A stretch of DNA of 64,000 bases from assembly GCA_016235165.1 (NCBI GenBank), contig JACRLX010000002.1, forward strand, positions 173,721-237,720, given 5' to 3'. Below the pieces are notes generated by a model that ran no database searches, was not told the origin of the DNA, and saw only the letters and a program-made list of their open reading frames with translations. Position 1 is the first letter of the stretch. Every line of letters begins with the position of its first letter. A program made the translations under genes and the position numbers. The stretch is from Rhodocyclales bacterium (GTDB lineage Bacteria; Pseudomonadota; Gammaproteobacteria; Burkholderiales; Rhodocyclaceae). Shown one piece after another: positions 1 through 64,000 of the stretch.

Positions 1-306
1 GACCGCAGCCAGCATGTAATCCACTGCTGCCCTCACATCCGCGTCGGGTGCGTCGAGGTTTCCACCTTTCGGTGGCATTCCCTTTGCCGTGCCTTTCAGT
101 GCGCTGGCATACAGTTTGGCGACACCACCCGCCATGCGCGGCTGCCAATCTCCCGCGTTGCCATATTTGGGTGCACCGGCGATTCCGACGGCATGACATA
201 CGCCGCAGGTCTTCGTATACAAATCCTTGCCCGCATCGGCTGCCCAGGCGCCCGATACGAGCGAAAAACCGGCCAGGGAGGCGATGACAATACGTTGAAT
301 GCTCAT
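1..306 (-). CDS. c5-like monohaem cytochrome c, 3' end outside window
   Basis: The reading frame from the ATG at 306 has a signal peptide of about 22 residues ending near Ala-Trp-Ala-Ala, followed by one haem motif CGVCH (residues 34-38) and a downstream GMPPKGG segment that carries the likely axial Met. This is the layout of small class I cytochrome c5-type periplasmic electron carriers. No stop codon is seen before position 1, so the C-terminus lies outside. It lies just downstream of the trihaem gene in the same direction. The GMPPKGGN segment is shared with the other small cytochrome at 7609-7983, so the two are probably paralogues. Substrate or partner is not visible; a shuttle between inner-membrane and outer-membrane cytochromes is inferred from context. 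Confidence 0.85.
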   Translation of the reverse strand, partial: MSIQRIVIASLAGFSLVSGAWAADAGKDLYTKTCGVCHAVGIAGAPKYGNAGDWQPRMAGGVAKLYASALKGTAKGMPPKGGNLDAPDADVRAAVDYMLAAV

Positions 307-316
307 GGTCACCTCC

Positions 317-727
317 TCACTTCTTCTGCAGCGTCGCCGGAGCGAGCTTCTGGACAGTACTTTCGTGAACCTGTGTCGATGTACCCGGTTTCGCCGAGTG
401 ACACAGATTGCAGTTTTCGACGGACCACGCCAGTTCCCCGTTGTGGCACGCACCGCAATACTGTCCATCGATGATCTTTACCATGTTTATCTCATTGCCA
501 CCTGCCTTGAACTTGAACCCAAGGTCTGCATGGCAAACCTTGCAGCGAAAGCGGACGCGGTGAAACCAATGCGGGAAAATGGCCGGGCGCATCCCCGCCG
601 CATCCGAATAGTTGTTGATCACGATGTCGCCATACTCGGCGCGAGCCTCATCGATCTGTACGGTCGATCCGATCGCAAGCCCGATCACAGCCAGCAACAA
701 TCGCTGCCAAAGGTATTTACGAAACAT
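317..727 (-). CDS. trihaem cytochrome c, c7/c3-like
   Basis: A 136-residue protein with a signal peptide (about residues 1-30, cleavage near EARA) and three CxxCH motifs: CKVCH 62-66, CGACH 91-95 and CNLCH 106-110. His residues just before the first motif (HWFHR) and elsewhere are candidates for bis-His ligation as in the cytochrome c7/c3 fold. The size and spacing match small trihaem periplasmic cytochromes used as electron shuttles by metal-respiring bacteria (family knowledge). It lies 54 nt downstream of the outer-membrane barrel gene in the same direction, which suggests that it hands electrons to or takes them from the outer-membrane part of this locus (inference). Confidence 0.85.
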   Translation of the reverse strand: MFRKYLWQRLLLAVIGLAIGSTVQIDEARAEYGDIVINNYSDAAGMRPAIFPHWFHRVRFRCKVCHADLGFKFKAGGNEINMVKIIDGQYCGACHNGELAWSVENCNLCHSAKPGTSTQVHESTVQKLAPATLQKK

Positions 728-780
728 GGTTTTCCTTTACACCTGAACGATTCCGCATTCTATCTGCGCAAAAAAACTGC

Positions 781-3072
781 TTACCAGCGGCCATCGAAAA
801 AGCCGTCGAACTCTCTCGTAACCGAGCCAAACAAGGAAGCACTTTTCCTGCCAGATTGATCGATCCAGGAGTGACTCAAGCGAAACACCAAGCGACCCAG
901 GCGATAGTCGACCAATTGTTGCAGGGAGGTACTGCCATTGTCGGTGGCAAATCCCGTTCCACCGGCCACATTCTGGTTGCTGAAGCTCTGCTGGCGCGAA
1001 AGTGAACCGCTGTAATTCAGGTTCCTTACTGAAAACGGGCTTTGATGAGAATACCCCAGAGAAAAGCTGCCGGCCATCACCGGAGCGTTGGAGTTGACGG
1101 TGACCCCGTTAAGAATCTGGTTGGTCGTGTTGTTGATGACGCTCTGCGTCCAGCTCAAATTTGAATTCACCGTCACGGCTGCCCTGGACGAAATCTGGTA
1201 GGCCGCTCCGCCCATTAAATTCACCGACTTGAACTGGTTGCGCCCGCCGACGCCGTCGGACGCGGTAACTATCAGGTTCGCACTCAGGTTGGCCGTAAGT
1301 TTTTCGCCATAGGCGGCACGAAATGCCGCACCGACATTGTTGCCGAAACTAGTCGTCGGCCCAAGGGTAGCCGTCGTCCGCGTCAGATTTTGTCCGGCAG
1401 AAAGATTGATCGATGCCATCTCACTCAAGACGAACGAACGCGCGAGATTGTGGTTGGCCGTTAGGTTGGTTCCAATTTCATTGCTTCCGTTGCTGGAGGC
1501 ACTGCGGGATAAGCCTCCTCCCGTTCCCCACCCATACACCCAGCCGGAAATCGTAAGTGGATCGCCCGCGTAAGAAATGCTGCCGTTCTGAAGATTCGTT
1601 ACGCTGCGCGTGCCAGCGTTCTGAATCGAGGTAACCGAAACATTGCCCGCAGCCGAAAGATTGTTGTTGAAGCGGTAGTTCGTCGCAACAAATCCACCAA
1701 GGTTGCTCAAGTCATTGCTCGTGCTGTTATTGCTGGTCTGGGTCTTGGAAAAATTTCCGCCACCCGTCAATGTCAGGGGCAAATCTTCAAAAGGTCGCCA
1801 GGTGAAGGCGCTTGATCCGAGGAGGACGGATGCCGCGTTTTGTGTCAGGGCATTGCCCTGGTACATGTTTGCCTGCGTCCTGGCAAAAGTGAATAGGTTG
1901 CTGATGTTGAGGTCTTCATGGACATTCCAGCCATGATTGACATTGATAGACACCTGTTTCGAATCCTGGGCAGAAGTCCCGCCGCCGATCGTTGTCGTCG
2001 GGTCGGTAGCCGCATTCGATCCGCTGAAGCTTGCATTGAAGTTATGGTTTCCTTCAAGCAGATGCTCGAAGGGGAACTCGCGCGTCGTGGTGAAGGTACC
2101 GCCCACGTTTGTGATCGCGCTTTTCACGCTTGAGGTCGTCAACCCGCTGGTAATCCCGTTGCGGCTGAAATTGAGCGCGTAATTGTCCCGCCCGTCTTCG
2201 GTGCGATAGCTTTGACGGGCGCCAAATGCGGTCGACGTCGAGGGGCTGATGATTTCCGCGGATCGACTCTGGGACGTTGCCGTGGAAAGATTCGCGCTGA
2301 AGGGAAAGCGGCTCTGGGGAAAGACATCGACACTCCCCCCCAGGTTGAAGGATGAACTGTCGCTTTTGCCAGCCGCCCCCGTAGTCGGAGTAAATTTCGA
2401 CCCCGTCGAACTGGCGCCCAGCAACCCTGACCACTGGGCAATGTATGGGGCAACGATGAAGCTGTTTGCCTGAATATTCAAATTATTGAATATCGTTAGG
2501 CTCTTACCACCGTCGCTCGCCTGGAACTGATTTCCGCTGGTCGTGGTATTTCCGGCCCACCGAATGGGCGCCAACTGCCAGCTCTCGCCACTCAGATCCG
2601 GGAGACCAGCAGAGTCAGCCTTGCCTTTTGTTACCACCGAGCGATTGTCGCGCCCTGCGGGAACCCGCGATGCCTGACCCGCCGGCGACGGATCATAGGG
2701 AACAGGATCTTCGGGGTCGAACGGCTGGTTCGCGATACCCTCGATTAACGCGTGATGTTCGGTCGCGACTAGTACCGGAACATCATTTACCGGCGATTTC
2801 CTCACCTGCTGCCCAAGCGCAAAATCCAACCTGAGTGGCAGATCCAACGATACTGCCGTGGGTGCCTGAATGTCCTCGACCCGCGAAACTGCGGCCGCAC
2901 CCAACCCGATTGACAGCTTCAGGACCAGCGGGCCGGAACCCGCCACGCCTACGCCGGATGGCGTTGAACTCAGCTCACTTGAAATAGCCGACTCACTGCA
3001 AACGGCTCCCAGCCCTCCCAGAAGCAGACAAACATACCGCTTGCGCCGGAAAGTTTGGCTACCATTCCTCAC
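781..3072 (-). CDS. outer-membrane beta-barrel protein of the cytochrome cluster
   Basis: A protein of about 760 residues, rich in Ser, Thr, Asn and Gly, with many alternating polar/hydrophobic stretches typical of transmembrane beta strands. The last residues (...FDGFFDGRW) end in an aromatic residue, as expected for BamA-recognised barrels. The start is uncertain: a GTG at 3072 precedes a basic then hydrophobic segment (RRKRYVCLLLGGLGAV) that looks like a signal peptide, whereas an in-frame upstream start at 3213 would lie inside the isomerase gene. No haem motif is present. It lies between the prolyl isomerase and the trihaem cytochrome, so a porin-like sleeve or secretion pore for cytochromes is the best inference; no specific family is recognised. 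Confidence 0.7.
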   Translation of the reverse strand: MRNGSQTFRRKRYVCLLLGGLGAVCSESAISSELSSTPSGVGVAGSGPLVLKLSIGLGAAAVSRVEDIQAPTAVSLDLPLRLDFALGQQVRKSPVNDVPVLVATEHHALIEGIANQPFDPEDPVPYDPSPAGQASRVPAGRDNRSVVTKGKADSAGLPDLSGESWQLAPIRWAGNTTTSGNQFQASDGGKSLTIFNNLNIQANSFIVAPYIAQWSGLLGASSTGSKFTPTTGAAGKSDSSSFNLGGSVDVFPQSRFPFSANLSTATSQSRSAEIISPSTSTAFGARQSYRTEDGRDNYALNFSRNGITSGLTTSSVKSAITNVGGTFTTTREFPFEHLLEGNHNFNASFSGSNAATDPTTTIGGGTSAQDSKQVSINVNHGWNVHEDLNISNLFTFARTQANMYQGNALTQNAASVLLGSSAFTWRPFEDLPLTLTGGGNFSKTQTSNNSTSNDLSNLGGFVATNYRFNNNLSAAGNVSVTSIQNAGTRSVTNLQNGSISYAGDPLTISGWVYGWGTGGGLSRSASSNGSNEIGTNLTANHNLARSFVLSEMASINLSAGQNLTRTTATLGPTTSFGNNVGAAFRAAYGEKLTANLSANLIVTASDGVGGRNQFKSVNLMGGAAYQISSRAAVTVNSNLSWTQSVINNTTNQILNGVTVNSNAPVMAGSFSLGYSHQSPFSVRNLNYSGSLSRQQSFSNQNVAGGTGFATDNGSTSLQQLVDYRLGRLVFRLSHSWIDQSGRKSASLFGSVTREFDGFFDGRW

Positions 3073-3119
3073 GTTGCATGCATGAATCTGGCTGGAACAT
3101 CTGGCGATCGCCGCCCAGC

Positions 3120-4157
3120 CTACTTCCCAGCTTTGGCTTCGCCCTGCGCCACGCTGTTGTCGAGTAGAACGATTTTCGCTTCCGCGCGCAGCTTGGCAAT
3201 AAGATCGTTCCATGCCTTGTCCTGCCGATCACGCAACAACAGGTCACGCGCACGACCCGCAACGTTCTCGAACGGCTGTAGTTTGGGCGAAATACGCTCG
3301 TCCAGCCGAAAGACTCCTACCCCCTGCAACATCTCGATGGGATCGGCGACTTCACCAAGCTTGAAGCCATCAATCTTGCTTTGCAGGCTTTCAGGCATCA
3401 TTCCCTGATGCAGGTAACCCAGATCGCCGCCATTGTCCGCGCTGGGATCCCTTGAAAACAATCTCGCCTGCTCCGCGAAACTCGCACCGCCACGAATCCG
3501 TCTGACGATCGCCTCTCCTTCGCGTAGCGCAGCATCCCATGCTGCGCGCGGCGACGAAGGATCGACTGCAAGCAGGATCGTGTGCAACCTCAATTTGGCT
3601 GGTTCCGTAAATAGCTCGGGCTTGGAGCCATAGTGAGCTTTGACCTCATCGACTGTCGGCTCAGGGACTTTCTTCACAGCTTGCTCAAGCCGTACCTGCT
3701 GACTCTGCTGATCAAGCTGTTCCTTCAACCCGGGGAGCAGAGACTCACGATTTTTCTGCCAAACCGGACTGGTCGCATAGCGTTGCTCATATGCCGAGAT
3801 ACGCTTCTCGACATCCTCGGCGTCAGGCTTGATGCCGCGACGATCTATCTCTTCGTGATACAGAATCCGGTTTATCAGTTGATCCGTCACATCCTTCCGC
3901 GCCTGATCGAGCTGATCCTGCGGAACCTGGCCATGGTAGAACTTCTGACGCAAGTAGGCCGAATATGCAGCATGGAAGTCGTTCTGCGTGATTGGCTTGC
4001 CATTGACCGTCGCGAAGAGCGGCACACTGGCCACTTGCGAGCCAACCTTCACGTCCGCATGCGCAGCACTCGATTGCTGCGCATGCAAACCAGAAGCAAA
4101 CGATAAACCCAAGCCTGCAAGTACCCACAAAGCGCGCATCCGCAGACTGGTTGCCAT
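3120..4157 (-). CDS. SurA/PpiC-type periplasmic peptidyl-prolyl isomerase
   Basis: 345 residues: signal peptide (about 1-26, ending GLHAQ), a SurA-like helical N-terminal region (about 45-170) and one parvulin/PpiC rotamase domain (about 185-290) with the family segments SFAEQARLFSRDPSADNGGDLGYL and FKLGEV. The start is supported by AAAGGTG six bases upstream of the ATG. Parvulins of this kind chaperone outer-membrane or exported proteins; this one is followed by the beta-barrel gene, so the barrel or the cytochromes are its likely clients (inference). Prolyl isomerase genes are found next to multihaem cytochrome genes in metal-reducing bacteria (established association). The C-terminal Lys-rich tail (EAKAGK) is unremarkable. 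Confidence 0.88.
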   Translation of the reverse strand: MATSLRMRALWVLAGLGLSFASGLHAQQSSAAHADVKVGSQVASVPLFATVNGKPITQNDFHAAYSAYLRQKFYHGQVPQDQLDQARKDVTDQLINRILYHEEIDRRGIKPDAEDVEKRISAYEQRYATSPVWQKNRESLLPGLKEQLDQQSQQVRLEQAVKKVPEPTVDEVKAHYGSKPELFTEPAKLRLHTILLAVDPSSPRAAWDAALREGEAIVRRIRGGASFAEQARLFSRDPSADNGGDLGYLHQGMMPESLQSKIDGFKLGEVADPIEMLQGVGVFRLDERISPKLQPFENVAGRARDLLLRDRQDKAWNDLIAKLRAEAKIVLLDNSVAQGEAKAGK

Positions 4158-4250
4158 GTATCACCTTTCCTGTTGAACCTGACTCGCTTTCCAGACGGCT
4201 CGCAAAATCAGCGAGCTGCTTGAAGCGAAATCCAAAATTGACTATACAAG

Positions 4251-4282
4251 AAAAAAGCCCCTCAGTTTCCCTTGGGGCTTTT
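4251..4282 (-). terminator. rho-independent terminator after tetrahaem cytochrome gene
   Basis: A GCCCC/GGGGC stem with flanking A/T runs. Read on the minus strand it ends in six T residues. It lies between the tetrahaem gene (stop at 4347) and the isomerase gene (start at 4157), so it should end or attenuate the transcript carrying the abundant cytochrome before isomerase and barrel. Confidence 0.75.
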
Positions 4283-4346
4283 GATCGTGCGAGTGTTGCT
4301 TAGTTCGCTCGCAACGGCGTCGGCGTGCCGCCGAAGGCCGCCTCGA

Positions 4347-5210
4347 TCACTTGACGTGACAGGACAGACAGATCGCCGAACCCGCAGTCGTTACCCGCAT
4401 GAACATGATGTTGTCGCTACCCTTGCTTTCCACATGTGGATCATGACAGGAGCCGCACTCAACCGACGGACCGGTCACGTCCGAGCGAGTGTAAAGCGAC
4501 AGGTCGGTTTTCTGGCGAGTCGTATCAACCGTGCCAGTTTCCACCCAGAAAACCTGAGAGCTGCCGGACGCCTTGGTGAGCACGACAGCGCCCGAAAAAT
4601 GGGAGTCTGCCCGGGTGCTCGCCCCAATGAAATCAGCATCCTTACACGTTCCACTCACCGTGGTGCCACTACCAGACAAACCGCCACCGCAGTACTGAAT
4701 GCCGATCGGATGGTCGTTCGTCAGGTCCGTACCGAGGACGGGGATCGGGGTCCCGGCCATGGTCGCCGCTCCGGTCCAAGTACCGCCAATCGAAGCGCCG
4801 GCCGCGCTGTACAGACCACTTCCAGGACGGTTCAACGCATTGTCCATGGCCTGCGTGCCGTCATGACAGGACAGGCAGGCAAGGGAAACCGAACCCACGT
4901 TGGCCGCGATCGTCCCATCGATGGACGATGTCGCACTGGCCGCCACCGAGTTGTAAACCTGATAGCTGTTGCCGGCCGGAAGGTTCTTGTTCCACAAAGG
5001 AACGGCAGCCGACGTATCTGAACCGTGCGGCGTATGGCAGAAAACACAAATCTGGTCGGTACCCGTGGTGTGATTGGGACCGCTACCCGACGATGAAAGA
5101 TTGTGCTTGGTAGCTGCAATACCCGTAGCAGCAGCTAAGACAGCACCCGAAATCATTGCCAAAGCCAACCCACCCACCCAGCGAGTCAGACTGGAACCCA
5201 TTACCCTCAT
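4347..5210 (-). CDS. tetrahaem cytochrome c, candidate OmcE-like filament subunit
   Basis: 287 residues from the ATG at 5210, preceded by GGAGGTCATC (strong ribosome site). Signal peptide about 1-27 (cleavage near VLAAA). Four CxxCH motifs: CVFCH 55-59 (followed by TPHG), CLSCH 112-116 (followed by DGTQ), CGSCH 252-256 (followed by DPH) and CLSCH 281-285 two residues from the C-terminus. The mature N-terminus carries KHNLS, and the order CxFCHTPH, CLSCHDG, CxSCHDPH, CLSCHxK is that of a widespread tetrahaem family which, as far as I recall, includes OmcE-type extracellular nanowire cytochromes. The long Gly/Ser/Thr-rich insert between haems 2 and 3 is typical of an extracellular protein. A paralogue lies at 6681-7466. 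Filament formation is inference; tetrahaem cytochrome is certain. Confidence 0.88.
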   Translation of the reverse strand: MRVMGSSLTRWVGGLALAMISGAVLAAATGIAATKHNLSSSGSGPNHTTGTDQICVFCHTPHGSDTSAAVPLWNKNLPAGNSYQVYNSVAASATSSIDGTIAANVGSVSLACLSCHDGTQAMDNALNRPGSGLYSAAGASIGGTWTGAATMAGTPIPVLGTDLTNDHPIGIQYCGGGLSGSGTTVSGTCKDADFIGASTRADSHFSGAVVLTKASGSSQVFWVETGTVDTTRQKTDLSLYTRSDVTGPSVECGSCHDPHVESKGSDNIMFMRVTTAGSAICLSCHVK

Positions 5211-5461
5211 GATGACCTCCGTTTTAGTTGGTGCCGCAAGTTCAAAACAAGCCCAAACCTTTACGCCCAACATCAAGCACCAAACATGCCACCAGAGAAA
5301 AACAAACCCAACATTGATACACACCCGAAAAACAAACTTTTATTCATAGAGTTGCACTAACTCACCGCTCATGATCGAGGCTAACTAAGGCCATACACCC
5401 AGGTAATTCCTAAATTCAAGAATGCATTTCTCGGAATCAGAAACGACAGAAAAGTTCGAGT

Positions 5462-6598
5462 CTAAAGCTTCGGCTTTCCGGGTAAGGCGGTCGGCGACTT
5501 CCTGCCAAGAAAGCCCTCCTTCTCCGCCAACCCATGCGGACGGAAAATATCGATACGCGCAAACCATTGATCAACGAAGTAAATCCGCCCATCTTCATCT
5601 ACCGCCACGCCTGAAGGCAGCATGTATCCGGCTGGCTGGTCCTGTTCAGAGCGCTCACCAATGAACATCAGCAGGTCGCCATCAGCGTTGAAGATCTGGA
5701 TGTTGCCAAAGGCTGTGTCCGCCACATACACGTTTCCCTGCCGATCGGTGGCGATCTCCTTGGGGCGCGCAAAGTTTCCAAGTTGTTTGCCCACGGTGCC
5801 AAAAGTCTTGAGGAACTTTCCATTCCTGTCGAAAATCTGGACACGAAAATTGCCGCCATCAACCACATAAACGCGCCCGTCTTTGCCCAAGGCAACATCG
5901 CGCGGCAAATTAAACTCGCCATCTCCGGAACCGCGTTTGCCTATGTCCATGACATGAGCTCCGGTCACGCCATTGAACACTCGCACCATGTGCTTGTCCG
6001 AACTGACACCGCCGATATCCACCACGTAAATTCTCTCACCGGCTTCATCCACGGTTACGCTCGACAGGCGCTCAAAAAACTTTGGGCCACCAATCTTGCG
6101 CAAATACTTGCCCCCCTTGTCGAAAACCAGAATCTGTTTCTGCGTGGCATCCGCAACATACAGATTGCCCATGCTATCGACATCGATGCCCAATGGCTTG
6201 ACTATCCTGCCGTCTCCGTCATCGTCGCCAACCGTGTAGTAGCTCTGCCCTGGTACATCGAAGACCTTGATCTTGCGCCCAACCGTATCCGAGACAAAGA
6301 GCCTGCCCTGATAGACCGCTATCGAATAAGGCTTGGTCAGCGCCTCCCCCGACACACCCGAAACGCCGGTAAGGGCTCGTTTCAGGGCCGATTCGTCGGC
6401 CTCGGGGACTACATCGGCACTGCTGCGTATCGCGCGCTCGAACACAAAGCGCGGCTCATCCGGTGGCGCCGGGAAAACCAGGGTTCGCGTCGAGCGGCCA
6501 ACCTGCTCGAGATCGCGCTTTGCGACCGTGACGCAACCGCCGGTGGCCGCTATTCCCGCCACCAAGATCAGACTGAATACCAACCGCATTTGATTCAT
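5462..6598 (-). CDS. NHL-repeat six-bladed beta-propeller lipoprotein
   Basis: 378 residues from the ATG at 6598, preceded by AAGGG. The N-terminus is a lipoprotein signal with lipobox AATGGC (Cys about 22). After a linker, about six NHL repeats follow (about residues 95-360), each with a pattern such as GIDVDSMGNLYVADATQKQILVFD or DVALGKDGRVYVVDGGNFRVQIFD. Such propellers are structural or binding proteins, not enzymes in most cases. NHL lipoproteins accompany outer-surface cytochrome genes in Geobacter (for example around omcS), so a role in anchoring, assembling or capping the cytochrome is likely here (inference). It lies between the two tetrahaem genes, and about 250 bases separate its stop from the next start, leaving room for a separate promoter. 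Confidence 0.85.
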   Translation of the reverse strand: MNQMRLVFSLILVAGIAATGGCVTVAKRDLEQVGRSTRTLVFPAPPDEPRFVFERAIRSSADVVPEADESALKRALTGVSGVSGEALTKPYSIAVYQGRLFVSDTVGRKIKVFDVPGQSYYTVGDDDGDGRIVKPLGIDVDSMGNLYVADATQKQILVFDKGGKYLRKIGGPKFFERLSSVTVDEAGERIYVVDIGGVSSDKHMVRVFNGVTGAHVMDIGKRGSGDGEFNLPRDVALGKDGRVYVVDGGNFRVQIFDRNGKFLKTFGTVGKQLGNFARPKEIATDRQGNVYVADTAFGNIQIFNADGDLLMFIGERSEQDQPAGYMLPSGVAVDEDGRIYFVDQWFARIDIFRPHGLAEKEGFLGRKSPTALPGKPKL

Positions 6599-6680
6599 AC
6601 CCTTGCCCCTTTCGTCCGGATAGGCAACACCGGCTTCTCTCCCAAACATATCCCGCAACCGCCGAAGTTCCATAGTGCCA

Positions 6681-7466
6681 TTATTTACTGTGGCATGTGA
6701 GACACAGCTGACTCCCGGCGGGAGACACCCGCAGAAAGGTTTCCGTACTCGCATGCGGATCGTGGCAGCTGCTGCATTCGATATGTGGCAACATGAAGCC
6801 GGCGCCGAGGCCCGATTCGGCAGAGATGCGTCCATAAAGTGGCAAGTCATTACGTGTGCGACGCGACGTGACTCCGCTGCGAGAAACCCAGAACACCTCC
6901 CGCCCCTCGACCATGCCCTGGCTCACATCGCGAAAATCATCCAGAGCGACCAGATGCTGGGCCTCGCGGAAAGGTGTGCTGGCATCCCTTGGCGTGGTTA
7001 CGATGCGATCCTGATGAAGCTGGTTTTTGGTTGCACCACGATAGGCAACTCCAAAGGGATGGTCGGCCGACGTGCGGCCAACGCCGAATGCCTGAATTGA
7101 ATCATGACAGGAAAGGCAGGCAATCGACTGAGAACCCACCGCGGGCTTGCCCAAACCCAGGCGACCAATGTCGTCGTAAATCGTGAAGACGAAATCGACG
7201 CCCAAGGACTTTTGCCAAAGCGGCCTGGCGGCTACCGTCTTCCCTTCGGGAATTTCACCGACCTCGATGATGGGGGTATGACAAAACACACACACCTGTT
7301 TCTCATCGACGTTCTTGTCCCGAGAACGAATCAGATTGTGCTTGGTTTCCCGAACATCGGCGAATACGGACTGCCCGGCAATAGCCAGAAAAAATACGAG
7401 GGCCGCCAAAATCGGCATGGCGACACGCCTCCGAACAACCGTATGGGAGCCCCCAGGCAAATTCAT
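6681..7466 (-). CDS. tetrahaem cytochrome c, paralogue of the 4347-5210 gene
   Basis: 261 residues from the ATG at 7466, preceded by GAGGT. Signal peptide to about residue 36 (QSVFA). Four haem motifs: CVFCH 59-63 (followed by TPI), CLSCH 117-121 (DS), CSSCH 231-235 (followed by DPHAS) and CLTCH 255-259, again two residues from the C-terminus. The mature protein begins with TKHNL, as in the paralogue. Both share the segments 'PLW.K' after haem 1, 'DHP.G' between haems 2 and 3, and 'VFWV..G....R...DL.LY' before haem 3, so they are homologous along their whole length. Here the glycine-rich insert is shorter. The two could be alternative subunits, or one could be a cap or periplasmic relay for the other (inference). 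Confidence 0.88.
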   Translation of the reverse strand: MNLPGGSHTVVRRRVAMPILAALVFFLAIAGQSVFADVRETKHNLIRSRDKNVDEKQVCVFCHTPIIEVGEIPEGKTVAARPLWQKSLGVDFVFTIYDDIGRLGLGKPAVGSQSIACLSCHDSIQAFGVGRTSADHPFGVAYRGATKNQLHQDRIVTTPRDASTPFREAQHLVALDDFRDVSQGMVEGREVFWVSRSGVTSRRTRNDLPLYGRISAESGLGAGFMLPHIECSSCHDPHASTETFLRVSPAGSQLCLTCHSK

Positions 7467-7608
7467 CGTACCTCGGGCAGCGAAGGACGCGGAAGCCCCT
7501 GGACGCCACAAAACCAGCCCCAAGGAACTTCTATTGCCGAAAGTCAAACCCCTGCTTCCCAAAGCGATCACCATACACGCCAAGGCATATTCATCCCAAT
7601 CGGCATAT

Positions 7609-7983
7609 CTAATTGCCGGCGATATGAGTTTCACGCTCCCCCTGCATGATCCTCGAAACCATATAGTCTAATGCGGCAACTGCCTGGGCGTCGGAAATGG
7701 ATGCGTTGCCACCTTTGGGTGGCATGCCGCCTTTTCCGCGAAGCACCGAGATTTGCAGTGCTCGTCGCCCGGAAACCAGACGCCCCTCCCAATCGGCACG
7801 ATTATCCATTCGAGGCGCCATGCCCAGGCCACTTACGTGACAAAGCGCGCAATTCTGCAAAAATACCTCTCGCCCGGAGATCCTGTCGTCGGCAACCGCA
7901 ACACCCTCCATGGGAACGCGCGAAACCATCCACAGCACCAGTGGCAAAAGCACGAGCAGGAAACGGGCAAGAGGGGCTTTCAT
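7609..7983 (-). CDS. c5-like monohaem cytochrome c
   Basis: 124 residues from the ATG at 7983. A hydrophobic N-terminus (about 1-32) ends near VAVADD and may be cleaved or act as an anchor. One haem motif CALCH (45-49) and a downstream GKGGMPPKGGN segment with the probable axial Met define a cytochrome c5-type carrier. It is the first gene of the minus-strand cytochrome run and pairs in sequence with the partial gene at 1-306, so the two small carriers bracket the locus. No strong Shine-Dalgarno is visible. The likely role is a periplasmic one-electron carrier feeding the multihaem proteins. Confidence 0.85.
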   Translation of the reverse strand: MKAPLARFLLVLLPLVLWMVSRVPMEGVAVADDRISGREVFLQNCALCHVSGLGMAPRMDNRADWEGRLVSGRRALQISVLRGKGGMPPKGGNASISDAQAVAALDYMVSRIMQGERETHIAGN

Positions 7984-8151
7984 CGCGCGACTTTGCAAGT
8001 AACGATGTCTTAAATAAATCGATTGAGGATTAAAGCAACAATCAGACCAACGGTTCGCAGGCGCGATCCCTGCTTGGCGCTTGCCCTGCAAGCTGAATTG
8101 GCTCTACCATGCGGTTGCTCCGCATCCACCCTCGGGAACGACATTTCGCCC
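7984..8151. promoter_or_regulatory. divergent intergenic region of the cytochrome island
   Basis: 168 bases separate the start of the minus-strand c5-like gene from the start of the plus-strand trihaem gene. The part around 8008-8035 is AT-rich and should hold promoters for both directions. No canonical sigma-70 pair or clear regulator box can be assigned by eye. Confidence 0.4.
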
Positions 8152-9228
8152 ATGATTGACTTCAGAAAATCATTACTTTCGCTCGCCACCCTCCTGATCG
8201 TCGCTGTATCGCTCTCGTCTGCCCCTGCAACCGCCGGCAAACACGACGCTAAAGGCCCCGAATCCAAACCCGACGCCCTGTACCACAACTATTGCTCGGT
8301 TTGTCATGGCGATCGCGGCGATGGGCGCAGCCGAGCCCGTAACAGTCTGGTGCCGCCCCCCCGTGACTTCACCACGGCGGGCGAACTTACCCGCGAGGCG
8401 ATGATCACGATCATCACCCATGGCAAACCCGGTACCGCAATGGTGGGTTGGAAAACCCAACTCAGCACCGCTGAAATCGAAAGCCTGACGGACTACATAC
8501 GCAAGACATTCATGATTGTCGCCCTCGATCCGAAATTGCAGCGCGGCAAATCCTTGTACACCCAGAACTGCATCGCCTGTCATGGCACGCAAGGACAGGG
8601 CAGCAACCTCCCCATTGGCGGATCGGTTCCCGCACGCGACCTCGCCTCACCCCAGGCTCGAGCGGAACTGAACCGGGAACGCATGATCAATTCCGTTACC
8701 GTCGGCCGGCCGGGCACGGCCATGGCCGGATTCGGCGGACGCTTGCCTGCCGCCGACATCGAAGCGGTCGTCGACTATGTCCGGGCAGCCATCATGGTTC
8801 CACAAACTGACATTTCCGGCACCAACGCCCACGCCGGGCGTGCCGCTCCGCCCGGCAGCAAGCCGGTACCCGCTGCGTCTGCCGCCGGCGCCGACATGGC
8901 GCAACCGATGCCAAATTCGCTGAAGGGCAACTCGGCAGCGGGCGAACGCTTCTATCTCGCCAATTGCGCAACCTGTCACGGGGCAAAAGGTGACGGCAAG
9001 GGGCCTCGCGCCTATTTCATCAACCCCAAGCCTCGCAACTTCCTCGATCCAGCGTTTACCACAGGCTTTAACCGGCCAGCGATATATGCTGCGACGGCGA
9101 TGGGACGGCAGGGATCGGAAATGCCTGCCTGGAGCAAGGTCCTGAGCGATCAGGAAATCGCCAACGTGGCCGAGTTTGTATTCCAGCGTTTCGTCCAGCC
9201 CAGGCAGAAGGCAACAAAGTCAAAGTAA
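8152..9228 (+). CDS. trihaem cytochrome c with three class I domains
   Basis: 358 residues starting at the ATG at 8152. Signal peptide about 1-28 (PATAGK). Three successive class I cytochrome c domains with CSVCH (48-52), CIACH (140-144) and CATCH (272-276); each has the pattern 'CxxCHG..G.G' and a later 'GrPGTaM' or 'GSEMPAW' Met-containing segment, so all three haems probably have His/Met ligands. A Pro/Ala-rich linker (about 225-255) separates domains 2 and 3. The closely following gene encodes a similar trihaem protein. This is a soluble periplasmic relay; no oxidase, nitrite reductase or other catalytic motif is seen. Confidence 0.87.
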   Translation: MIDFRKSLLSLATLLIVAVSLSSAPATAGKHDAKGPESKPDALYHNYCSVCHGDRGDGRSRARNSLVPPPRDFTTAGELTREAMITIITHGKPGTAMVGWKTQLSTAEIESLTDYIRKTFMIVALDPKLQRGKSLYTQNCIACHGTQGQGSNLPIGGSVPARDLASPQARAELNRERMINSVTVGRPGTAMAGFGGRLPAADIEAVVDYVRAAIMVPQTDISGTNAHAGRAAPPGSKPVPAASAAGADMAQPMPNSLKGNSAAGERFYLANCATCHGAKGDGKGPRAYFINPKPRNFLDPAFTTGFNRPAIYAATAMGRQGSEMPAWSKVLSDQEIANVAEFVFQRFVQPRQKATKSK

Positions 9229-9239
9229 GCGACGGCCCC

Positions 9240-10238
9240 ATGCGCGTCCGTTTGCTGGCCGTATTGGCGTATGCGTTGATCGAAGTCCTGCCAGTCGGTG
9301 CATTCGCCTCCACCAAGGGGCCGGATGGCAGGGCGATATACAACTTCCGCTGTTATTTTTGCCACGGCTATTCGGGCAATGCCAAAACCGTTGCTTCAAG
9401 TTTCCTGATCCCGCCGCCTGCGGATTTCACCCGCGCCTCGCCAAACGATCTGACGGTGTCGAAGATCGAGGAAGCCCTGCGTCATGGCAGGCCGGGAACC
9501 GCCATGAAATCCTTTGCCTCGATTATCGACGAGGCTGAAATCAAGGCTGTCGCTGCGTTCGTGCACGACGAATTCGTGGTTCGCAAGGCCGTCAATACGC
9601 GATATCACACCCCTGAAAACGGATGGCCGGACCACCAGCGCCACGCCGCCGCATTTCCCTTCGCCACTGGCGAAATTGGTTTGGACCAGCCCTGGGAGTC
9701 GCTTACTCCGGAGCAGGCGCGCGGCAGGCGGCTGTTCATGGAAACCTGCATAACCTGCCATGATCGCGGCACGAAGGATCACCAAGATATCGCCTGGGAC
9801 AGTCGGCCGGTATCCTTCCCACGCAACAATTTTTCCTTCACCGTGCCGCCAACGCCGGACATGCTGGCGAGCGCCAGCCCATATGCGATGCACGACGTTC
9901 GTCCCCGGGCGAAGGGACTCAGCCGCTCCGAACGCCGCGGGGAAAAGCTCTTTCAGGCGAATTGCGCCTTTTGCCACGCCGCCGACGGAACCGGCAAGAA
10001 CTGGATCGGCAGCTTCCTCGAACCCCACCCACGCAACCTTCGCGATCCGGCAATCATGTCCGGCATGAGCAGGCAACGCTTCATTCAGGCCGTGGGCGAA
10101 GGCTTGGCCAATACCTCCATGCCAGCGTGGAAGCAAGTACTCAAATCTGGAGAGATTTCGGACATTGCGGACTATGTAAGCCGGGTTTTCCATCCGCTGT
10201 CGAAAAGCCAGGGCAAGGCAGTCGGCACACAGGACTGA
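9240..10238 (+). CDS. trihaem cytochrome c, divergent relative of the preceding gene
   Basis: 332 residues. Signal peptide about 1-24 (AFAST). Haem motifs CYFCH (38-42), CITCH (170-174) and CAFCH (242-246). The first domain has 'GRPGTAMKSF' and the third 'NTSMPAWKQVL', giving Met ligands as in the neighbour. The middle domain differs: after CITCH comes 'DRGTKDHQ' rather than HG..G.G, and it carries a stretch with several Pro and Asn, so its haem environment may be unusual. It is only 11 nt behind the previous gene and 5 nt before the M48 gene, so all are probably cotranscribed. Periplasmic electron relay is inferred. Confidence 0.85.
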   Translation: MRVRLLAVLAYALIEVLPVGAFASTKGPDGRAIYNFRCYFCHGYSGNAKTVASSFLIPPPADFTRASPNDLTVSKIEEALRHGRPGTAMKSFASIIDEAEIKAVAAFVHDEFVVRKAVNTRYHTPENGWPDHQRHAAAFPFATGEIGLDQPWESLTPEQARGRRLFMETCITCHDRGTKDHQDIAWDSRPVSFPRNNFSFTVPPTPDMLASASPYAMHDVRPRAKGLSRSERRGEKLFQANCAFCHAADGTGKNWIGSFLEPHPRNLRDPAIMSGMSRQRFIQAVGEGLANTSMPAWKQVLKSGEISDIADYVSRVFHPLSKSQGKAVGTQD

Positions 10239-10241
10239 TCA

Positions 10242-10270
10242 CCGTGTCCACCGCGCCGACTTTCGCCCTG
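10242..10270 (-). repeat. dispersed repeat copy 1 (degenerate), overlaps M48 gene start
   Basis: Read on the minus strand the copy is GGCGAAAGTCGGCGC, a divergent GGTGGAC, then ACGGTGATC. The plus-strand codons of this copy are the first codons (STAPTFA) of the M48 lipoprotein gene. Confidence 0.6.
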
Positions 10271-11038
10271 TTAGCCTGCACAAGCTTGTTGGCGGGTTGC
10301 GCAGCCCCGGGCATGACGCATCCGGCCGGTCCGCAAAAGCCTTCGGCCAGTACGCCGCACCAGACAAGCGTCGAAATGGTGTTCTGGCGCTTTTCCGACC
10401 TCGCAGGAGTAGACCAGCGCGCGGTGTTGCTTCGAAGCTCAAAAGGGGTCTACGGCACCATCGACACCGCAGTCGTCCGCCGTATGCTTGAAATCGGCGA
10501 GCGCATGTTCCGCAACGACCAGTCCGGATCGCACCCCGAACTCGTCCTGTTGGCATCTGGAGGGGTAAACGGCTTTGCTTTCCATGCCGGCGAACAGGCG
10601 ACGATTGCCGTCAGTCGAGGCATGATCGATCTCCTGGCCAACGACGATGACGCCTGGGCTGCTCTGATCGGCCACGAACTGGCTCATCTGCGCCTGGAAC
10701 ACATCCGCAAGCGGATTGATCGGCGCCAGCGTGATGAAACCTTAAGCTCGGTGGCGGGGGCCATGCTTTCGGCGATTGGCCTACCCTTCGCCAGTCTGGC
10801 CACCGATGTGACGGCAACACTGGCCGACCGGGCGTTCAGCCGCGACGACGAACGCGATGCCGATCGCGTTGGCATGGAATACATGCGACAGGCCGGCTTC
10901 GATATCGAGGGTGCTGTGCGCTTGCAACAGAAACTGCTGCATGCGGGAGCCGACGGCCCGCTGTCCTTTTTAAGCACGCATCCGGGAGGCGAAGAACGCA
11001 TCACCAACCTGCGCCGCCTGATGCAGGCCAGCCACTAA
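10244..11038 (+). CDS. M48-family zinc metalloprotease lipoprotein
   Basis: 264 residues from the GTG at 10244, five bases behind the previous stop. The N-terminus has a lipobox LLAGC (Cys 19), so the enzyme should be lipid-anchored and periplasmic. The catalytic motif HELAH is at 144-148, and the third zinc ligand is the Glu of ERDAD (about 203). This is the layout of BepA/LoiP-type M48 peptidases that act on outer-membrane proteins (family knowledge). Its position between cytochrome genes suggests quality control or processing of the cytochromes or barrel (inference). The first codons coincide with a copy of the dispersed repeat, so the present start may have been created by the repeat. An alternative start is Met 45, which would remove the lipobox. 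Confidence 0.85.
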   Translation: MSTAPTFALLACTSLLAGCAAPGMTHPAGPQKPSASTPHQTSVEMVFWRFSDLAGVDQRAVLLRSSKGVYGTIDTAVVRRMLEIGERMFRNDQSGSHPELVLLASGGVNGFAFHAGEQATIAVSRGMIDLLANDDDAWAALIGHELAHLRLEHIRKRIDRRQRDETLSSVAGAMLSAIGLPFASLATDVTATLADRAFSRDDERDADRVGMEYMRQAGFDIEGAVRLQQKLLHAGADGPLSFLSTHPGGEERITNLRRLMQASH

Positions 11039-11075
11039 ACCGATTACGTGCCCCATAGGAACAGGAGACACTGCA

Positions 11076-11687
11076 ATGCGCCCCCAAACCATCGCCTGCC
11101 TTCTTTTGTATGGCCTGAGCCTCGTATCGGCGAACCCCGGCGCCACGGCAGCCACGCCGGATCGTATCGCGTCGATTGCCAGCGAGCGCTGCGAAGCCTG
11201 TCACGGTGTGGGCGGTCAGGGAAACAACAGCATGTTTCCCAAGCTGAGCGGGCAAAACGAAGCCTACCTGGTGCAGCAGATGTTCAACTTCAAGAGCCGT
11301 GCCAGGCGCAGTTCGGTCATGGAGCCCCAACTCGCCGACCTCAGCGGCGAGGATATCGTTTTGCTCGCACGGCATTTCAGCAACCGTGCGCTGCGCGGCA
11401 CGCCCGCCAGCGACCCCCAGCTCGCCACCATGGGCCGGAAAATCTATGCAGAAGGCAATCCTGCCAGTGGCGTCGCCGCTTGCCATGTATGCCACGGCCC
11501 CGCGGCGCACGGCGGGCAGATGTTGCCGCGCCTTGCCGGACAGCATGCCGAATACCTTGAGTTGCAGTTGCGCCGCTTCATCGAGCGCTCGCGCACAACG
11601 GACCAGACCCTGATGCATTCGGTGGCGATGCGAATGACCGATGAGGAGATACGCGCCGTCAGCCACTACCTCTCGGGATTGAACTGA
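11076..11687 (+). CDS. cytochrome c4-type diheme cytochrome
   Basis: 203 residues, start supported by CAGGAG nine bases upstream. Signal peptide about 1-26. Two class I domains with CEACH (39-43) and CHVCH (136-140), each followed by a 'P.LSGQ..EYL..Q' or 'PRLAGQHAEYLELQL' segment and a Met-containing loop (SSVMEPQLADLS; DQTLMHSVAMRMT). That repeat structure is the hallmark of cytochrome c4, a periplasmic carrier that usually donates electrons to terminal oxidases. Last cytochrome gene of the plus-strand run. Confidence 0.9.
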   Translation: MRPQTIACLLLYGLSLVSANPGATAATPDRIASIASERCEACHGVGGQGNNSMFPKLSGQNEAYLVQQMFNFKSRARRSSVMEPQLADLSGEDIVLLARHFSNRALRGTPASDPQLATMGRKIYAEGNPASGVAACHVCHGPAAHGGQMLPRLAGQHAEYLELQLRRFIERSRTTDQTLMHSVAMRMTDEEIRAVSHYLSGLN

Positions 11688-11713
11688 GGCAACTCCGCAG
11701 GCGGCACCCGGAA

Positions 11714-12205
11714 ATGAAAACACTGCTCATAGTGTTTCACTCCACCACCGGCGGCACGCGCCAAATGGTCGAGGCACTGGCGGCCGGCGCGAAGCGGGAG
11801 CCCGCGGTCGAAACCAGATTGCTCGCCGCCCCGGCGACACAGGCCAGCGACGTGCTCGATGCCGCCGGCTATGTATTTGCCACACCGGAAAACCTGGCCG
11901 CGATCTCCGGGCTGATGAAGGATTTCTTCGACCGCTGCTATTACCCCGCGCTCGACAGAATCAACGGGCGTCCCTACCTGTCCTTGATCTGCGCAGGCAG
12001 CGACGGCAGCAATGCCGCGCGACAGATCTCCCGCATTGCCACCGGGTGGCGGCTACGCGAGATTGCCGACCCGCTCATCGTATGCACCCGAGCCCAGACT
12101 CCGGAGGCCATCCTGGCACCCAAATCGATCGAGGCAGCCGATCTGGCACGCTGCCGGGAACTGGGCATGCAGTTCGCGACCGGTATTGCGCTGGGGATTT
12201 ATTGA
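11714..12205 (+). CDS. flavodoxin-like FMN protein
   Basis: 163 residues. The N-terminus 'LLIVFHSTTGGTRQMVEALAAGA' matches the phosphate-binding loop of flavodoxin/NAD(P)H:quinone oxidoreductase-like proteins (S/T-x-T-G-x-T), and 'GYVFATPENLAAISGLMKDFFDRCYY' is the typical second FMN-contact region. No signal peptide, so it is cytoplasmic. It lies 26 nt behind the c4 gene and may be cotranscribed, but a functional link to the cytochromes is not shown. Probably an FMN-dependent reductase or electron carrier; substrate unknown. Confidence 0.75.
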   Translation: MKTLLIVFHSTTGGTRQMVEALAAGAKREPAVETRLLAAPATQASDVLDAAGYVFATPENLAAISGLMKDFFDRCYYPALDRINGRPYLSLICAGSDGSNAARQISRIATGWRLREIADPLIVCTRAQTPEAILAPKSIEAADLARCRELGMQFATGIALGIY

Positions 12206-12213
12206 GGAGAATC

Positions 12214-12250
12214 CCGGCTCGCAACCGCCGTGGGGAAGCCGTCGAGCCGG
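12214..12250. terminator. possible bidirectional terminator hairpin
   Basis: Inverted repeat CCGGCTCG (12214-12221) and CGAGCCGG (12243-12250) lies between the convergent flavodoxin-like gene and lysC. An A run follows on the plus strand but no good T run, so the assignment is weak. Confidence 0.3.
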
Positions 12251-12254
12251 AAAA

Positions 12255-13490
12255 TCAGGCCTGGTCCAAGCCGAAGGCCCGATGCAGGACGCGCACCGCA
12301 AGTTCCAGGTACTTCTCGTCAACCACGACCGATATCTTGATCTCGGAGGTGGAAATCATCTGGATATTGATGCCCTCTTCGGCCAGGGTACGGAACATCT
12401 TGCTGGCGACGCCCGGATGCGAACGCATGCCGACTCCTACCGCGGAGACCTTGCAGATCTTGTTGTCGCCTTCCACGGCACGAGCGCCGACGTGCGGCTG
12501 AATTTGCTCTTCGAGCATTTTCTTGGTACGAACAAAATCGCCCCGGTTGACCGTGAACGAAAAGTCCGTCGTTCCATCGTGGCCGACGTTCTGGATGATC
12601 ATGTCCACATCGATGTTGTTTTCGGCGATCGGACCGAGGATCTGGTAGGCAATGCCGGGACGATCGGGCACGCCGAGTACGGTCAGCTTGGCTTCGTCGC
12701 GATTGAAAGCGATGCCGGAAATGATCGGTTGTTCCATGTTCTTGTCTTCCTCGAAAGTAATCAGCGTGCCAGAGGTTTCCTGTCCTTCTTCCTCAAGACT
12801 CGACAGCACGCGCAGCTTGACCTTGTATTTGCCGGCGAATTCGACCGAGCGGATTTGCAGCACCTTGGAGCCGAGGCTGGCCATTTCCAGCATTTCCTCG
12901 AAGGTGACGCGCTCCAGCTTGCGCGCCTCGGGAACGATGCGTGGATCGGTGGTGTAGACGCCATCGACATCGGTGTAGATCTGGCATTCGTCGGCACCGA
13001 GCGCCGCCGCCAGGGCAACGCCGGAGGTATCCGAACCGCCGCGACCAAGGGTGGTGATGTTGCCAACTTCATCCACCCCCTGGAATCCGGCGACGATGAC
13101 CACGGTACCCCGATCGAGGTCGCGCCGCATGTTGACGTCGTCGATATGGAGAATGCGGGCCTTGGTGTGCGTCGAATCGGTCAGCACCTTGACCTGGCCG
13201 CCAGTGTAGCTGCGCGCATCGACGCCGATATCCTTGAGTGCCATTGCCAGCAGGGCGATCGTCACCTGCTCGCCGGTCGACACCATGACGTCGAGCTCGC
13301 GCGCGTCAGGCTGCGGCGAAACATCCTTGGCCAGCGCAATCAGGCGGTTGGTTTCGCCACTCATGGCCGAAACCACGACCACCAGGTGGTGCCCCTGTGC
13401 CTTCCAGCGCGCAACGCGTCGGGCCACGTTGCGGATGCGCTCCGCCGAGCCCATCGAGGTGCCGCCGTACTTCTGAACGATCAAAGCCAT
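12255..13490 (-). CDS. lysC: aspartate kinase
   Basis: 411 residues, the usual length for the monofunctional bacterial enzyme. The N-terminus [12 protein letters not shown] is the diagnostic K-[FY]-G-G-[ST]-S motif; '[21 protein letters not shown]' is the substrate/nucleotide-binding region. Two ACT domains fill about 265-411, so feedback inhibition by Lys and Thr is expected. It catalyses the first step of the Lys/Thr/Met pathway, ATP-dependent phosphorylation of aspartate, in the cytoplasm. dapA for the same pathway is found about 11 kb further on, not in the same operon. Confidence 0.95.
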
Positions 13491-13581
13491 TGCCGTGATG
13501 AGTCAAACGAGTTGGAAAAGTCAAATTTTACCCGAGGTCGCGCGTGGATAAAGCCTGTTGCGACCATGAAGGATGAGGCAT

Positions 13582-14427
13582 TCAGGGGCTGACGTGCACC
13601 CGCAGGCCGCATCGAAGGAGCCGGGTGGCGAACGCATCCAGCCAAGTCGCGTCGAGCCGCCCGAGCCGGGGCGCCTCCGCCTGCATGGAAGGCCGCGCCA
13701 GGCCGTAAAGATGTACTCCGGCAAGACGCGGTGCGACCGGCTCAAGCAGATGCAGGTAGGACTGCAACTCCGCCTCGTCCGGAGGTTTTCCGTCAACGGA
13801 AAACAGGCAGGTCTGAACCCAGGTCGGCGCCAGTTCCGTGCAGCGGATCAGGCGCCTTTGGACACTCTCCGGACGGATCCGGCTGCCATTGATACGCGCC
13901 AGGCCGGGGCCGGTCGCGGTATCCACCTTGAACCAGACTTCACCGCCACCACGACCTATCCGCGATATCCCGGCCTGGACATGCTTGCGATCGAGGAGGC
14001 TGCCGTTGGTGATCAGGCGCACCGGCAACTTCCCGCCTTGACCATGGGCATGCAGGCATCGCACGACGAGTTCGACAGCGAGATCGAACTCGTCGGCGCT
14101 GGTCGGCTCGCCGTTTCCGGAAAACGCCAGATCAACCAATCGGCGCGCACCTTCCGGTACGTGTTTCAGCATCAAATCGCCGTTGATCGCCCAGCCCAGG
14201 AATCGGTCAAGCTCGAATTCCAGCAACGCCAGATCGAGCGCCGGTGCCCCCCCCCTCACCAGCCCGGGCACCTGGCAATAAATGCAGCGCCAGTTGCAGG
14301 CATTGTTTGGATTCAGGTTGATGCCGATCGATACACCGCCGGCGCGACGGGAAACCACCGGATACACGTAGCGCATCCCAGCGCTGTCCCGCGAATGGTT
14401 TTCGATGCTGAGCGTATGGTCGGGCAT
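13582..14427 (-). CDS. radical SAM protein
   Basis: 281 residues. The cluster motif CNWRCIYCQ (CxxxCxxC) is near residue 44, followed by FSGNGEPT (the GGE-like SAM-binding segment) and 'RLITNGSLL'. This defines a radical SAM enzyme with a [4Fe-4S] cluster, cytoplasmic. The sequence is not QueE (no QueE CDT motif) although it is divergently next to queD. The exact reaction is unknown. The start may be Met 1 or Met 18; both keep all motifs. Confidence 0.85.
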   Translation of the reverse strand: MPDHTLSIENHSRDSAGMRYVYPVVSRRAGGVSIGINLNPNNACNWRCIYCQVPGLVRGGAPALDLALLEFELDRFLGWAINGDLMLKHVPEGARRLVDLAFSGNGEPTSADEFDLAVELVVRCLHAHGQGGKLPVRLITNGSLLDRKHVQAGISRIGRGGGEVWFKVDTATGPGLARINGSRIRPESVQRRLIRCTELAPTWVQTCLFSVDGKPPDEAELQSYLHLLEPVAPRLAGVHLYGLARPSMQAEAPRLGRLDATWLDAFATRLLRCGLRVHVSP

Positions 14428-14449
14428 TTGCCGCGTGGATGGTCGATGA

Positions 14450-14476
14450 GCAAAAGTCGGCGCTGGCGGTACGGCG
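14450..14476 (+). repeat. dispersed repeat copy 2
   Basis: CAAAAGTCGGCGC, TGGC, variable triplet GGT, ACGGCG. It lies between the divergent radical SAM gene and queD, directly upstream of a TATAAT box. Confidence 0.8.
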
Positions 14477-14488
14477 CCGGGCGGCCGC

Positions 14489-14494
14489 TATAAT
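14489..14494 (+). promoter_or_regulatory. -10 box upstream of queD
   Basis: A perfect TATAAT in the context CCGCTATAATCCCG lies 64 bases before the queD start. A matching -35 is not evident; the region where it should be is occupied by repeat copy 2. Confidence 0.4.
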
Positions 14495-14557
14495 CCCGCC
14501 GGCCTCCGCGCGCAGTAGTAGCGTGGGTACTTTGCCACAATCCAGGCGCTCCCGACC

Positions 14558-15010
14558 ATGCAGATCACTCGCCGCCTCGAATTCGATGCGGGCCACCGAA
14601 TTCCCAATCACCAGAGCCAGTGCCGGCATCTGCACGGCCACCGCTACGCCCTCGAAGTCACGCTCAGCGGAGGCGTCATCGATGCCAGCGATAGGCCCGA
14701 CGACGGAATGGTGATGGACTTTTCCGAAGTCAAGGCGCTTGCCAAGCGCCATGTGGTCGCCCCGTGGGACCATGCCTTCCTGGTCTGGCGTGGCGATCAG
14801 CTTGTGGCCGAATTTCTTGCCGGCATTCCGAACCACAAGACCGTCGTTCTCGAACGCGTTCCCACGGCCGAGAATCTGGCGCGCCTGGCGTTTACCATCC
14901 TCGACCCACTGTATCGGGACAATTACGGCAACCTGCTGCGGCTGGAACGTGTCCGGCTGTACGAAACCCCCAATTGCTGGGCCGACGCGTACCGGGCGGA
15001 CAAGGCCTGA
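14558..15010 (+). CDS. queD: 6-carboxytetrahydropterin synthase QueD
   Basis: 150 residues. The metal/catalytic signature is complete: His 13 in FDAGHR, Cys 22 and H26-G-H28 in the CxxxHGH motif, then WDHAFLV and the PTAEN motif near the end. QueD converts 7,8-dihydroneopterin triphosphate to 6-carboxy-5,6,7,8-tetrahydropterin in queuosine (7-deazaguanine) synthesis, in the cytoplasm. No other que gene is in the window. Confidence 0.92.
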   Translation: MQITRRLEFDAGHRIPNHQSQCRHLHGHRYALEVTLSGGVIDASDRPDDGMVMDFSEVKALAKRHVVAPWDHAFLVWRGDQLVAEFLAGIPNHKTVVLERVPTAENLARLAFTILDPLYRDNYGNLLRLERVRLYETPNCWADAYRADKA

Positions 15011-15152
15011 GCAGGTTCAAACTCCGCGTTCCACCCAGCAGAACCCCTGCCACGCAAAATTTGCGGACGAGATTGTCCGTGAATGCGTCCAATGCTATGG
15101 TTGCCACCCCAACGCTGGCGATCGACCAGCATCTCAAAGAGGAGAGCCTTGC

Positions 15153-16778
15153 ATGCTTGGCCTGATGATGAATCAGCCCATGATGATTTCCGCGTTGCTC
15201 AGGCACGCGGAACTGAATCATGGCGACACCGAAATCGTTTCCCGCCTCGCCGTCGGCGGCACCCACCGCTACACTTATGCCGCCGCCGCCGTGCGGTCGC
15301 GCCAGCTGGCGCGCGCGCTGATCGCGCTTGGCGCCAAGGCCGAAGACCGCATCGGCACCCTGGCCTGGAACAGCCACCGCCACTTCGAGATCTATTACGC
15401 GGTATCCGGCATCGCCGCGATTACCCACACCATCAATCCGCGCCTGTTTCCCGAGCAGATCACCTACATCGCCAACCACGCCGATGACCGCTTCATCTTC
15501 TTCGACCTGACCTTCACCAAGCTGATCGAAGCCCTGGTGCCCCACTGCCCGGGAGTCAAAGGCTGGGTGGCCCTCTGCCAGCGCAGCGAAATGCCCGAGT
15601 GCAGTATCCCCAACCTGCACTGCTACGAGGACCTCGTCGCGGCACAGAGCGACGATTTCGAGTGGCCCGAATTCGACGAGAACACGGCATCCTCGCTCTG
15701 CTATACCTCGGGAACCACGGGCAATCCGAAGGGCGTGTTGTATTCGCATCGCTCAACCGTGCTGCACGCATATGGCGCCGCCCTGCCCGATGCGCTGGGT
15801 GCTTCGGCGCGCGACTGCATCCTGCCCGTGGTGCCGATGTTCCACGTCAACGCCTGGGGTCTGCCCTACTCCGGCGCCCTGACGGGAGCCAAACTGGTGA
15901 TGCCGGGGCCGCACCTCGATGGCGCCAGCCTCTACACCCTGTTCGAAGAGGAAGGCGTCACCATGTCGGCCGGCGTGCCAACCATCTGGCTTGGCCTGCT
16001 GCAATACCTGCAAGCCAACGAACTCAGGCTGTCCACCGTCAAGCGCCTGGTGATCGGCGGTTCGGCGGCGCCGCCAGCCATGATCCGCGCCTTCGACGAG
16101 CAGTACGGGATCACCGTGCTCCACGCCTGGGGCATGACCGAAATGAGCCCACTGGGCACGGTCAATACCTACAAGCACAAGCACCTCGCGCTGCCGGCCG
16201 AAGAACGTGACCGCATCCGCCTCAAACAGGGCCGTGGCATTTTTGGCGTCGAGCTGAAGATCGTCGATGGCGATGGCATCGAATTGCCGCGCGACGGCAA
16301 GGCCTTCGGCGACCTGATGGTGCGCGGGCCGTGGATCACCTCGGGCTATTTCAAGAGCGAGGGAGGCGATCCGCTGCGCGACGGCTGGTTCCCCACCGGC
16401 GACGTCGCCACCATCGATCCCGACGGCTACATGCAGATCACGGACCGATCGAAGGACGTGATCAAGTCCGGCGGCGAATGGATTTCCTCGATCGACCTGG
16501 AAAACATCGCCGTCGCACATCCTGCCGTGGCGGAGGCGGCGGTGATCGGCGCTGCGCATCCGAAGTGGGACGAGCGTCCGCTGCTGGTGGTGATCAAGAA
16601 ACCTGGCCAGGATGTCGACCGCGACGAACTGATCGCGTTTTACGAGGGCAAGGTGGCCAAGTGGTGGATACCCGACGACGTGGTCTTCGTCGATGATCTG
16701 CCGCACACGGCGACCGGCAAACTTTCCAAGCTGCAACTGCGCCAGCGCCTGCAGGACTATCGTTTTCCGGGAGCATGA
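15153..16778 (+). CDS. AMP-forming acyl-CoA synthetase
   Basis: 541 residues from the ATG at 15153, preceded by AGAGGAGAG. The P-loop [11 protein letters not shown] is at about residue 180, then [10 protein letters not shown] (A5), and '[16 protein letters not shown]' with the terminal catalytic region '[14 protein letters not shown]' whose Lys forms the adenylate. This matches medium/long-chain fatty acyl-CoA ligases of the AlkK/DmdB type; the chain-length preference cannot be read. One base separates it from the GST gene, which itself overlaps an enoyl-CoA hydratase gene, so a three-gene acyl-CoA operon is likely. Cytoplasmic, no signal. Confidence 0.9.
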
Positions 16779-16779
16779 A

Positions 16780-17445
16780 GTGACGATACCGATCAGCCTC
16801 TGCGGCTTTGCCGTCAGCAACTATTACAACAAGGTCAAGCTGTCCCTGCTCGAAAAGGCCGTGCCATTCACCGAGTCGACCGTCTATCCGTCGCAGAGCG
16901 AGGAAATGCTCAGCGAATCGCCGATGGGCAAGGTGCCCTTCCTGCGCACACCCAAGGGGGTACTGAGCGAATCCCAGGTACTCACCGAGTTCATCGAGGA
17001 CTGCTGGCCCGAGCCGCCGCTATACCCGCGCGACCTTTACGCCCGGGCTCGTTGCCGCGAACTGATCGAGCATGTCGAACTGCACGTCGAACTGCCCGCG
17101 CGCCGCCTTTACAAGGAAGCCTTCTTCGGCGGCACGGTGTCCGAGGAAACCAAGGCCGAGGTGGCGCCCCTGCTGGAGAAGGGCCTGCGCAGCTTCGGCC
17201 GGCTGGCGCGATTCGCGCCTTTCATCGGCGGCGATGCCTTCACCCATGCCGATTGCGCGGCCTGGGTACACCTGCCACTGGTCAGCCAGGCCAGCCGCAA
17301 GATCTATGGCCGCGATTTCGTCGAAGAACTCCTGCCACAGGCCAAGGCCTACCTGAAACTGATCGGCGAGCGCCCGCATGCCCAAAAGGTCAACGAAGAT
17401 CGCAAGGCCGCCATCGAAGCCTTCATGGCAAAGGCAAAAAAATGA
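16780..17445 (+). CDS. glutathione S-transferase family protein
   Basis: 221 residues from the GTG at 16780, one base after the ligase stop. The thioredoxin-fold N-terminal domain (about 1-80) contains 'SPMGKVPFLRTPKGVLSESQVLTEFIED', with the cis-Pro and the Glu-Ser of the glutathione gamma-glutamyl site; the C-terminal helical domain has 'GGDAFTHADCAAWVHLP', the N-capping box of GSTs. Cytosolic. Coupling to an acyl-CoA ligase and a hydratase suggests use in metabolism of a specific acid, but the substrate is unknown. Confidence 0.85.
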   Translation: MTIPISLCGFAVSNYYNKVKLSLLEKAVPFTESTVYPSQSEEMLSESPMGKVPFLRTPKGVLSESQVLTEFIEDCWPEPPLYPRDLYARARCRELIEHVELHVELPARRLYKEAFFGGTVSEETKAEVAPLLEKGLRSFGRLARFAPFIGGDAFTHADCAAWVHLPLVSQASRKIYGRDFVEELLPQAKAYLKLIGERPHAQKVNEDRKAAIEAFMAKAKK

Positions 17446-18212
17446 GCGATGCGATCAAGTTCTCCCGGACTGGCGGTATTTGTCATATCGAGATGGCGCG
17501 CCCGGAGAAAAAGAACGCCCTCACCGCCGCCATGTACCAGGCCATGGCGGATGCCCTTGCCGAGGCGGAACAGAACCCGGACGTGCGTGTGATCCTGATT
17601 TCCGGCAGCGGCGGCGTATTTACCGCGGGTAACGATCTGGCCGACTTCCTGGCTACGCCGCCCATGGATGGCAGCGCGCCCGTATTCCGCTTCATCAAGG
17701 GCTTTGCGGAACTGGAAAAACCTTTTGTCGCGGCCGTCGAAGGGGCCGCGATTGGCGTCGGCACCACCATGCTGTTGCACTGCGACCTCGCCTATGCCAG
17801 CGTCAACGCGAAATTCGGCCTGCCCTTTGCCAGTCTGGGACTGACGCCGGAGGCTGCGTCCAGCCTGCTGCTGCCTCTGCGCGCCGGCTACGCCCGCGCC
17901 GCCGAGCTTTTGATGCTGGGCGAGATCTTCAGCGCCCAGACCGCGATGGACCTTGGAATCATCAACGGCGTATTGGCCGAGGGCCAAGCACTGGATCATG
18001 CTTTCGAGCGCTGCCGCAAGCTCTGCCTGCAACCGGCATCGTCGGTACGCCTGACCAAGGCATTGCTGAAGCGCTCGCAGCGGGCATTGATTGCCGAAAC
18101 CATGCGCGAGGAAGCCGATGTTTTTCGTCAGCGGCTGGTCTCGCCGGAAGCCAAGGAAGCCTTTGCCGCATTTTTCGAAAAGCGCAAACCCGACTTCAGC
18201 AAGTTCAGCTAG
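17442..18212 (+). CDS. enoyl-CoA hydratase/isomerase family protein
   Basis: 256 residues; the start overlaps the GST stop (ATGA). Crotonase-fold features: 'RPEKKNALTAAMYQAM', oxyanion-hole segments 'SGSGGVFTAGNDLADF' and 'AVEGAAIGVGTTMLLHCDLAYAS'. In classical hydratase ECH-1 two catalytic Glu residues occur; here the second region reads 'FGLPFASLGLTPEAASS', with one Glu after the Pro, as in isomerases/ECI-like members. So an isomerase or other crotonase activity is as likely as hydration. Acts on acyl-CoA made by the upstream ligase (inference). Confidence 0.88.
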   Translation: MSDAIKFSRTGGICHIEMARPEKKNALTAAMYQAMADALAEAEQNPDVRVILISGSGGVFTAGNDLADFLATPPMDGSAPVFRFIKGFAELEKPFVAAVEGAAIGVGTTMLLHCDLAYASVNAKFGLPFASLGLTPEAASSLLLPLRAGYARAAELLMLGEIFSAQTAMDLGIINGVLAEGQALDHAFERCRKLCLQPASSVRLTKALLKRSQRALIAETMREEADVFRQRLVSPEAKEAFAAFFEKRKPDFSKFS

Positions 18213-18243
18213 TTTCGGCCGGGGCGGGCCAAGAGCCCGATGC

Positions 18244-18256
18244 TAGAATTCGCGCC
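18244..18256 (+). promoter_or_regulatory. tRNA-Ser promoter -10 and GC-rich discriminator
   Basis: TAGAAT followed by TCGCGCC, 6 to 18 bases before the mature tRNA. The same 13 bases occur upstream of tRNA-Val (46111-46123, minus strand). A GC-rich discriminator is typical of stringently controlled stable-RNA promoters. Confidence 0.5.
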
Positions 18257-18261
18257 CCGAT

Positions 18262-18351
18262 GGATGGGTGGCAGAGCGGTTGAATGCACCGGTCTTGAAA
18301 ACCGGCGAAGGTGCAAGCCTTCCGTGGGTTCGAATCCCACCCCATCCGCCA
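18262..18351 (+). tRNA. tRNA-Ser (anticodon UGA)
   Basis: 90-nt class II tRNA. Acceptor GGATGGG pairs with CCCATCC, discriminator G, encoded CCA. Anticodon stem CCGGT/ACCGG encloses loop CTTGAAA with anticodon UGA; a long variable arm follows, and the T arm has GTTCGAATC. Confidence 0.95.
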
Positions 18352-18514
18352 TGCACCTGCCATGCAAATCAGTTTTTTGCGCGTTCGCGTTGAGCCGATG
18401 GTTCTTGGCTCACGGCCGCAGCGCCATCCTGTTGCAACACCAAGACCCAAGACACAAAGAAGCACTCCACGCCTTATCCGCAGGGGTACCGAAAATGCTT
18501 GTCGAGCCATCGTG

Positions 18515-18931
18515 CTACCTGATCATCCATTCACCACCACATTTTCGGCACCGGGCACGCAACCAGATTCCGCCGCCTTGTTTTTCCAGCGCCAAATCGC
18601 CGCCATCAGGCATCGGCCTGGGGCCGGAGGATTCCACTGAAAACTTTGCATAAGCCTTGCATTCGGGACACGCTGCCTGTTCTCCAAGGCGTTCGGCGAT
18701 CTCCAGCATCAGACGATAACGCCGCCAGCTATATAGCGTGACAAGCAATCCCGCTGCCAGAAGCAAGACTCCGCCTCGTCGTTCAGAAACGGCCCCGCCA
18801 ACAAGCTCGACCCCGCTGATCAAGACGATAAGTCCGAGGAACCAGCTGAGAAGCCAGGCATGGCATTCGACAAGCTGCCGCTCATACCAGTGCCTGAAGC
18901 CCTTGGTGCGTATCCGATCGAGCGAAGCCAT
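18515..18931 (-). CDS. membrane protein with C-terminal zinc-ribbon-like cysteines
   Basis: 138 residues from the ATG at 18931, preceded by GGAGGG. Two hydrophobic segments (about 28-50 and 55-75: LLSWFLGLIVLISGVELVGG and GGVLLLAAGLLVTLYSW) anchor it in the membrane. The soluble C-terminus has CPEC and CRKC about 45 residues apart, a likely zinc ribbon. Function unknown. It is transcribed toward the tRNA-Ser gene and away from the Bax-inhibitor-1 gene. The 160 bases between this gene and tRNA-Ser hold nothing recognisable. Confidence 0.7.
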   Translation of the reverse strand: MASLDRIRTKGFRHWYERQLVECHAWLLSWFLGLIVLISGVELVGGAVSERRGGVLLLAAGLLVTLYSWRRYRLMLEIAERLGEQAACPECKAYAKFSVESSGPRPMPDGGDLALEKQGGGIWLRARCRKCGGEWMIR

Positions 18932-19053
18932 ATCTCGTCCCTCCATCGAGCGCGGCGAGAATGAGCACATCCGCCATCCCCGGCAAGCAAGCTCCGCTCG
19001 CTCGGCCCGAGCTACATTACTGCCCGTATTCTCCTTGCGAATCCTGGGCCACG

Positions 19054-19059
19054 TATAAT
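19054..19059 (+). promoter_or_regulatory. -10 box upstream of Bax-inhibitor-1 gene
   Basis: TATAAT in the context CACGTATAATGAC, 87 bases before the start codon. The nearest -35-like hexamer (TTGCGA, 19035-19040) is too close (13-base spacer), so only the -10 is supported. Confidence 0.35.
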
Positions 19060-19145
19060 GACTTGGGTTGCATTCTGGAATTGGAACTCTTGGAATGCAA
19101 GGTAGTCGAAACCAGAGTAGCCCAATCAGGAGATCTCGCTACACC

Positions 19146-19838
19146 ATGGAAAACATCCAGAATTTTCCTCGCACCGCGACGCAGGATATCCCGCTACAGC
19201 AACAGCGCGTATTGCGCAACACCTATGCGCTGCTTGCGCTTTCAATGGTGCCCACGGTGCTTGGCGCGCTGGCGGGCATTCAGTTGAAGTTTTCCTTGTT
19301 CGCCGGCAGCCCGCTGATTTCATTCTTGATCTTCCTCGGCGTGGCCTGGGCCTTCATGTGGGGAATCGAGCGCAACAAGAACAGCGGCCTTGGTGTTGCC
19401 TTACTGCTGGGCTTCACCTTCTTCATGGGGCTGATGCTCTCGCGCATTCTCCAGGTGACCCTGGGCTTTGCCAACGGTGGCACCCTGATCGCCATGGCGG
19501 CGGGAGGAACCGGCGCGATTTTCTTCAGCCTGTCGGCGCTTGCCTCGACCACCAAACGTGACTTCTCGAATCTTGGCAAGTTTCTGTTTGCCGGCGTAAT
19601 TCTGCTGCTGGTGGCAATCCTGGCGAATATCTTCCTCCAGATTCCCGCCTTGGCGCTTGCCATCTCCGCCATTGCCGTCGTTATCTTTTCCGCCTATATC
19701 GTGTATGACATCAATCGCATCGTACATGGTGGCGAAGACAACTACATCACGGCAACACTGGCGGTGTATCTCGACGTCTACAATGTTTTCGTCAGCCTGC
19801 TTCAGCTTCTGATGGCGTTTGCCGGGGAACGCGACTGA
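19146..19838 (+). CDS. Bax inhibitor-1/YccA family membrane protein
   Basis: 230 residues from the ATG at 19146. Seven hydrophobic segments are visible from about residue 20 to the C-terminus, and the C-terminal part 'AYIVYDINRIVHGGEDNYITATLAVYLDVYNVFVSLLQLL' is the conserved BI-1 signature with acidic residues that form the pH/Ca sensor. In Escherichia coli the relative YccA modulates the FtsH protease. The stop is followed by repeat copy 3 and then a strong terminator, so the gene is probably monocistronic. Confidence 0.92.
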   Translation: MENIQNFPRTATQDIPLQQQRVLRNTYALLALSMVPTVLGALAGIQLKFSLFAGSPLISFLIFLGVAWAFMWGIERNKNSGLGVALLLGFTFFMGLMLSRILQVTLGFANGGTLIAMAAGGTGAIFFSLSALASTTKRDFSNLGKFLFAGVILLLVAILANIFLQIPALALAISAIAVVIFSAYIVYDINRIVHGGEDNYITATLAVYLDVYNVFVSLLQLLMAFAGERD

Positions 19839-19839
19839 C

Positions 19840-19866
19840 GCAAAAGTCGGCGCTGGCGGTACGGCA
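19840..19866 (+). repeat. dispersed repeat copy 3
   Basis: GCAAAAGTCGGCGC, TGGC, variable triplet GGT, ACGGC. It begins one base after the Bax-inhibitor-1 stop codon and ends directly before the terminator stem. It matches copy 2 without mismatch over 22 bases (CAAAAG to ACGGC). Confidence 0.85.
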
Positions 19867-19868
19867 AA

Positions 19869-19897
19869 GAAAACGGCAGCCAAGGCTGCCGTTTTTT
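19869..19897. terminator. bidirectional rho-independent terminator
   Basis: Stem AACGGCAGCC/GGCTGCCGTT with a 2-base loop, an A run before it and a T run after it. It lies between the convergent Bax-inhibitor-1 gene and rlmD and can serve both. Confidence 0.9.
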
Positions 19898-19909
19898 CCG
19901 CCTATCGAA

Positions 19910-21214
19910 TTACAACCTGCGTTCAAACAAAGCGATGGATTCGAGATGAGAGGTCTGTGGAAACATGTTGGCGATGCCGGCCGCGGACAGGCGATAGGAC
20001 TTTTCGTGCACCAGCACCGCGGCATCGCGGGCCAGCGTTGCCGGATTGCAGGAGACGTAAACGATGCGTTCGGGGACGCCCGTCGCGGGTAGCGCATTGA
20101 CGACCGCGATGGCGCCCTCTCGCGGCGGATCGATCAGCAGTTTGTCAAATGGCCCGAGCGCGGCAAAACTGCCTTCGGTTGCCTCGAACAGGTTGGCGAC
20201 ACCAAACTCGCAACTCGCCGCCAGCCCGTTCCTCGCTGCATTCTCACGCGCCCGCTCAACCAGCGCCCTGCTGCCTTCGATACCAAGGACGCGTGCCCCC
20301 AGCCTGGCTATTGGCAAGGTGAAATTTCCAAGCCCGCAAAACAGGTCGCCGATTCGATCTCCTGGCTGCGGCCCCAACAGGGACATCGCCCGTCGCACCA
20401 GCATCCGGTTGATACCGTGATTGACCTGCGTAAACTCGGTGGGATGGAAGTTCAGCCGCAATCCGAAATCAGGCAAGTCATAGGCCAAGGCCGCAGCATC
20501 CGCCGGATAGAACAGGCGCACGGAATCGACACCTGCCGGTTGCAGATACCAGATCACGCCATGCCGGTCGGCGAAACTCCTGAGCAGGTCTTCATCACCA
20601 GTGGTCAGGGTTTCCAGGTGACGTAGTACCAGCACAGTGCTGGCGCCGCCAACCGCAACCTCAACCTGTGGCAAGCGATCCGGTCGGGACATCGCACTGA
20701 CCAGCCGCTTCAGGTCCGGAATCAGGGCGGAAACGTTCCCCGGCAGGATTTCGCAGGAATCCATCACCGCCACAAAGCTGCTGTGCCTTTCGTGGAAGCC
20801 GACCAGGGCGCCGCCTTTGCGTGGAACCATGCGTACCGATAATCGGGCGCGCAGCCGGTATTCCCATGGCAGCCCGGATATCGGCGGAAGAATCTGATCC
20901 GCCCGGAGGCGCGCAATATGCCAGAGCGCATCCTCGAGCACCCTCTGCTTGGCGGCGGTTTGTCCCGACGGATGCAGGTGTTGCATCGAACAACCGCCGC
21001 AATGGCCAAAATGATGGCAACGCGGTACAACCCGCTGGCTGGATGCACGGAGAATAGCGACCGCGCAGGCGTTCTCGTACTTTGGCTTGCGTCGATAGCT
21101 CGCGTACTCGACAAGCTCGCCGGGCAGCGCCCCCTCGATGAAAATGGCCTTGCCGTTAACATGGGCAAAACCACGTCCGTCGTGATCCAGCGACTCCACC
21201 TCGGCAATCGGCAT
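19910..21214 (-). CDS. rlmD: 23S rRNA (uracil-1939-C5)-methyltransferase
   Basis: 434 residues from the ATG at 21214. N-terminal TRAM domain (about 1-60), then the Cys cluster [10 protein letters not shown] plus an earlier Cys for a [4Fe-4S] site, and a C-terminal SAM-methyltransferase domain with '[15 protein letters not shown]', '[10 protein letters not shown]' and the catalytic '[12 protein letters not shown]' (Cys nucleophile). This order is that of RlmD/RumA, which methylates U1939 of 23S rRNA. The gene is divergent from the next one, sharing a palindromic -10 region. Confidence 0.9.
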
Positions 21215-21242
21215 TTCCGTCCCCGGTCCCCAAAAAGGCCGC

Positions 21243-21254
21243 CGATTATAATCG
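21243..21254. promoter_or_regulatory. palindromic -10 element shared by divergent genes
   Basis: CGATTATAATCG is a perfect palindrome that offers TATAAT on both strands (21247-21252 plus, 21245-21250 minus), between rlmD (starts 21214, minus) and the next gene (starts 21305, plus). No good -35 hexamers are seen. Confidence 0.4.
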
Positions 21255-21304
21255 CGCGATACAAACAGCCGGAGGCGGGCCGGCAAGTCAGGGAGAGGCC
21301 GATC

Positions 21305-21787
21305 ATGGAACCGATATACAGGTTGATGACCAACGAAGCGGATTATCGCGCCGGCTGTGCCGAGGTTCTCCGGCTTGCCGAACGTGAAATTCGTATTTTC
21401 GACCGCGGCCTTGTGGCCGTGCGACTCGATGAACCGCAGCATGCCGACTGGCTGGCCGATTTTCTTGCAGCCGACCGCAGCCGGCAAATTCGAATCGTGC
21501 TGCACGAGCCCGAAACCGTACGCAAACACGTGCCGCGAGTGATGCAATTGCTTGCCAGCTTCTCTCATCAAATGGAGACGCGAGAAATTCCGGACAATCT
21601 AAGGCATCTGGCGGACACCCACATACTTGTCGATCATCGGCATGGTGTGCGACGTTTCCAATTCGACCAGCCGCGTTCGGCTCTGATTGTCGAAGACCCC
21701 CCGGCCATCAGTCCCTGGTGGGATCGCTTCTCGGAGCTGTGGGAACAATCGCACGCCTGCCTCGGCGTCAATGCCACCGGCCTGTGA
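21305..21787 (+). CDS. conserved protein of unknown function
   Basis: 160 residues from the ATG at 21305; no signal peptide or membrane segment. The sequence has '[28 protein letters not shown]' and '[19 protein letters not shown]', a pattern that loosely recalls a phospholipase-D-like fold with an His/Asp active-site strand, but the HKD motif itself is absent. I cannot assign a function. Divergent from rlmD. Confidence 0.7.
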
Positions 21788-21851
21788 TTCGAAACGCGCG
21801 ACAGGCGGTTTTTCGCTCGTTTGATTCTCGCGCCAATTCAAGCAAACACGC

Positions 21852-21857
21852 TATAAT
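21852..21857 (+). promoter_or_regulatory. -10 box upstream of Ala/Pro-rich lipoprotein
   Basis: TATAAT in the context ACGCTATAATTACAT, 76 bases upstream of the lipoprotein start. The -35 region is unclear. Confidence 0.4.
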
Positions 21858-21933
21858 TACATGTTGCCGGGTCGCTCCCGACAAAAAATTTTCCGTAATA
21901 CTTTTCAGCTCCTTATCGATAAAGGAAATACTC

Positions 21934-22263
21934 ATGAAGAACTCCCTCCTCGTTGCCTCCCTCCTCGCGCTTGGCCTCGCCGCTTGCGGCAAGCAAGAAG
22001 CTCCCAAGCCTGTCGAGCCGCCCAAGGCCGAAGCACCGAAGCCCGCGGCCGAAGCTCCCAAGCCTGCTGATGCCCAAGCTGGCACGGCTGGCGCTCCCGC
22101 TGCTGCTGGCGCTCCCGCTGCTGCTGGCGCTGCCGCCCCGGCCGCTGCTCCCGCAGCCGGTGCTGCTCCGGCTGCGGCGCCTGCCGCTGCTCCGGCTGCT
22201 GCTCCCGCCGCTCCGGCTGCTGCCGCTCCGGCTGCCGCTCCCACTGCCCCGGCCAAGAAGTAA
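21934..22263 (+). CDS. Ala/Pro-rich low-complexity lipoprotein
   Basis: 109 residues, start preceded by AAAGGA. The lipobox LGLAAC puts the lipidated Cys at about residue 18. The mature part is a short charged stretch (KQEAPKPVEPPKAEAPKP) then almost only Ala, Pro and Gly with repeated GAPAAA units. This looks like a flexible spacer or periplasmic surface protein; no catalytic domain. It is encoded by runs of near-identical GCTCCCGCTGCTGCTGGC units, which are prone to slip, so length may vary between strains. A strong terminator follows. Confidence 0.8.
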   Translation: MKNSLLVASLLALGLAACGKQEAPKPVEPPKAEAPKPAAEAPKPADAQAGTAGAPAAAGAPAAAGAAAPAAAPAAGAAPAAAPAAAPAAAPAAPAAAAPAAAPTAPAKK

Positions 22264-22276
22264 GCCTCTGCAATGG

Positions 22277-22309
22277 AAAAAGCCAGCCTTCGGGCTGGCT
22301 TTTTTTTTG
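22277..22309. terminator. rho-independent terminator
   Basis: Stem AGCCAGCC/GGCTGGCT with a TTCG tetraloop, A run before and nine T after. Serves the lipoprotein gene on the plus strand and, from the other side, the convergent MBL gene. Confidence 0.92.
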
Positions 22310-22311
22310 CC

Positions 22312-23073
22312 CTAAATTTCCCGCCAGTCGAACCCAGCCGCTTGGCTGGCAATACCAATCCACGCGGGATCACAGTTCAGGACGTTGCACAACGCAGCGC
22401 GTGCCAGTTCCGGCGTGTTGTTCTGTTCGGAAAGGTGAGCGGCAATGACATGGCGCAAACGCGAACTATCGACTCGCGCCAGCAGCGAGGCCGCCGCCGT
22501 ATTGTCCAGATGCCCCAGCGAGCCAGCAATCCGCTGCTTTAGCGCATAGGGATAGTTACCGCTCGCCAGCATTGCTGAATCATGGTTGCATTCGAGCACG
22601 AGCGCATCGCAGCAATCCAGCATGGCCACCATATGTGGCGTGACATGACCGGCATCGGTCAGCACACCCAAACGGGATGCCCCATCCGTCAACACATACT
22701 GAACAGGCTCACGGGCATCGTGAGGAACCGGAAACGGCTGAATCGACAAGCCGCCAAGTTCGAAGGAGCAATGCCCGTCAATTGTCGATGCCTCGACACC
22801 CGAGGCATGACCACGACATGCGGCGCGCGTACCGGCCGTCATCATCAGCCTCCAGCCGAACCGGCCGGAACACGCGAAGGCGCCGCCCACGTGATCGCGG
22901 TGTTCGTGGGTTACCAGGATGGCGTCAACACCGGATTCAGGCACAGCCAAGCGCGCGAGACGGCGCGACGTTTCGCGCGGCCCGAACCCGGCATCGATCA
23001 GAACGCGCGTCTTTCCCGACTCGACCAGCAGGGCATTGCCCCGGCTACCGCTGCCGAGCGATGCAAAGCGCAC
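22312..23073 (-). CDS. MBL-fold metallohydrolase, YycJ/WalJ-like
   Basis: 253 residues from a GTG at 23073. The metallo-beta-lactamase motif THEHRDHVGG is at about residue 56, with upstream 'LGSGSRGNALLVESG' typical of the YycJ/WalJ branch, thought to be an exonuclease-type hydrolase. Further metal ligands are likely in 'VPHDAREPVQYVL' and 'ECNHDSAML'. Cytoplasmic. Last gene of a dapA-bamC-MBL run (gap to bamC 11 nt). Confidence 0.85.
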   Translation of the reverse strand: MRFASLGSGSRGNALLVESGKTRVLIDAGFGPRETSRRLARLAVPESGVDAILVTHEHRDHVGGAFACSGRFGWRLMMTAGTRAACRGHASGVEASTIDGHCSFELGGLSIQPFPVPHDAREPVQYVLTDGASRLGVLTDAGHVTPHMVAMLDCCDALVLECNHDSAMLASGNYPYALKQRIAGSLGHLDNTAAASLLARVDSSRLRHVIAAHLSEQNNTPELARAALCNVLNCDPAWIGIASQAAGFDWREI

Positions 23074-23084
23074 CGAAAATCGGC

Positions 23085-24230
23085 CTACTTGAGCTGTTCG
23101 TGCAGCAGGCCAAGAATCCGCTTCGACGTCTCCGAACGATCGATCCCGCCCTCGCGACTCAACACCTCGACCCGGGTCGCCTCACCCTCGGTTTTCAGGT
23201 GAATCCGGTATTGCGCCTGGGTAGGTTTGCCACTATCGCTCCCCCGCCAGAAGGCCAGTTTGGACAGGAAGCCCTTTTCGTCCTTCTTCTTGTTGTCGAT
23301 TTCCGGATCGACGTAACGCACGAAATACAGACCTTGCGTGCGGTCCCTGTCCTCGACGGTAAAGCCAACCCGATCGAGGGCCAAGCCGACACGTCGCCAA
23401 GCTCTGTCGAAAGATTCCTCAAGCACGACAGCGCCCGCGCCATCGGACGAACGCGCAAGTCTGGCGCGATCGGTTCGCTGATCCGCCGCAACCATGGCTT
23501 TCGCGCGCGCCTCGTCAACACCCAGACGCACCATCAGGCGCCGCAACATCTCTGCTTCGAGTTCCGGATCCGCAGGACGCGGCTGCCAGCGCGTTTCGCT
23601 GCGGCCTTCGTTGGTGTAGATCTCGTACATGCCACGATGACTGATATAGATCTCGACGGTGCCCGGCTCGGCGCCTTTCTCCATACGGGTACGAAACTTG
23701 TCGCGTTCAGGTGTGGAGTAAACGCTGTCGAACACCTTGCCGATCGTGCCGCGGATGATGTCTTGCGGCAGTTTGGCACGGTTTTCGGCCCAATCCGTTT
23801 CCATGATGCCGGCATCGGGAAGCTCCACGTTCACCAGGAATCCGAGTTCCTGCCAGAACTCCTTGACTCCCGGCCACAAGCGCTCGGGACTGCCGCCAAC
23901 AACCAGCCAACGTTGCGTGCCCGATCGCTCGATGCGCATCTTGTCAACCTGTGGGAGTACTTCTTGCGCCGTACTGGTGCGAGCCTGCCCGCCGCGCTCG
24001 ACCGAATACGCCGAATAGGTTGCGCTGCCCTTGCTTGCGGCAACGTCAGGCACGGTATAGCGCTCGTCCCGGCTTTGCTGCGTCAGATCCGGAGGAATTT
24101 CCAGGGGTGGCAATTTGCCCGCGGACTTGTATTCGATCTTTTTCGATTCCGGCAGGATGCTACCGCTGCAACCCGCCAGAAATCCCGACACCACAAGGCC
24201 AAGCACAAAAAGGTAAAAGGGCTTTTTCAT
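23085..24230 (-). CDS. bamC: outer-membrane protein assembly factor BamC
   Basis: 381 residues from the ATG at 24230. Lipoprotein signal with lipobox FLAGC; the unstructured N-terminal stretch 'YKSAGKLPPLEIPPDLTQ' is the conserved BamC segment that binds BamD. Two helix-grip domains follow (about 110-210 and 240-381). BamC is a lipoprotein subunit of the BAM complex at the outer membrane. The order dapA-bamC is the same as in many proteobacteria. The gap to dapA is 16 nt. Confidence 0.9.
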   Translation of the reverse strand: MKKPFYLFVLGLVVSGFLAGCSGSILPESKKIEYKSAGKLPPLEIPPDLTQQSRDERYTVPDVAASKGSATYSAYSVERGGQARTSTAQEVLPQVDKMRIERSGTQRWLVVGGSPERLWPGVKEFWQELGFLVNVELPDAGIMETDWAENRAKLPQDIIRGTIGKVFDSVYSTPERDKFRTRMEKGAEPGTVEIYISHRGMYEIYTNEGRSETRWQPRPADPELEAEMLRRLMVRLGVDEARAKAMVAADQRTDRARLARSSDGAGAVVLEESFDRAWRRVGLALDRVGFTVEDRDRTQGLYFVRYVDPEIDNKKKDEKGFLSKLAFWRGSDSGKPTQAQYRIHLKTEGEATRVEVLSREGGIDRSETSKRILGLLHEQLK

Positions 24231-24246
24231 CACTCGATTGTTCAAG

Positions 24247-25131
24247 TCAGATTGCAATGCCGGCCTCTCGCATGGCAGCACGAACCCGTTCGTGGCATTC
24301 CGGCGACAACCGGGTCATCGGCAAACGAAGGCCGCCTTCCGCCAAGCCCATTTGCTGCAAGGCCCATTTGGCCGGTATCGGATTGGCCTCGATGAACAAG
24401 TTGCGATGCAGACCGATCAGTTGCTGGTTAAGTTCCCGGGTCAGGCGCGCATCGCCCGCGAGCGCCGCCGCGCACATTCGATGCATCAGGCGCGGAGCGA
24501 CGTTCGCCGTGACCGAAATCGACCCCTTGCCCCCCATCAGCATCAGGGCCGGAGCCGTCGGATCATCGCCACTGAACACGCTGAAGGCGGCCGGTGCGCG
24601 CTTGAGCAGATCGAAGCCGCGCTCGATGTTGCCGGTGGCGTCCTTGATGCCGATCACGCCCGGAATCTGGGCCAAGCGCAGGACGGTATCGGTGCCGAGG
24701 TCGGCCACGGTGCGCCCGGGCACGTTGTACAGGATGAGCGGCAATTCCACCGCTTCGGCGATGGCCTTGAAATGCAGGAAAAGACCTTCCTGGGTCGGCT
24801 TGTTGTAATACGGAACGACCGACAAATGCGCATCCGCGCCGGCCTGCCGGGCAAACCGGGCAAGTTCGATCGCTTCCTTGGTCGAATTGGCCCCGGTACC
24901 CGCGATGACCGGAATGCGGCCGCCGATGCGACGCACCGCGGTTTCGATCAGCGCACAATGCTCCTCGACATCGACCGTCGGCGACTCGCCGGTGGTGCCA
25001 ACCACCACCACGGCGTCGGTGCCCTCGGCGACATGCCAATCGAGCAGCCTCTCGAATCCCGGCAGATCGAGCGAGCCGTCCTCATGCATCGGAGAAATGA
25101 TGGCCGGAATGGAACCCTGAATGGTCTTCAT
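24247..25131 (-). CDS. dapA: 4-hydroxy-tetrahydrodipicolinate synthase
   Basis: 294 residues. Features of the class I aldolase: '[12 protein letters not shown]' (the Thr-Thr-Gly-Glu pyruvate-binding motif), '[10 protein letters not shown]' (catalytic Tyr) and 'LYNVPGRT' followed by '[11 protein letters not shown]' whose Lys forms the Schiff base with pyruvate. It condenses pyruvate with aspartate semialdehyde in lysine and meso-DAP synthesis, in the cytoplasm. First gene of the dapA-bamC-MBL operon. Confidence 0.95.
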
Positions 25132-25228
25132 GTATGTATCCGAAATTCAATGTGCCGCCGCTGCGCGCGGCGGCAAGATCGTTGATTTTAACCGATCGCT
25201 GGAAGCGACCCCGCCGCGCAACGCGCGC

Positions 25229-26155
25229 TTACAAATCGGCCAGAACCTTGACGTGGGTAACCACGCTGCGCGCCAGCGCGGAAAGCACGTAGCCCCCTTC
25301 CAGCAGGGAAACAATGCGCCCCTTGCTGTATTCGTTGGCCAGTTGTTTGAGCTGTTGTGTCACCCAGGCGTAGTCGGATTCGACCAGGCCCAGCGAGGCC
25401 ATGTCGTCTTCATAGTGCGCATCGAAGCCGGCGGAAATGAAGATCATTTCGGGCTTGAACTCCCGCAGGCGCGGCAGCCAGACATCGGATACCACCATGC
25501 GGAACTCGTCGCCGCGCGTGCCCGCCGGCAGGGGCACATTGCACATGTTCGGCGCCGGATTCTCGGTGCCGCAGTAGGGATAGAAGGGGTGCTGGAAAAT
25601 GCTCGCCATCAGCACGCGCGAGTCGCCGGCGAAAATCTGTTCGGTGCCGTTGCCGTGATGCACGTCGAAATCGACGATCGCCACGCGCGACAAATTCCAC
25701 GCTTCCAGCGCGTGCCGTGCGGCCACCGCGACATTGTTGAAGAAGCAGAAGCCCATCGCCCTGGCGCTCTCCGCGTGATGGCCGGGCGGGCGAATCGCGC
25801 AGAAGGCCGTTTGCGCCTCGCCGCGCATCACCAGGTCGGTGGCATGGCATCCGGCACCCGCCGAACGCAAGGCCGCCTGAAGCGTGCCGGGCGACATGGC
25901 GGTATCCGGATCGAGATGCACGATGCCGTGCGTCGGGCTGCTGTTCCTGACATGCTCGACGTATTCGCGTGGATGAACACGCATCAGTTGCGCATCCTCG
26001 GCCAGGGGCGCGTCATGAAACTGGAGATAGACGTCAAGGCCCGATGCGATCAGGCGGTCGTTGATGGCGCCGAGCCGATCCGGGCACTCGGGATGGTGGG
26101 CTCCCATGTCGTGCTGCCAGCAATCGCGGTGGGTAATGAATGCGGTAATCGTCAT
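25229..26155 (-). CDS. histone deacetylase family (acetoin utilisation/acetylpolyamine amidohydrolase-like) protein
   Basis: 308 residues from the ATG at 26155. The deacetylase core is intact: 'IRPPGHHAE' with the His-His dyad, 'VDFDVHHGNGTE' with the Asp and His zinc ligands, and 'SAGFDAHYED' with the second zinc Asp. Bacterial members deacetylate acetylated lysines, polyamines or other small amides. It is convergent neither with dapA nor linked to it; the divergent neighbour is the MoxR gene. No Shine-Dalgarno is obvious. Confidence 0.88.
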   Translation of the reverse strand: MTITAFITHRDCWQHDMGAHHPECPDRLGAINDRLIASGLDVYLQFHDAPLAEDAQLMRVHPREYVEHVRNSSPTHGIVHLDPDTAMSPGTLQAALRSAGAGCHATDLVMRGEAQTAFCAIRPPGHHAESARAMGFCFFNNVAVAARHALEAWNLSRVAIVDFDVHHGNGTEQIFAGDSRVLMASIFQHPFYPYCGTENPAPNMCNVPLPAGTRGDEFRMVVSDVWLPRLREFKPEMIFISAGFDAHYEDDMASLGLVESDYAWVTQQLKQLANEYSKGRIVSLLEGGYVLSALARSVVTHVKVLADL

Positions 26156-26234
26156 GACGGAGGTCTTGCCCGATGTCTTACAATGTGGCGAAAGACCTAT
26201 TATCCAACAAAGTTCCAGCAAAACCCCGCCCCCA

Positions 26235-27155
26235 ATGAGACTTCCAGAACTCGATGCGGTGCTCGCCGACATCAACCGCATCATCCTCGGCAAGGAGCAG
26301 CCGATCCGGCTTGCGCTCGCCTGTCTGCTGGCGCGCGGCCACCTGCTGATCGAGGACTTGCCCGGCGTCGGCAAGACTACCCTCGCGCACGTGCTGGCGA
26401 GGGTACTGGGGCTCGATTTCCAGCGTATCCAATTCACCAGCGACATGCTGCCGGCGGACATCCTCGGTGTCTCGATCTTCGATCGCGGCAGCGGCGCTTT
26501 CCATTTCCATCCCGGTCCGATCTTCACCCAGGTGGTACTCGCCGACGAAATCAATCGCGCCACCCCCAAGGCCCAGAGCGCCCTGCTCGAAGCCATGGAG
26601 GAACGCCAGGTCACGGCGGAAGGCAAGACCCGCCCCCTGCCCGAACCTTTCTTCGTCATCGCCACCCAGAACCCGGCACACCAGATCGGTACTTTCCCGC
26701 TGCCCGAATCGCAACTCGACCGCTTCCTGCTGAAAATCGAACTCGGCTATCCCGACCCGGTGGCGGAACGGGAACTGCTGGCGGGAGCGGACCGGCAAAA
26801 GATGGTAGCCAGCCTCGCCGCCCGCATCACGCCGCAACGGCTGGTCGAGTTGCAAGCCACCGTGCGGGAAATCCACGCCTCGCCGGCCTTGATCGACTAT
26901 GTTCAGGCGCTGGCGGCTCACACGCGAACCGCGCCGCGCTGGCAGGCGGGCCTTTCGCCTCGGGCCTGCCTTGCACTGCTCGCGGTGGCGCGTGCCTGGG
27001 CTGTCCTCGATAGTCGCAATCATGTCATGCCCGAAGATGTACAGGCCGTGCTACCCGGCATCATTGCCCATCGACTGCGTCCGGTAGACGAAATCGCGCA
27101 TGGCGATCCCGAAGCGGTCGCCGCTGCCCTGATCGAGGCCGTGCCGCTGCCCTGA
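26235..27155 (+). CDS. MoxR-family AAA+ ATPase
   Basis: 306 residues from the ATG at 26235. Walker A 'DLPGVGKTTLAH', Walker B 'LADEINRATPKAQSALLEAM' and sensor 'IATQNPAHQIGTFPLPESQLDRF' are typical of MoxR ATPases, which act as chaperones. The gene starts a co-directional set of four: MoxR, DUF58, transglutaminase TgpA, MltB, with gaps or overlaps of a few bases. The trio MoxR-DUF58-TgpA is conserved in many proteobacteria (family knowledge). Confidence 0.93.
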   Translation: MRLPELDAVLADINRIILGKEQPIRLALACLLARGHLLIEDLPGVGKTTLAHVLARVLGLDFQRIQFTSDMLPADILGVSIFDRGSGAFHFHPGPIFTQVVLADEINRATPKAQSALLEAMEERQVTAEGKTRPLPEPFFVIATQNPAHQIGTFPLPESQLDRFLLKIELGYPDPVAERELLAGADRQKMVASLAARITPQRLVELQATVREIHASPALIDYVQALAAHTRTAPRWQAGLSPRACLALLAVARAWAVLDSRNHVMPEDVQAVLPGIIAHRLRPVDEIAHGDPEAVAAALIEAVPLP

Positions 27156-27157
27156 CG

Positions 27158-28138
27158 ATGCTGGCGACGCTGCGCCATCGCCTTCGTGAAAACTTCGTGC
27201 GCTGGGCAGTACGGGTGCGCACGCCGGAGCCCTCACCCATCGTCCTCACCCAGCGCCGGGTGTATGTGCTGCCTACGCTTGCCGGCCTGAGCTACGGCAC
27301 GGCGCTGATCGTAATCCTGCTCGGCGCGATGAACTACAACCTGAGCCTGGGGCATGCCCTGGTTTTTCTGTTGGCCGGACTGGGCATCGTCGCGATCTTG
27401 CACACCTTCCGCAACATGGCACTGATGGAGATCAGCCCCGGACGCTGCGACCCGGTATTCGCCGGCGGTACGGCACAGTTCGCGCTGGTCATGGAAAACC
27501 GCCGTCCCGACCCGCGCACCAGCCTGAGCATCTTTGTCGATGCCGACAATCCGGTCGAGATCGACATTGGCGCCCAGGCCAGCACGGTGGCATTGCTCCC
27601 GGTCCCGACCCGGCAGCGCGGCTGGCTACAGGTGCCGCGCATCACCATCGAAACCACCTGGCCCCTGGGACTGGTGCGCGCCTGGAGCTATGTGGTGCCA
27701 GACCTGGCGTGCCTGGTGTATCCGACGCCCGCCGCCAAGGCACCACCGTTGCCATGGAGCAGCGATACGGCGCGTGGAATATCCCGCGACGGGCGCGGTG
27801 CGGATGACTTCTCGGGCATGCGCGACCACCAGGCTGCCGACTCGCCGCGCCATATCGCGTGGAAGTCGGTGGCCCGGCAGCACGACGGCCCCTTGCTGAC
27901 CAAGCTGTTTTCCGGCGCCACGGCGCAGCAAGTGTGGCTGGACTGGGACGCCCTGCCCGAGGCCATGGACGTCGAATTGCGCCTTTCCATTCTTGCGCGC
28001 TGGATGCTCGATGCCGACGCGGCGGGCCATGCCTGGGGTCTGCGCATTCCGGGCACGCACCTCGCACCGGACAATGGCACTGGGCAACTGACCGCCGGCC
28101 TGCGGGCGTTGGCACTCTTCACCCATGGCTCGCGCTAA
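27158..28138 (+). CDS. DUF58 domain-containing membrane protein
   Basis: 326 residues, 2 nt behind the MoxR gene. Two transmembrane segments near residues 35-75 ('LPTLAGLSYGTALIVILLGAMNYNL', 'ALVFLLAGLGIVAILHTF'), then a soluble part with the DUF58 signature 'FSGMRDHQAADSPRHIAWKSVARQ' where an Asp/Arg-rich loop is conserved. It probably forms a functional unit with the MoxR ATPase. It overlaps the next start by 14 bases. Confidence 0.9.
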   Translation: MLATLRHRLRENFVRWAVRVRTPEPSPIVLTQRRVYVLPTLAGLSYGTALIVILLGAMNYNLSLGHALVFLLAGLGIVAILHTFRNMALMEISPGRCDPVFAGGTAQFALVMENRRPDPRTSLSIFVDADNPVEIDIGAQASTVALLPVPTRQRGWLQVPRITIETTWPLGLVRAWSYVVPDLACLVYPTPAAKAPPLPWSSDTARGISRDGRGADDFSGMRDHQAADSPRHIAWKSVARQHDGPLLTKLFSGATAQQVWLDWDALPEAMDVELRLSILARWMLDADAAGHAWGLRIPGTHLAPDNGTGQLTAGLRALALFTHGSR

Positions 28139-30077
28139 TCGACCTGTCAGCCGACGTCAGGCCTGGTGGCTGCTGGCCGGCGCGCTCGCCGCCTTCCTGC
28201 CGCTCACCCAGCAGATTCCACTCTGGCTGGCGCTGGCCTCCAGCGCCGCCTTTGCCTGGCGCGCGGCATTGACCTGGCGCCAATGGCACCTGCCGCCCAA
28301 ATGGCTGCTGGTACTGCTGGTAATCGCCGGCACCGTGGGAGTCTTCCTCCAATATCGAAGCATCATTGGTCGCACGCCGGGGATCGCCCTGCTGGTGGTG
28401 TTCCTTGCCTTGAAGCTGCTCGAACTGCGCGCGGCGCGCGATGCGATTGTCACCGCGCTGCTGTGCTATTTCCTGGTGCTCGGACAATTCCTGTTCACCC
28501 AGACCATCCCCACCGCCTTGCTGTCCAGCCTGACCGTTTTGATCACCACGGCAACCATGCTTGCCGCCAGCGACGACCGCCCACCACCACTGATGCAATT
28601 GCGTCGTGCCGGGCTGATGCTGGCGCAGGCAATGCCTTTCATGCTGCTGCTGTTCGTGCTCTTCCCACGGGTACAGGGGCCGCTCTGGGGTCTGCCACAG
28701 GACCGTTACACCGCAGTGTCCGGCATCTCCGATACCATGTCGCCAGGGTCGATCGCCCAGCTTTCCCAGTCCGACGCCATCGCCTTCCGCGTACAGTTCA
28801 AGGGCCAGGTGCCGCCGCAATCGCAGCTTTATTGGCGCGGCCCGGTAATGCCGAGTTTCGATGGTCGCACCTGGTCGGTCAGGCAGACCTTGGGCGCTTA
28901 CACCGAGATTCCCTACGCAGTCAGCGGTGCGTCGGTCGATTACGAGCTGACCCTGGAGCCGAATGGCAAGTTCTGGGTTTTTTCCCTCGAAATGCCCGGC
29001 AACCTGCCACCCGACAGCGTACTGACCGCCGACTACCAACCCATCGCACGGCAGCTTGTGCGCAACCGCTTGCGCTACACCCAGCGGGCCTGGCCGGAAA
29101 CCCATGCCGGACTCATCGAGTCGCGCGCCGTCCTGCGCGACGCGCTGGTCCTGCCCGCCGGAGGCAATCCACGCGTGCGCGCCCTGGCTGACGAATGGCA
29201 ACGCCGCCACGGTGACGATAGCGCGGCCATCCTCGCCACGGCGCAGGAATTCTTCAACCGCCAACTCCTGATCTACACCCTGAATCCGCCGCTGCTTGGG
29301 CCGGACATGATAGATGAATTCCTGTTCGACACTAGGCGCGGTTTCTGCGAACACTTTGCCGCAGCCTTCGTCTATGTCTTGCGTGCCGCCGGGGTACCGG
29401 CGCGTGTGGTGGCCGGCTATCAAGGCGGCGAAGTCAACCCGGTCGACGGCTACCTGGTGGTACGCCAGTACGACGCCCATGCCTGGACCGAGGTCTGGAT
29501 TGCCGGACGCGGCTGGGTGCGCATCGATCCCACGGCGATCTCCGCGCCCAGCCGCATCAACAGCAACCTGGCGGCGGCGGTACCCGCCGGAGAAGCCTTA
29601 CCATTCCTGGTGCGCACGGATTTGTCGTGGGTACGTGAATTGCGCTATCGCCTCGATGCCGTAACCAATGGCTGGAACCAGTGGGTGCTGGGCTACAACC
29701 CGCAAAAACAACGCGACTTCCTCGCCGGTCTAGGCCTTGGCGAACCCGACTGGCGCAGCATGACGGCGGCTCTGGCGGTGCTTTGCGGCCTGGTGCTGCT
29801 GGGGCTGACAGGCTGGGTGCTGCGCAAGCGCATGCGCGTCGACCCGGCGGTGGCGGCCTGGCGGAAATTTACCCGGCGCCTTGGGGCCCAGGGCATCGTC
29901 TGGCACAGTTGGGAAGGCCCGCTGGCCTTCGCCGAGCGCGCCGCAGCCAAAGCCCCGGCACATGCCCAGGCAATCCACGAAATCGCGGCGCTCTATGTCC
30001 GACTGCGTTATGCCCCCGGTGCCAGCCCGCAAGATCTGCTGTCTCTACGTCAGCGCATCGCCGAGTTCCGCCCGTGA
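28125..30077 (+). CDS. transglutaminase-like membrane protein TgpA
   Basis: 650 residues. An N-terminal block of about six transmembrane helices (about 15-190, DUF3488 type), a periplasmic transglutaminase domain with triad Cys 408 (GFCEHFAAA), His 452 (DAHAWTEVW) and Asp 468 (RIDPT), one more transmembrane helix (about 545-565) and a cytoplasmic tail of DUF4129 type. In Pseudomonas the orthologue TgpA is essential, but its substrate is unsettled. Overlaps DUF58 upstream and mltB downstream (GTGA), so translation is coupled. Confidence 0.92.
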   Translation: MARANRPVSRRQAWWLLAGALAAFLPLTQQIPLWLALASSAAFAWRAALTWRQWHLPPKWLLVLLVIAGTVGVFLQYRSIIGRTPGIALLVVFLALKLLELRAARDAIVTALLCYFLVLGQFLFTQTIPTALLSSLTVLITTATMLAASDDRPPPLMQLRRAGLMLAQAMPFMLLLFVLFPRVQGPLWGLPQDRYTAVSGISDTMSPGSIAQLSQSDAIAFRVQFKGQVPPQSQLYWRGPVMPSFDGRTWSVRQTLGAYTEIPYAVSGASVDYELTLEPNGKFWVFSLEMPGNLPPDSVLTADYQPIARQLVRNRLRYTQRAWPETHAGLIESRAVLRDALVLPAGGNPRVRALADEWQRRHGDDSAAILATAQEFFNRQLLIYTLNPPLLGPDMIDEFLFDTRRGFCEHFAAAFVYVLRAAGVPARVVAGYQGGEVNPVDGYLVVRQYDAHAWTEVWIAGRGWVRIDPTAISAPSRINSNLAAAVPAGEALPFLVRTDLSWVRELRYRLDAVTNGWNQWVLGYNPQKQRDFLAGLGLGEPDWRSMTAALAVLCGLVLLGLTGWVLRKRMRVDPAVAAWRKFTRRLGAQGIVWHSWEGPLAFAERAAAKAPAHAQAIHEIAALYVRLRYAPGASPQDLLSLRQRIAEFRP

Positions 30078-31087
30078 AATTCCTGATGGCAGCCCTGTTT
30101 GCCCTGCTTTGCGGCCCGGCAGCCTGCGCGACGCAGTACGCGGCTCGCGACGAGGTCAGGCGTTTCGTCGCCGACATGCATGAGCGCCACGGGATGGACC
30201 CGGTCGCGCTCGAAAGGCTGTTTCGCCAGACCCGGCACTTGCCCGCCGTGATCAAGGCAATCATGCCGCCGCGCGATCCGGGGATTCGTTCCTGGCAGGC
30301 CTATCGCGGACGCTTTGTCGAACCCAGGCGCATCGCGGCCGGACATCGCTTCATGCATGCCCATGCTGCAAAGCTTGCGCTGGCCGAAGCGCGCTATGGG
30401 GTTCCGGCCGAAATCGTCGCCGCCATCATCGGCGTGGAAACCATCTATGGCAAGCAAACCGGCCGCTTCGGCTGCTTCGCCGCCCTGACGACCCTGGCCT
30501 TCGACTATCCGCCGCGCGCCGACCTGTTCCGCCGCGAACTTGAAGAACTGCTGCTGCTCGCCCGGGAAGAGGGCCGCAACCCGCTAGCCTATCGCAGCTC
30601 TTACGCCGGCGCGCTGGGTCTGCCGCAGTTCCTGCCGTCGTCGCGACGGCACCATGGCGTCGATTTCGATGGCGACGGACGGATCGATCTGGCCTCCAGC
30701 GCCGATGACGCCATTGGCAGCGTCGCCAACTTCCTGGCCAGCCACGGCTGGGAGAAGGATGCACCGCTCGCAATCATGGTCACGGTGACGGGCGACGGCG
30801 TGCAAGCCCTGGTCGACGAGGGCATCGTGCCGCGACGCTCGCCGCGCGAGTGGCCCGCGGCCGATGTTCGTCCGGCAAAAGTCGGCGCTGGCGAGACGGC
30901 GATTTCGACCACCGACGACGACCTGCCCGATCGCCCCGCCGCGCTGATCGACTTCGTCACCCCCAACGCAGCGACCGAATATCGCATCGGCTACGGCAAC
31001 TTTTTTGTCATTACGCGCTACAACCGCAGCAGCTTCTATGCGGCAGCGGTCGTGGATCTCGCCGCCGAACTGCGGCGCTCAAAGTAG
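30074..31087 (+). CDS. mltB: lytic murein transglycosylase B
   Basis: 337 residues from the GTG at 30074 overlapping the TgpA stop. A signal peptide (about 1-19) ends at a Cys-Ala (PAACA); a lipobox is possible but not perfect. Catalytic Glu 122 lies in 'IIGVETIYG', followed by '[15 protein letters not shown]', both of the MltB/SltB35 family. Residues 267-278 ([12 protein letters not shown]) are encoded by a copy of the dispersed repeat (30875-30903), in frame between the catalytic part and the C-terminal end. It cleaves the MurNAc-GlcNAc bond in the periplasm. The 3' end overlaps rpoS by nine bases, tail to tail. Confidence 0.9.
30875..30903 (+). repeat. dispersed repeat copy 4, in frame in mltB
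   Basis: GCAAAAGTCGGCGC, TGGC, triplet GAG, ACGGCGATT. It is read as [10 protein letters not shown] in MltB. Confidence 0.85.
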
Positions 31088-31993
31088 GGAATCGGGACTC
31101 AGGCCGTCCTGGGCGATGCGTTTGCGCAATTTGGAAAGCGCCTCCATCTGGATCTGGCGCACGCGTTCGCGGGTAAGACCCAGATCCCGCGCAATGATCT
31201 CGAGCGTGGTCGCGTCCTGACCGCCGAGGCCATAGCGGCGCTCGATCACCAAACGTTGCCGCTCGGTCAGTTGGCCGACCCAATCCGCCACCATGGCCTC
31301 GGATTCGTGCTGCGCAATCTGCGTCGCGGGATCGGCCACGTTCTCGTCGGCCAGGGCATCCGACATCGACAGCTCGGGATCGATTTCCAGCGGTGAATCG
31401 AGCGACGCCGACCGCTCGTTCAGCATCAGCAGGCGCCTCACTTCGCCCACCGGACGATCGAGCAGCCGCGCCACATCCTCCAGCATCACGCCATGCGATT
31501 CGTTCAGTGCGCCGCGTTGGCGATCGAGTTCGCGCATCGCGCGCAAGATCACGTTGAGTTCCTTGATCACGTAGACCGGCAGCCGCACCGTGCGCGACTG
31601 GTTCATGATCGCGCGTTCCATGTTTTGGCGTATCCACCAGGTGGCGTAGGTGGAAAACCGGAAGCCGCGCTCCGGGTCAAATTTCTCCAGCGCATGGATC
31701 AGGCCGAGGTTGCCTTCCTCGATCAGGTCGTCGAGCGGCAGGCCGCGATGCAGGTAGTGACGGGCAATGCTGACCACCAGCCGCAAATTGGCCTCGATCA
31801 TGTGCTGGCGCGCCGCGAAGTCTCCGGCGTGGGCCGCGCGCGCGAGGCTGACCTCCTCGCCCGCGGTCAACAGCGGCGTGACGCCGATCTCATGCAGATA
31901 GACCTGGGTGATGTCCTCGATGAACCCACTGTCCTCGGAGTCAGGTGGAATATCGACGTCTTCCCCCGGCACGTCCGACGCGTCACTGCTCAT
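31079..31993 (-). CDS. rpoS: RNA polymerase sigma factor RpoS
   Basis: 304 residues. Region 1.2 ([16 protein letters not shown]), region 2 with '[63 protein letters not shown]', region 3, and region 4 ending '[37 protein letters not shown]'. Length and the absence of a long region 1.1 distinguish it from RpoD. It follows nlpD by 3 nt in the conserved surE-pcm-nlpD-rpoS operon, which fixes the assignment. General stress/stationary-phase sigma factor. Confidence 0.95.
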
Positions 31994-31996
31994 GAC

Positions 31997-32920
31997 TTAG
32001 CGCGGAGGAAGGAACTTCTGCGGATCGGAGGGCTTGCCCTGGCGCCGGATCTCGAAGTGCAGGCGCGGGCTGTCGGCATCGCTGCTGCCGATCTCGGCGA
32101 TCTTCTGCCCCTTGCTCACGGTGTCCTTCTCCTTGACCAGCAGCTTGCTGTTGTGGGCATACACCGACAACAGATTGGCGTTATGGCGCACCACCACCAG
32201 GTTGCCGTATCCGCGCAGGCCCGCTCCGGCATAGGAAACAATGCCGCCGGCCGCCGCCACGACCGGATCGCCGAGCTTGCCGGCGATATCGATGCCCTTG
32301 TTGCCTGCCTCGGAATAGGTCGTCATCAGCTTGCCGCCGGCCGGCCACATCCAATCGACATCGTCGCCCGCCACGGCCGGCTTCTCGGCAGGTTTATCGA
32401 CAGGCTTCTCGGCGGGCTTTTCAGCAGCGGCCGGCTTGGCCTCGACCGCCTTCGCCCCCTCACCCTGCCTTGCCTTGGCCAGCGCCTCCTCCGACCAGGG
32501 CAGCTTGCCGCCTCTGGGCTCGCGCTTGAGGCTGTCGGTATTGGCGCTTGCCGGTGCCGGAGTGTTGCGAATCTCGACCGGGCCGCTCGAACTCACCGGC
32601 TTGGACACCGCCACCGGCGCGGCGCTTTCGGGCGGCACCACGCGCAGTTGCTGGCCGATCTTGATCAGGTTGGGGTTTTCAAGGTAGTTCCAGGCCGCGA
32701 CATCCTTGTAGTCCTGGCCGTGATCGAGCGCGATGCTGTAGAGCGTATCGCCCTTCTTGACCGTGTAAAAGCCGGCACGGTCTGCCACCGGAGTCGCCGG
32801 CGCTGCCTTGGTCGTCGCGGGTTGAACGCCACGCTCCTCCACCGGTGCCGGCCCATGGCTGGCACAGGCGCCGAGAAAAGCAGCGGCAGTCACCATCAAC
32901 AAGCGGCGCAAGATATTCAT
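31997..32920 (-). CDS. nlpD: NlpD-type LysM/LytM lipoprotein
   Basis: 307 residues. Lipobox FLGAC; LysM domain (about 50-95, '[43 protein letters not shown]'); a Lys/Pro/Ala-rich linker; and a C-terminal LytM/M23 domain (about 195-307). The zinc-binding His that normally precedes KGxD is Asn (NKGIDIA), and the HLH of active enzymes is RLH (PRLHFE), so catalysis is unlikely. This is the pattern of NlpD/EnvC activators that switch on amidases for daughter-cell separation. Overlaps pcm by four bases. Confidence 0.92.
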
Positions 32921-33576
32921 TCCACCCCCGGCAGCAAAGGCACGAAGCGCACGGCGTCGAACCGGCTCTCGACGAAGCCCTTTTCGCCGCGCTCGATCAG
33001 GCTGATCACTTGCTCGGCACCGCCCAGGGGCATCGCCAGGCGCCCGCCCGGCGCAAGCTGGGCGAGCAAGGACCGCGGCACGGCCACCGCGGCAGCAGCC
33101 AGGATGATGGTATCGAAGGGGGCCGCCTCCGGCAGCCCCAGGTTGCCATCGGCATGCTTGAGACGGACATGGGAAAGCTTGATCCGACGCAGGTTGTCGC
33201 GTGCCCGGGCGAGCAAGGGCGCAATGCGCTCGACGGCAAAGACCTGCTTCGACAGCATGCCGAGGATGGCCGCCTGATAGCCGCAGCCGGCGCCTATCTC
33301 AAGCGTCTTGCCGAGCTCGCGGCCGGCAATCAGCAGCTCGATCATGCGCGCGACGACGAAGGGTTGCGAGATGGTCTGTCCGAAACCCAGCGGCAAGGCC
33401 GTGTCTTCATAGGCTCGATGCGCCAGTGCCTGCTCCAGGAAAACGTGGCGCGGCACTGTGCCCATCGCATGCAGCACCCGCGCATCGGTGATGCCGAGAT
33501 CGTGCAGACGCTCGACCATGCGCGCACGGGTGCGCTGCGAAGTCATGCCGATCCCGGTCAGCGCCACCGAATTCAT
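32917..33576 (-). CDS. pcm: protein-L-isoaspartate O-methyltransferase
   Basis: 219 residues. '[32 protein letters not shown]' is the conserved PCMT substrate region and '[14 protein letters not shown]' the SAM-binding loop. It repairs isoaspartyl residues in aged proteins, in the cytoplasm. Start overlaps the surE stop (ATGA). Met 11 is an alternative start. Confidence 0.94.
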
Positions 33577-34322
33577 GCGCCGACACCGAGCCAGTCGCGT
33601 ACCGCACCCACCTGGGCGGAGTGGGTCAGGTCGATCTGCAAGGGCGTTACCGAGACCCAGCCATGCTCGATGGCATGGAAATCCGTGCCTTCGCCGGCAT
33701 CGGCGGCAGGGCCGGCGGGGCCGATCCAGTACAGCGTTTCGCCGCGTGGGCTGACCGATTTCACTGCCGGCTCCGCCTTGTGGCGCCGGCCCAGGCGGGT
33801 AACCCGGATACCGCGCAATTCCTCATAGGGGATGTCCGGCACATTCACGTTGAGCAGCACCGGCTCGTTGAACGGCTGGCTGGTGAAACGCTGCACCAGT
33901 TCGCGGGCAACGCGCCCGGCCGTCGCGAAATGCTTGCCGGCAAAGCTTGCCAGCGAGATGGCGATCGCCGGCACGCCGAGCAGATAGCCCTCGGTGGCGG
34001 CGGCCACAGTGCCGGAATAAATCGTGTCGTCGCCCATGTTGGCGCCGAGATTGATGCCTGAAACCACCATGTCGGGCTGCGGTTCAAGCAAGCCGGTCAC
34101 GGCCAGATGCACGCAGTCCGTCGGCGTGCCGCTGACGAACATATGGCCATTGGCTGCCTTGCCCAGATGCAGGGGCAGATCCAGGGTCAGCGAGTTGCTG
34201 GCGCCGCTACGGTTGCGCTCGGGCGCCACCACGGCGATTTCGCCAAGCCCCTCCAGGCTGCCGGCAAGCTGGGCCAGCCCTGGCGCAAGATAGCCGTCGT
34301 CGTTGCTGAGCAGAATGCGCAT
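33573..34322 (-). CDS. surE: 5'/3'-nucleotidase SurE
   Basis: 249 residues. N-terminus '[19 protein letters not shown]' carries the metal-binding NDDG motif; '[13 protein letters not shown]' and '[26 protein letters not shown]' are the other SurE signatures. It is a stationary-phase survival phosphatase on nucleoside monophosphates. First gene of surE-pcm-nlpD-rpoS. Confidence 0.95.
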
Positions 34323-34469
34323 GGGATATTGGCGAACCAGTGGAAATCCAGTCGGTCATTTTAGCCGATCGATGCCTCCCCCCGAGGGCAGGAATAGAGC
34401 AATCCCATGCGTCCAGCGAGCCTTTTCGTCGTCGCGCGCACTGGCGTGTTGCAGGTAGGATTGAGCGCC

Positions 34470-35633
34470 ATGGAGATCAGCCTGCATGCCGGCGCCGACG
34501 AGATTTCCGAGTCCGACTGGGCCGGACTCGACAACGGCGGCGACCCATTTGCCAGCCGCGCCTTCCTCGCTATCGCCGAAAGAGTCGGCGCCAGCGGCAC
34601 GGCGATGGCCTGGCAGGCGCAGCATATTGCCCTGCGCGACCAAGGCCGGCTGCTTGGCCTGCTGCCGCTCTACCTGCGCACGCACTCGTTTGGCGACTTT
34701 TCGCGCGACTGGAATTGGCCCGGGGCCTGGCGACAGGCAGGCTTGCCTTACTACCCCAAGCTGGTCAGCGGCATTCCCTACACGCCATCGCCCGGCCCGC
34801 GCCTGCTGGTGCGGCAAGGTGCCGATCGCCGAGACATGGCGCCAGTGCTGGTCAAGGCAGCGCAGGCATTGGCCGGCAATGCCGGCGCCTCGTCCTGGCA
34901 ATGCCTGTTCGTCGAAGAAGACGATCGCGCACTGCTGGCCGCGGCCGGCCTGCTGATGCGTCGTGGCGTGCAGTTCCACTGGTTCAATCGCGGCTTTGCC
35001 GATTTCGACGACTTTCTTGCCGGCTTCACTTCGGCCAAACGCAAGAAGCTGAAGCGCGAGCGACGCGCGGTCAGCGAATCCGGCCTGCGGCTGGAAGTCC
35101 GTCACGGCGATGAAATCGACGGCGCGCTGTGGCAGACGATCCACCGCCAGTATCGCAATACCTTCATCCGCTACGGCAACCATCCGGCCTTCCCCGCGGA
35201 ATTCTTCCCGCAGGTGGCTCACCAGCTGGGCCGACAGGTGGTGGTGTTTCTCGCCCTTGCTGGCGATACCCCAATGGCATCGGCGATCTGCTACCGCGAT
35301 TCCGAAACCCTCTACGGCCGCCATTGGGGCACGGAAATCGGGATTCCCGGCCTGCACTTCGAGCTGTGCAATTACCAGGGCATCGAGTATTGCATCCGCC
35401 ACGGCTTGCGGCGTTTCGAGCCGGGAGCCCAGGGTGAACACAAGCTCGCACGCGGCTTCGAGCCGGTGCCGACCTGGTCAGGATTCTGGATTGCCGATCC
35501 GGGAATGCGGCGCGCGGTGGCCGATTTCATAGCCCGCGAAGACGCCGCGATGCAGGACTACGAAGCGGAAACCGCGGACAGGCTGCCCTTCCGCCGGAAC
35601 GACCGACTCGCAGCCCAAGACAGCAATCAGTGA
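34470..35633 (+). CDS. FemAB-like GNAT-fold protein (peptidogalycan family)
   Basis: 387 residues from the ATG at 34470. No signal peptide. 'MASAICYRDSETLYGRHWGTEIGIPGLHFELCNYQGIEYCIRHGLRRFEPGAQGEHKLARGFEPVPTWSGFW' is the conserved C-terminal half of the FemAB_like (DUF482) family. Its substrate is unknown; a role in acyl/aminoacyl transfer is inferred from the fold. Divergent from surE, and its 3' end overlaps the small minus-strand gene by seven bases. Confidence 0.85.
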   Translation: MEISLHAGADEISESDWAGLDNGGDPFASRAFLAIAERVGASGTAMAWQAQHIALRDQGRLLGLLPLYLRTHSFGDFSRDWNWPGAWRQAGLPYYPKLVSGIPYTPSPGPRLLVRQGADRRDMAPVLVKAAQALAGNAGASSWQCLFVEEDDRALLAAAGLLMRRGVQFHWFNRGFADFDDFLAGFTSAKRKKLKRERRAVSESGLRLEVRHGDEIDGALWQTIHRQYRNTFIRYGNHPAFPAEFFPQVAHQLGRQVVVFLALAGDTPMASAICYRDSETLYGRHWGTEIGIPGLHFELCNYQGIEYCIRHGLRRFEPGAQGEHKLARGFEPVPTWSGFWIADPGMRRAVADFIAREDAAMQDYEAETADRLPFRRNDRLAAQDSNQ

Positions 35634-35845
35634 TTGCCGGAGGCAATCGCGAACATGCGCTCGTTGCGCTTGACCCGTGCTTCCTCGACCGTCAAACCGA
35701 CCAGGCTCTCCGGCGGCAACGGCACATCCCAATGCTGCTGAAACAGATCCATGTCCTCGCCGTTATCCAGATGGGCACGGTAAATCTTCTCCTGCCACTT
35801 CGGAGCATTGGGCAGGGAAACCAGTTCGACGGATTGAATGCGCAT
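35627..35845 (-). CDS. small conserved-looking hypothetical protein
   Basis: 72 residues from the ATG at 35845, with GAGAGGA upstream. Sequence is Glu/Leu-rich and soluble (SVELVSLPNAPKWQEKIYRAHLDNGEDMDLFQQHW...TVEEARVKRNERMF). No family recognised. It lies between a convergent FemAB-like gene and the decayed element, and the frame lacks atypical base use, so it is probably real. Confidence 0.55.
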   Translation of the reverse strand: MRIQSVELVSLPNAPKWQEKIYRAHLDNGEDMDLFQQHWDVPLPPESLVGLTVEEARVKRNERMFAIASGNH

Positions 35846-35972
35846 GGGTGGGATCCTCTCGGCGTTGCATGGACTTGGCGTATCCTGCGCCCGCCCTTGC
35901 ACCCACGCAATCGGGAAATCGACGTGGTTTCCCGCCTTATTCCCCCTTCCGGAATTCCCCGCCTCGCCTTCA

Positions 35973-36002
35973 GGCAAAAGTCGGCGCCGGCAACACGGCG
36001 AT
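35973..36002 (+). repeat. dispersed repeat copy 5
   Basis: GGCAAAAGTCGGCGC, CGGC, triplet AAC, ACGGCGATT. Nearly identical to copy 8 in both flanks. It sits 16 bases before the left end of the tRNA-Pro duplication. Confidence 0.85.
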
Positions 36003-36017
36003 TCCGCTGCCGCACAA

Positions 36018-36101
36018 GAAAAAGGGTTTCCAGCTTGTAACTGGAAACCCTTGGTGTTACTGGTCGGGGCGGCGGGATTCGAACTCGCGACCCCTTGCAC
36101 C
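36018..36101 (-). repeat. left direct repeat: tRNA-Pro 3' fragment plus terminator
   Basis: 84 bases that match 37843-37926 with two mismatches. It holds a full copy of the terminator hairpin and the last 41 bases of tRNA-Pro including CCA (36061-36101). Identity stops abruptly at 36101, in the anticodon arm of the tRNA. This is the expected structure of an integration attachment site duplication; the partial tRNA cannot fold. Confidence 0.85.
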
Positions 36102-36106
36102 ACATC

Positions 36107-36610
36107 AACGGGACCAGCCGATGGTGCTTCCCGAATCGCGACGACAGCGCGCATGTCTGCGTCAAGACGGTCACCAAGCAGCTTGGCGACCGCCAACGCG
36201 CTGACACCACCCCGATGTCCCGCCGTTCGCCCTATACCAACGCCCTGGCGTTACCCGGCGGCAAATGGACGCCCCACGATCTGCGCCGCACCGGCGCCAC
36301 CTTGATGACGGCGCTGGGCGTGTTGCCCGAAGTCGCCGAAAAATGCCTGAACCACACCAAGGAAAGCCGCGTCAAACGCACCTATCAGCGCCACAGCTAC
36401 GACGCCGAGAAACGCGAAGCCTGGCGGTTACTCGGCGAGCGGCTCGAATTGCTGACACGCGGCGATGACAACATCGTCACCTTGAAACCGCGCCGCAAGG
36501 CAGCGGCCATGCTGCCGGCGCGAGCGGTGCCAGTCACGGTAATTGATGAGTCCATTGCCGTCCCGTATTACTATTCGCCTGTCCCATCAAGGCACAGAAG
36601 GAGAGAACAG
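36107..36610 (+). pseudogene. truncated tyrosine recombinase (P4-type integrase), C-terminal part
   Basis: The frame starts directly at the att repeat without its own start. It encodes the C-terminal catalytic part: 'FPNRDDSAHVCVKTVTKQLGDRQR', box II 'HDLRRTGATLMTALGV', 'CLNHTKESRVKRTYQRH' and the probable nucleophile Tyr in 'SYDAEKREAW'. The N-terminal arm-binding and core domain with the first catalytic Arg is missing. No stop is found before the following antitoxin start, so the reading frame runs on into the antitoxin gene. The integrase is therefore inactive; it marks the element as a former integrative island. Confidence 0.8.
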
Positions 36611-36901
36611 ATGACCCTGGCCGAGACCATCTATCAACGCAGCCTGAAGCTGCCCGACGCCGCCGCGCAGGAAGCACTGGATTTCATCGAATTCCTCAAT
36701 CAACGCTATGGGCTCGCCGAAGCGACCACTACAGTCGACAGCGCGGCCGACGGCGATGCCGCCGCCTACGACGCCTGGTTCAAGGCGCAGGTGCAACAGG
36801 CAATTGACGATCCGCGTCCGGGGATACCCGCCGACGCGGCCCGCGAACACTTTGCCGCCCGGCGCGACGCGCTGCGCCAACAAACCCAAGCCAAGCGGTG
36901 A
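36611..36901 (+). CDS. antitoxin-like protein with DUF2281-type N-terminus
   Basis: 96 residues from the ATG at 36611 with an AAGGAGAG ribosome site. The N-terminal half 'TLAETIYQRSLKLPDAAAQEALDFIEFLNQRYGL' resembles DUF2281 antitoxin-type proteins, and the C-terminal part 'YDAWFKAQVQQAIDDPRPGIPADAAREHF' resembles RelB/ParD-type toxin-binding tails. The stop overlaps the next start (GTGA), typical of antitoxin-toxin pairs. It appears intact although its toxin is frameshifted. Confidence 0.75.
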   Translation: MTLAETIYQRSLKLPDAAAQEALDFIEFLNQRYGLAEATTTVDSAADGDAAAYDAWFKAQVQQAIDDPRPGIPADAAREHFAARRDALRQQTQAKR

Positions 36902-37180
36902 AGCTGGTCTGGCATCCGCTGGCGATGGCGGATCGCGAATGCATCATGGATTTCATCGCCCGCGACAAACCCCTGGCGGCGCTCGCGCTTGACGAGAATT
37001 TTCGAAACCCACGCCGACCGGATCGAGGCCAATCCCTACCTCTATCGTCCCGGTCGTGTGCCAGATACCCGCGAGGCGGTGGTGCATCCCAACTACGTCA
37101 TGGTGTATCGCATCGAGAGCGAAACAATCACCATTCTTCGCGTCCTGCACGCCGCGCAACGCTGGCCATCGGCCGAGTAG
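36898..37180 (+). pseudogene. frameshifted RelE/ParE-family toxin
   Basis: From the GTG at 36898 the frame reads VKLVWHPLAMADRECIMDF then LALDE, and a second frame continues from about 36990 with IFETHADRIEANP and VPDTREAVVHPNYVMVYRIE to a stop at 37180. Joined, these give a ParE-like toxin of about 94 residues with its usual end (ITILRVLHAAQRWP). The break lies near 36990-37000 and needs one base. Either the toxin is inactivated or there is a sequencing error. Confidence 0.75.
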
Positions 37181-37183
37181 ATG

Positions 37184-37211
37184 ACACCGTATCGCCAGCG
37201 CCGACTTTTGC
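37184..37211 (-). repeat. dispersed repeat copy 6
   Basis: On the minus strand: GCAAAAGTCGGCGC, TGGC, triplet GAT, ACGGTGTC. It begins three bases after the toxin stop codon. Confidence 0.8.
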
Positions 37212-37587
37212 TCTTGCCCAGCCCGCGCGCGTACTTCCCGCCGCCTGCGCCGTCAGCATAAAGCCGCCCACGGCTCCAGCGGCTACGCCGGGGCGCCGCT
37301 CGCCGTCCTGTTTTTCGTGGCCCGCCGCCGCTTACCTGCGGTGAAGCGGACGGCTGCGATGCCGGGTTGTGTCGGCCAGAGAACTGGCATGCCTGGTTCG
37401 GGTATGAACAATTGCCCAATGTTGCCGAGGCCGTCGATCGAATCGATGGTGAACTCCAAACGGCGATAGCCGATGAGGGGTGATGCATCAATCAGCCGGT
37501 CGACCCGCCTTCGGGCGGGCTTTCTTTTTTGTGGGGCACAATGCAGATATGCTGTAGCAGCAATTTGGCATTATGCGGATGTGCTAA
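37212..37587. other. element interior: remnant coding sequence and terminator
   Basis: No complete gene is supported here. A plus-strand frame ending at 37483 (…WHAWFGYEQLPNVAEAV, then DRIDGELQTAIADEG) reads like the C-terminal end of a protein without a visible start; it is probably a remnant. A strong terminator follows at 37503-37530. Confidence 0.4.
37503..37530 (+). terminator. rho-independent terminator
   Basis: Stem CCCGCC/GGCGGG with TTCG loop, followed by CTTTCTTTTTT. Reads on the plus strand. Confidence 0.85.
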
Positions 37588-37722
37588 ATGTCAGACATGG
37601 AACAAAAGGCGAATGAATGGCTCGCCAAAAACAACGGCCTGACCACTCTGATTCTCCTCGCGGCTGTCGTTGCGCCAATCGTATGGCTTTTTTCAAACGG
37701 CACGGACGCGCAGACCCGATAA
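37588..37722 (+). CDS. small single-span membrane peptide (hypothetical)
   Basis: 44 residues from the ATG at 37588, with a soluble start (MSDMEQKANEWLAKNN), one hydrophobic helix (about 18-36, LTTLILLAAVVAPIVWLF) and a short polar tail. No convincing Shine-Dalgarno. Codon use is AT-richer than the surrounding genes. It lies inside the decayed element. No homologue is recognised. Confidence 0.4.
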   Translation: MSDMEQKANEWLAKNNGLTTLILLAAVVAPIVWLFSNGTDAQTR

Positions 37723-37842
37723 GAGGTAACGCGGCCCTTATTCAAATGCCAAGTGGGAAACCCGCATTCGTGTTTGAGGTCGACGTTCTTCACTAGCACG
37801 TTCGCCGGTATACCCTGACGTATACCCTACGGCCGATTCAAT

Positions 37843-37926
37843 GAAAAAGGGTTTCCAGCTTGTGACTGGAAACCCTTGGTATTACTGGTCGGGGCGGCGG
37901 GATTCGAACTCGCGACCCCTTGCACC
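37843..37926 (-). repeat. right direct repeat of the tRNA-Pro element
   Basis: Contains the functional terminator and the 3' 41 bases of the intact tRNA-Pro; matches 36018-36101 with two mismatches. Together they delimit the element. Confidence 0.85.
37844..37876 (-). terminator. tRNA-Pro terminator
   Basis: Stem GGGTTTCCAG/CTGGAAACCC with a 7-base loop; five T follow on the minus strand. An almost identical copy lies at 36019-36051. Confidence 0.88.
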
Positions 37927-37962
37927 CCATGCAAGTGCGCTACCAGGCTGCGCCACGCCCCG
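37886..37962 (-). tRNA. tRNA-Pro (anticodon GGG)
   Basis: 77 nt with encoded CCA. Acceptor CGGGGCG pairs with CGCCCCG; the anticodon stem CTTGC/GCAAG encloses loop ATGGGGT with anticodon GGG; T arm GAGTTCGAATC. The 3' half is the duplicated integration target. Confidence 0.95.
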
Positions 37963-37972
37963 ACGAAGCGAA

Positions 37973-37978
37973 ATTATA
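37973..37978 (-). promoter_or_regulatory. -10 box of tRNA-Pro
   Basis: TATAAT on the minus strand (context GCTATAATTTCG) ends 11 bases before the mature tRNA 5' end. The -35 is weak. Confidence 0.5.
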
Positions 37979-37998
37979 GCAAGGAAAGCGCCCGAAAC

Positions 37999-38370
37999 TC
38001 AGGCAGCGCGGAGGAATTCGATGATGGCGGCGAGTTCCGCGCGCAAGGAGGATGGGGCTGCGCTGGCGGGCGCGGCGGAAGTCTCCATGGGGCGCACGGG
38101 GCCGTCATCGAGACGATTGCGCGCGCCGCTGATGGTGAAGCCTTCCTGATACAGCAACTCGCGTATGCGTCTGACCAGCAGGACTTCGTGATGCTGGTAG
38201 TAGCGGCGATTACCGCGCCGCTTGACCGGGCGCAGCTGGGTGAATTCCTGCTCCCAGTAACGGAGCACGTGCGGCTTGACGCCGCACAACTCGCTGACTT
38301 CGCCGATGGTGAAGTAGCGCTTCGCCGGAATCGGCGGCAGTTCGTCGCGGTTATTGCTGGCCGTTGCCAC
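37999..38370 (-). CDS. MerR-family transcriptional regulator
   Basis: 123 residues from a GTG at 38370, overlapping the 3' end of ihfA by 20 bases. MerR-type winged-helix DNA-binding domain at about 19-87: '[70 protein letters not shown]'. No Cys-rich metal site or long coiled coil is present. This small MerR protein downstream of ihfA is conserved in betaproteobacteria; its target is unknown. Confidence 0.9.
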
Positions 38371-38656
38371 GCGGGTAAGCCTCGACGGCGGCCTTGAGCT
38401 TCTGGCTGGCGTGGAAGGTGACGACGCGACGGGCGGTAATCGGGATTTCCTCTCCCGTCTTGGGATTGCGGCCGGGGCGCTGGGGCTTGTCGCGAAGCTG
38501 GAAATTGCCGAAACCGGACAGCTTGACGCTGTCGCCTTTTTCCAGCGCCAGACGGACTTCGTCGAAAAAGGCTTCGACCATGTCCTTCGCTTCGCGCTTG
38601 TTGAGGCCGACCTTGTCGAACAACAGGTCGGCGAGTTCCGCCTTGGTCAATGTCAT
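38351..38656 (-). CDS. ihfA: integration host factor subunit alpha
   Basis: 101 residues. Typical HU/IHF fold with '[87 protein letters not shown]'. The Arg-Pro-Gly-Arg-Asn-Pro tip intercalates into DNA. Position after pheT identifies the alpha subunit. Confidence 0.95.
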
Positions 38657-38674
38657 TTTTGCTCAGCCCCCCTT

Positions 38675-41053
38675 TTATCCCCGCAAGGACGCACCGAATT
38701 CGCGAGCGGCCATCGCCAGCAGATCGGCAATCACCGCATCCACTTCCGCATCCTCGAGAGTTCGTTGAGTATCTTGCATAACTATCCGGAAGGCAAGGCT
38801 TTTTTCGCCATCGGCGAGGCCCTTGCCCTGATACACATCGAATAAAGCCACATCCCGCACCGTGGCCGGCGCGGCGGCACGCAGCCCGGCCAACAGGGGT
38901 GCCAGGGCCTGCGTCTGCGGCACCACCAGGGCCAGATCGCGCACCACCGCCGGCAAACGCGAAACTTCGGCATAGGCCGGGAATGGCGTGCCCAGCAGGG
39001 CAGGCAATTCGATTTCGAACAGCACCGGCGCGCCGCCCAATTCATACTTCTGTACCCAGCGCGGATGCAGTTCGCCGATCACGCCGACGACCGCACCATC
39101 CAGCCGGATTTCGGCGCAGCGGCCGGGATGCAGGGCCGGGTGCGCCGCCTTGACGAACTCCAGGCGGCGCGGCGCGAACAAATCCTCGACATCAGCCTTG
39201 AGGTCGTAGAAATCGACGCGGCGCGTAGCGGTGCCCCACTGCTCGGGAAGCGCCGGGCCGGCCGCCAGGGCGCCCAGGCGCAGGGGCTGGGCAAAGCCAG
39301 CCACCGGGCCGGCCCCCGTTTCACGCCGGAAGCAACGGCCGATCTCGAACACGCGCACGCGCTCGATCTGGCGCTTGCGATTGGCGGCCAGCGTGCCGAC
39401 CAGACCGCCGACCAGGGTCGAACGCATCACGCCCATCTGGCTGGCGATCGGATTGGCCAGCACCACCGGCGTGGCGTCGGCGGCGAAGTCCGCTTCCCAG
39501 GCGGCCTCGACAAAGCTGTAGGTGACGACCTCGTGGTAATCCCGCGCCGCGACCTGTCGCCGTAGTGCCATCGCCGACTTTGCGGACTCGCTGGCCGGCA
39601 TCATCGCCATGCGCGCCACCGGCGGCAGGGAGGGGATGTTGTCGTAACCGTGGAGTCGCGCGATTTCCTCGATCAGGTCTTCTTCGATTTCGATGTCGAA
39701 ACGGAACGAGGGCGGCGTCACGCGAAAGCCCTCGGCGACGCGCTCGACGGCAAGACCGAGGCTCTTCAGCATGGCCTCGATACGCTCGGCCGGCAGGGCG
39801 ATGCCAAGCACGCGTGCCGCGCGTTCGCTGCGCAGCGTCACCGGCCTGCGCGTCGGCAAATGCTCCGCGGCAAGCGCCTCGACCACCGGGCCGGGTTGGC
39901 CACCGCAGTTTTCCAGGATCAATTGCGTGGCGCGCTCGATGGCGCGACGCTGTAAGGTGAAATCAACGCCACGCTCATAGCGGTGCGAGGCATCGGACGA
40001 AAAGCCCAGCGCCCGCGCCTTGCCGGCAATTGCCGCCGGCGGGAAGAAGGCACTTTCGAGGAACAGGTCGCGCGTCGCATCCGAAATTCCAGAATGCTCG
40101 CCGCCCATGATGCCGGCCATGGCCAAGGGCTTTTCGTCGTCGGCGATCAGCGCCGTATCGGCCGAGGGCGTCACGGTCTGCTCGTTGAGCAGCAGCAGTT
40201 GCTCGCCCGGCGTGGGCTGGCGCACATGGATCGCGCCAGCCAGTTCGGCATCGTCGAAGGCGTGCAGCGGCTGGCCGAGTTCCAGCATCACATAGTTGGT
40301 GACGTCGACCAGGAAGGAGATCGCGCGGATGCCGCTGCGTTCGATGCGGCGCTTCATCCATTCCGGCGTCGGTGCATCGGCCTTGACGCCGCGGATGATG
40401 CGGCCGCAGTAACGCGGGCACGCTGCCGGGGCATCGAGCTGGATGCCGCGCGTATCGTCGATCACGGCGATCGCGGGGGCGATCTCGGGCAGTGCCAGCG
40501 CGGCGCCGGTCAGCGCGGCGAGTTCCCGCGCGATCCCGGAAAGCGAAAGACAATCGGCACGGTTGGGCGTCAGCTTGATGGTGATCTTGCGATCGTCGAG
40601 ATCGAGGTGCTTGCGGATGTCCTCGCCGACCGTGGCATTGGCGGCCAGCGGCAACAGGCCGGCGTGATCCTCCGACAAGCCGAGTTCGCGCGCCGAGCAA
40701 AGCATGCCATGGCTCTCGACCCCACGCACCTTGGCCCGCTTGATCTCGATGCCGGGCAAGCGCGCCCCGACGCGGGCACAGGGCACCTTCATTCCGGCCG
40801 CGACATTCGGTGCGCCGCAGACGATTTGCAGTGGTGTCGACTCGCCAACATCGACCGAGCACAGCTTGAGCTTGTCGGCGTCGGGATGCTTTTCCACCGT
40901 CAGCACCTGGGCAACGACGACGCCCGAAAACGCTGGGGCGACGGCCTCATTTTCCTCGACTTCGAGGCCGGCCATGGTCAGCAGATGGCACAGCTCTTGG
41001 TTCGAGAGCGCTGGATTGCACAGGCTGCGCAGCCAGGATTCGGAAAATTGCAT
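38675..41053 (-). CDS. pheT: phenylalanyl-tRNA synthetase beta subunit
   Basis: 792 residues, the normal length. N-terminal OB-type tRNA-binding domain (about 40-150, 'VVVAQVLTVEKHPDADKLKLCSVDVGE'), B3/B4 editing domain (about 210-370), B5 domain (about 400-470) and C-terminal FDX-ACB anticodon domain (about 700-792, 'FPAYAEVSRLPAVVRDLALVVP'). Together with PheS it charges tRNA-Phe. 25 nt behind pheS. Confidence 0.95.
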   Translation of the reverse strand: MQFSESWLRSLCNPALSNQELCHLLTMAGLEVEENEAVAPAFSGVVVAQVLTVEKHPDADKLKLCSVDVGESTPLQIVCGAPNVAAGMKVPCARVGARLPGIEIKRAKVRGVESHGMLCSARELGLSEDHAGLLPLAANATVGEDIRKHLDLDDRKITIKLTPNRADCLSLSGIARELAALTGAALALPEIAPAIAVIDDTRGIQLDAPAACPRYCGRIIRGVKADAPTPEWMKRRIERSGIRAISFLVDVTNYVMLELGQPLHAFDDAELAGAIHVRQPTPGEQLLLLNEQTVTPSADTALIADDEKPLAMAGIMGGEHSGISDATRDLFLESAFFPPAAIAGKARALGFSSDASHRYERGVDFTLQRRAIERATQLILENCGGQPGPVVEALAAEHLPTRRPVTLRSERAARVLGIALPAERIEAMLKSLGLAVERVAEGFRVTPPSFRFDIEIEEDLIEEIARLHGYDNIPSLPPVARMAMMPASESAKSAMALRRQVAARDYHEVVTYSFVEAAWEADFAADATPVVLANPIASQMGVMRSTLVGGLVGTLAANRKRQIERVRVFEIGRCFRRETGAGPVAGFAQPLRLGALAAGPALPEQWGTATRRVDFYDLKADVEDLFAPRRLEFVKAAHPALHPGRCAEIRLDGAVVGVIGELHPRWVQKYELGGAPVLFEIELPALLGTPFPAYAEVSRLPAVVRDLALVVPQTQALAPLLAGLRAAAPATVRDVALFDVYQGKGLADGEKSLAFRIVMQDTQRTLEDAEVDAVIADLLAMAAREFGASLRG

Positions 41054-41078
41054 GATGGTTCAGGTTCGCGCGTGGCGC

Positions 41079-42200
<1,122 letters not shown>

Positions 42201-42560
42201 TCAGGCCGCGAGCTTTGCCTTGGCCTGCTCGGCCAGGGCCGCAAACGCCGCCTTGTCGAATACCGCGAGATCCGCCAGCACCTTGCGATCGACTTCGATC
42301 GAGGCCTTCTTCAGGCCGTTCATCAGAGTGCTGTATTTCATGCCCAGCTCACGTGCCGCCGCATTGATACGGGCGATCCACAGCACGCGGAACTGGCGCT
42401 TGCGCTGGCGACGGTCGCGATAGGCATATTGCCCGGCCTTCATCACCGCCTCTTTGGCGATGCGATAGACCTTGCTGCGACGACCGCGATAGCCCTTGGC
42501 CTGGTCGAGAACCTTCTTGTGACGCGCGCGCGCCGTTACACCACGTTTGACTCTTGGCAT
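42201..42560 (-). CDS. rplT: 50S ribosomal protein L20
   Basis: 119 residues from the ATG at 42560. '[85 protein letters not shown]' is diagnostic. L20 is required early in 50S assembly and in other bacteria represses the infC-rpmI-rplT operon. Confidence 0.97.
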
Positions 42561-42570
42561 GGCGTTCTCC

Positions 42571-42768
42571 TTAGGCGTGGGGCAGCATGGCGCGCACCGA
42601 CTTGACGTCGGAAGCATGCACGGCGAGGACGCCGCGCAGCTGGCGCTTGCTCTTGGTGGTTTTCTTGGTCAGGATGTGGCGCTTGAACGCCCCACCGCGC
42701 TTGATGCCGCCGGAAGCGCGCACGATGAAGCGCTTCTTGGCACCGCTCTTGGTTTTCATCTTCGGCAT
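42571..42768 (-). CDS. rpmI: 50S ribosomal protein L35
   Basis: 65 residues, normal length: [45 protein letters not shown]. It lies 10 nt before rplT and about 110 nt after infC. Confidence 0.97.
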
Positions 42769-42879
42769 CGAAGACTCCCTATTGCATGGCTGCCAGGTGG
42801 CTCCCGCCTCGGGAACGCTTGATGACCCGCAACCACTTCTATTCCCGCCGCAACTGCCAACGGGTTTGCTGCTAAAAAC

Positions 42880-43407
42880 TCAGGCCGCCTTCTTCTTCGA
42901 CGGCGCCAGCACCATGATCAGTTGGCGCCCTTCCATCTTTGGCCACTGCTCCACCAGCGCCTGCTGTTCCAGGTCGCCCTTGATTCGCTCCAGCATGCGC
43001 ATGCCGATTTCCTGATGCGCCATCTCGCGCCCCCGGAAACGCAGCGTGATCTTCGCCTTGTCGCCTTCGCCCAGGAACTTGATCACGTTACGCAGCTTGA
43101 TCTGGTAATCGTTCTCGTCGGTACCAGGGCGGAACTTCACTTCCTTCACCACCACCTGCTTCTGCTTCAGCTTGGCCTCGTGCTGGCGCTTGGCTTCCTG
43201 ATACTTGAACTTGCCGATGTCCATGATCTTGCAGACCGGCGGCGTCGCCATCGGCGCAATTTCAACGAGGTCCAAGCCAGCTTCGTCGGCCAGCGCCAGC
43301 GCCTGTCGGATCGGGACTATGCCCAGTTGTTCGCCGCCTTCCCCAACCAAACGAACTTCGGGGGCGGTGATTTCCTCATTGAGGCGCTGCGTCTTTTCTT
43401 GAGCGAT
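42880..43407 (-). CDS. infC: translation initiation factor IF-3, ATC start
   Basis: 175 residues if translation starts at ATC 43407, preceded nine bases upstream by GGAG. The first codons then give [30 protein letters not shown], the conserved IF-3 N-terminus. No ATG or GTG exists in that stretch. Starting at a later codon would remove the conserved N-terminal domain. In Escherichia coli infC starts with ATT, which IF-3 itself discriminates against and so autoregulates; the ATC start here should do the same. C-terminal domain '[46 protein letters not shown]' is complete. Confidence 0.93.
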
Positions 43408-43435
43408 GGTTCAATTCTCCATAAAAATCAAAAAA

Positions 43436-45352
43436 TCAGACCTCCGAACTTCTGGAGCATTTTTCATGCAACAGACGATCGATCAAGGCCTGGGGGGACA
43501 TCTGCCCGAGATCCATATTGCCGCGGGCACGCAAAGCAACCAACCCTGCCGCCTTTTCCTTGTCGCCAACGACAACGATGTAAGGCCGCTTCAACAAGCT
43601 ATGTTCCCGTATTTTATAGTTAATTTTCTCACCGCGCAAATCGCATTCGACGCGCAATCCAGCCTCGCGCAGCATTTTTGCGACATTTTCAGCGTAATCG
43701 GCCTGACCTTCCGAGATGCTGGTGACCACTGCCTGGACCGGCGCCAGCCAGAGCGGGAAGGCACCGGCATGGTTTTCCACCAGGATGCCTATGAAGCGCT
43801 CCAGCGAACCGAGGATCGCGCGATGCAGCATCACCGGGGTGTGGCGGGCATTGTCCTCGCCGACGTACTCCGCGCCGAGGCGCTGCGGCATGGAGAAATC
43901 CACCTGCACCGTGCCGCACTGCCAGGAACGGCCGATGGCGTCCTTGATGTGGAATTCGATCTTGGGCCCGTAGAAAGCCCCCTCACCGGGTAACTCATCC
44001 CAGTTCAGGCCACTCGCCGTCAGCGATGCACGCAGGGCAGCCTCGGCCTTGTCCCAGACCTCGTCGGATCCTACCCGGCTGGCCGGCCGCAAGGCCAGCT
44101 TGACCGCCACGTCGGTAAAGCCGAAGTCGGAATAGACCTGCCGCACCAGCGAATTGAAGGCCGTGACCTCGGGCTGGATCTGGTCATCGGTGCAGAAGAT
44201 GTGGCCGTCGTCCTGGGTGAAGCCGCGCACCCGCATCACGCCATGCAGCGCACCTGAAGGTTCGTTGCGGTGGCAGGAGCCGAATTCGCCATAGCGCAAG
44301 GGCAGGTCGCGGTAGGAGCGCACATCGGTGTTGAACAGCTGGATGTGGCCTGGACAGTTCATCGGTTTCACGCCGTAATCGCGATTTTCCGAGGCCGTGG
44401 TGAACATGTTGGCGTGGAAGTGCTCCCAATGGCCGGACTTCTCCCACAGGGCGCGATCGAGGATCTGCGGGCAACGCACCTCCTGGTAGCCATTGTCGCG
44501 ATAGACGCGGCGCATGTACTGCTCGATCTCCTGCCACACCGTCCAGCCGTGCGGATGCCAGAACACCAGACCCGGCGCCTCCTCCTGCAGATGGAACAGG
44601 TCGAGTTGCCGGCCAAGCTTGCGGTGATCGCGCTTTTCGGCTTCTTCGAGCATGTGCAGGTAGGCGTCGAGTTCCTCCTTCTTCGCCCAGGCCGTGCCAT
44701 AGATGCGCTGCAACTGCTCGTTCTTCGAATCGCCGCGCCAGTAGGCGCCAGCCACCTTCATCAGCTTGAAGTGCCTGAGCTTGCCGGTGGACGGCACATG
44801 CGGCCCGCGGCACAGGTCGATGAAATCGCCCTCGCGATACAGAGAAACATCCTCGCCCTGCGGAATCGCGGCGATCAACTCGGCCTTGTAGTGTTCGCCG
44901 ATGGACTTGAAGAACTCGACCGCCTTGTCCCGCGCCCAGACCTCGCGCGTGACAGGAAAATCCTTCTTCGACAGCTCGGCCATGCGCTTTTCGATCGCCG
45001 CCAGATCCTCGGGCGTAAATGGCCGCTTGTAGGCGAAATCGTAGTAAAAGCCGTTCTCCACCACCGGACCGATGGTCACCTGCGCCTCGGGGAACAGCTC
45101 CTTCACCGCATAGGCCATCAGGTGCGAGGTCGAATGACGAATGATTTCCAGGCCATCGGCATCCTTCTCGGTGACGATAGCCAACTGCGCATCGCGCTCG
45201 ATCAGGAAGGAGGTATCGACCAAAACTCCATCGACACGCCCGGCGATCGCAGCCTTGGCCAGCCCGGCACCGATCGATGCTGCCACATCGGCCACGGTCA
45301 GTGCTTGCGCGTAATCGCGTTTCGATCCATCGGGCAGGGTGATCACCGGCAT
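43436..45352 (-). CDS. thrS: threonyl-tRNA synthetase
   Basis: 638 residues from the ATG at 45352. N-terminal TGS domain ([27 protein letters not shown]), editing domain with '[16 protein letters not shown]' (HxxxH), class II catalytic core with 'CPGHIQLF' (zinc Cys), '[35 protein letters not shown]' and '[17 protein letters not shown]', then a C-terminal anticodon domain. First gene of the thrS-infC-rpmI-rplT-pheST-ihfA cluster; its leader contains an inverted repeat. Confidence 0.96.
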
Positions 45353-45427
45353 TTCGCAAACTCCAGAAAAAGCAACAGGGCGCACACGTAACGCGGAATT
45401 CACGCTGGAATCACGCGGTGCGCCCTG
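45353..45427 (-). promoter_or_regulatory. thrS leader with inverted repeat, possible autoregulatory operator
   Basis: Arms CAGGGCGCAC (45376-45385) and GTGCGCCCTG (45418-45427) can form a 10-bp stem. The 32-base loop on the minus strand contains an imperfect tandem GCGTGATTCCA/GCGTGAATTCC and another GCGTT, so CGU triplets recur. ThrRS of Escherichia coli represses its own mRNA by binding tRNA-Thr-like leader hairpins; this leader is a candidate for the same (inference). Confidence 0.4.
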
Positions 45428-45504
45428 CTTGTCGAGGGGCAAAATTTTATCACAGCACCAGTACCTTACGGCATCATGGCCATCTCGATCGGGAGGAGAG
45501 AACG

Positions 45505-45930
45505 ATGGACGTCGACAACTTCATGGAATCCTACAAGCGCGCCTGGGAAACCAGCGACGAACACCTGCTGGCATCGCTTTTTACCGTGGATGGCTGCTAT
45601 CGCAATACCCCGTTTGCCTGCCAGCAGGGGCATGAAGCGATCAAAGCCTACTGGCAGCGCACCAAACTGCAAAGCGACATCCGGCTCGCCTATGAGGTAC
45701 TGGAGCGTCACGCTGGCGGCGGCATTGCCCATTGGCACACCACTTACCAGGTAACTTCGGAGGAAATGTTCACGATGTGGGCTGCATCGACCGGCACCAA
45801 CATGCTGGCGAGAAAGGACGGCGATCCCCTGCCCCGGCTGGCCCTTGACGGCATCGCGATCATGGATTTTGACGCCGGCGGGCTCTGCCGGGAGCTGCGC
45901 CTTTGGTGGCACAGCAAGATCGACGGCTGA
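45505..45930 (+). CDS. NTF2-like (SnoaL-type) protein
   Basis: 141 residues, start preceded by GGGAGGAGAG. Sequence begins '[34 protein letters not shown]' and ends '[13 protein letters not shown]', the cone-shaped NTF2/SnoaL fold with an early Tyr/Trp helix and a late beta strand. Members range from ketosteroid isomerases to stress proteins; no catalytic Asp/His can be assigned. Divergent from thrS; followed by a terminator. Confidence 0.75.
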
Positions 45931-45956
45931 AGCGGCCGCCATCGACGAAATCAGCA

Positions 45957-45982
45957 AAAAGGCCACCCGGAGGTGGCCTTTG
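45957..45982. terminator. terminator hairpin between NTF2-like gene and tRNA-Val
   Basis: Stem AAAGGCCACC/GGTGGCCTTT with a 3- to 4-base loop, A run on the left and short T run on the right. It can end both the NTF2-like gene and the convergent tRNA-Val. Confidence 0.7.
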
Positions 45983-46019
45983 CTGTATGTGCCTGACCGA
46001 TCCAGTTCCCGGAAGGAAC

Positions 46020-46096
46020 TGGTAGGCGCGATTGGACTCGAACCAACGACCCCCACCATGTCAAGGTGGTGCTCTAACCAGCTGAGCTACGCGCCT
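46020..46096 (-). tRNA. tRNA-Val (anticodon GAC)
   Basis: 77 nt with CCA encoded. Acceptor AGGCGCG pairs with CGCGCCT; anticodon stem CCACC/GGTGG with loop TTGACAT, anticodon GAC; T arm GGTTCGAGTCC. Confidence 0.95.
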
Positions 46097-46110
46097 AGGG
46101 CCTGCAAAGA

Positions 46111-46123
46111 GGCGCGAATTCTA
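46111..46123 (-). promoter_or_regulatory. tRNA-Val promoter -10 and GC-rich discriminator
   Basis: On the minus strand TAGAAT followed by TCGCGCC, identical over 13 bases to the tRNA-Ser promoter at 18244-18256. It ends 14 bases before the mature tRNA. Confidence 0.5.
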
Positions 46124-46170
46124 CCCGAATCGAGGCGCCGGTCAAATCCTTCGAAAACACCTTCCCGGAT

Positions 46171-47067
46171 TCAAGTTCCCTCATCGTTGGGATTGCGAAC
46201 GAGCACCCTGAGCAGATCACTCATCGGCAGGTTGAGATTGATCCCCCTGGGTGGAATCGGCGACATGAACCATTTCGCGTAGATGCGCTCCAGCTCGCCG
46301 CTTTGCATCAAATCGCGCAGCGTTTTGTCGACCAATCTCTTGAACTCGGGATCGTCGCGGCGCATGACTACGGAATAGGGCTCGTAACCGAAGTTCTCAT
46401 CGATGATCCGCAATTTGTCGGTCTGCGTCGAACTGGCGATCATGCCGGACAACAAGGCGTCGTCGATCACGAAGGCATCCGCCTGACTGGAAACCACCAT
46501 CCCCAGTGAATGGCCATGCGAACGGCCGGCCTTGAACAAACCGCTCACCTTGCGCATCGTCAACACGCTGCGCACCGTTCGTTCGGTACTCGTTCCCGAG
46601 GTGGTCACCACCACCTTGCCGTCAAGGTCGGAAATCTGCCGTATCGGCGAGTCCTTGCGCACTGCCGCCTTGATTCCCGAGACGAAGGTCGTCAGCCCGA
46701 AAGAAACCAGTTGCTGACGAATCTTGGTATTCGTCGTGGAACCGCACTCCAGGTCGACTGTTCCTGCCTGTAGCATCAGGAATCGCGAAGAGGATGTCAC
46801 CGGTACCTTGACCACACGCATGGCCGGATCGTTCAGCGCAAGCTTGATTGCATCGGTAATCCGGTCACAGATGTCGATCGAGTAGCCCATGGGTTCATCG
46901 CCCACCATGTAGGAGAATGGAACGGCACTCTCCCGGTGACCAACATAAATCGCCCGGTACTCGCGAATTTTCTCCAGCGTGGAAAGGGTCACGCCCTGCG
47001 CGTTTACCATTGGCCCCCATGCTCCCAGCAGAGCCAACATAAGCAGCGCGCAAAAAATGCGGATCAT
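46171..47067 (-). CDS. periplasmic amino-acid-binding-like protein (SBP family 3)
   Basis: 298 residues from the ATG at 47067, overlapping the stop of the TolC-family gene (ATGA). Signal peptide about 1-24 (MVNAQG). The two-lobe SBP3 fold is evident: 'SAVPFSYMVGDEPMGYSIDICDRI', 'DLECGSTTNTKIRQQLVSFGLTTFVSG', 'SDLDGKVVVTTSGTSTERTVRS' and 'PYSVVMRRDDPEFKRLVDKTLRDL'. These match glutamate/aspartate-binding GltI-like proteins, including the Arg after the SxT stretch. No permease or ATPase gene is near, so it may serve as a sensor or surface component of the adhesin locus rather than in uptake (inference). Confidence 0.87.
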   Translation of the reverse strand: MIRIFCALLMLALLGAWGPMVNAQGVTLSTLEKIREYRAIYVGHRESAVPFSYMVGDEPMGYSIDICDRITDAIKLALNDPAMRVVKVPVTSSSRFLMLQAGTVDLECGSTTNTKIRQQLVSFGLTTFVSGIKAAVRKDSPIRQISDLDGKVVVTTSGTSTERTVRSVLTMRKVSGLFKAGRSHGHSLGMVVSSQADAFVIDDALLSGMIASSTQTDKLRIIDENFGYEPYSVVMRRDDPEFKRLVDKTLRDLMQSGELERIYAKWFMSPIPPRGINLNLPMSDLLRVLVRNPNDEGT

Positions 47068-49196
47068 TGCCGGGCTTTCAGCGCAGTCACGTCGCGCCGA
47101 GGTGGACGCGTGGTTTCGCGATCGATCAACCATTCGCCACCCACCTTGATCCAACGCAGCACCTTGCGCGTGGAATCGCGATAGCCCTCGGAGCGATATT
47201 TCTGCTCGAACTCCGATTCAAGAATGCTCGGCGCGGAAAAGCGCACGCGGACATCGCTCAACTCGACCCGTATCCCGGATCGGCCGGCGATCCGCGCTTC
47301 ACGATGTTTCGCCCATTCCGCCCGACTGCTGCCGTCGGCGGCAACGAACGAAGGGGCATAGAAGCCAAGATAGCTGTCGAAACGACCGGACGACCAGGCC
47401 GCCGCCCACGCCGCCAGTTGCGCGGAAACCGGTGACCGCGTCGAAGCGTCTTCCCCGACGGAGGTGTCACTTCCGCGGGCCAAGGGCCGCAGGCGAGTAG
47501 CCGCCACCAAACGCAGGGGTAGTTCGTCGGACTCCGGAATCGATGACCCGTTGGCCAGGGGAACTGGTGCCGACAGCGCCGCGGACGCGCCAGGTAACGC
47601 GGAGGCTGGGCGTGGCGGCGGCTCGCGCAAGGCTCCCGGCGAAGGTGCGGCGGGAGCGCGCGGCGCCGGCATGGGCGGCGGGTGCGACAATGGCGCAGCC
47701 GCAGGTGGATTGGGTAAATTGGGTGGCGGCAGCGGACGGGGCGACACATTCGCATCAGCAACCGGGGGCTTGTTGGCTTCGAGCATGGCCATTGCCCTTG
47801 CCGTAAGCGCTTCCAGGTCGACGAGGTAACTGCCGGGCACCTGCGGCGGACAAATCTCACCCGCACTGTCCAGCTCACGATGAATCTCGTCGTCGAGGCC
47901 GCGCGGACGGACGCCGAGGAACTCCATCAGGCGGCCGACGCCGGCCTGGGTACGCAAATAGGCGATGCCAAGGTCCATGTCGGAATTGACCGCCGTGCGA
48001 CGCGCATTCAGCAATTCGTTCTCGGTATCGAGCAGGTCAAGCAGGGACCGCTGGCCGATGTTGAACTGCGCCTTGTAGGCGTCCCGCGTTTTTTCAATGG
48101 ACCCGACTTGCAAGTCGAGGTTCGACAATTGCGCCTTCAGGCGTTCGACGTCGTTGTAGGCAATCGAAAGGGTTTGCCGGATATCGCGACATGCCTTGTC
48201 GCGCAGGTCCATGGCGAGGTTCTTCCGTTCCGCATACACCGTCTGCCGCGCCATGTCGGCACCGCCGTTGAAGATGTTGTAGCTGAACACCACTTCGGCG
48301 ATATTGTTTTGCCGGGTGCCGGCGGTGCCCTGGTAATTGTCGGTTGCCTCGTTGCGTATCCGCAAATCGAGTCGGGGGAAAAGCCCGGCCCGCCGCAGTT
48401 CGACATCATGTTGCGCCGACTCCAGGTTCTCAATGGCCGCGCGCAATGCCGGGTTCTGCCGGAAGGCTAGCTTCAGCGCATCGGGTTCGGTGGCGGGGAA
48501 ATCCGTCGTCAGTCCGGAGGGTGGAAACAGCACCGGAGGCGGCGCCTCGCCAACCAGCCGGATGAAACGGGCGGTAACGTCATGCAGGTTGGCGGCCTCG
48601 GTATTGAGGTTCAATTCGGCCAGGGCGAGGCGGCTGGCCGCGTGCTCCACATCCACCCGCCGCCCGGCGCCGCTCTGCGCACGCCGTAGCAGCTGCTCAT
48701 AGCTGGCGCGATGCTCGACATAGTTGCTTTCCGCCAACAGGAGCAGCAAGCGATAGCGCATTACGTCGTAATAGGCCCGTCCCGCTTCCAAAGCCGCGTT
48801 TTCAGCCGCATCGACCAGTTCGAAATACCGGGTAAGGCGTGCCTTGTCCAGCCGCTTGACATCGCTGCTGGTGGCAAAGCCGTCGTACAGCATCTGGTTC
48901 AGCGTCACGGTATGGCCGCCGCGCGTGAAATTCTTGTCTGCGGCGCCCGGCTGCCTCAAGCTTTCCCGCCCGCTGCCGTAGGTGTAGTCGATCTTGGGCA
49001 ACAACCCTGCCCGGGCCACATCGACTTCACCGATTGACGATTTGAAGGTATGCCACTTCGACAAGACTTCCGGATTGCCCAAGACAACCTTCTGTACCAC
49101 CTCCTGCAAGGTCAAATGCGCTGCCGCGAGCGCGCAGCCGGCCTGCATCGCAAGCACGGCCGCGAAGAATTTTTCAGCTCGCTTGAGGGGCTTCAT
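47064..49196 (-). CDS. TolC-family type I secretion outer-membrane protein with Pro-rich linker and C-terminal Cds6-like domain
   Basis: 710 residues from the ATG at 49196. Signal peptide about 1-26. Residues about 30-440 form two OEP/TolC repeats with long helices ('LPKIDYTYGSGRESL', 'VFSYNIFNGGADMARQTVYAERKNLAMDL', 'NIGQRSLLDLLDTENELLNARRT'), as in outer-membrane channels of type I secretion for large adhesins (LapE type). Then comes a Pro/Ala-rich linker (about 475-560) and a C-terminal domain (about 590-700, 'LAAWAAAWSSGRFDSYLGFYAPSF...FEQKYRSEGYRDSTRKVLRWIKVGGEWLIDRE') of the SnoaL/Cds6 type. This extension is unusual for TolC proteins. Divergent from lapG; likely exports the adhesin at 56126-64000. 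Confidence 0.85.
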   Translation of the reverse strand: MKPLKRAEKFFAAVLAMQAGCALAAAHLTLQEVVQKVVLGNPEVLSKWHTFKSSIGEVDVARAGLLPKIDYTYGSGRESLRQPGAADKNFTRGGHTVTLNQMLYDGFATSSDVKRLDKARLTRYFELVDAAENAALEAGRAYYDVMRYRLLLLLAESNYVEHRASYEQLLRRAQSGAGRRVDVEHAASRLALAELNLNTEAANLHDVTARFIRLVGEAPPPVLFPPSGLTTDFPATEPDALKLAFRQNPALRAAIENLESAQHDVELRRAGLFPRLDLRIRNEATDNYQGTAGTRQNNIAEVVFSYNIFNGGADMARQTVYAERKNLAMDLRDKACRDIRQTLSIAYNDVERLKAQLSNLDLQVGSIEKTRDAYKAQFNIGQRSLLDLLDTENELLNARRTAVNSDMDLGIAYLRTQAGVGRLMEFLGVRPRGLDDEIHRELDSAGEICPPQVPGSYLVDLEALTARAMAMLEANKPPVADANVSPRPLPPPNLPNPPAAAPLSHPPPMPAPRAPAAPSPGALREPPPRPASALPGASAALSAPVPLANGSSIPESDELPLRLVAATRLRPLARGSDTSVGEDASTRSPVSAQLAAWAAAWSSGRFDSYLGFYAPSFVAADGSSRAEWAKHREARIAGRSGIRVELSDVRVRFSAPSILESEFEQKYRSEGYRDSTRKVLRWIKVGGEWLIDRETTRPPRRDVTALKARQ

Positions 49197-49240
49197 CAAT
49201 AAGGAATCGCTACTATCTCAACCGACAACAGGGCCGTGCG

Positions 49241-49246
49241 ATTATA
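49241..49246 (-). promoter_or_regulatory. -10 box of the TolC-family gene
   Basis: TATAAT on the minus strand (context TTGACTATAATCG), 45 bases before the TolC-family start. The -35 hexamer is not clear. The 76-base gap to lapG should also hold the divergent promoter. Confidence 0.4.
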
Positions 49247-49272
49247 GTCAAACTTCAAATAAGCGCTTCTGC

Positions 49273-49974
49273 GTGAATACCGATCGAATTACGATCCTTT
49301 TTCAATTGTTTCTCAAACCCGACAACCGACTTTTCGGCCTGTTGGTTTGCCTCATGCTGTCCGTTTCCTGGGCCTATGACTTTTCCCTGTTCGAGCGCCA
49401 GATCCTGGCCCGCTTCGGCCCGGCGAGGCTTGTCGTGCTGCGGGAATGGCAATCCAGCCTGATCGAGGCGAAGAAGGCTCCGGAGCTCGAAAAGCTGCGA
49501 AAAGTAAATGATTTCATCAATCGCCACATCGAGTTCGCCGATGATGCGTCGATTTACAACTACAGCGACTACTGGGCCACTCCGCTGGAAACCATAGGGC
49601 ATGGCCGCGCCGACTGCGAGGACCTCGCGATCATCAAGTATTTTTCGCTCAAGGACGCCGGGATTCCTTTTTCCAAGTTGCGGCTGGTTTATGTCAAGGC
49701 CAGGCTCGATGAACCCGGCGGCACGCGAACGCAGGCGCACATGGTGCTAGCCTATTACGCCACCCCGAATGCGGAACCGCTGGTGCTCGACAATCTGCTG
49801 CCCGACATCCTGCCCGCCTCGCAACGTCGCGATCTGCAACCGGTTTTCAGTTTCAACAGTGAAGCCATCTGGAACGGCGTCGCCGGGAACTCCGTCCGCG
49901 GCGCCGGCGGGACCGGCCAGCTTTCACGCTGGCAGGATCTATTGCTGAGGGCACGCAAGGAAGGCTTCGAATGA
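49273..49974 (+). CDS. lapG: LapG-type periplasmic cysteine protease (transglutaminase-like)
   Basis: 233 residues from a GTG at 49273. An N-terminal hydrophobic segment (about 15-33) exports it. The BTLCP catalytic triad is visible as Cys 115 (GRADCEDLAI), His 156 (QAHMVLAYY) and Asp 173 (LVLDNLLP). LapG cleaves the N-terminus of LapA-like adhesins to release cells from surfaces; its activity is blocked when c-di-GMP-bound LapD sequesters it. The lapD gene follows by 36 nt and the adhesin is nearby, so the call is firm. Confidence 0.92.
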   Translation: MNTDRITILFQLFLKPDNRLFGLLVCLMLSVSWAYDFSLFERQILARFGPARLVVLREWQSSLIEAKKAPELEKLRKVNDFINRHIEFADDASIYNYSDYWATPLETIGHGRADCEDLAIIKYFSLKDAGIPFSKLRLVYVKARLDEPGGTRTQAHMVLAYYATPNAEPLVLDNLLPDILPASQRRDLQPVFSFNSEAIWNGVAGNSVRGAGGTGQLSRWQDLLLRARKEGFE

Positions 49975-50010
49975 CCCCGGGCCGCCGGCAAAGTTAAGGG
50001 AGGAAACGCC

Positions 50011-51936
50011 ATGTCGATGTATCGCCAATTGTGGCTCGCCATCATCGTCAGCATGCTGCTGGCGCTGGTCGGCAGCCTGCTTGCCTCGCTGCTTTCTGCC
50101 CGCTCCTACCTGGAACAGCAACTGAGCATGAAGAACGCCGACAACGCCTCGGCACTGGCCTTGTCGCTGAGCCAGCAGAACCCGGACCGGGTCGCCCTCG
50201 AACTGACGGTTGCCGCCCTGTTCGACAGCGGGCATTACGAATCCATACACATCAACGATCCAAACGGCAAGCTGATCGTCGAGCGCGTGGCCGCGCGGGG
50301 GGACCAGGGCGCTCCGGCATGGTTTGTCGATCGCCTGCCGATCCGGGCCGAACCCGGTGAAGCCCAGATCACCAATGGGTGGACGCAACTGGGAACGGTC
50401 ACGCTGGTCAGCCACAGCCGCTTCGGCTACCAGGCCCTGTGGACGAGCACCCGGGAAATGATCGCGGCGCTGACCCTGGCCAGCGTCATCGGCGGTTACC
50501 TCGGCAGCCTGATCCTGCGCCGGCTGCGTCGCCCCCTGCAAACAGTGATCGATCAGGCGGTGGCCATCACCAATCGGCGCTTCGTCACCATTCCGGAGCC
50601 CGAAGTTCCGGAGTTGCACAAACTCGCCGAGGCCATGAACTCGACCGTGTCGCGCCTCAAGACCATGTTCGAGGAAGAGGCCGCGCGACTTGAAGCGCTG
50701 CGACGCGAAGCGAACTTCGACAAACTGACCGGGCTTGCCAATCGCGATTACCTGATCGCCGAGCTGCGATCGACACTGGAGGGTGAGAATGCCGACGGTG
50801 GAAGCCTGTTGCTGATTCGGGTTGCCGACCTGGTGGGCATCAATCGCCGACTCGGCCGCGAGACCACCGACGAATTGCTGCGACGCTTCGGGGCGAAAGT
50901 CGGCGCTGGTGCCACGGCGAATTCCGATTCGATGGCGGCGCGCATGAACGGCGCCGACTTTGCGCTCCTGCTGCGGGGGTGCCGCAATGGGACCGGGGTA
51001 GCGACCGCATTGCTGCAAGAACTCATCGAAACGATGGAGCCATTCGATGATGGCGGGGCTTCCGCGTACATCGGCCTGGGCAGCTTTCGCCGCGACACTC
51101 CGGTCGGCACCGTGCTCTCCCAGATCGATGCCGCCCTGATCGCCGCCGAGGCCGATGGCGTCAGCGGCGTCCGCGAAGCGGTATTCGATCTTGCCGACGA
51201 GCTTCCGGAAACCAACCAAGAGTGGTCCCGCGTGATCCTGGAGGCCCTGCAACTGGGACGCGTGCGTCTCGTGGAGTTTCCGGTGATGGCAAGGCAAGGC
51301 GGCTTGCTCCACGTGGAATGCCCTTTGCGCTTGAAGCTTGACGAGCAAGGCGAATGGCTGGCCGCCGGACGTTTCCTGCCGATTGCCGAGCGACTCGGCC
51401 TGTTGCCGGACCTGGACCTCGCGGCCCTGGAACTTGGCCTGGGCGAACTGGAACGAAATCCGGCCATCCTTGGCCTGGCGATCAATTTGTCCGCGGCTTC
51501 GCTGGCCAGCGCGGAATTCATCCAGCGGACCGATCTGCTGCTGAAAAAGCATCGTGGCGCGACATCGCGACTTTGGATCGAAGTTGCCGAAACCGGGCTG
51601 CTCAAGCATCTGGATGCCTTCCGCCAGCTATGTCAAACGCTGCGCGGCCATGGTTGCAAGGTCGGCGTCGAGCACTTTGGGCGCCAGTTCAGCGAGATCG
51701 GTCGCCTGCACAATCTTGGCCTCAATTACCTCAAGATCGACTCAAGTTTTGTGCGACGCGTGGACACCAGTCCAGGCAATCAGAGCTTCCTCAAGGGCGC
51801 GTGCTCGATTGCCCACACCATCGAACTTCTGGTCATCGCGGAAGGCGTTGCGAACGATGCCGAGCTTGGCACCTTGCTGGACATCGGCTTCGATGGCGCA
51901 ACCGGTCCAGGCATCCGGATATCCGTTCCGGGTTAG
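50011..51936 (+). CDS. lapD: LapD-type c-di-GMP receptor, degenerate GGDEF and EAL
   Basis: 641 residues with GGGAGG ribosome site. TM1 (about 8-28), periplasmic LapD_MoxY-type output domain (about 30-150), TM2 (about 152-172), HAMP (about 175-225), GGDEF (about 240-390) and EAL (about 405-640). The GGDEF site is NGADF (313-317) and the EAL motif is ECP (436-438), so neither cyclase nor phosphodiesterase activity is expected; binding of c-di-GMP by the EAL domain is the known LapD mechanism. Residues 295-303 (AKVGAGATA), close before the degenerate active site, are encoded by a copy of the dispersed repeat (50892-50920). Confidence 0.92.
   Translation: MSMYRQLWLAIIVSMLLALVGSLLASLLSARSYLEQQLSMKNADNASALALSLSQQNPDRVALELTVAALFDSGHYESIHINDPNGKLIVERVAARGDQGAPAWFVDRLPIRAEPGEAQITNGWTQLGTVTLVSHSRFGYQALWTSTREMIAALTLASVIGGYLGSLILRRLRRPLQTVIDQAVAITNRRFVTIPEPEVPELHKLAEAMNSTVSRLKTMFEEEAARLEALRREANFDKLTGLANRDYLIAELRSTLEGENADGGSLLLIRVADLVGINRRLGRETTDELLRRFGAKVGAGATANSDSMAARMNGADFALLLRGCRNGTGVATALLQELIETMEPFDDGGASAYIGLGSFRRDTPVGTVLSQIDAALIAAEADGVSGVREAVFDLADELPETNQEWSRVILEALQLGRVRLVEFPVMARQGGLLHVECPLRLKLDEQGEWLAAGRFLPIAERLGLLPDLDLAALELGLGELERNPAILGLAINLSAASLASAEFIQRTDLLLKKHRGATSRLWIEVAETGLLKHLDAFRQLCQTLRGHGCKVGVEHFGRQFSEIGRLHNLGLNYLKIDSSFVRRVDTSPGNQSFLKGACSIAHTIELLVIAEGVANDAELGTLLDIGFDGATGPGIRISVPG
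50892..50920 (+). repeat. dispersed repeat copy 7, in frame in lapD
   Basis: GGCGAAAGTCGGCGC, TGGT, triplet GCC, ACGGCGAATT. Read as AKVGAGATAN in the GGDEF domain of LapD. Confidence 0.8.
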
Positions 51937-51997
51937 CTGCCGCCGTCGGTCGCCCGACTTGGGTTGCCGTTAGAATTCCTGCTCAACCGGCCCACCG

Positions 51998-54900
51998 ATG
52001 ACATCAACTGCAAGCTCACCCCTCGTCGTTGCGCGATCAATGCTGGCTCAGGGCAGGGCGGCTGATGCCCTGCGCTTGGCCGATGCGCGGAATGGCGCTG
52101 GCGATGGCATCGACGTCTGGCAGTTGCGCGGCGAGGCCCTGGTGACCCTGGGGCGACTCGACGACGCAATTGACGCTTTGAGTTCCGGCCTGACCCTGGA
52201 GCCGAATCACATTGATTCGCTGCTGCTGCGCGGCGCGGCGCGGCAGGCCATGGCACGCTACCCCGAGGCATTGGACGACTACGACCGCGTGCTACAGCTC
52301 CAGCAGGGCAACGCCGATGCCCAGTTCAATTGCGGCCTGATCCTTGCGGCACAGGGAAAGCATCAGCTTGCCTGCAAGCGCTACGAGTTGGCAATTGCCG
52401 CCCGTCCTGGCTTTCCAGGGGCGATCACCCAGCGCGGAGTTGCACTGGTAAAACTGGGCCGGAGCGATGAAGCACTTGACGCATTCGCGCGCGCGATCGA
52501 GCTCGATCCCGATTTCATCGAAGCCTTGCGCAATCGGGCCGACTTGCTCAACCAGTTGCACAAGTCCGACAACTCCTTTGCCGCCTATGGAGAGCTGCTC
52601 GCCGCCTATGATCGCGCACTTGCCATCGCGCCTGACGACACGGATTTGAACAATAACCGGGGCACGGTTCTCCAGCGGCTGGGGCGCCTCAACGATGCGC
52701 TCGCCTGTTACGAAAAGGCCTTGGCGATACGCCCGGATTTTTTCGACGCGCTGAATAACAGCGGAATAGTGCTCGATGCCCTTGATCGCATGGAGCAATC
52801 CGAGGCCAGGTTCCGCCTGGCGTTGCGCAGCGACCCGGGCAAAGTCGCCGCGCACCTGAATCTCGCACTGTGCCTGTTGCGCTTGGGACGCTTTGGCGAA
52901 GGCTGGCAGGAATATGAATGGCGCTGGCGCATGCCGAATTTCCGCCGCTATGACTACGGCTTCAAGGAACCGCGCTGGGACGGCACCCAGGATCTACGGG
53001 GCAAAACCCTGTTGCTTACCGCCGAGCAAGGCCTTGGCGACACCCTTCAGTTCGTGCGCTACATTCCACTGTTGCGGGGGCGTTGCGCGAAGCTGATGCT
53101 GCTGGTACCGGGTCCGCTGGCGGAATTGCTGGGCGTCAATTTTCCCGACGTGCACATCAACAATGCAAGCAAGCGGCTGCCCGAGTTTGACTATCACTGC
53201 CCACTGCTCAGCCTGCCGCTTGCCTTCGGCACCACCCTGGAATCCATCCCCAATCCGGGTGCCTACCTCCAGGCGCCGCTGGACCTGCGACTCGAATGGG
53301 AAACCGCCCATCCCCCCGCGGCCACTCCCAGGGTCGGGGTCGTCTGGGCGGGAAATCCGGAGCACGGCAATGACCTGCATCGGTCGATTCCGCTGACCAC
53401 ATTCCTGCCGCTGCTGGGGGTGAGGGGGCGCGAGTATTTCATCCTGCAAAAAGACCTCTCCGAGCAGGACCGCAAGATGCTGACGGGATGTCAGGACACT
53501 ATATTCGCCAGCGACCGCTTCGGCGATTTCCGCGATACGGCGGCGGCGATCGCCCAGTTGGACCTGGTGATCACGGTCGACACCTCGGTTGCTCATCTGG
53601 CCGGCGCCATGGGCAAGCCGGTCTGGATCCTGATCCCGCCGCAGGCGGATTGGCGCTGGATCCTCGGACGCGACGACAGCCCGTGGTATCCGACGGCACG
53701 CATCTATCGCCGCCTGTCCGAGACTTCATGGGATTCCGTTATTGGCCAAGTTGCCGCCGACCTGAGAACCTTCGCTCCGACGCGCGATGCCGTACCGGCC
53801 CGGCAGCTCGCCAGCGGCATCGACGAAGCGCTGAGGGCGGCCGTGGTGCTGCACAACCGTGGCCAGCTCGACGACGCAGCCGCCATGTATGCCGGAGTGC
53901 TCCAGCTCGAACCGGACAATTTCGACGCCAATCATCTGCTCGGCCAGGCACGGCGTCGCCAGGGTCGTAACGATGAGGCGGAAGCCCTGTATCGCCATGC
54001 CCTGCGGGTTCGCCCCGACAACGTGCCTGCCTTGAACAACCTGATGCGGCTGCTCCGAAGCGCGGGCAGGCAGGAGCAGGCGTTGGAGATCCACAACCGT
54101 CTGATCACGCTCTGCCCTTCCGACCCCAGAGCCTGGTCCGAACGCGCGGCATCGTTGCTCGCGCTGAATCGCCACGACGAAGCGCTGGAGAACCTGGATC
54201 GCGCACTTGCGCTCGACCCCGACCACCTGAATGCCCTGAACAATTACGCGGTGGTCATGCTGCACCGGAAGCGCCATGAGGAAGCCCTGGCCTACCTGGA
54301 TCGCCTGCTGGCAATCAAGCCGGACTTTGTCGATGGAATCGCCAATCGCGGCCTGGCGCTGCTTGGACTGGGAAGGCCGCTGGAGGCCATAGAAAACTAC
54401 CATCTTGGACTCAAGCTCGCGCCAAACTCCACTACCCAGCTGTGCAACCATGGCATCTCCCTTATGGCGGTCAACCGCCACGCCGAGGCCATCGAGCAGT
54501 TCCACAAGGCGTTGGCCATCGATCCCCGGCATATCGATGCCAACTGGAACCTGAGCTTGTCTCAACTGGCGCTTGGCGACTTCGCCAATGGCTGGCGCCA
54601 ATACGAATGGCGCTGGAAGCGGACCGAGTTGGCGCCCCACTATCGGGAAATACCGATACCTTTGTGGACGGGCGCCGAAGACCTTTCCGGCCGCTGCCTG
54701 TTCATACATTTCGAACAGGGCTTTGGCGATACTTTCCAGTTCTTGCGCTACCTGCCCTTGCTCAAGGCCCGCGGCGCCCGCATGCTTCTATCGATCCCGG
54801 AGGCCATGCGCCATCTGGTCGCGGCAAACTTTCCCGATGTCGAGGTTTTCTCGGGCAACGAAGTTCTGCCCCCCTTTGACTATCACGTTGCGATCATGAG

Positions 54901-55486
54901 CCTGCCGCTTGCCCTCGGTACCACGCTCGCCACCATTCCGGCGGCAAATCCACCCTACCTGAGGGCGCCGAAGGATCGCATCGCCGCCTGGCGTCGGCGC
55001 ATTCCGCGCGGCCGACAACTGCATGTTGGCCTGGTGTGGTCGGGAAATCCAGGGCACAGGTACGATGCGCAACGCTCGCTGGGCATCGATGGCATGCGGA
55101 CCTTGCTGGATTTGCCGGGCATTCGTTTTCATGCCCTGCAAAAAGAAGTACGCGAAGGCGAAGCCGAATTGCTGGCTCAAATGCCGCGTATCGATCCTCT
55201 GGGCCCGGATCTCAAGGATTTCTCCGACACGGCGGCGGCAATCAACCAGCTCGACCTGGTGATCACGGTCGATACCTCGGTGGCCCACCTCGCCGGCGCC
55301 ATGGGCAAGCCGGTCTGGATACTGCTGCCGCACGCAGCCGACTGGCGCTGGCTCACTGACCGCGAAGACAGTCCGTGGTACCCGACCGTCCGCCTGTTTC
55401 GTCTGGCCTTTGGCGAGCCCGCCGACGCCAACCTGCGGCGTGTGCGCGCCGCCTTGAAGGATTTTCGCAAAGCCAGACGCCCATGA
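51998..55486 (+). CDS. tandem TPR-glycosyltransferase protein (TPR-GT9-like twice)
   Basis: 1162 residues, no signal peptide. The protein is an internal duplication: TPR repeats (about 1-290), a GT9/heptosyltransferase-like domain (about 305-590), more TPR repeats (about 600-865) and a second such domain (about 880-1155). Both halves have 'GFGDTFQFLRYLPLL' or 'GLGDTLQFVRYIPLL', 'VGLVWSGNPGHRYDAQRS' or 'VGVVWAGNPEHGNDLHRS' and the donor-site stretch ending 'ITVDTSVAHLAGAMGKPVWIL'. TPR-linked glycosyltransferases of this family modify proteins, and the position between lapD and the giant adhesin suggests cytoplasmic O- or N-glycosylation of the adhesin before export (inference). The next gene starts within its stop (ATGA). 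Confidence 0.85.
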   Translation: MTSTASSPLVVARSMLAQGRAADALRLADARNGAGDGIDVWQLRGEALVTLGRLDDAIDALSSGLTLEPNHIDSLLLRGAARQAMARYPEALDDYDRVLQLQQGNADAQFNCGLILAAQGKHQLACKRYELAIAARPGFPGAITQRGVALVKLGRSDEALDAFARAIELDPDFIEALRNRADLLNQLHKSDNSFAAYGELLAAYDRALAIAPDDTDLNNNRGTVLQRLGRLNDALACYEKALAIRPDFFDALNNSGIVLDALDRMEQSEARFRLALRSDPGKVAAHLNLALCLLRLGRFGEGWQEYEWRWRMPNFRRYDYGFKEPRWDGTQDLRGKTLLLTAEQGLGDTLQFVRYIPLLRGRCAKLMLLVPGPLAELLGVNFPDVHINNASKRLPEFDYHCPLLSLPLAFGTTLESIPNPGAYLQAPLDLRLEWETAHPPAATPRVGVVWAGNPEHGNDLHRSIPLTTFLPLLGVRGREYFILQKDLSEQDRKMLTGCQDTIFASDRFGDFRDTAAAIAQLDLVITVDTSVAHLAGAMGKPVWILIPPQADWRWILGRDDSPWYPTARIYRRLSETSWDSVIGQVAADLRTFAPTRDAVPARQLASGIDEALRAAVVLHNRGQLDDAAAMYAGVLQLEPDNFDANHLLGQARRRQGRNDEAEALYRHALRVRPDNVPALNNLMRLLRSAGRQEQALEIHNRLITLCPSDPRAWSERAASLLALNRHDEALENLDRALALDPDHLNALNNYAVVMLHRKRHEEALAYLDRLLAIKPDFVDGIANRGLALLGLGRPLEAIENYHLGLKLAPNSTTQLCNHGISLMAVNRHAEAIEQFHKALAIDPRHIDANWNLSLSQLALGDFANGWRQYEWRWKRTELAPHYREIPIPLWTGAEDLSGRCLFIHFEQGFGDTFQFLRYLPLLKARGARMLLSIPEAMRHLVAANFPDVEVFSGNEVLPPFDYHVAIMSLPLALGTTLATIPAANPPYLRAPKDRIAAWRRRIPRGRQLHVGLVWSGNPGHRYDAQRSLGIDGMRTLLDLPGIRFHALQKEVREGEAELLAQMPRIDPLGPDLKDFSDTAAAINQLDLVITVDTSVAHLAGAMGKPVWILLPHAADWRWLTDREDSPWYPTVRLFRLAFGEPADANLRRVRAALKDFRKARRP

Positions 55487-56028
55487 CGGCACCCATGAAT
55501 CCCCCGCCCCGCCTGGAACAGTTCAATGCCGCGTATGACGCCATGCAGGATCGCATTCTGCTGCGCATTCGCACCAGCGACGGTGCCGAATACCGACTCT
55601 GGATCACCCGACGCTACCTTGCCTTGCTATGGCCGATCCTGATGAAAATGGCCGACGGCTTCAGCGCGCGCAAGGCCCCGGCTGACCCGCTAACCCGATC
55701 GACGCTCGCCGAACTTGCGCATGGAGCGGCAGTTGGACAAGCCGATTTCGCCAGCGAATACCAGGAGGGAAGTTCGTTTCCGCTGGGGCCGGAACCCATC
55801 TTGCTGGCCAAGATCTCGCTGCGCCCTCCTGCCGGAGAAACACAGACCGTGCTGCTTCTGCCCAATCAGGGCGATGGCATCAACCTCGATCTCGATGAAA
55901 AGCTGGTTCACATCTTCGCGCGGCTGTTACAACAGACGGCCACCGCCGGCGAGTGGAACCTGAAACTCGACATCAGCCCCGGCACGGGATCGGCGGAGAC
56001 CTTCCCGGGCCCGCGCCTGCTGCACTGA
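55483..56028 (+). CDS. unknown protein translationally coupled to the TPR-glycosyltransferase
   Basis: 181 residues, starting in the stop of the previous gene (ATGA). No signal peptide or membrane segment. It begins 'LEQFNAAYDAMQDRILLRIRTSDGAEYRLWITRRYLALLWPILMKMADGF' and is soluble. No family can be named. The tight overlap makes a joint function with the glycosyltransferase or with adhesin production likely. Confidence 0.75.
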   Translation: MTAPMNPPPRLEQFNAAYDAMQDRILLRIRTSDGAEYRLWITRRYLALLWPILMKMADGFSARKAPADPLTRSTLAELAHGAAVGQADFASEYQEGSSFPLGPEPILLAKISLRPPAGETQTVLLLPNQGDGINLDLDEKLVHIFARLLQQTATAGEWNLKLDISPGTGSAETFPGPRLLH

Positions 56029-56077
56029 ACGGGCATCGCGGTGCGCTGCCCGTGGCAGCCGCAACCGCGCGCGCAAA

Positions 56078-56106
56078 ATCGCCGTGTTGCCAGCGCCGAC
56101 TTTTGG
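56078..56106 (-). repeat. dispersed repeat copy 8
   Basis: On the minus strand: CAAAAGTCGGCGC, TGGC, triplet AAC, ACGGCGATT. It lies in the 97-base gap between the unknown gene and the convergent adhesin gene. Confidence 0.85.
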
Positions 56107-56125
56107 TCGGCGCCGTTTCCAGCCA

Positions 56126-59100
56126 TCAATCGGTGATCAGCTTGTTGTTGTCGAGCAGTTTCTGGATCACCGCCTGATCGGTGGCGGTTACCGCCAGCCC
56201 CAGATCGGTGTACAAGTCCTTGCCCTGAAGTATCACGGTCTGATCCTCGGCGCTCGTCGTATACCCACCGCCGAAGCCGCCATTGGAACTGATATGCACC
56301 TTGGTGTCGGCCCCATCTTTCTCGAAATGCAGGAAGTTGGCCAGGTTTCCGGTTGCCACGGTGTGGTTCTCGCCCGAGAGCAGATCACGCAGATCCAGCA
56401 CATCGCCACCCGATCCCGCCGCAGCCGTATCGAAGTCCGAGATCGTATCCACGGCCGGGGTTCCCCGATCGCCTGCGTCGGCAAGCGTCCACTCGAAGGT
56501 GTCGGACAGCAGGCCGCCGGTCAGCGTATCGTTTCCGGCCCCACCCGCGAGCGTGTCGGCACCATCACCACCGGTCAGGATGTCGACGCCAGCGCCACCT
56601 TCAAGGCGATCCGCGCCGGTACCGCCGTCAAGCGTGTCGTCGCCGGCATCGCCGCGCAGGACATCGTTGCCGGTGCCGCCCGTGATGCTGTCATTGCCGG
56701 TGCCACCCGACAGCACGTCGTCGCCATCCTCGCCCGCCAAGGTATCGTTGCCCGTACCACCCAACAGGATGTCCGCACCCAGGCCGCCGCTTAGCGAATC
56801 ATTGCCGCCCAGGCCCGAGATCATGTCATTGGCGTTGGTACCGGCGATCGTGTCATTGACCGCGTCCGTACCCGCTTTCTGATTGGTCACGGTAGTCAGC
56901 GTCAGTGACGCCGTCGAGGTATCGCCCGTGTCGTCGGTCAGGGTGTATTGGATGACCTCCGGCGCGATCGCGCTGGCCCCCGTGTCCAGCGTCGGGATGT
57001 CGAAGGCCACGTCGCGTACCCACAGGCTTGGATCGGTTCGATAGTAGTTGTAGTCGCCGGCGAGGATCGCCACGGAACCAATGTTGCTGAACTCCTTCGG
57101 CAACTCGACCCAGCGACTGCCCGGCGTCGCCGTCAAATTGACTGCATACTGACCAAGTTCATTGCCATGGATGTCATAGATGGTAAAGGTCACAGGCACA
57201 TCGCCGCCGCTTCGAGTCAGGTAGAACTTGACCCCCTCCACGCCCTGGGCATACGTGGCCCGATCGAAGCTGACCAGCAAGGTCTCCAGGTCGTTGAGCT
57301 CATTGGTATCTGGATTATCGCCGGTGCTGCTGACCCCGGCACCGTTGGCAGCGTCATACTGCACCGTGCCGGAGCCCGGAACACTGCTGTCGCGGGCGAT
57401 ACCCTGCAAGCTAATGCCGCTACCACTCGGGTTCGAGGTAAAGGTGACGGAGACGTCCTGATTGGCATCGGTATCACGTATGGTCAGGGTCACCTGCGGG
57501 TCGCCAATCATCACGCTACCGGCCGAGCTTGGATCGACACTGAGATTGACGTTCACCGTCTCATTGCTGTCGCTGACCTGGTCATCGACCAGGGAGATGG
57601 TGAAGGTCTTGCTGGTTTCGCCGGCGGCGAACGTGACACTGCCCGAGCCCGAAAGGTAATCGACACCGGCCGTGGCGGTACCTGCCGAGGTGGACCAATC
57701 CACGGTGAGGCTTCCCGATGACGCTGCGGACAAGGTCATGGTCATGGTTGCCGTGCCGGCCTCTTCATCCACATACACATCAGCCACGCTTACCGTGCGG
57801 ATCTCATTGCCGTAAATCAGGGCAGTCCCTGTAGCCACGGTATTGTTGGTCAAGCCGGCGGTACGCGTCGCCGTGAGTTGGAAGCTTTCACCGATTTCGT
57901 TCACGCCGTCGGCGACCACATTGGTTCTCACCCAGGCCGTGGTCGAGCCGGCGGCAATAGTGACCGCGGAGGCCGAAACCCAAGGACCCGTGGCACTGGT
58001 CGTTGAGACCTCCATTGGAATCGTGGTCGCGTAGTCGCTGCCGCTGGTGGCCGTGCCGCCACCCAGCACCAGATTGAGGCTGACAGCGGCATCGCTGGCA
58101 CGGGACAGGTCGATGCGGAATACGGCATTGTTGCCTTCGATGGCTGCCACATCGGAGACGATGATGGTCGGCGCCTCGGCGGCAATGGTATCGACGATGT
58201 AGCCGGTAGCCGTCGCGTCACCAAGCGTGACCACATTGGCCATGGCACCGGGCAGGGTCAGGGTCACGGTAAAGTTTTCCAGCCCTTCACCGCGCGCATC
58301 AGTGCTGGTCGGCACGCTGAGGGTCCCCGTGGTCTGGCCGGCCAGTATGGTCAGGGTGCCGGAGGCCGCCGGGAAGTCGGTACCCGAGGTTGCGGTGCCG
58401 GATGCCGCCGACCAGTTGATCGTGACGTCCTGTGCCGACGCCTGCGACAGCCTTACCTCGAAGCTGGCCGTTCCGCCTTCAATCACCGGCGTCGCATCGA
58501 CCACCGAGACCACGGGCTTGACTTCGTCATCGACGATGATCGCCGTTCCCACCGATGCGGCGCTGTTGATGATGGTCTGGCCGCTCAGGCGAGTGGCCGT
58601 GAGGGTCAGGGTTTCATTGGCCTCGCCTGCCGTATCGCTGGTAATGGCTATGCGCGCCTGCGCCGCCGGGTTGGTGTAGTTGGCACCGGTGGCAACGACC
58701 AGCGGACTCGCGTAGGTGGTCCAGCCCGACCAGGTCGAGGTTCCGAAGTTCCAGGTCCTGACCTCGATCGTGTTGGTGTAGTCGGTTCCCGAAGTCGCCG
58801 TTCCTCCCAGCGCCAGGGAAAGGTTCAATGCCGACGTCGTATTGTTGCGATCGGATACCGTGATGTCGAAGGTCACATAGCCCGCCGATTCTGCAACCAC
58901 GTTATCCGAAACCACCAAGGCAGCGCCGGTATCGGAAGCATCGAGAATGTAGCCATAGCCCTGGCTATCGAGCAGGTTGGCCAGCAACTGGTTGGCGGCA
59001 TCGAGCGCCAGGGTAGCCCGGAATGCCTCGGTATCCGTATCCGCACCGGCATTCGTTGTGGTTACGGTAAAGGTGCCGGTCGAACTGCCTGAGTTGATCG

Positions 59101-62100
59101 TGAGACTGGTAGTTCCCGTCCCGTAGTCGGTCCCGCTTGCGGCAGCGGTCATGCCGCCTGGGGCAGTATTCGAGTAGGTAATGGTTGCGGCGATATTCGA
59201 CGTCGCGGTTTGCGACAGTGCGACGGTAAAGGTAATCGTGTTGCCTTCAACCTTCGGTGGCGCATCGACGATGTACATGAACGGCCGCACATCTTCGGAG
59301 ATGATGGTTGCCGTGCCGACGGCGCTGGCATTGGTGGTGGTCGCCGTTCCCGCCGGATTGGTTGCCGTGAGGGTAAAGGTCTCGCCTGTCGCCTCGTAAC
59401 CGGAGTCGTTGAGAACCGGTACGCGCACCAGGGCGTTCGTCGCGCCCGCGGCAATGGTCACCGCCGTCGCTCCCGGCGCGCTCCAGTTCAAGCCGCCATC
59501 GGTGGACACCTCCATGCTGCTTGTGTAATCGCTGCCGGCCGTGGCCGTACCGGCGGCCAGCGCCAGGTTAAGGCTGACGGCAACTTCCGAGGCATGGCTG
59601 AGGTTGATCGCGTACATGACGTGACTGGCCGTCTCACCCACACTCGGATTGCTCACCACGATGGTGGGTTCGAGCGAGGCATTGCTATCGACGATGTAAC
59701 CCGTTGCCGTGCCATCGCCAACGCGGGCATACGGAGCCGAGGCGGCGGCAATCGTCGCGGTGACCGAGAAGTTTTCCACCGCCGATTCCGAGTTGCTGGT
59801 GTTGGTGGCGGTCGTCACGGTAAAGGTGCCCGTGGTCTGGCCGGTGGTGATGGTGAAGGTTCCGGCCGTAACCGCCGTGTAATCGTTCGCCGATGACGCC
59901 GTGCCGTCGGCCGTGGTCCAGTTGACAACCACGTCGGACGTTGCCGCCTGGCTGAGGGTCCAGGTAAAGGTTGCCAGGCCTCCTTCGACCACCGGTGGTG
60001 CATCGGAAATCGTGAGCACCGGAGCCGGAATATCGTCGTCGACAACGGTTGCCGTGCCGACGGCCGAGCCGGCCGTGGTCAGACCCGAGCTACGGGTAGC
60101 CGTAAGCGTGAAGGTTTCAGTCGCTTCTCCCGTGCTGTCGTTTACCAAGGGTGTGCGTACCAGCAGGTTGGTTTGCCCCGATACCAAGGTTGCACTGGAA
60201 CCGTAAGCGGTCCAGCTTGCGCCGCCATCGGTCGAGTACTCGAGCGTGGTACCGGTGTAGTCGGCCGGCGTGGTTGCCGTGCCGGCCGTCAGCGCCAGGG
60301 TCAGAACGGTGTTAACCGGGCTCACGCGGCTCAGATCGACGCTGAACACGGCATGCGTGTTGCTACCCTCGGTAACCGTGGGATTGGAAACCGTAAGTAC
60401 TGGCGTCAGTGCAAAACTTGTACCGTCGTCACGGATGGTCACGACACCCTGACTGTCGGCGATGGTGGCGTTGGCTGTTGTTACACCGGTGAGGTTAACC
60501 ACGAAATTCTCGGCACGCTCATATGTCGTGTCGTTGGTGATCGGCACCGTGAATGTAGCGAACGTCTGGCCGGTGGAAATCGTCACGTTGCCGCTCGTCG
60601 TCGTGAAATCGGAACCCGCCGTAGCCGTTCCATTGGCCGTGGCGTAACTGACGGTGACGTTCGCGCCTTGTGTGCGCGACATGCCGACGACAATGGTGGC
60701 GGTACCCGCCGCCTCGTCAACCATGACATCCGCGATCGTGACCATCGGATTGGTCGAGGTCGCATCCTCCATGATCGTCGCGGTACCGGTGGCCGACGCG
60801 TTGCTCGTCACGCCCCACAGCCGGGTCGCCGAGAGCGTGAACGTTTGCGCGGCTTCATTGTTGGTCGCATCGTCAAGAATCGGATTGCGCACCAGCACGC
60901 TGGTCGATCCGGCGGCCAGGGTGACTGACGGGTTGGTCGGGTCCGCAGCCGTCCAGGTTCTGCCGTTATCGGTGGAAACTTCCAGCGTTGCGGTGTAGTC
61001 GCTGCCCGCGGTGGCCGTCCCTGCCGTCAATGCCAGACCAATCTTGGTGGTGTATGGGCTGGCTTCGCTCAACCGCACCTCGAATACCGCATGCGTATTC
61101 GCGCCTTCCGTGACGCTGATATTGGAAACCGACAGCTGCGGACGGGATTCTGCCTCTGGCACCTGCGTCGCCGGCGGCGTGTAGCGGTAGTAACCATTGC
61201 TCGAGAAGATCAGTTGCGAGCCATCGGTATTGTGGTTCCAGGTTAGCGTGCCGCCGCTGATGGAATAAGTGCCGCCGAGAATCGACTGATTGGTCTGGGT
61301 CGTCGTCAAATCGAAGGTCTGACTGCGGAATACGATCGACGAGACTTCGGCACCATCGACGATTTCATCCACGCCGGAACCTTGCGAGGCAAAGTCGGTG
61401 ATCTGCGCACCCAGGGCAAGGCCACCATCGGTACCCATGCCGGAAACGACGTTGCCCTCGAAGTAGGGGTCCAGCGCCTTCAGGGTATCCGTGTCATCGT
61501 TGGCAGTCGGTTTACCGTCGATGACATTGATGGTCTGAACCGCAGTAGCCGTATCGCCATCGCCGTCAATCGCAACGAAGCGCAGATCGAAGCTGTCGCC
61601 GTCGTTGGCTGCCCCACCGGTGTAATAGGTGTAATCGCCGGTACTGAAGTTGAAGATCAGCGTACCGTCGACGAATCCCCTCGCCAGGCTCAGGCTCAGC
61701 ACGTCGCCGGTAAGCGGAAACTCGCCGGAGAGCCAAGTCCCGTTGTTATGGCTGATGCTGCCGGCACCGCTCGGGTTGTAGGTGAAGGTAACCGCAGTGT
61801 CAGTGCTGCCATTGCCGTCGGTATCGAGATCCAGCGTGATGGACTGGATGTAGCCGCCATCGGCGCCGAAGGTCACGTTTTGGGCGCCGTTCGCCGCCAC
61901 CACGTTGCCGCCGAACGCCGTTGGCACGGTGGAAAGCAGCTCTTCTTCAAGCTTGTTGAGGTCGGGAACGATGATCGCGTCTTCCTCGACACCATTGCCG
62001 TCGGTATCCACGTTGTGGATCGCGTTCAGGTGGCTGACGTCGGTGATGCCGGTGCCAATACCCACACCGTAGGAACGAATTCCGTTGGCCGTAATATAGG

Positions 62101-64000
62101 CAAGGTAGCCCGGAGGATCGGCGGTAGCCGGACTGGTCGTGTTTCCTGAGGTGGGATTCCCGTCCGATATGAAGTACACGATGTTTTGGCGACTGGAATC
62201 GAAGCCATTCTGCATTGCGGCCTTGGCCAGGGTCAGGCCATCCTCATAGTTGGTTCCGCCACTCGCCGTGAGTGTATTTACGTCGGCAATGGCGTCTTCC
62301 TTGGTGGTGTAGGCGAGGCCACCGTTCTGCGCGGTACCAGTGGCCTCGAAGCTGATCAGCTTGACCTGTACATCCGCCGTTTGGCTGTAGTACTCGCTGA
62401 TCAGCGAGATCAGGGCCTCCTTGGCCATGTCCATGCGCGTCGTCATGGTCACGGTCCCGTCGCTCGCTATCGACTGCACCTCGTCCGACATCGAGCCCGA
62501 GGTATCCACCACCAGAACCAGCGTGTACTTCGGCAGCACGCTTTCCGGCACTTCGACGGTGAAATTCGTCGCCGTCGGCTCGTCGTCCTCGATCGTAACG
62601 TGCAGGGTTGCGGAAGTGGCATCTGCCTTGGTATAGGTGAAGTTCTGAACCACCGAGGTATCCGTGCCGCTCCCCGGTGCGCCGTTCGTGGCGGCGCTGG
62701 TCAAGGTATAGGTATAGGCTCCGGATGCGGCCGTCACGACCAGCGTTCCCGTTCCCGTCGAGATCGTGATCACGCCACCGCTTGGTGTGTATGTGGTCGA
62801 GTTGTACACGATATTCGTGATCGTCGACACTGACTCTGATCCATTGAACAGATTGCCGGTCGCCGTTGTGCTGCCTCCCCCGTTCCCTGATGACAGGGCG
62901 GATTCATCTACCGTGGCAAAGTCATCCGCTGCGGCAACCACGTTCAAGGTTACGGTCGCAGTACTGGTTTGCGGCACAAGCTGCGTGTCGGTGATCGTGT
63001 AGGTAAAGCTGGTCGTACCCGCGCCCGCTGGTGTGTAGTCGTAACCGGTAAGCACGCCACTCGCATAAACGGGCGTCAGGGTGCCTGCTCCGGGGCTTGT
63101 TTGCGCAGTGATCGTCGCGCCGTCGTACAGCGTATCGTTGCCGAGCAACGTGGCCACGCTGATGAAGTAGGTCGCCCCCGTGGGCAGGGTAATGCTGTCG
63201 TTGTTTGCCACAGACGTACCGTCGTCCACCGGATTGACGGTAATGGTCGCTGTTGCCGGGGTCGAATCTGTCAGCCCTTCGTTATCCGTAACCGTGTAGG
63301 TGAATGTCGCGTTTCCGCTCCACTCAGCCAAAGGCTGATAGTAAAGCGTCGTGCTGCTTCCACTGACGACATCTCCGGCGCCGACCATCAGTGTCATTGC
63401 GGCATCGTAGTAGAGGCGGCCCGTGGTTGGCAAGGTGCTGATCGTGAAGCTGGCGATCGACCCTCCCGCGTCGGTGTCTGATCCGGAGAGGGTAATCGCT
63501 ATCGGACTCGACGGATCCTCGTTACCGCTGGCAGACACATCATTTGCGGTTGGCGGGTGGTCGCTCGCGCCAATGGTGGTCGTGACGCTGTTGTCCGTCG
63601 GGTGCGGAGCGAATGCCTCCAGGCCTCCTCCGCTTGCGCCAACAACGCTGACGGTAAAGGCCTCCGCGCCTTCGAGAGTGCTGTCGTTGATTGTTGCGAT
63701 GCTGAAGTTGGCGGTAGTGCTTCCGCTCGGTATGGTCACTGTTGTAACGCCGGTGAAATCGCTTCCGTCGCTGGCCGTTCCACTGTAGCTGAGGGTCACC
63801 GTCACTGCGCTTAGCGGTGTATTGCCCAAAGTCAGCAGGTACCCGGTGGCCGTGGCACCCTCGGTCACCGTTCCCGGCCCGCCCGTCAGGCTGACGCTGG
63901 TGGCGTCTTCGTCGTCCACCACCGTGGTGCTGGTGCCGCCGCCGCTGGCGGTCAGGGTCTCGAAGTTGCCGCCGCTGGCGCTCGTGATGCTGGCCGTGAC
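56126..64000 (-). CDS. giant RTX adhesin, LapA-like, 5' end outside window
   Basis: At least 2624 residues; the frame stays open to the window edge, so the N-terminus (with the LapG cleavage site) is missing. From N to C: Calx-beta domain (63.9-63.6 kb), cadherin-like and Ig-like repeats (63.5-62.6 kb), VWA domain with MIDAS DTSGS (about 62.5 kb), a long linker domain with type I secretion adhesin features (61.9-61.1 kb), about ten more Calx-beta modules (61.1-57.5 kb), a region to 56.9 kb, about a dozen RTX nonapeptides (GGTGNDTLA type, 56.87-56.48 kb) and a C-terminal type I secretion signal domain of the VCA0849 kind. The RTX part binds Ca2+ and directs C-terminal export through TolC-type channels. 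It is very rich in Thr, Ala, Ser and Asp with almost no Cys or Lys. Confidence 0.92.
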   Translation of the reverse strand, partial: VTASITSASGGNFETLTASGGGTSTTVVDDEDATSVSLTGGPGTVTEGATATGYLLTLGNTPLSAVTVTLSYSGTASDGSDFTGVTTVTIPSGSTTANFSIATINDSTLEGAEAFTVSVVGASGGGLEAFAPHPTDNSVTTTIGASDHPPTANDVSASGNEDPSSPIAITLSGSDTDAGGSIASFTISTLPTTGRLYYDAAMTLMVGAGDVVSGSSTTLYYQPLAEWSGNATFTYTVTDNEGLTDSTPATATITVNPVDDGTSVANNDSITLPTGATYFISVATLLGNDTLYDGATITAQTSPGAGTLTPVYASGVLTGYDYTPAGAGTTSFTYTITDTQLVPQTSTATVTLNVVAAADDFATVDESALSSGNGGGSTTATGNLFNGSESVSTITNIVYNSTTYTPSGGVITISTGTGTLVVTAASGAYTYTLTSAATNGAPGSGTDTSVVQNFTYTKADATSATLHVTIEDDEPTATNFTVEVPESVLPKYTLVLVVDTSGSMSDEVQSIASDGTVTMTTRMDMAKEALISLISEYYSQTADVQVKLISFEATGTAQNGGLAYTTKEDAIADVNTLTASGGTNYEDGLTLAKAAMQNGFDSSRQNIVYFISDGNPTSGNTTSPATADPPGYLAYITANGIRSYGVGIGTGITDVSHLNAIHNVDTDGNGVEEDAIIVPDLNKLEEELLSTVPTAFGGNVVAANGAQNVTFGADGGYIQSITLDLDTDGNGSTDTAVTFTYNPSGAGSISHNNGTWLSGEFPLTGDVLSLSLARGFVDGTLIFNFSTGDYTYYTGGAANDGDSFDLRFVAIDGDGDTATAVQTINVIDGKPTANDDTDTLKALDPYFEGNVVSGMGTDGGLALGAQITDFASQGSGVDEIVDGAEVSSIVFRSQTFDLTTTQTNQSILGGTYSISGGTLTWNHNTDGSQLIFSSNGYYRYTPPATQVPEAESRPQLSVSNISVTEGANTHAVFEVRLSEASPYTTKIGLALTAGTATAGSDYTATLEVSTDNGRTWTAADPTNPSVTLAAGSTSVLVRNPILDDATNNEAAQTFTLSATRLWGVTSNASATGTATIMEDATSTNPMVTIADVMVDEAAGTATIVVGMSRTQGANVTVSYATANGTATAGSDFTTTSGNVTISTGQTFATFTVPITNDTTYERAENFVVNLTGVTTANATIADSQGVVTIRDDGTSFALTPVLTVSNPTVTEGSNTHAVFSVDLSRVSPVNTVLTLALTAGTATTPADYTGTTLEYSTDGGASWTAYGSSATLVSGQTNLLVRTPLVNDSTGEATETFTLTATRSSGLTTAGSAVGTATVVDDDIPAPVLTISDAPPVVEGGLATFTWTLSQAATSDVVVNWTTADGTASSANDYTAVTAGTFTITTGQTTGTFTVTTATNTSNSESAVENFSVTATIAAASAPYARVGDGTATGYIVDSNASLEPTIVVSNPSVGETASHVMYAINLSHASEVAVSLNLALAAGTATAGSDYTSSMEVSTDGGLNWSAPGATAVTIAAGATNALVRVPVLNDSGYEATGETFTLTATNPAGTATTTNASAVGTATIISEDVRPFMYIVDAPPKVEGNTITFTVALSQTATSNIAATITYSNTAPGGMTAAASGTDYGTGTTSLTINSGSSTGTFTVTTTNAGADTDTEAFRATLALDAANQLLANLLDSQGYGYILDASDTGAALVVSDNVVAESAGYVTFDITVSDRNNTTSALNLSLALGGTATSGTDYTNTIEVRTWNFGTSTWSGWTTYASPLVVATGANYTNPAAQARIAITSDTAGEANETLTLTATRLSGQTIINSAASVGTAIIVDDEVKPVVSVVDATPVIEGGTASFEVRLSQASAQDVTINWSAASGTATSGTDFPAASGTLTILAGQTTGTLSVPTSTDARGEGLENFTVTLTLPGAMANVVTLGDATATGYIVDTIAAEAPTIIVSDVAAIEGNNAVFRIDLSRASDAAVSLNLVLGGGTATSGSDYATTIPMEVSTTSATGPWVSASAVTIAAGSTTAWVRTNVVADGVNEIGESFQLTATRTAGLTNNTVATGTALIYGNEIRTVSVADVYVDEEAGTATMTMTLSAASSGSLTVDWSTSAGTATAGVDYLSGSGSVTFAAGETSKTFTISLVDDQVSDSNETVNVNLSVDPSSAGSVMIGDPQVTLTIRDTDANQDVSVTFTSNPSGSGISLQGIARDSSVPGSGTVQYDAANGAGVSSTGDNPDTNELNDLETLLVSFDRATYAQGVEGVKFYLTRSGGDVPVTFTIYDIHGNELGQYAVNLTATPGSRWVELPKEFSNIGSVAILAGDYNYYRTDPSLWVRDVAFDIPTLDTGASAIAPEVIQYTLTDDTGDTSTASLTLTTVTNQKAGTDAVNDTIAGTNANDMISGLGGNDSLSGGLGADILLGGTGNDTLAGEDGDDVLSGGTGNDSITGGTGNDVLRGDAGDDTLDGGTGADRLEGGAGVDILTGGDGADTLAGGAGNDTLTGGLLSDTFEWTLADAGDRGTPAVDTISDFDTAAAGSGGDVLDLRDLLSGENHTVATGNLANFLHFEKDGADTKVHISSNGGFGGGYTTSAEDQTVILQGKDLYTDLGLAVTATDQAVIQKLLDNNKLITD

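Follow-up and report, generated by a model that had tools for sequence, protein, structure and literature searches.

An OmcE-family cytochrome and a paralogue without one haem-ligand histidine in a conserved Rhodocyclales gene cluster: a candidate wire end

A conserved gene cluster in the draft genome (4.47 Mb) of a Rhodocyclales bacterium encodes two tetrahaem cytochromes related to OmcE, the filament cytochrome of Geobacter sulfurreducens. One of them, CytA, carries the full set of haem-ligand histidines, whereas the other, CytB, lacks the histidine three residues past its first CxxCH motif (hereafter, the +3 His of haem 1). We propose that CytA forms an extracellular haem wire by polymerisation, and that CytB is a dedicated end unit that would accept a CytA subunit but be unable to follow one; we give this proposal slightly less than an even chance. 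The window, that is, the whole stretch of DNA analysed, spans 64,000 nt (JACRLX010000002.1:173721-237720) and contains, at its left end, the following features:

1..306, minus strand: 5' end of a gene for a mono-haem plus trihaem c7 fusion (330 aa, 4 CxxCH) that extends left past the window edge; ORF at L008 10034-11197
317..727, minus strand: trihaem c7-type cytochrome, 136 aa (Pfam Cytochrome_C7, 6.1e-15; TIGR04257, 7.3e-18), likely a periplasmic carrier
781..3072, minus strand: predicted outer-membrane beta-barrel with a GTG start and a C-terminal Trp, its barrel nature judged from sequence alone
3120..4157, minus strand: SurA/PpiC-type peptidyl-prolyl isomerase, 345 aa (Rotamase, 3.7e-13)
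4252..4282, minus strand: terminator-like hairpin plus T-run directly 3' of CytA, conserved across family loci
4347..5210, minus strand: CytA, OmcE-family tetrahaem cytochrome, 287 aa, with eight conserved His
5462..6598, minus strand: NHL beta-propeller (NHL1), 378 aa, a possible lipoprotein (NHL, 1.1e-24)
6681..7466, minus strand: CytB, OmcE-like tetrahaem cytochrome, 261 aa, without the +3 His of haem 1
7609..7983, minus strand: mono-haem class I cytochrome c (Cytochrome_CBB3, 2.7e-11), first gene of the co-directional cluster by synteny

The cluster comprises about 14 genes on one strand and extends left past window base 1. In the order of transcription, genes 1-7 encode the mono-haem cytochrome c, CytB, NHL1, CytA, the isomerase, the barrel and the trihaem c7 cytochrome, and genes 8-14 encode the fusion of mono-haem and c7 cytochromes, a predicted periplasmic protein of 298 aa, two further trihaem c7 cytochromes, propellers 2 and 3 (the third being lipoprotein-like), and an 11-haem protein. 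The gene for the 11-haem protein (888 aa, 11 CxxCH) occupies the stretch from about 4.5 kb (start) to about 7.2 kb (end) to the left of window base 1; the head of the protein matches OmcE at 7.4e-23, carries the +3 His and is also related to the solved structure 9yuq. The trihaem model scores above its cut-off at five sites of the genome, four inside the cluster and one about 28 kb off. A sequence-only reading of the window had correctly located the two tetrahaem genes (4347-5210 and 6681-7466, both on the minus strand) and had noted next to them an NHL propeller, a prolyl isomerase and an outer-membrane barrel; all three belong to the conserved cluster, the barrel being a prediction. Its description of the set as compact does not fit about 14 genes, and its remark that a large cytochrome is missing, although true of the window, reflects an edge effect, given that the 11-haem gene of the cluster lies to the left. 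The same remark, which referred to large porin-cytochrome genes, is further qualified by an MtrB/PioB-type porin encoded elsewhere in the genome, where the only TIGR03509 match is on another contig. The barrel-like protein of the cluster, scanned as 781-3069, matched no Pfam or NCBIfam family, and an MtrB-type barrel was rejected because TIGR03509 was not matched.

In phmmer searches against PDB chains, CytA matched OmcE (7tfs) at 4.6e-30, over two stretches (14-183 and 238-287), and CytB matched it at 3.3e-14, in agreement with the OmcE resemblance suggested earlier. Below E 0.001, the only other PDB match of either protein was 9yuq, annotated as 'putative multiheme cytochrome c'. This second solved structure, to which the 11-haem head is related as well, has the KH and TPH histidines and comprises 16 chains in the entry. 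Clustering with cytochromes of the nitrite or tetrathionate type, named beforehand as grounds for abandoning the OmcE assignment, was looked for and did not occur. An NrfB/TorC-type identity was likewise rejected, as the match of NrfB-type NCBIfam models to CytB was confined to its last two haem motifs and scored far under the cut-off. In the alignment, CytA resembles OmcE in sequence, in its four CxxCH motifs and in the histidines at the KH, TPH, DHP and CxxCHxxH places, although it is longer (287 vs 232 aa). AlphaFold2 models of CytA and CytB reached mean pLDDT values of only 57.3 and 59.5, too poor for structural claims, and a Foldseek search with the poor CytA model gave no match. On the search scores, the homology of both proteins to OmcE lies far beyond chance. 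CytA is homologous to OmcE over most of its length, has four CxxCH motifs with a full set of conserved His (four of them proximal, four distal), and likely represents a new OmcE-family member. CytB does not have this complement of histidines and, as judged from the alignment, is homologous to OmcE but departs from it in one defining feature, and so falls outside the OmcE-type subunits.

The haem motifs are CVFCHTPH, CLSCHD, CGSCHDPH and CLSCHVK in CytA, and CVFCHTPI, CLSCHD, CSSCHDPH and CLTCHSK in CytB. The four motifs thus occur in the common order described by the sequence-only reading, but the shared CxFCHTP given there for the first of them masks the difference between CHTPH in CytA and CHTPI in CytB. 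Two other features recorded in that reading were seen in both proteins: the last CxxCH lies two residues before the C-terminus, and KHNL follows within a few residues of the likely signal cleavage site, as placed by eye. Histidine columns were compared in alignments of CytA with the best 120 of 5781 matches and of CytB with the best 120 of 3404. Eight His columns are invariant or nearly so in the CytA family, the number required for four bis-His haems; the CytB family has seven invariant ones, the missing one being the +3 His of haem 1. This residue (the His of TPH) is found in 119 of 120 CytA matches, the last one having no residues at that stretch, and in none of 120 CytB matches, where the position is occupied by L, V, A, N, I, S and others. 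The N-terminal KH His, by comparison, is retained throughout the CytB alignment (121/121).

The same division holds when ORFs of individual loci are classified by profile (CytA being called at a score above 240). Across the family loci described below, 38/38 CytA but 0/39 CytB proteins have the +3 His of haem 1; the former count includes two loci read by eye, where an upstream CxxCH in the stop-to-stop ORF had masked the residue. Among the named loci (best 80 of at least 542), the numbers are 80/80 and 0/20. The 70 other OmcE-like ORFs in these loci include 67 with TPH, two 18-haem chain proteins with CHIMW, and one with TPS, a duplicate in L184. In a tree, all 45 distinct CytB rows form a single group (support 99), whereas the L184 duplicate, from a gammaproteobacterial MAG, is a separate copy of CytA without the +3 His that adjoins CytA and groups with that CytA (support 87, on a long branch). 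The +3 His is therefore missing at two separate places of the tree, which was a quick build whose root and deep order were disregarded.

CytA and CytB also differ in composition. S, T, G and A together make up 44.1% of the CytA matches and 32.4% of the CytB matches, compared to 28.4% in the chain proteins and 40.6% in the 11-haem protein; charged residues account for 12.8%, 22.0%, 24.0% and 16.2%, respectively. Given this more charged composition and the lack of the +3 His in every CytB homologue examined, the earlier view of two filament-type paralogues is not supported for CytB. These features could instead mark CytB as a free periplasmic tetrahaem carrier or enzyme that passes electrons from the c7 cytochromes to the barrel and does not dock into a CytA filament, with one haem either five-coordinate or ligated by, for example, H171 or H228, which are frequent but not invariant (99/121 and 90/121); that the residue replacing the +3 His is not conserved also agrees with such a role. 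However, CytB is still a relative of CytA, its other seven ligand His are invariant, and its gene stays beside that of CytA, as detailed next. We regard the free carrier as possible but doubtful, and return to the missing His below.

Conservation of the neighbourhood in relatives, which the sequence-only reading had proposed as a check, was evident. Searches of 395 genomes of the family yielded 49 with any match at E 0.001, of which 39 were strong (1e-50 or better), and 346 with none. The 39 family loci analysed are the window locus and 38 others from these genomes; loci L106 and L107, with another arrangement, were excluded. CytB, NHL1, CytA, the isomerase and the barrel are encoded in the same order and on one strand in 35/39 loci, the other 4 hitting a contig end, and CytB is next to CytA in 38/39, the remaining locus again stopping at a contig end. 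The order of 12 of the 14 cluster genes, counted with the 11-haem gene but without the mono-haem gene and the second propeller, is kept in 22/39 loci, the remainder being truncated or rearranged. In a separate set of 150 family genomes, a strong CytA match (1e-60 or better) was found in 12, all of which also had a strong CytB match.

Beyond the family, CytA is more widespread than CytB. The named loci are the best 80 of at least 542 stretches encoding CytA relatives, picked by likeness to CytA, and overlap with the family set, some records being common to both. Many of these 80 are labelled Beta- or Gammaproteobacteria, and the closest among them is from the uncultured betaproteobacterium LaPlata-7m-b_bin-306 (CytA 90% identity). 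Another close CytA match is labelled Rhodocyclales. CytB was present in 20 of the 80, including records of Aromatoleum, Azoarcus and Dechloromonas, and absent from 60, some of which have short flanks. In 28 genomes chosen from among these 60 for having no CytB beside CytA, only weaker CytB matches were detected (best 6.7e-17, vs 1e-50 or better for true CytB), and a search for chain proteins came up empty, although the same query matched 11 of 274 other genomes. CytA loci are therefore maintained without CytB. CytB as a universal partner of CytA was thus ruled out by these genomes together with the 60 named loci; it is limited to a lineage.

A further feature that sets CytA apart is the hairpin with a T-run within 260 bases 3' of its gene, which is found in 34/37 family loci. 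For the other 13 cluster genes, the corresponding counts range from 0/34 to 5/21, with 2/39 for CytB, and shuffled CytA downstream stretches contained such a hairpin in 12 of 185 cases. Among the named loci, the hairpin lies 3' of CytA in 45/78 and of CytB in 1/20, and its sequence after CytA varies between lineages. A generic promoter and terminator scan showed no excess of terminator-like sites in the region (5, vs a shuffle mean of 8.8) and listed the CytA site on the plus strand only. Within co-directional clusters, the output of one gene is commonly raised by an internal terminator placed behind it, and the hairpin would suit a strongly expressed, major structural subunit.

The hairpin bears on two further readings. 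Both cytochromes might be filamentous and build two separate wires, the CytB interface having another ligand or none; both proteins do match OmcE, and OmcZ filaments exist without inter-subunit haem ligation, as described in passages of PMC9473688. We consider two wires very unlikely, however, considering that the +3 His is missing from all CytB proteins examined, that the two compositions differ and that so few CytB genes (2/39) are followed by a hairpin. Conversely, neither protein might be filamentous, CytA acting instead as a monomer, at the outer surface or in the periplasm, as part of a barrel conduit. Searches of the open-licence literature turned up no report of filaments from this beta/gammaproteobacterial branch, and what cytochrome filaments do physiologically is a matter of dispute (part of PMC11077965). 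The eight conserved His that CytA shares with OmcE, its downstream hairpin, its low-charge composition rich in S, T, G and A, and the presence of an isomerase and a propeller as in the osc operon of Geobacter all argue against this reading, which we judge unlikely, if somewhat less so than two wires.

The missing His of CytB acquires a possible meaning from longer relatives. Two Chromatiales MAG loci contain a gene for a protein with 18 CxxCH motifs in the gap that separates the propeller from CytA, immediately 5' of the latter. The position of CytB is different, namely upstream of the propeller; since the chain gene is found on the opposite side of the propeller, the idea that it takes exactly the place of CytB was rejected. 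Among the best 120 of 1206 database matches to this 18-haem protein (the chain proteins, spanning 18-32 haems), 116 have an even number of CxxCH motifs. In these 116, the +3 residue of the first haem is W in 114, F in 2 and H in none, whereas H follows all 1209 later odd haems and 1 of 1325 even haems; the chain proteins are related to one another, and the counts are not independent trials. Over all 120, the figures are weaker (first haem W in 115, F in 5, H in none; later odd haems 1222/1251; even haems 28/1367) because parity slips in the four odd-count proteins. Shorter relatives with 12-16 CxxCH motifs show the same start pattern, and one even haem among them (L204/L211) does carry the +3 His. 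This distribution, with the His after every later odd haem and after no first haem, fits a ligand that reaches back to the preceding unit. Most simply, each haem pair would supply, through its +3 His, a ligand to the odd haem one pair earlier, and the first pair would have nothing to serve. CytB lacks precisely the His that is missing from the chain starts (0/116) and present at the later odd haems (1209/1209), which speaks against the free carrier.

The pair rule can be compared to the solved filaments. OmcS, in which the aligned stretches are CSSCHDPH and CLSCHRAH, has a His16 that is presumably the +3 His of its first motif. The OmcS haem that is ligated by the neighbouring subunit is, according to passages of PMC6584659 and PMC7096707, haem 5, its last odd haem, as the rule predicts. 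For OmcE, the predicted acceptor is haem 3, vs haem 2 in the relevant part of a review (PMC12203936). Searches of the open-licence literature did not yield the name of the bridging His between OmcE subunits. The KH His, which CytB keeps, might be the bridging ligand instead of the +3 His or share that role, since chain starts mostly have no His before the first haem (none in the 35 preceding residues in 89/120 chain proteins).

Taken together, the +3 His pattern and the CytA hairpin point to CytA as the likely major subunit of the filament and to CytB as a likely chain start or cap. Under the pair rule, the +3 His of the odd haem in each pair would ligate the odd haem of the preceding pair: within CytA, the +3 His of haem 3 would reach haem 1, and between CytA subunits, the +3 His of haem 1 would join the neighbouring CytA. 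CytB, without the latter residue, like the first pair of the 18-32-haem chains, would start the chain, and the 11-haem protein, with its OmcE-like head and donor His, would plug onto the other end of the wire. CytB might sit at the periplasmic end and receive electrons from the c7 cytochromes, the barrel would serve as the passage, and CytA and the 11-haem protein would lie outside; this placement is drawn from composition, which is only a hint. By analogy with the osc operon, the isomerase and the propeller may fold the wire and maintain its shape. Homology, ligand patterns, gene order and the hairpin after CytA were observed directly, whereas polymerisation, the identity of the bridging His and the polarity of the wire are inferred. 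In its most extended form, the proposal would have coded wire ends, in which the starts (CytB or the 18-32-haem chains) have no donor His, CytA is both donor and acceptor, and the 11-haem protein closes the far end, giving one continuous His-ligated chain of haems between the periplasm and the wire tip; this extension is tentative. Besides the OmcE acceptor haem, the KH His and the limited spread of CytB, it weighs against the model that the chain genes occupy another slot than CytB and that H171 or H228 might complete CytB's own haem.

Filaments of the OmcE type and assembly clusters of the osc type are already known. In the osc (omcS-companion) operon of Geobacter, OscH is presumably a prolyl isomerase and OscD a propeller. 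There, a filament cytochrome is encoded beside proteins for folding (OscH), secretion (OscE-G) and morphology (OscD), as set out in passages of PMC13194489, so that the earlier description of the present arrangement as apparently undescribed was partly wrong. The likeness consists in a filament cytochrome with paralogues next to proposed folding, secretion and morphology proteins, the companions being likened by description only; in the cluster studied here, the prolyl isomerase, a propeller and a putative channel protein stand beside the filament-type gene. The difference is that the filament subunit is OmcS-like in Geobacter but OmcE-like here. Unlike OmcE, moreover, CytA is clustered with a paralogue without the +3 His and with an OmcE-headed 11-haem protein. 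The MtrAB and PioAB conduits are similar in that a barrel-like gene lies beside multihaem cytochromes, but differ in that the barrel of the window has no TIGR03509 match. In the PCC3 clusters of iron oxidisers, a porin accompanies large multihaem cytochromes that are considered capable of bridging the periplasm (part of PMC5566968). The PCC3 cytochromes have 22-39 aa per haem, to be compared with the chain protein of locus L128, with 779 aa for 18 haems; the studied cluster has no such gene.

OmcE homologues have been reported across bacteria and archaea, and the anchoring of wires to membranes and their redox coupling are named as open (PMC12307469, the latter in section 5.4; passages of the review). 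Searches of the open-licence literature yielded no paper describing end subunits of cytochrome wires or an OmcE paralogue that lacks this His, which is weak evidence of absence. CytB would be a concrete candidate for such a wire end, with exactly one conserved ligand missing and with its gene beside that of CytA in 38/38 family loci whose contig reaches CytA. Because records of Aromatoleum, Azoarcus and Dechloromonas carry CytB, there should be cultures usable for testing, and this reading of CytB gives a testable idea of how cytochrome wires may end or join the cell.

Two related loci each encode, between the propeller and the OmcE-family tetrahaem cytochrome CytA, a chain cytochrome, a multi-CxxCH protein:

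L128 7099-9477, chain cytochrome
L129 7386-9815, chain cytochrome

Across these two proteins and the best 120 of 1206 database matches (P0241-P0360), the CxxCH count ranges from 17 to 32, CxxCHxxH and CxxCH alternate near-strictly, and the position three residues after the first CxxCH (+3) is aromatic instead of His. A +3 His is also missing from a CytA duplicate, which reads CHTPS, in a gammaproteobacterial MAG; an intact CytA lies ~200 bases downstream:

L184 8895-9725, CytA duplicate
L184 9926-10750, intact CytA

Elsewhere in the source genome (L009, G000:C37), a five-haem OmcE-like protein carries its additional CxxCH between haems 2 and 3, and the adjoining propeller gene is divergently oriented:

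L009 12625-14064, minus, five-haem OmcE-like protein
L009 13822-14955, plus, NHL propeller

In a quickly built tree, this protein groups with seven like ORFs of other loci, and together they possibly represent a pentahaem filament type.

In two loci related to the CytA/CytB cluster, L106 (G157:C9) and L107 (G017:C22), the 11-haem protein was matched at three separate places, around propeller genes; both lack a close CytA/CytB pair. PDB 9yuq, a second OmcE relative with a solved structure, comprises 16 chains, all titled putative multiheme cytochrome c.

Three class I cytochrome c genes adjoin the CytA/CytB locus, divergent from it, and the window also contains a large open frame, the initial 60 residues of which appear adhesin-like by eye:

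8152-9228, plus, class I cytochrome c, three CxxCH
9240-10238, plus, class I cytochrome c, three CxxCH
11076-11687, plus, class I cytochrome c, two CxxCH
56126-63922, minus, open frame, 2598 aa

A porin gene on another contig of the source genome scores 317.5 bits, above the model's cut-off of 240.05:

G000:C13:95050-97164, homologue of MtrB/PioB-type porins

Given this homologue, the organism probably has a classical porin-cytochrome conduit as well.
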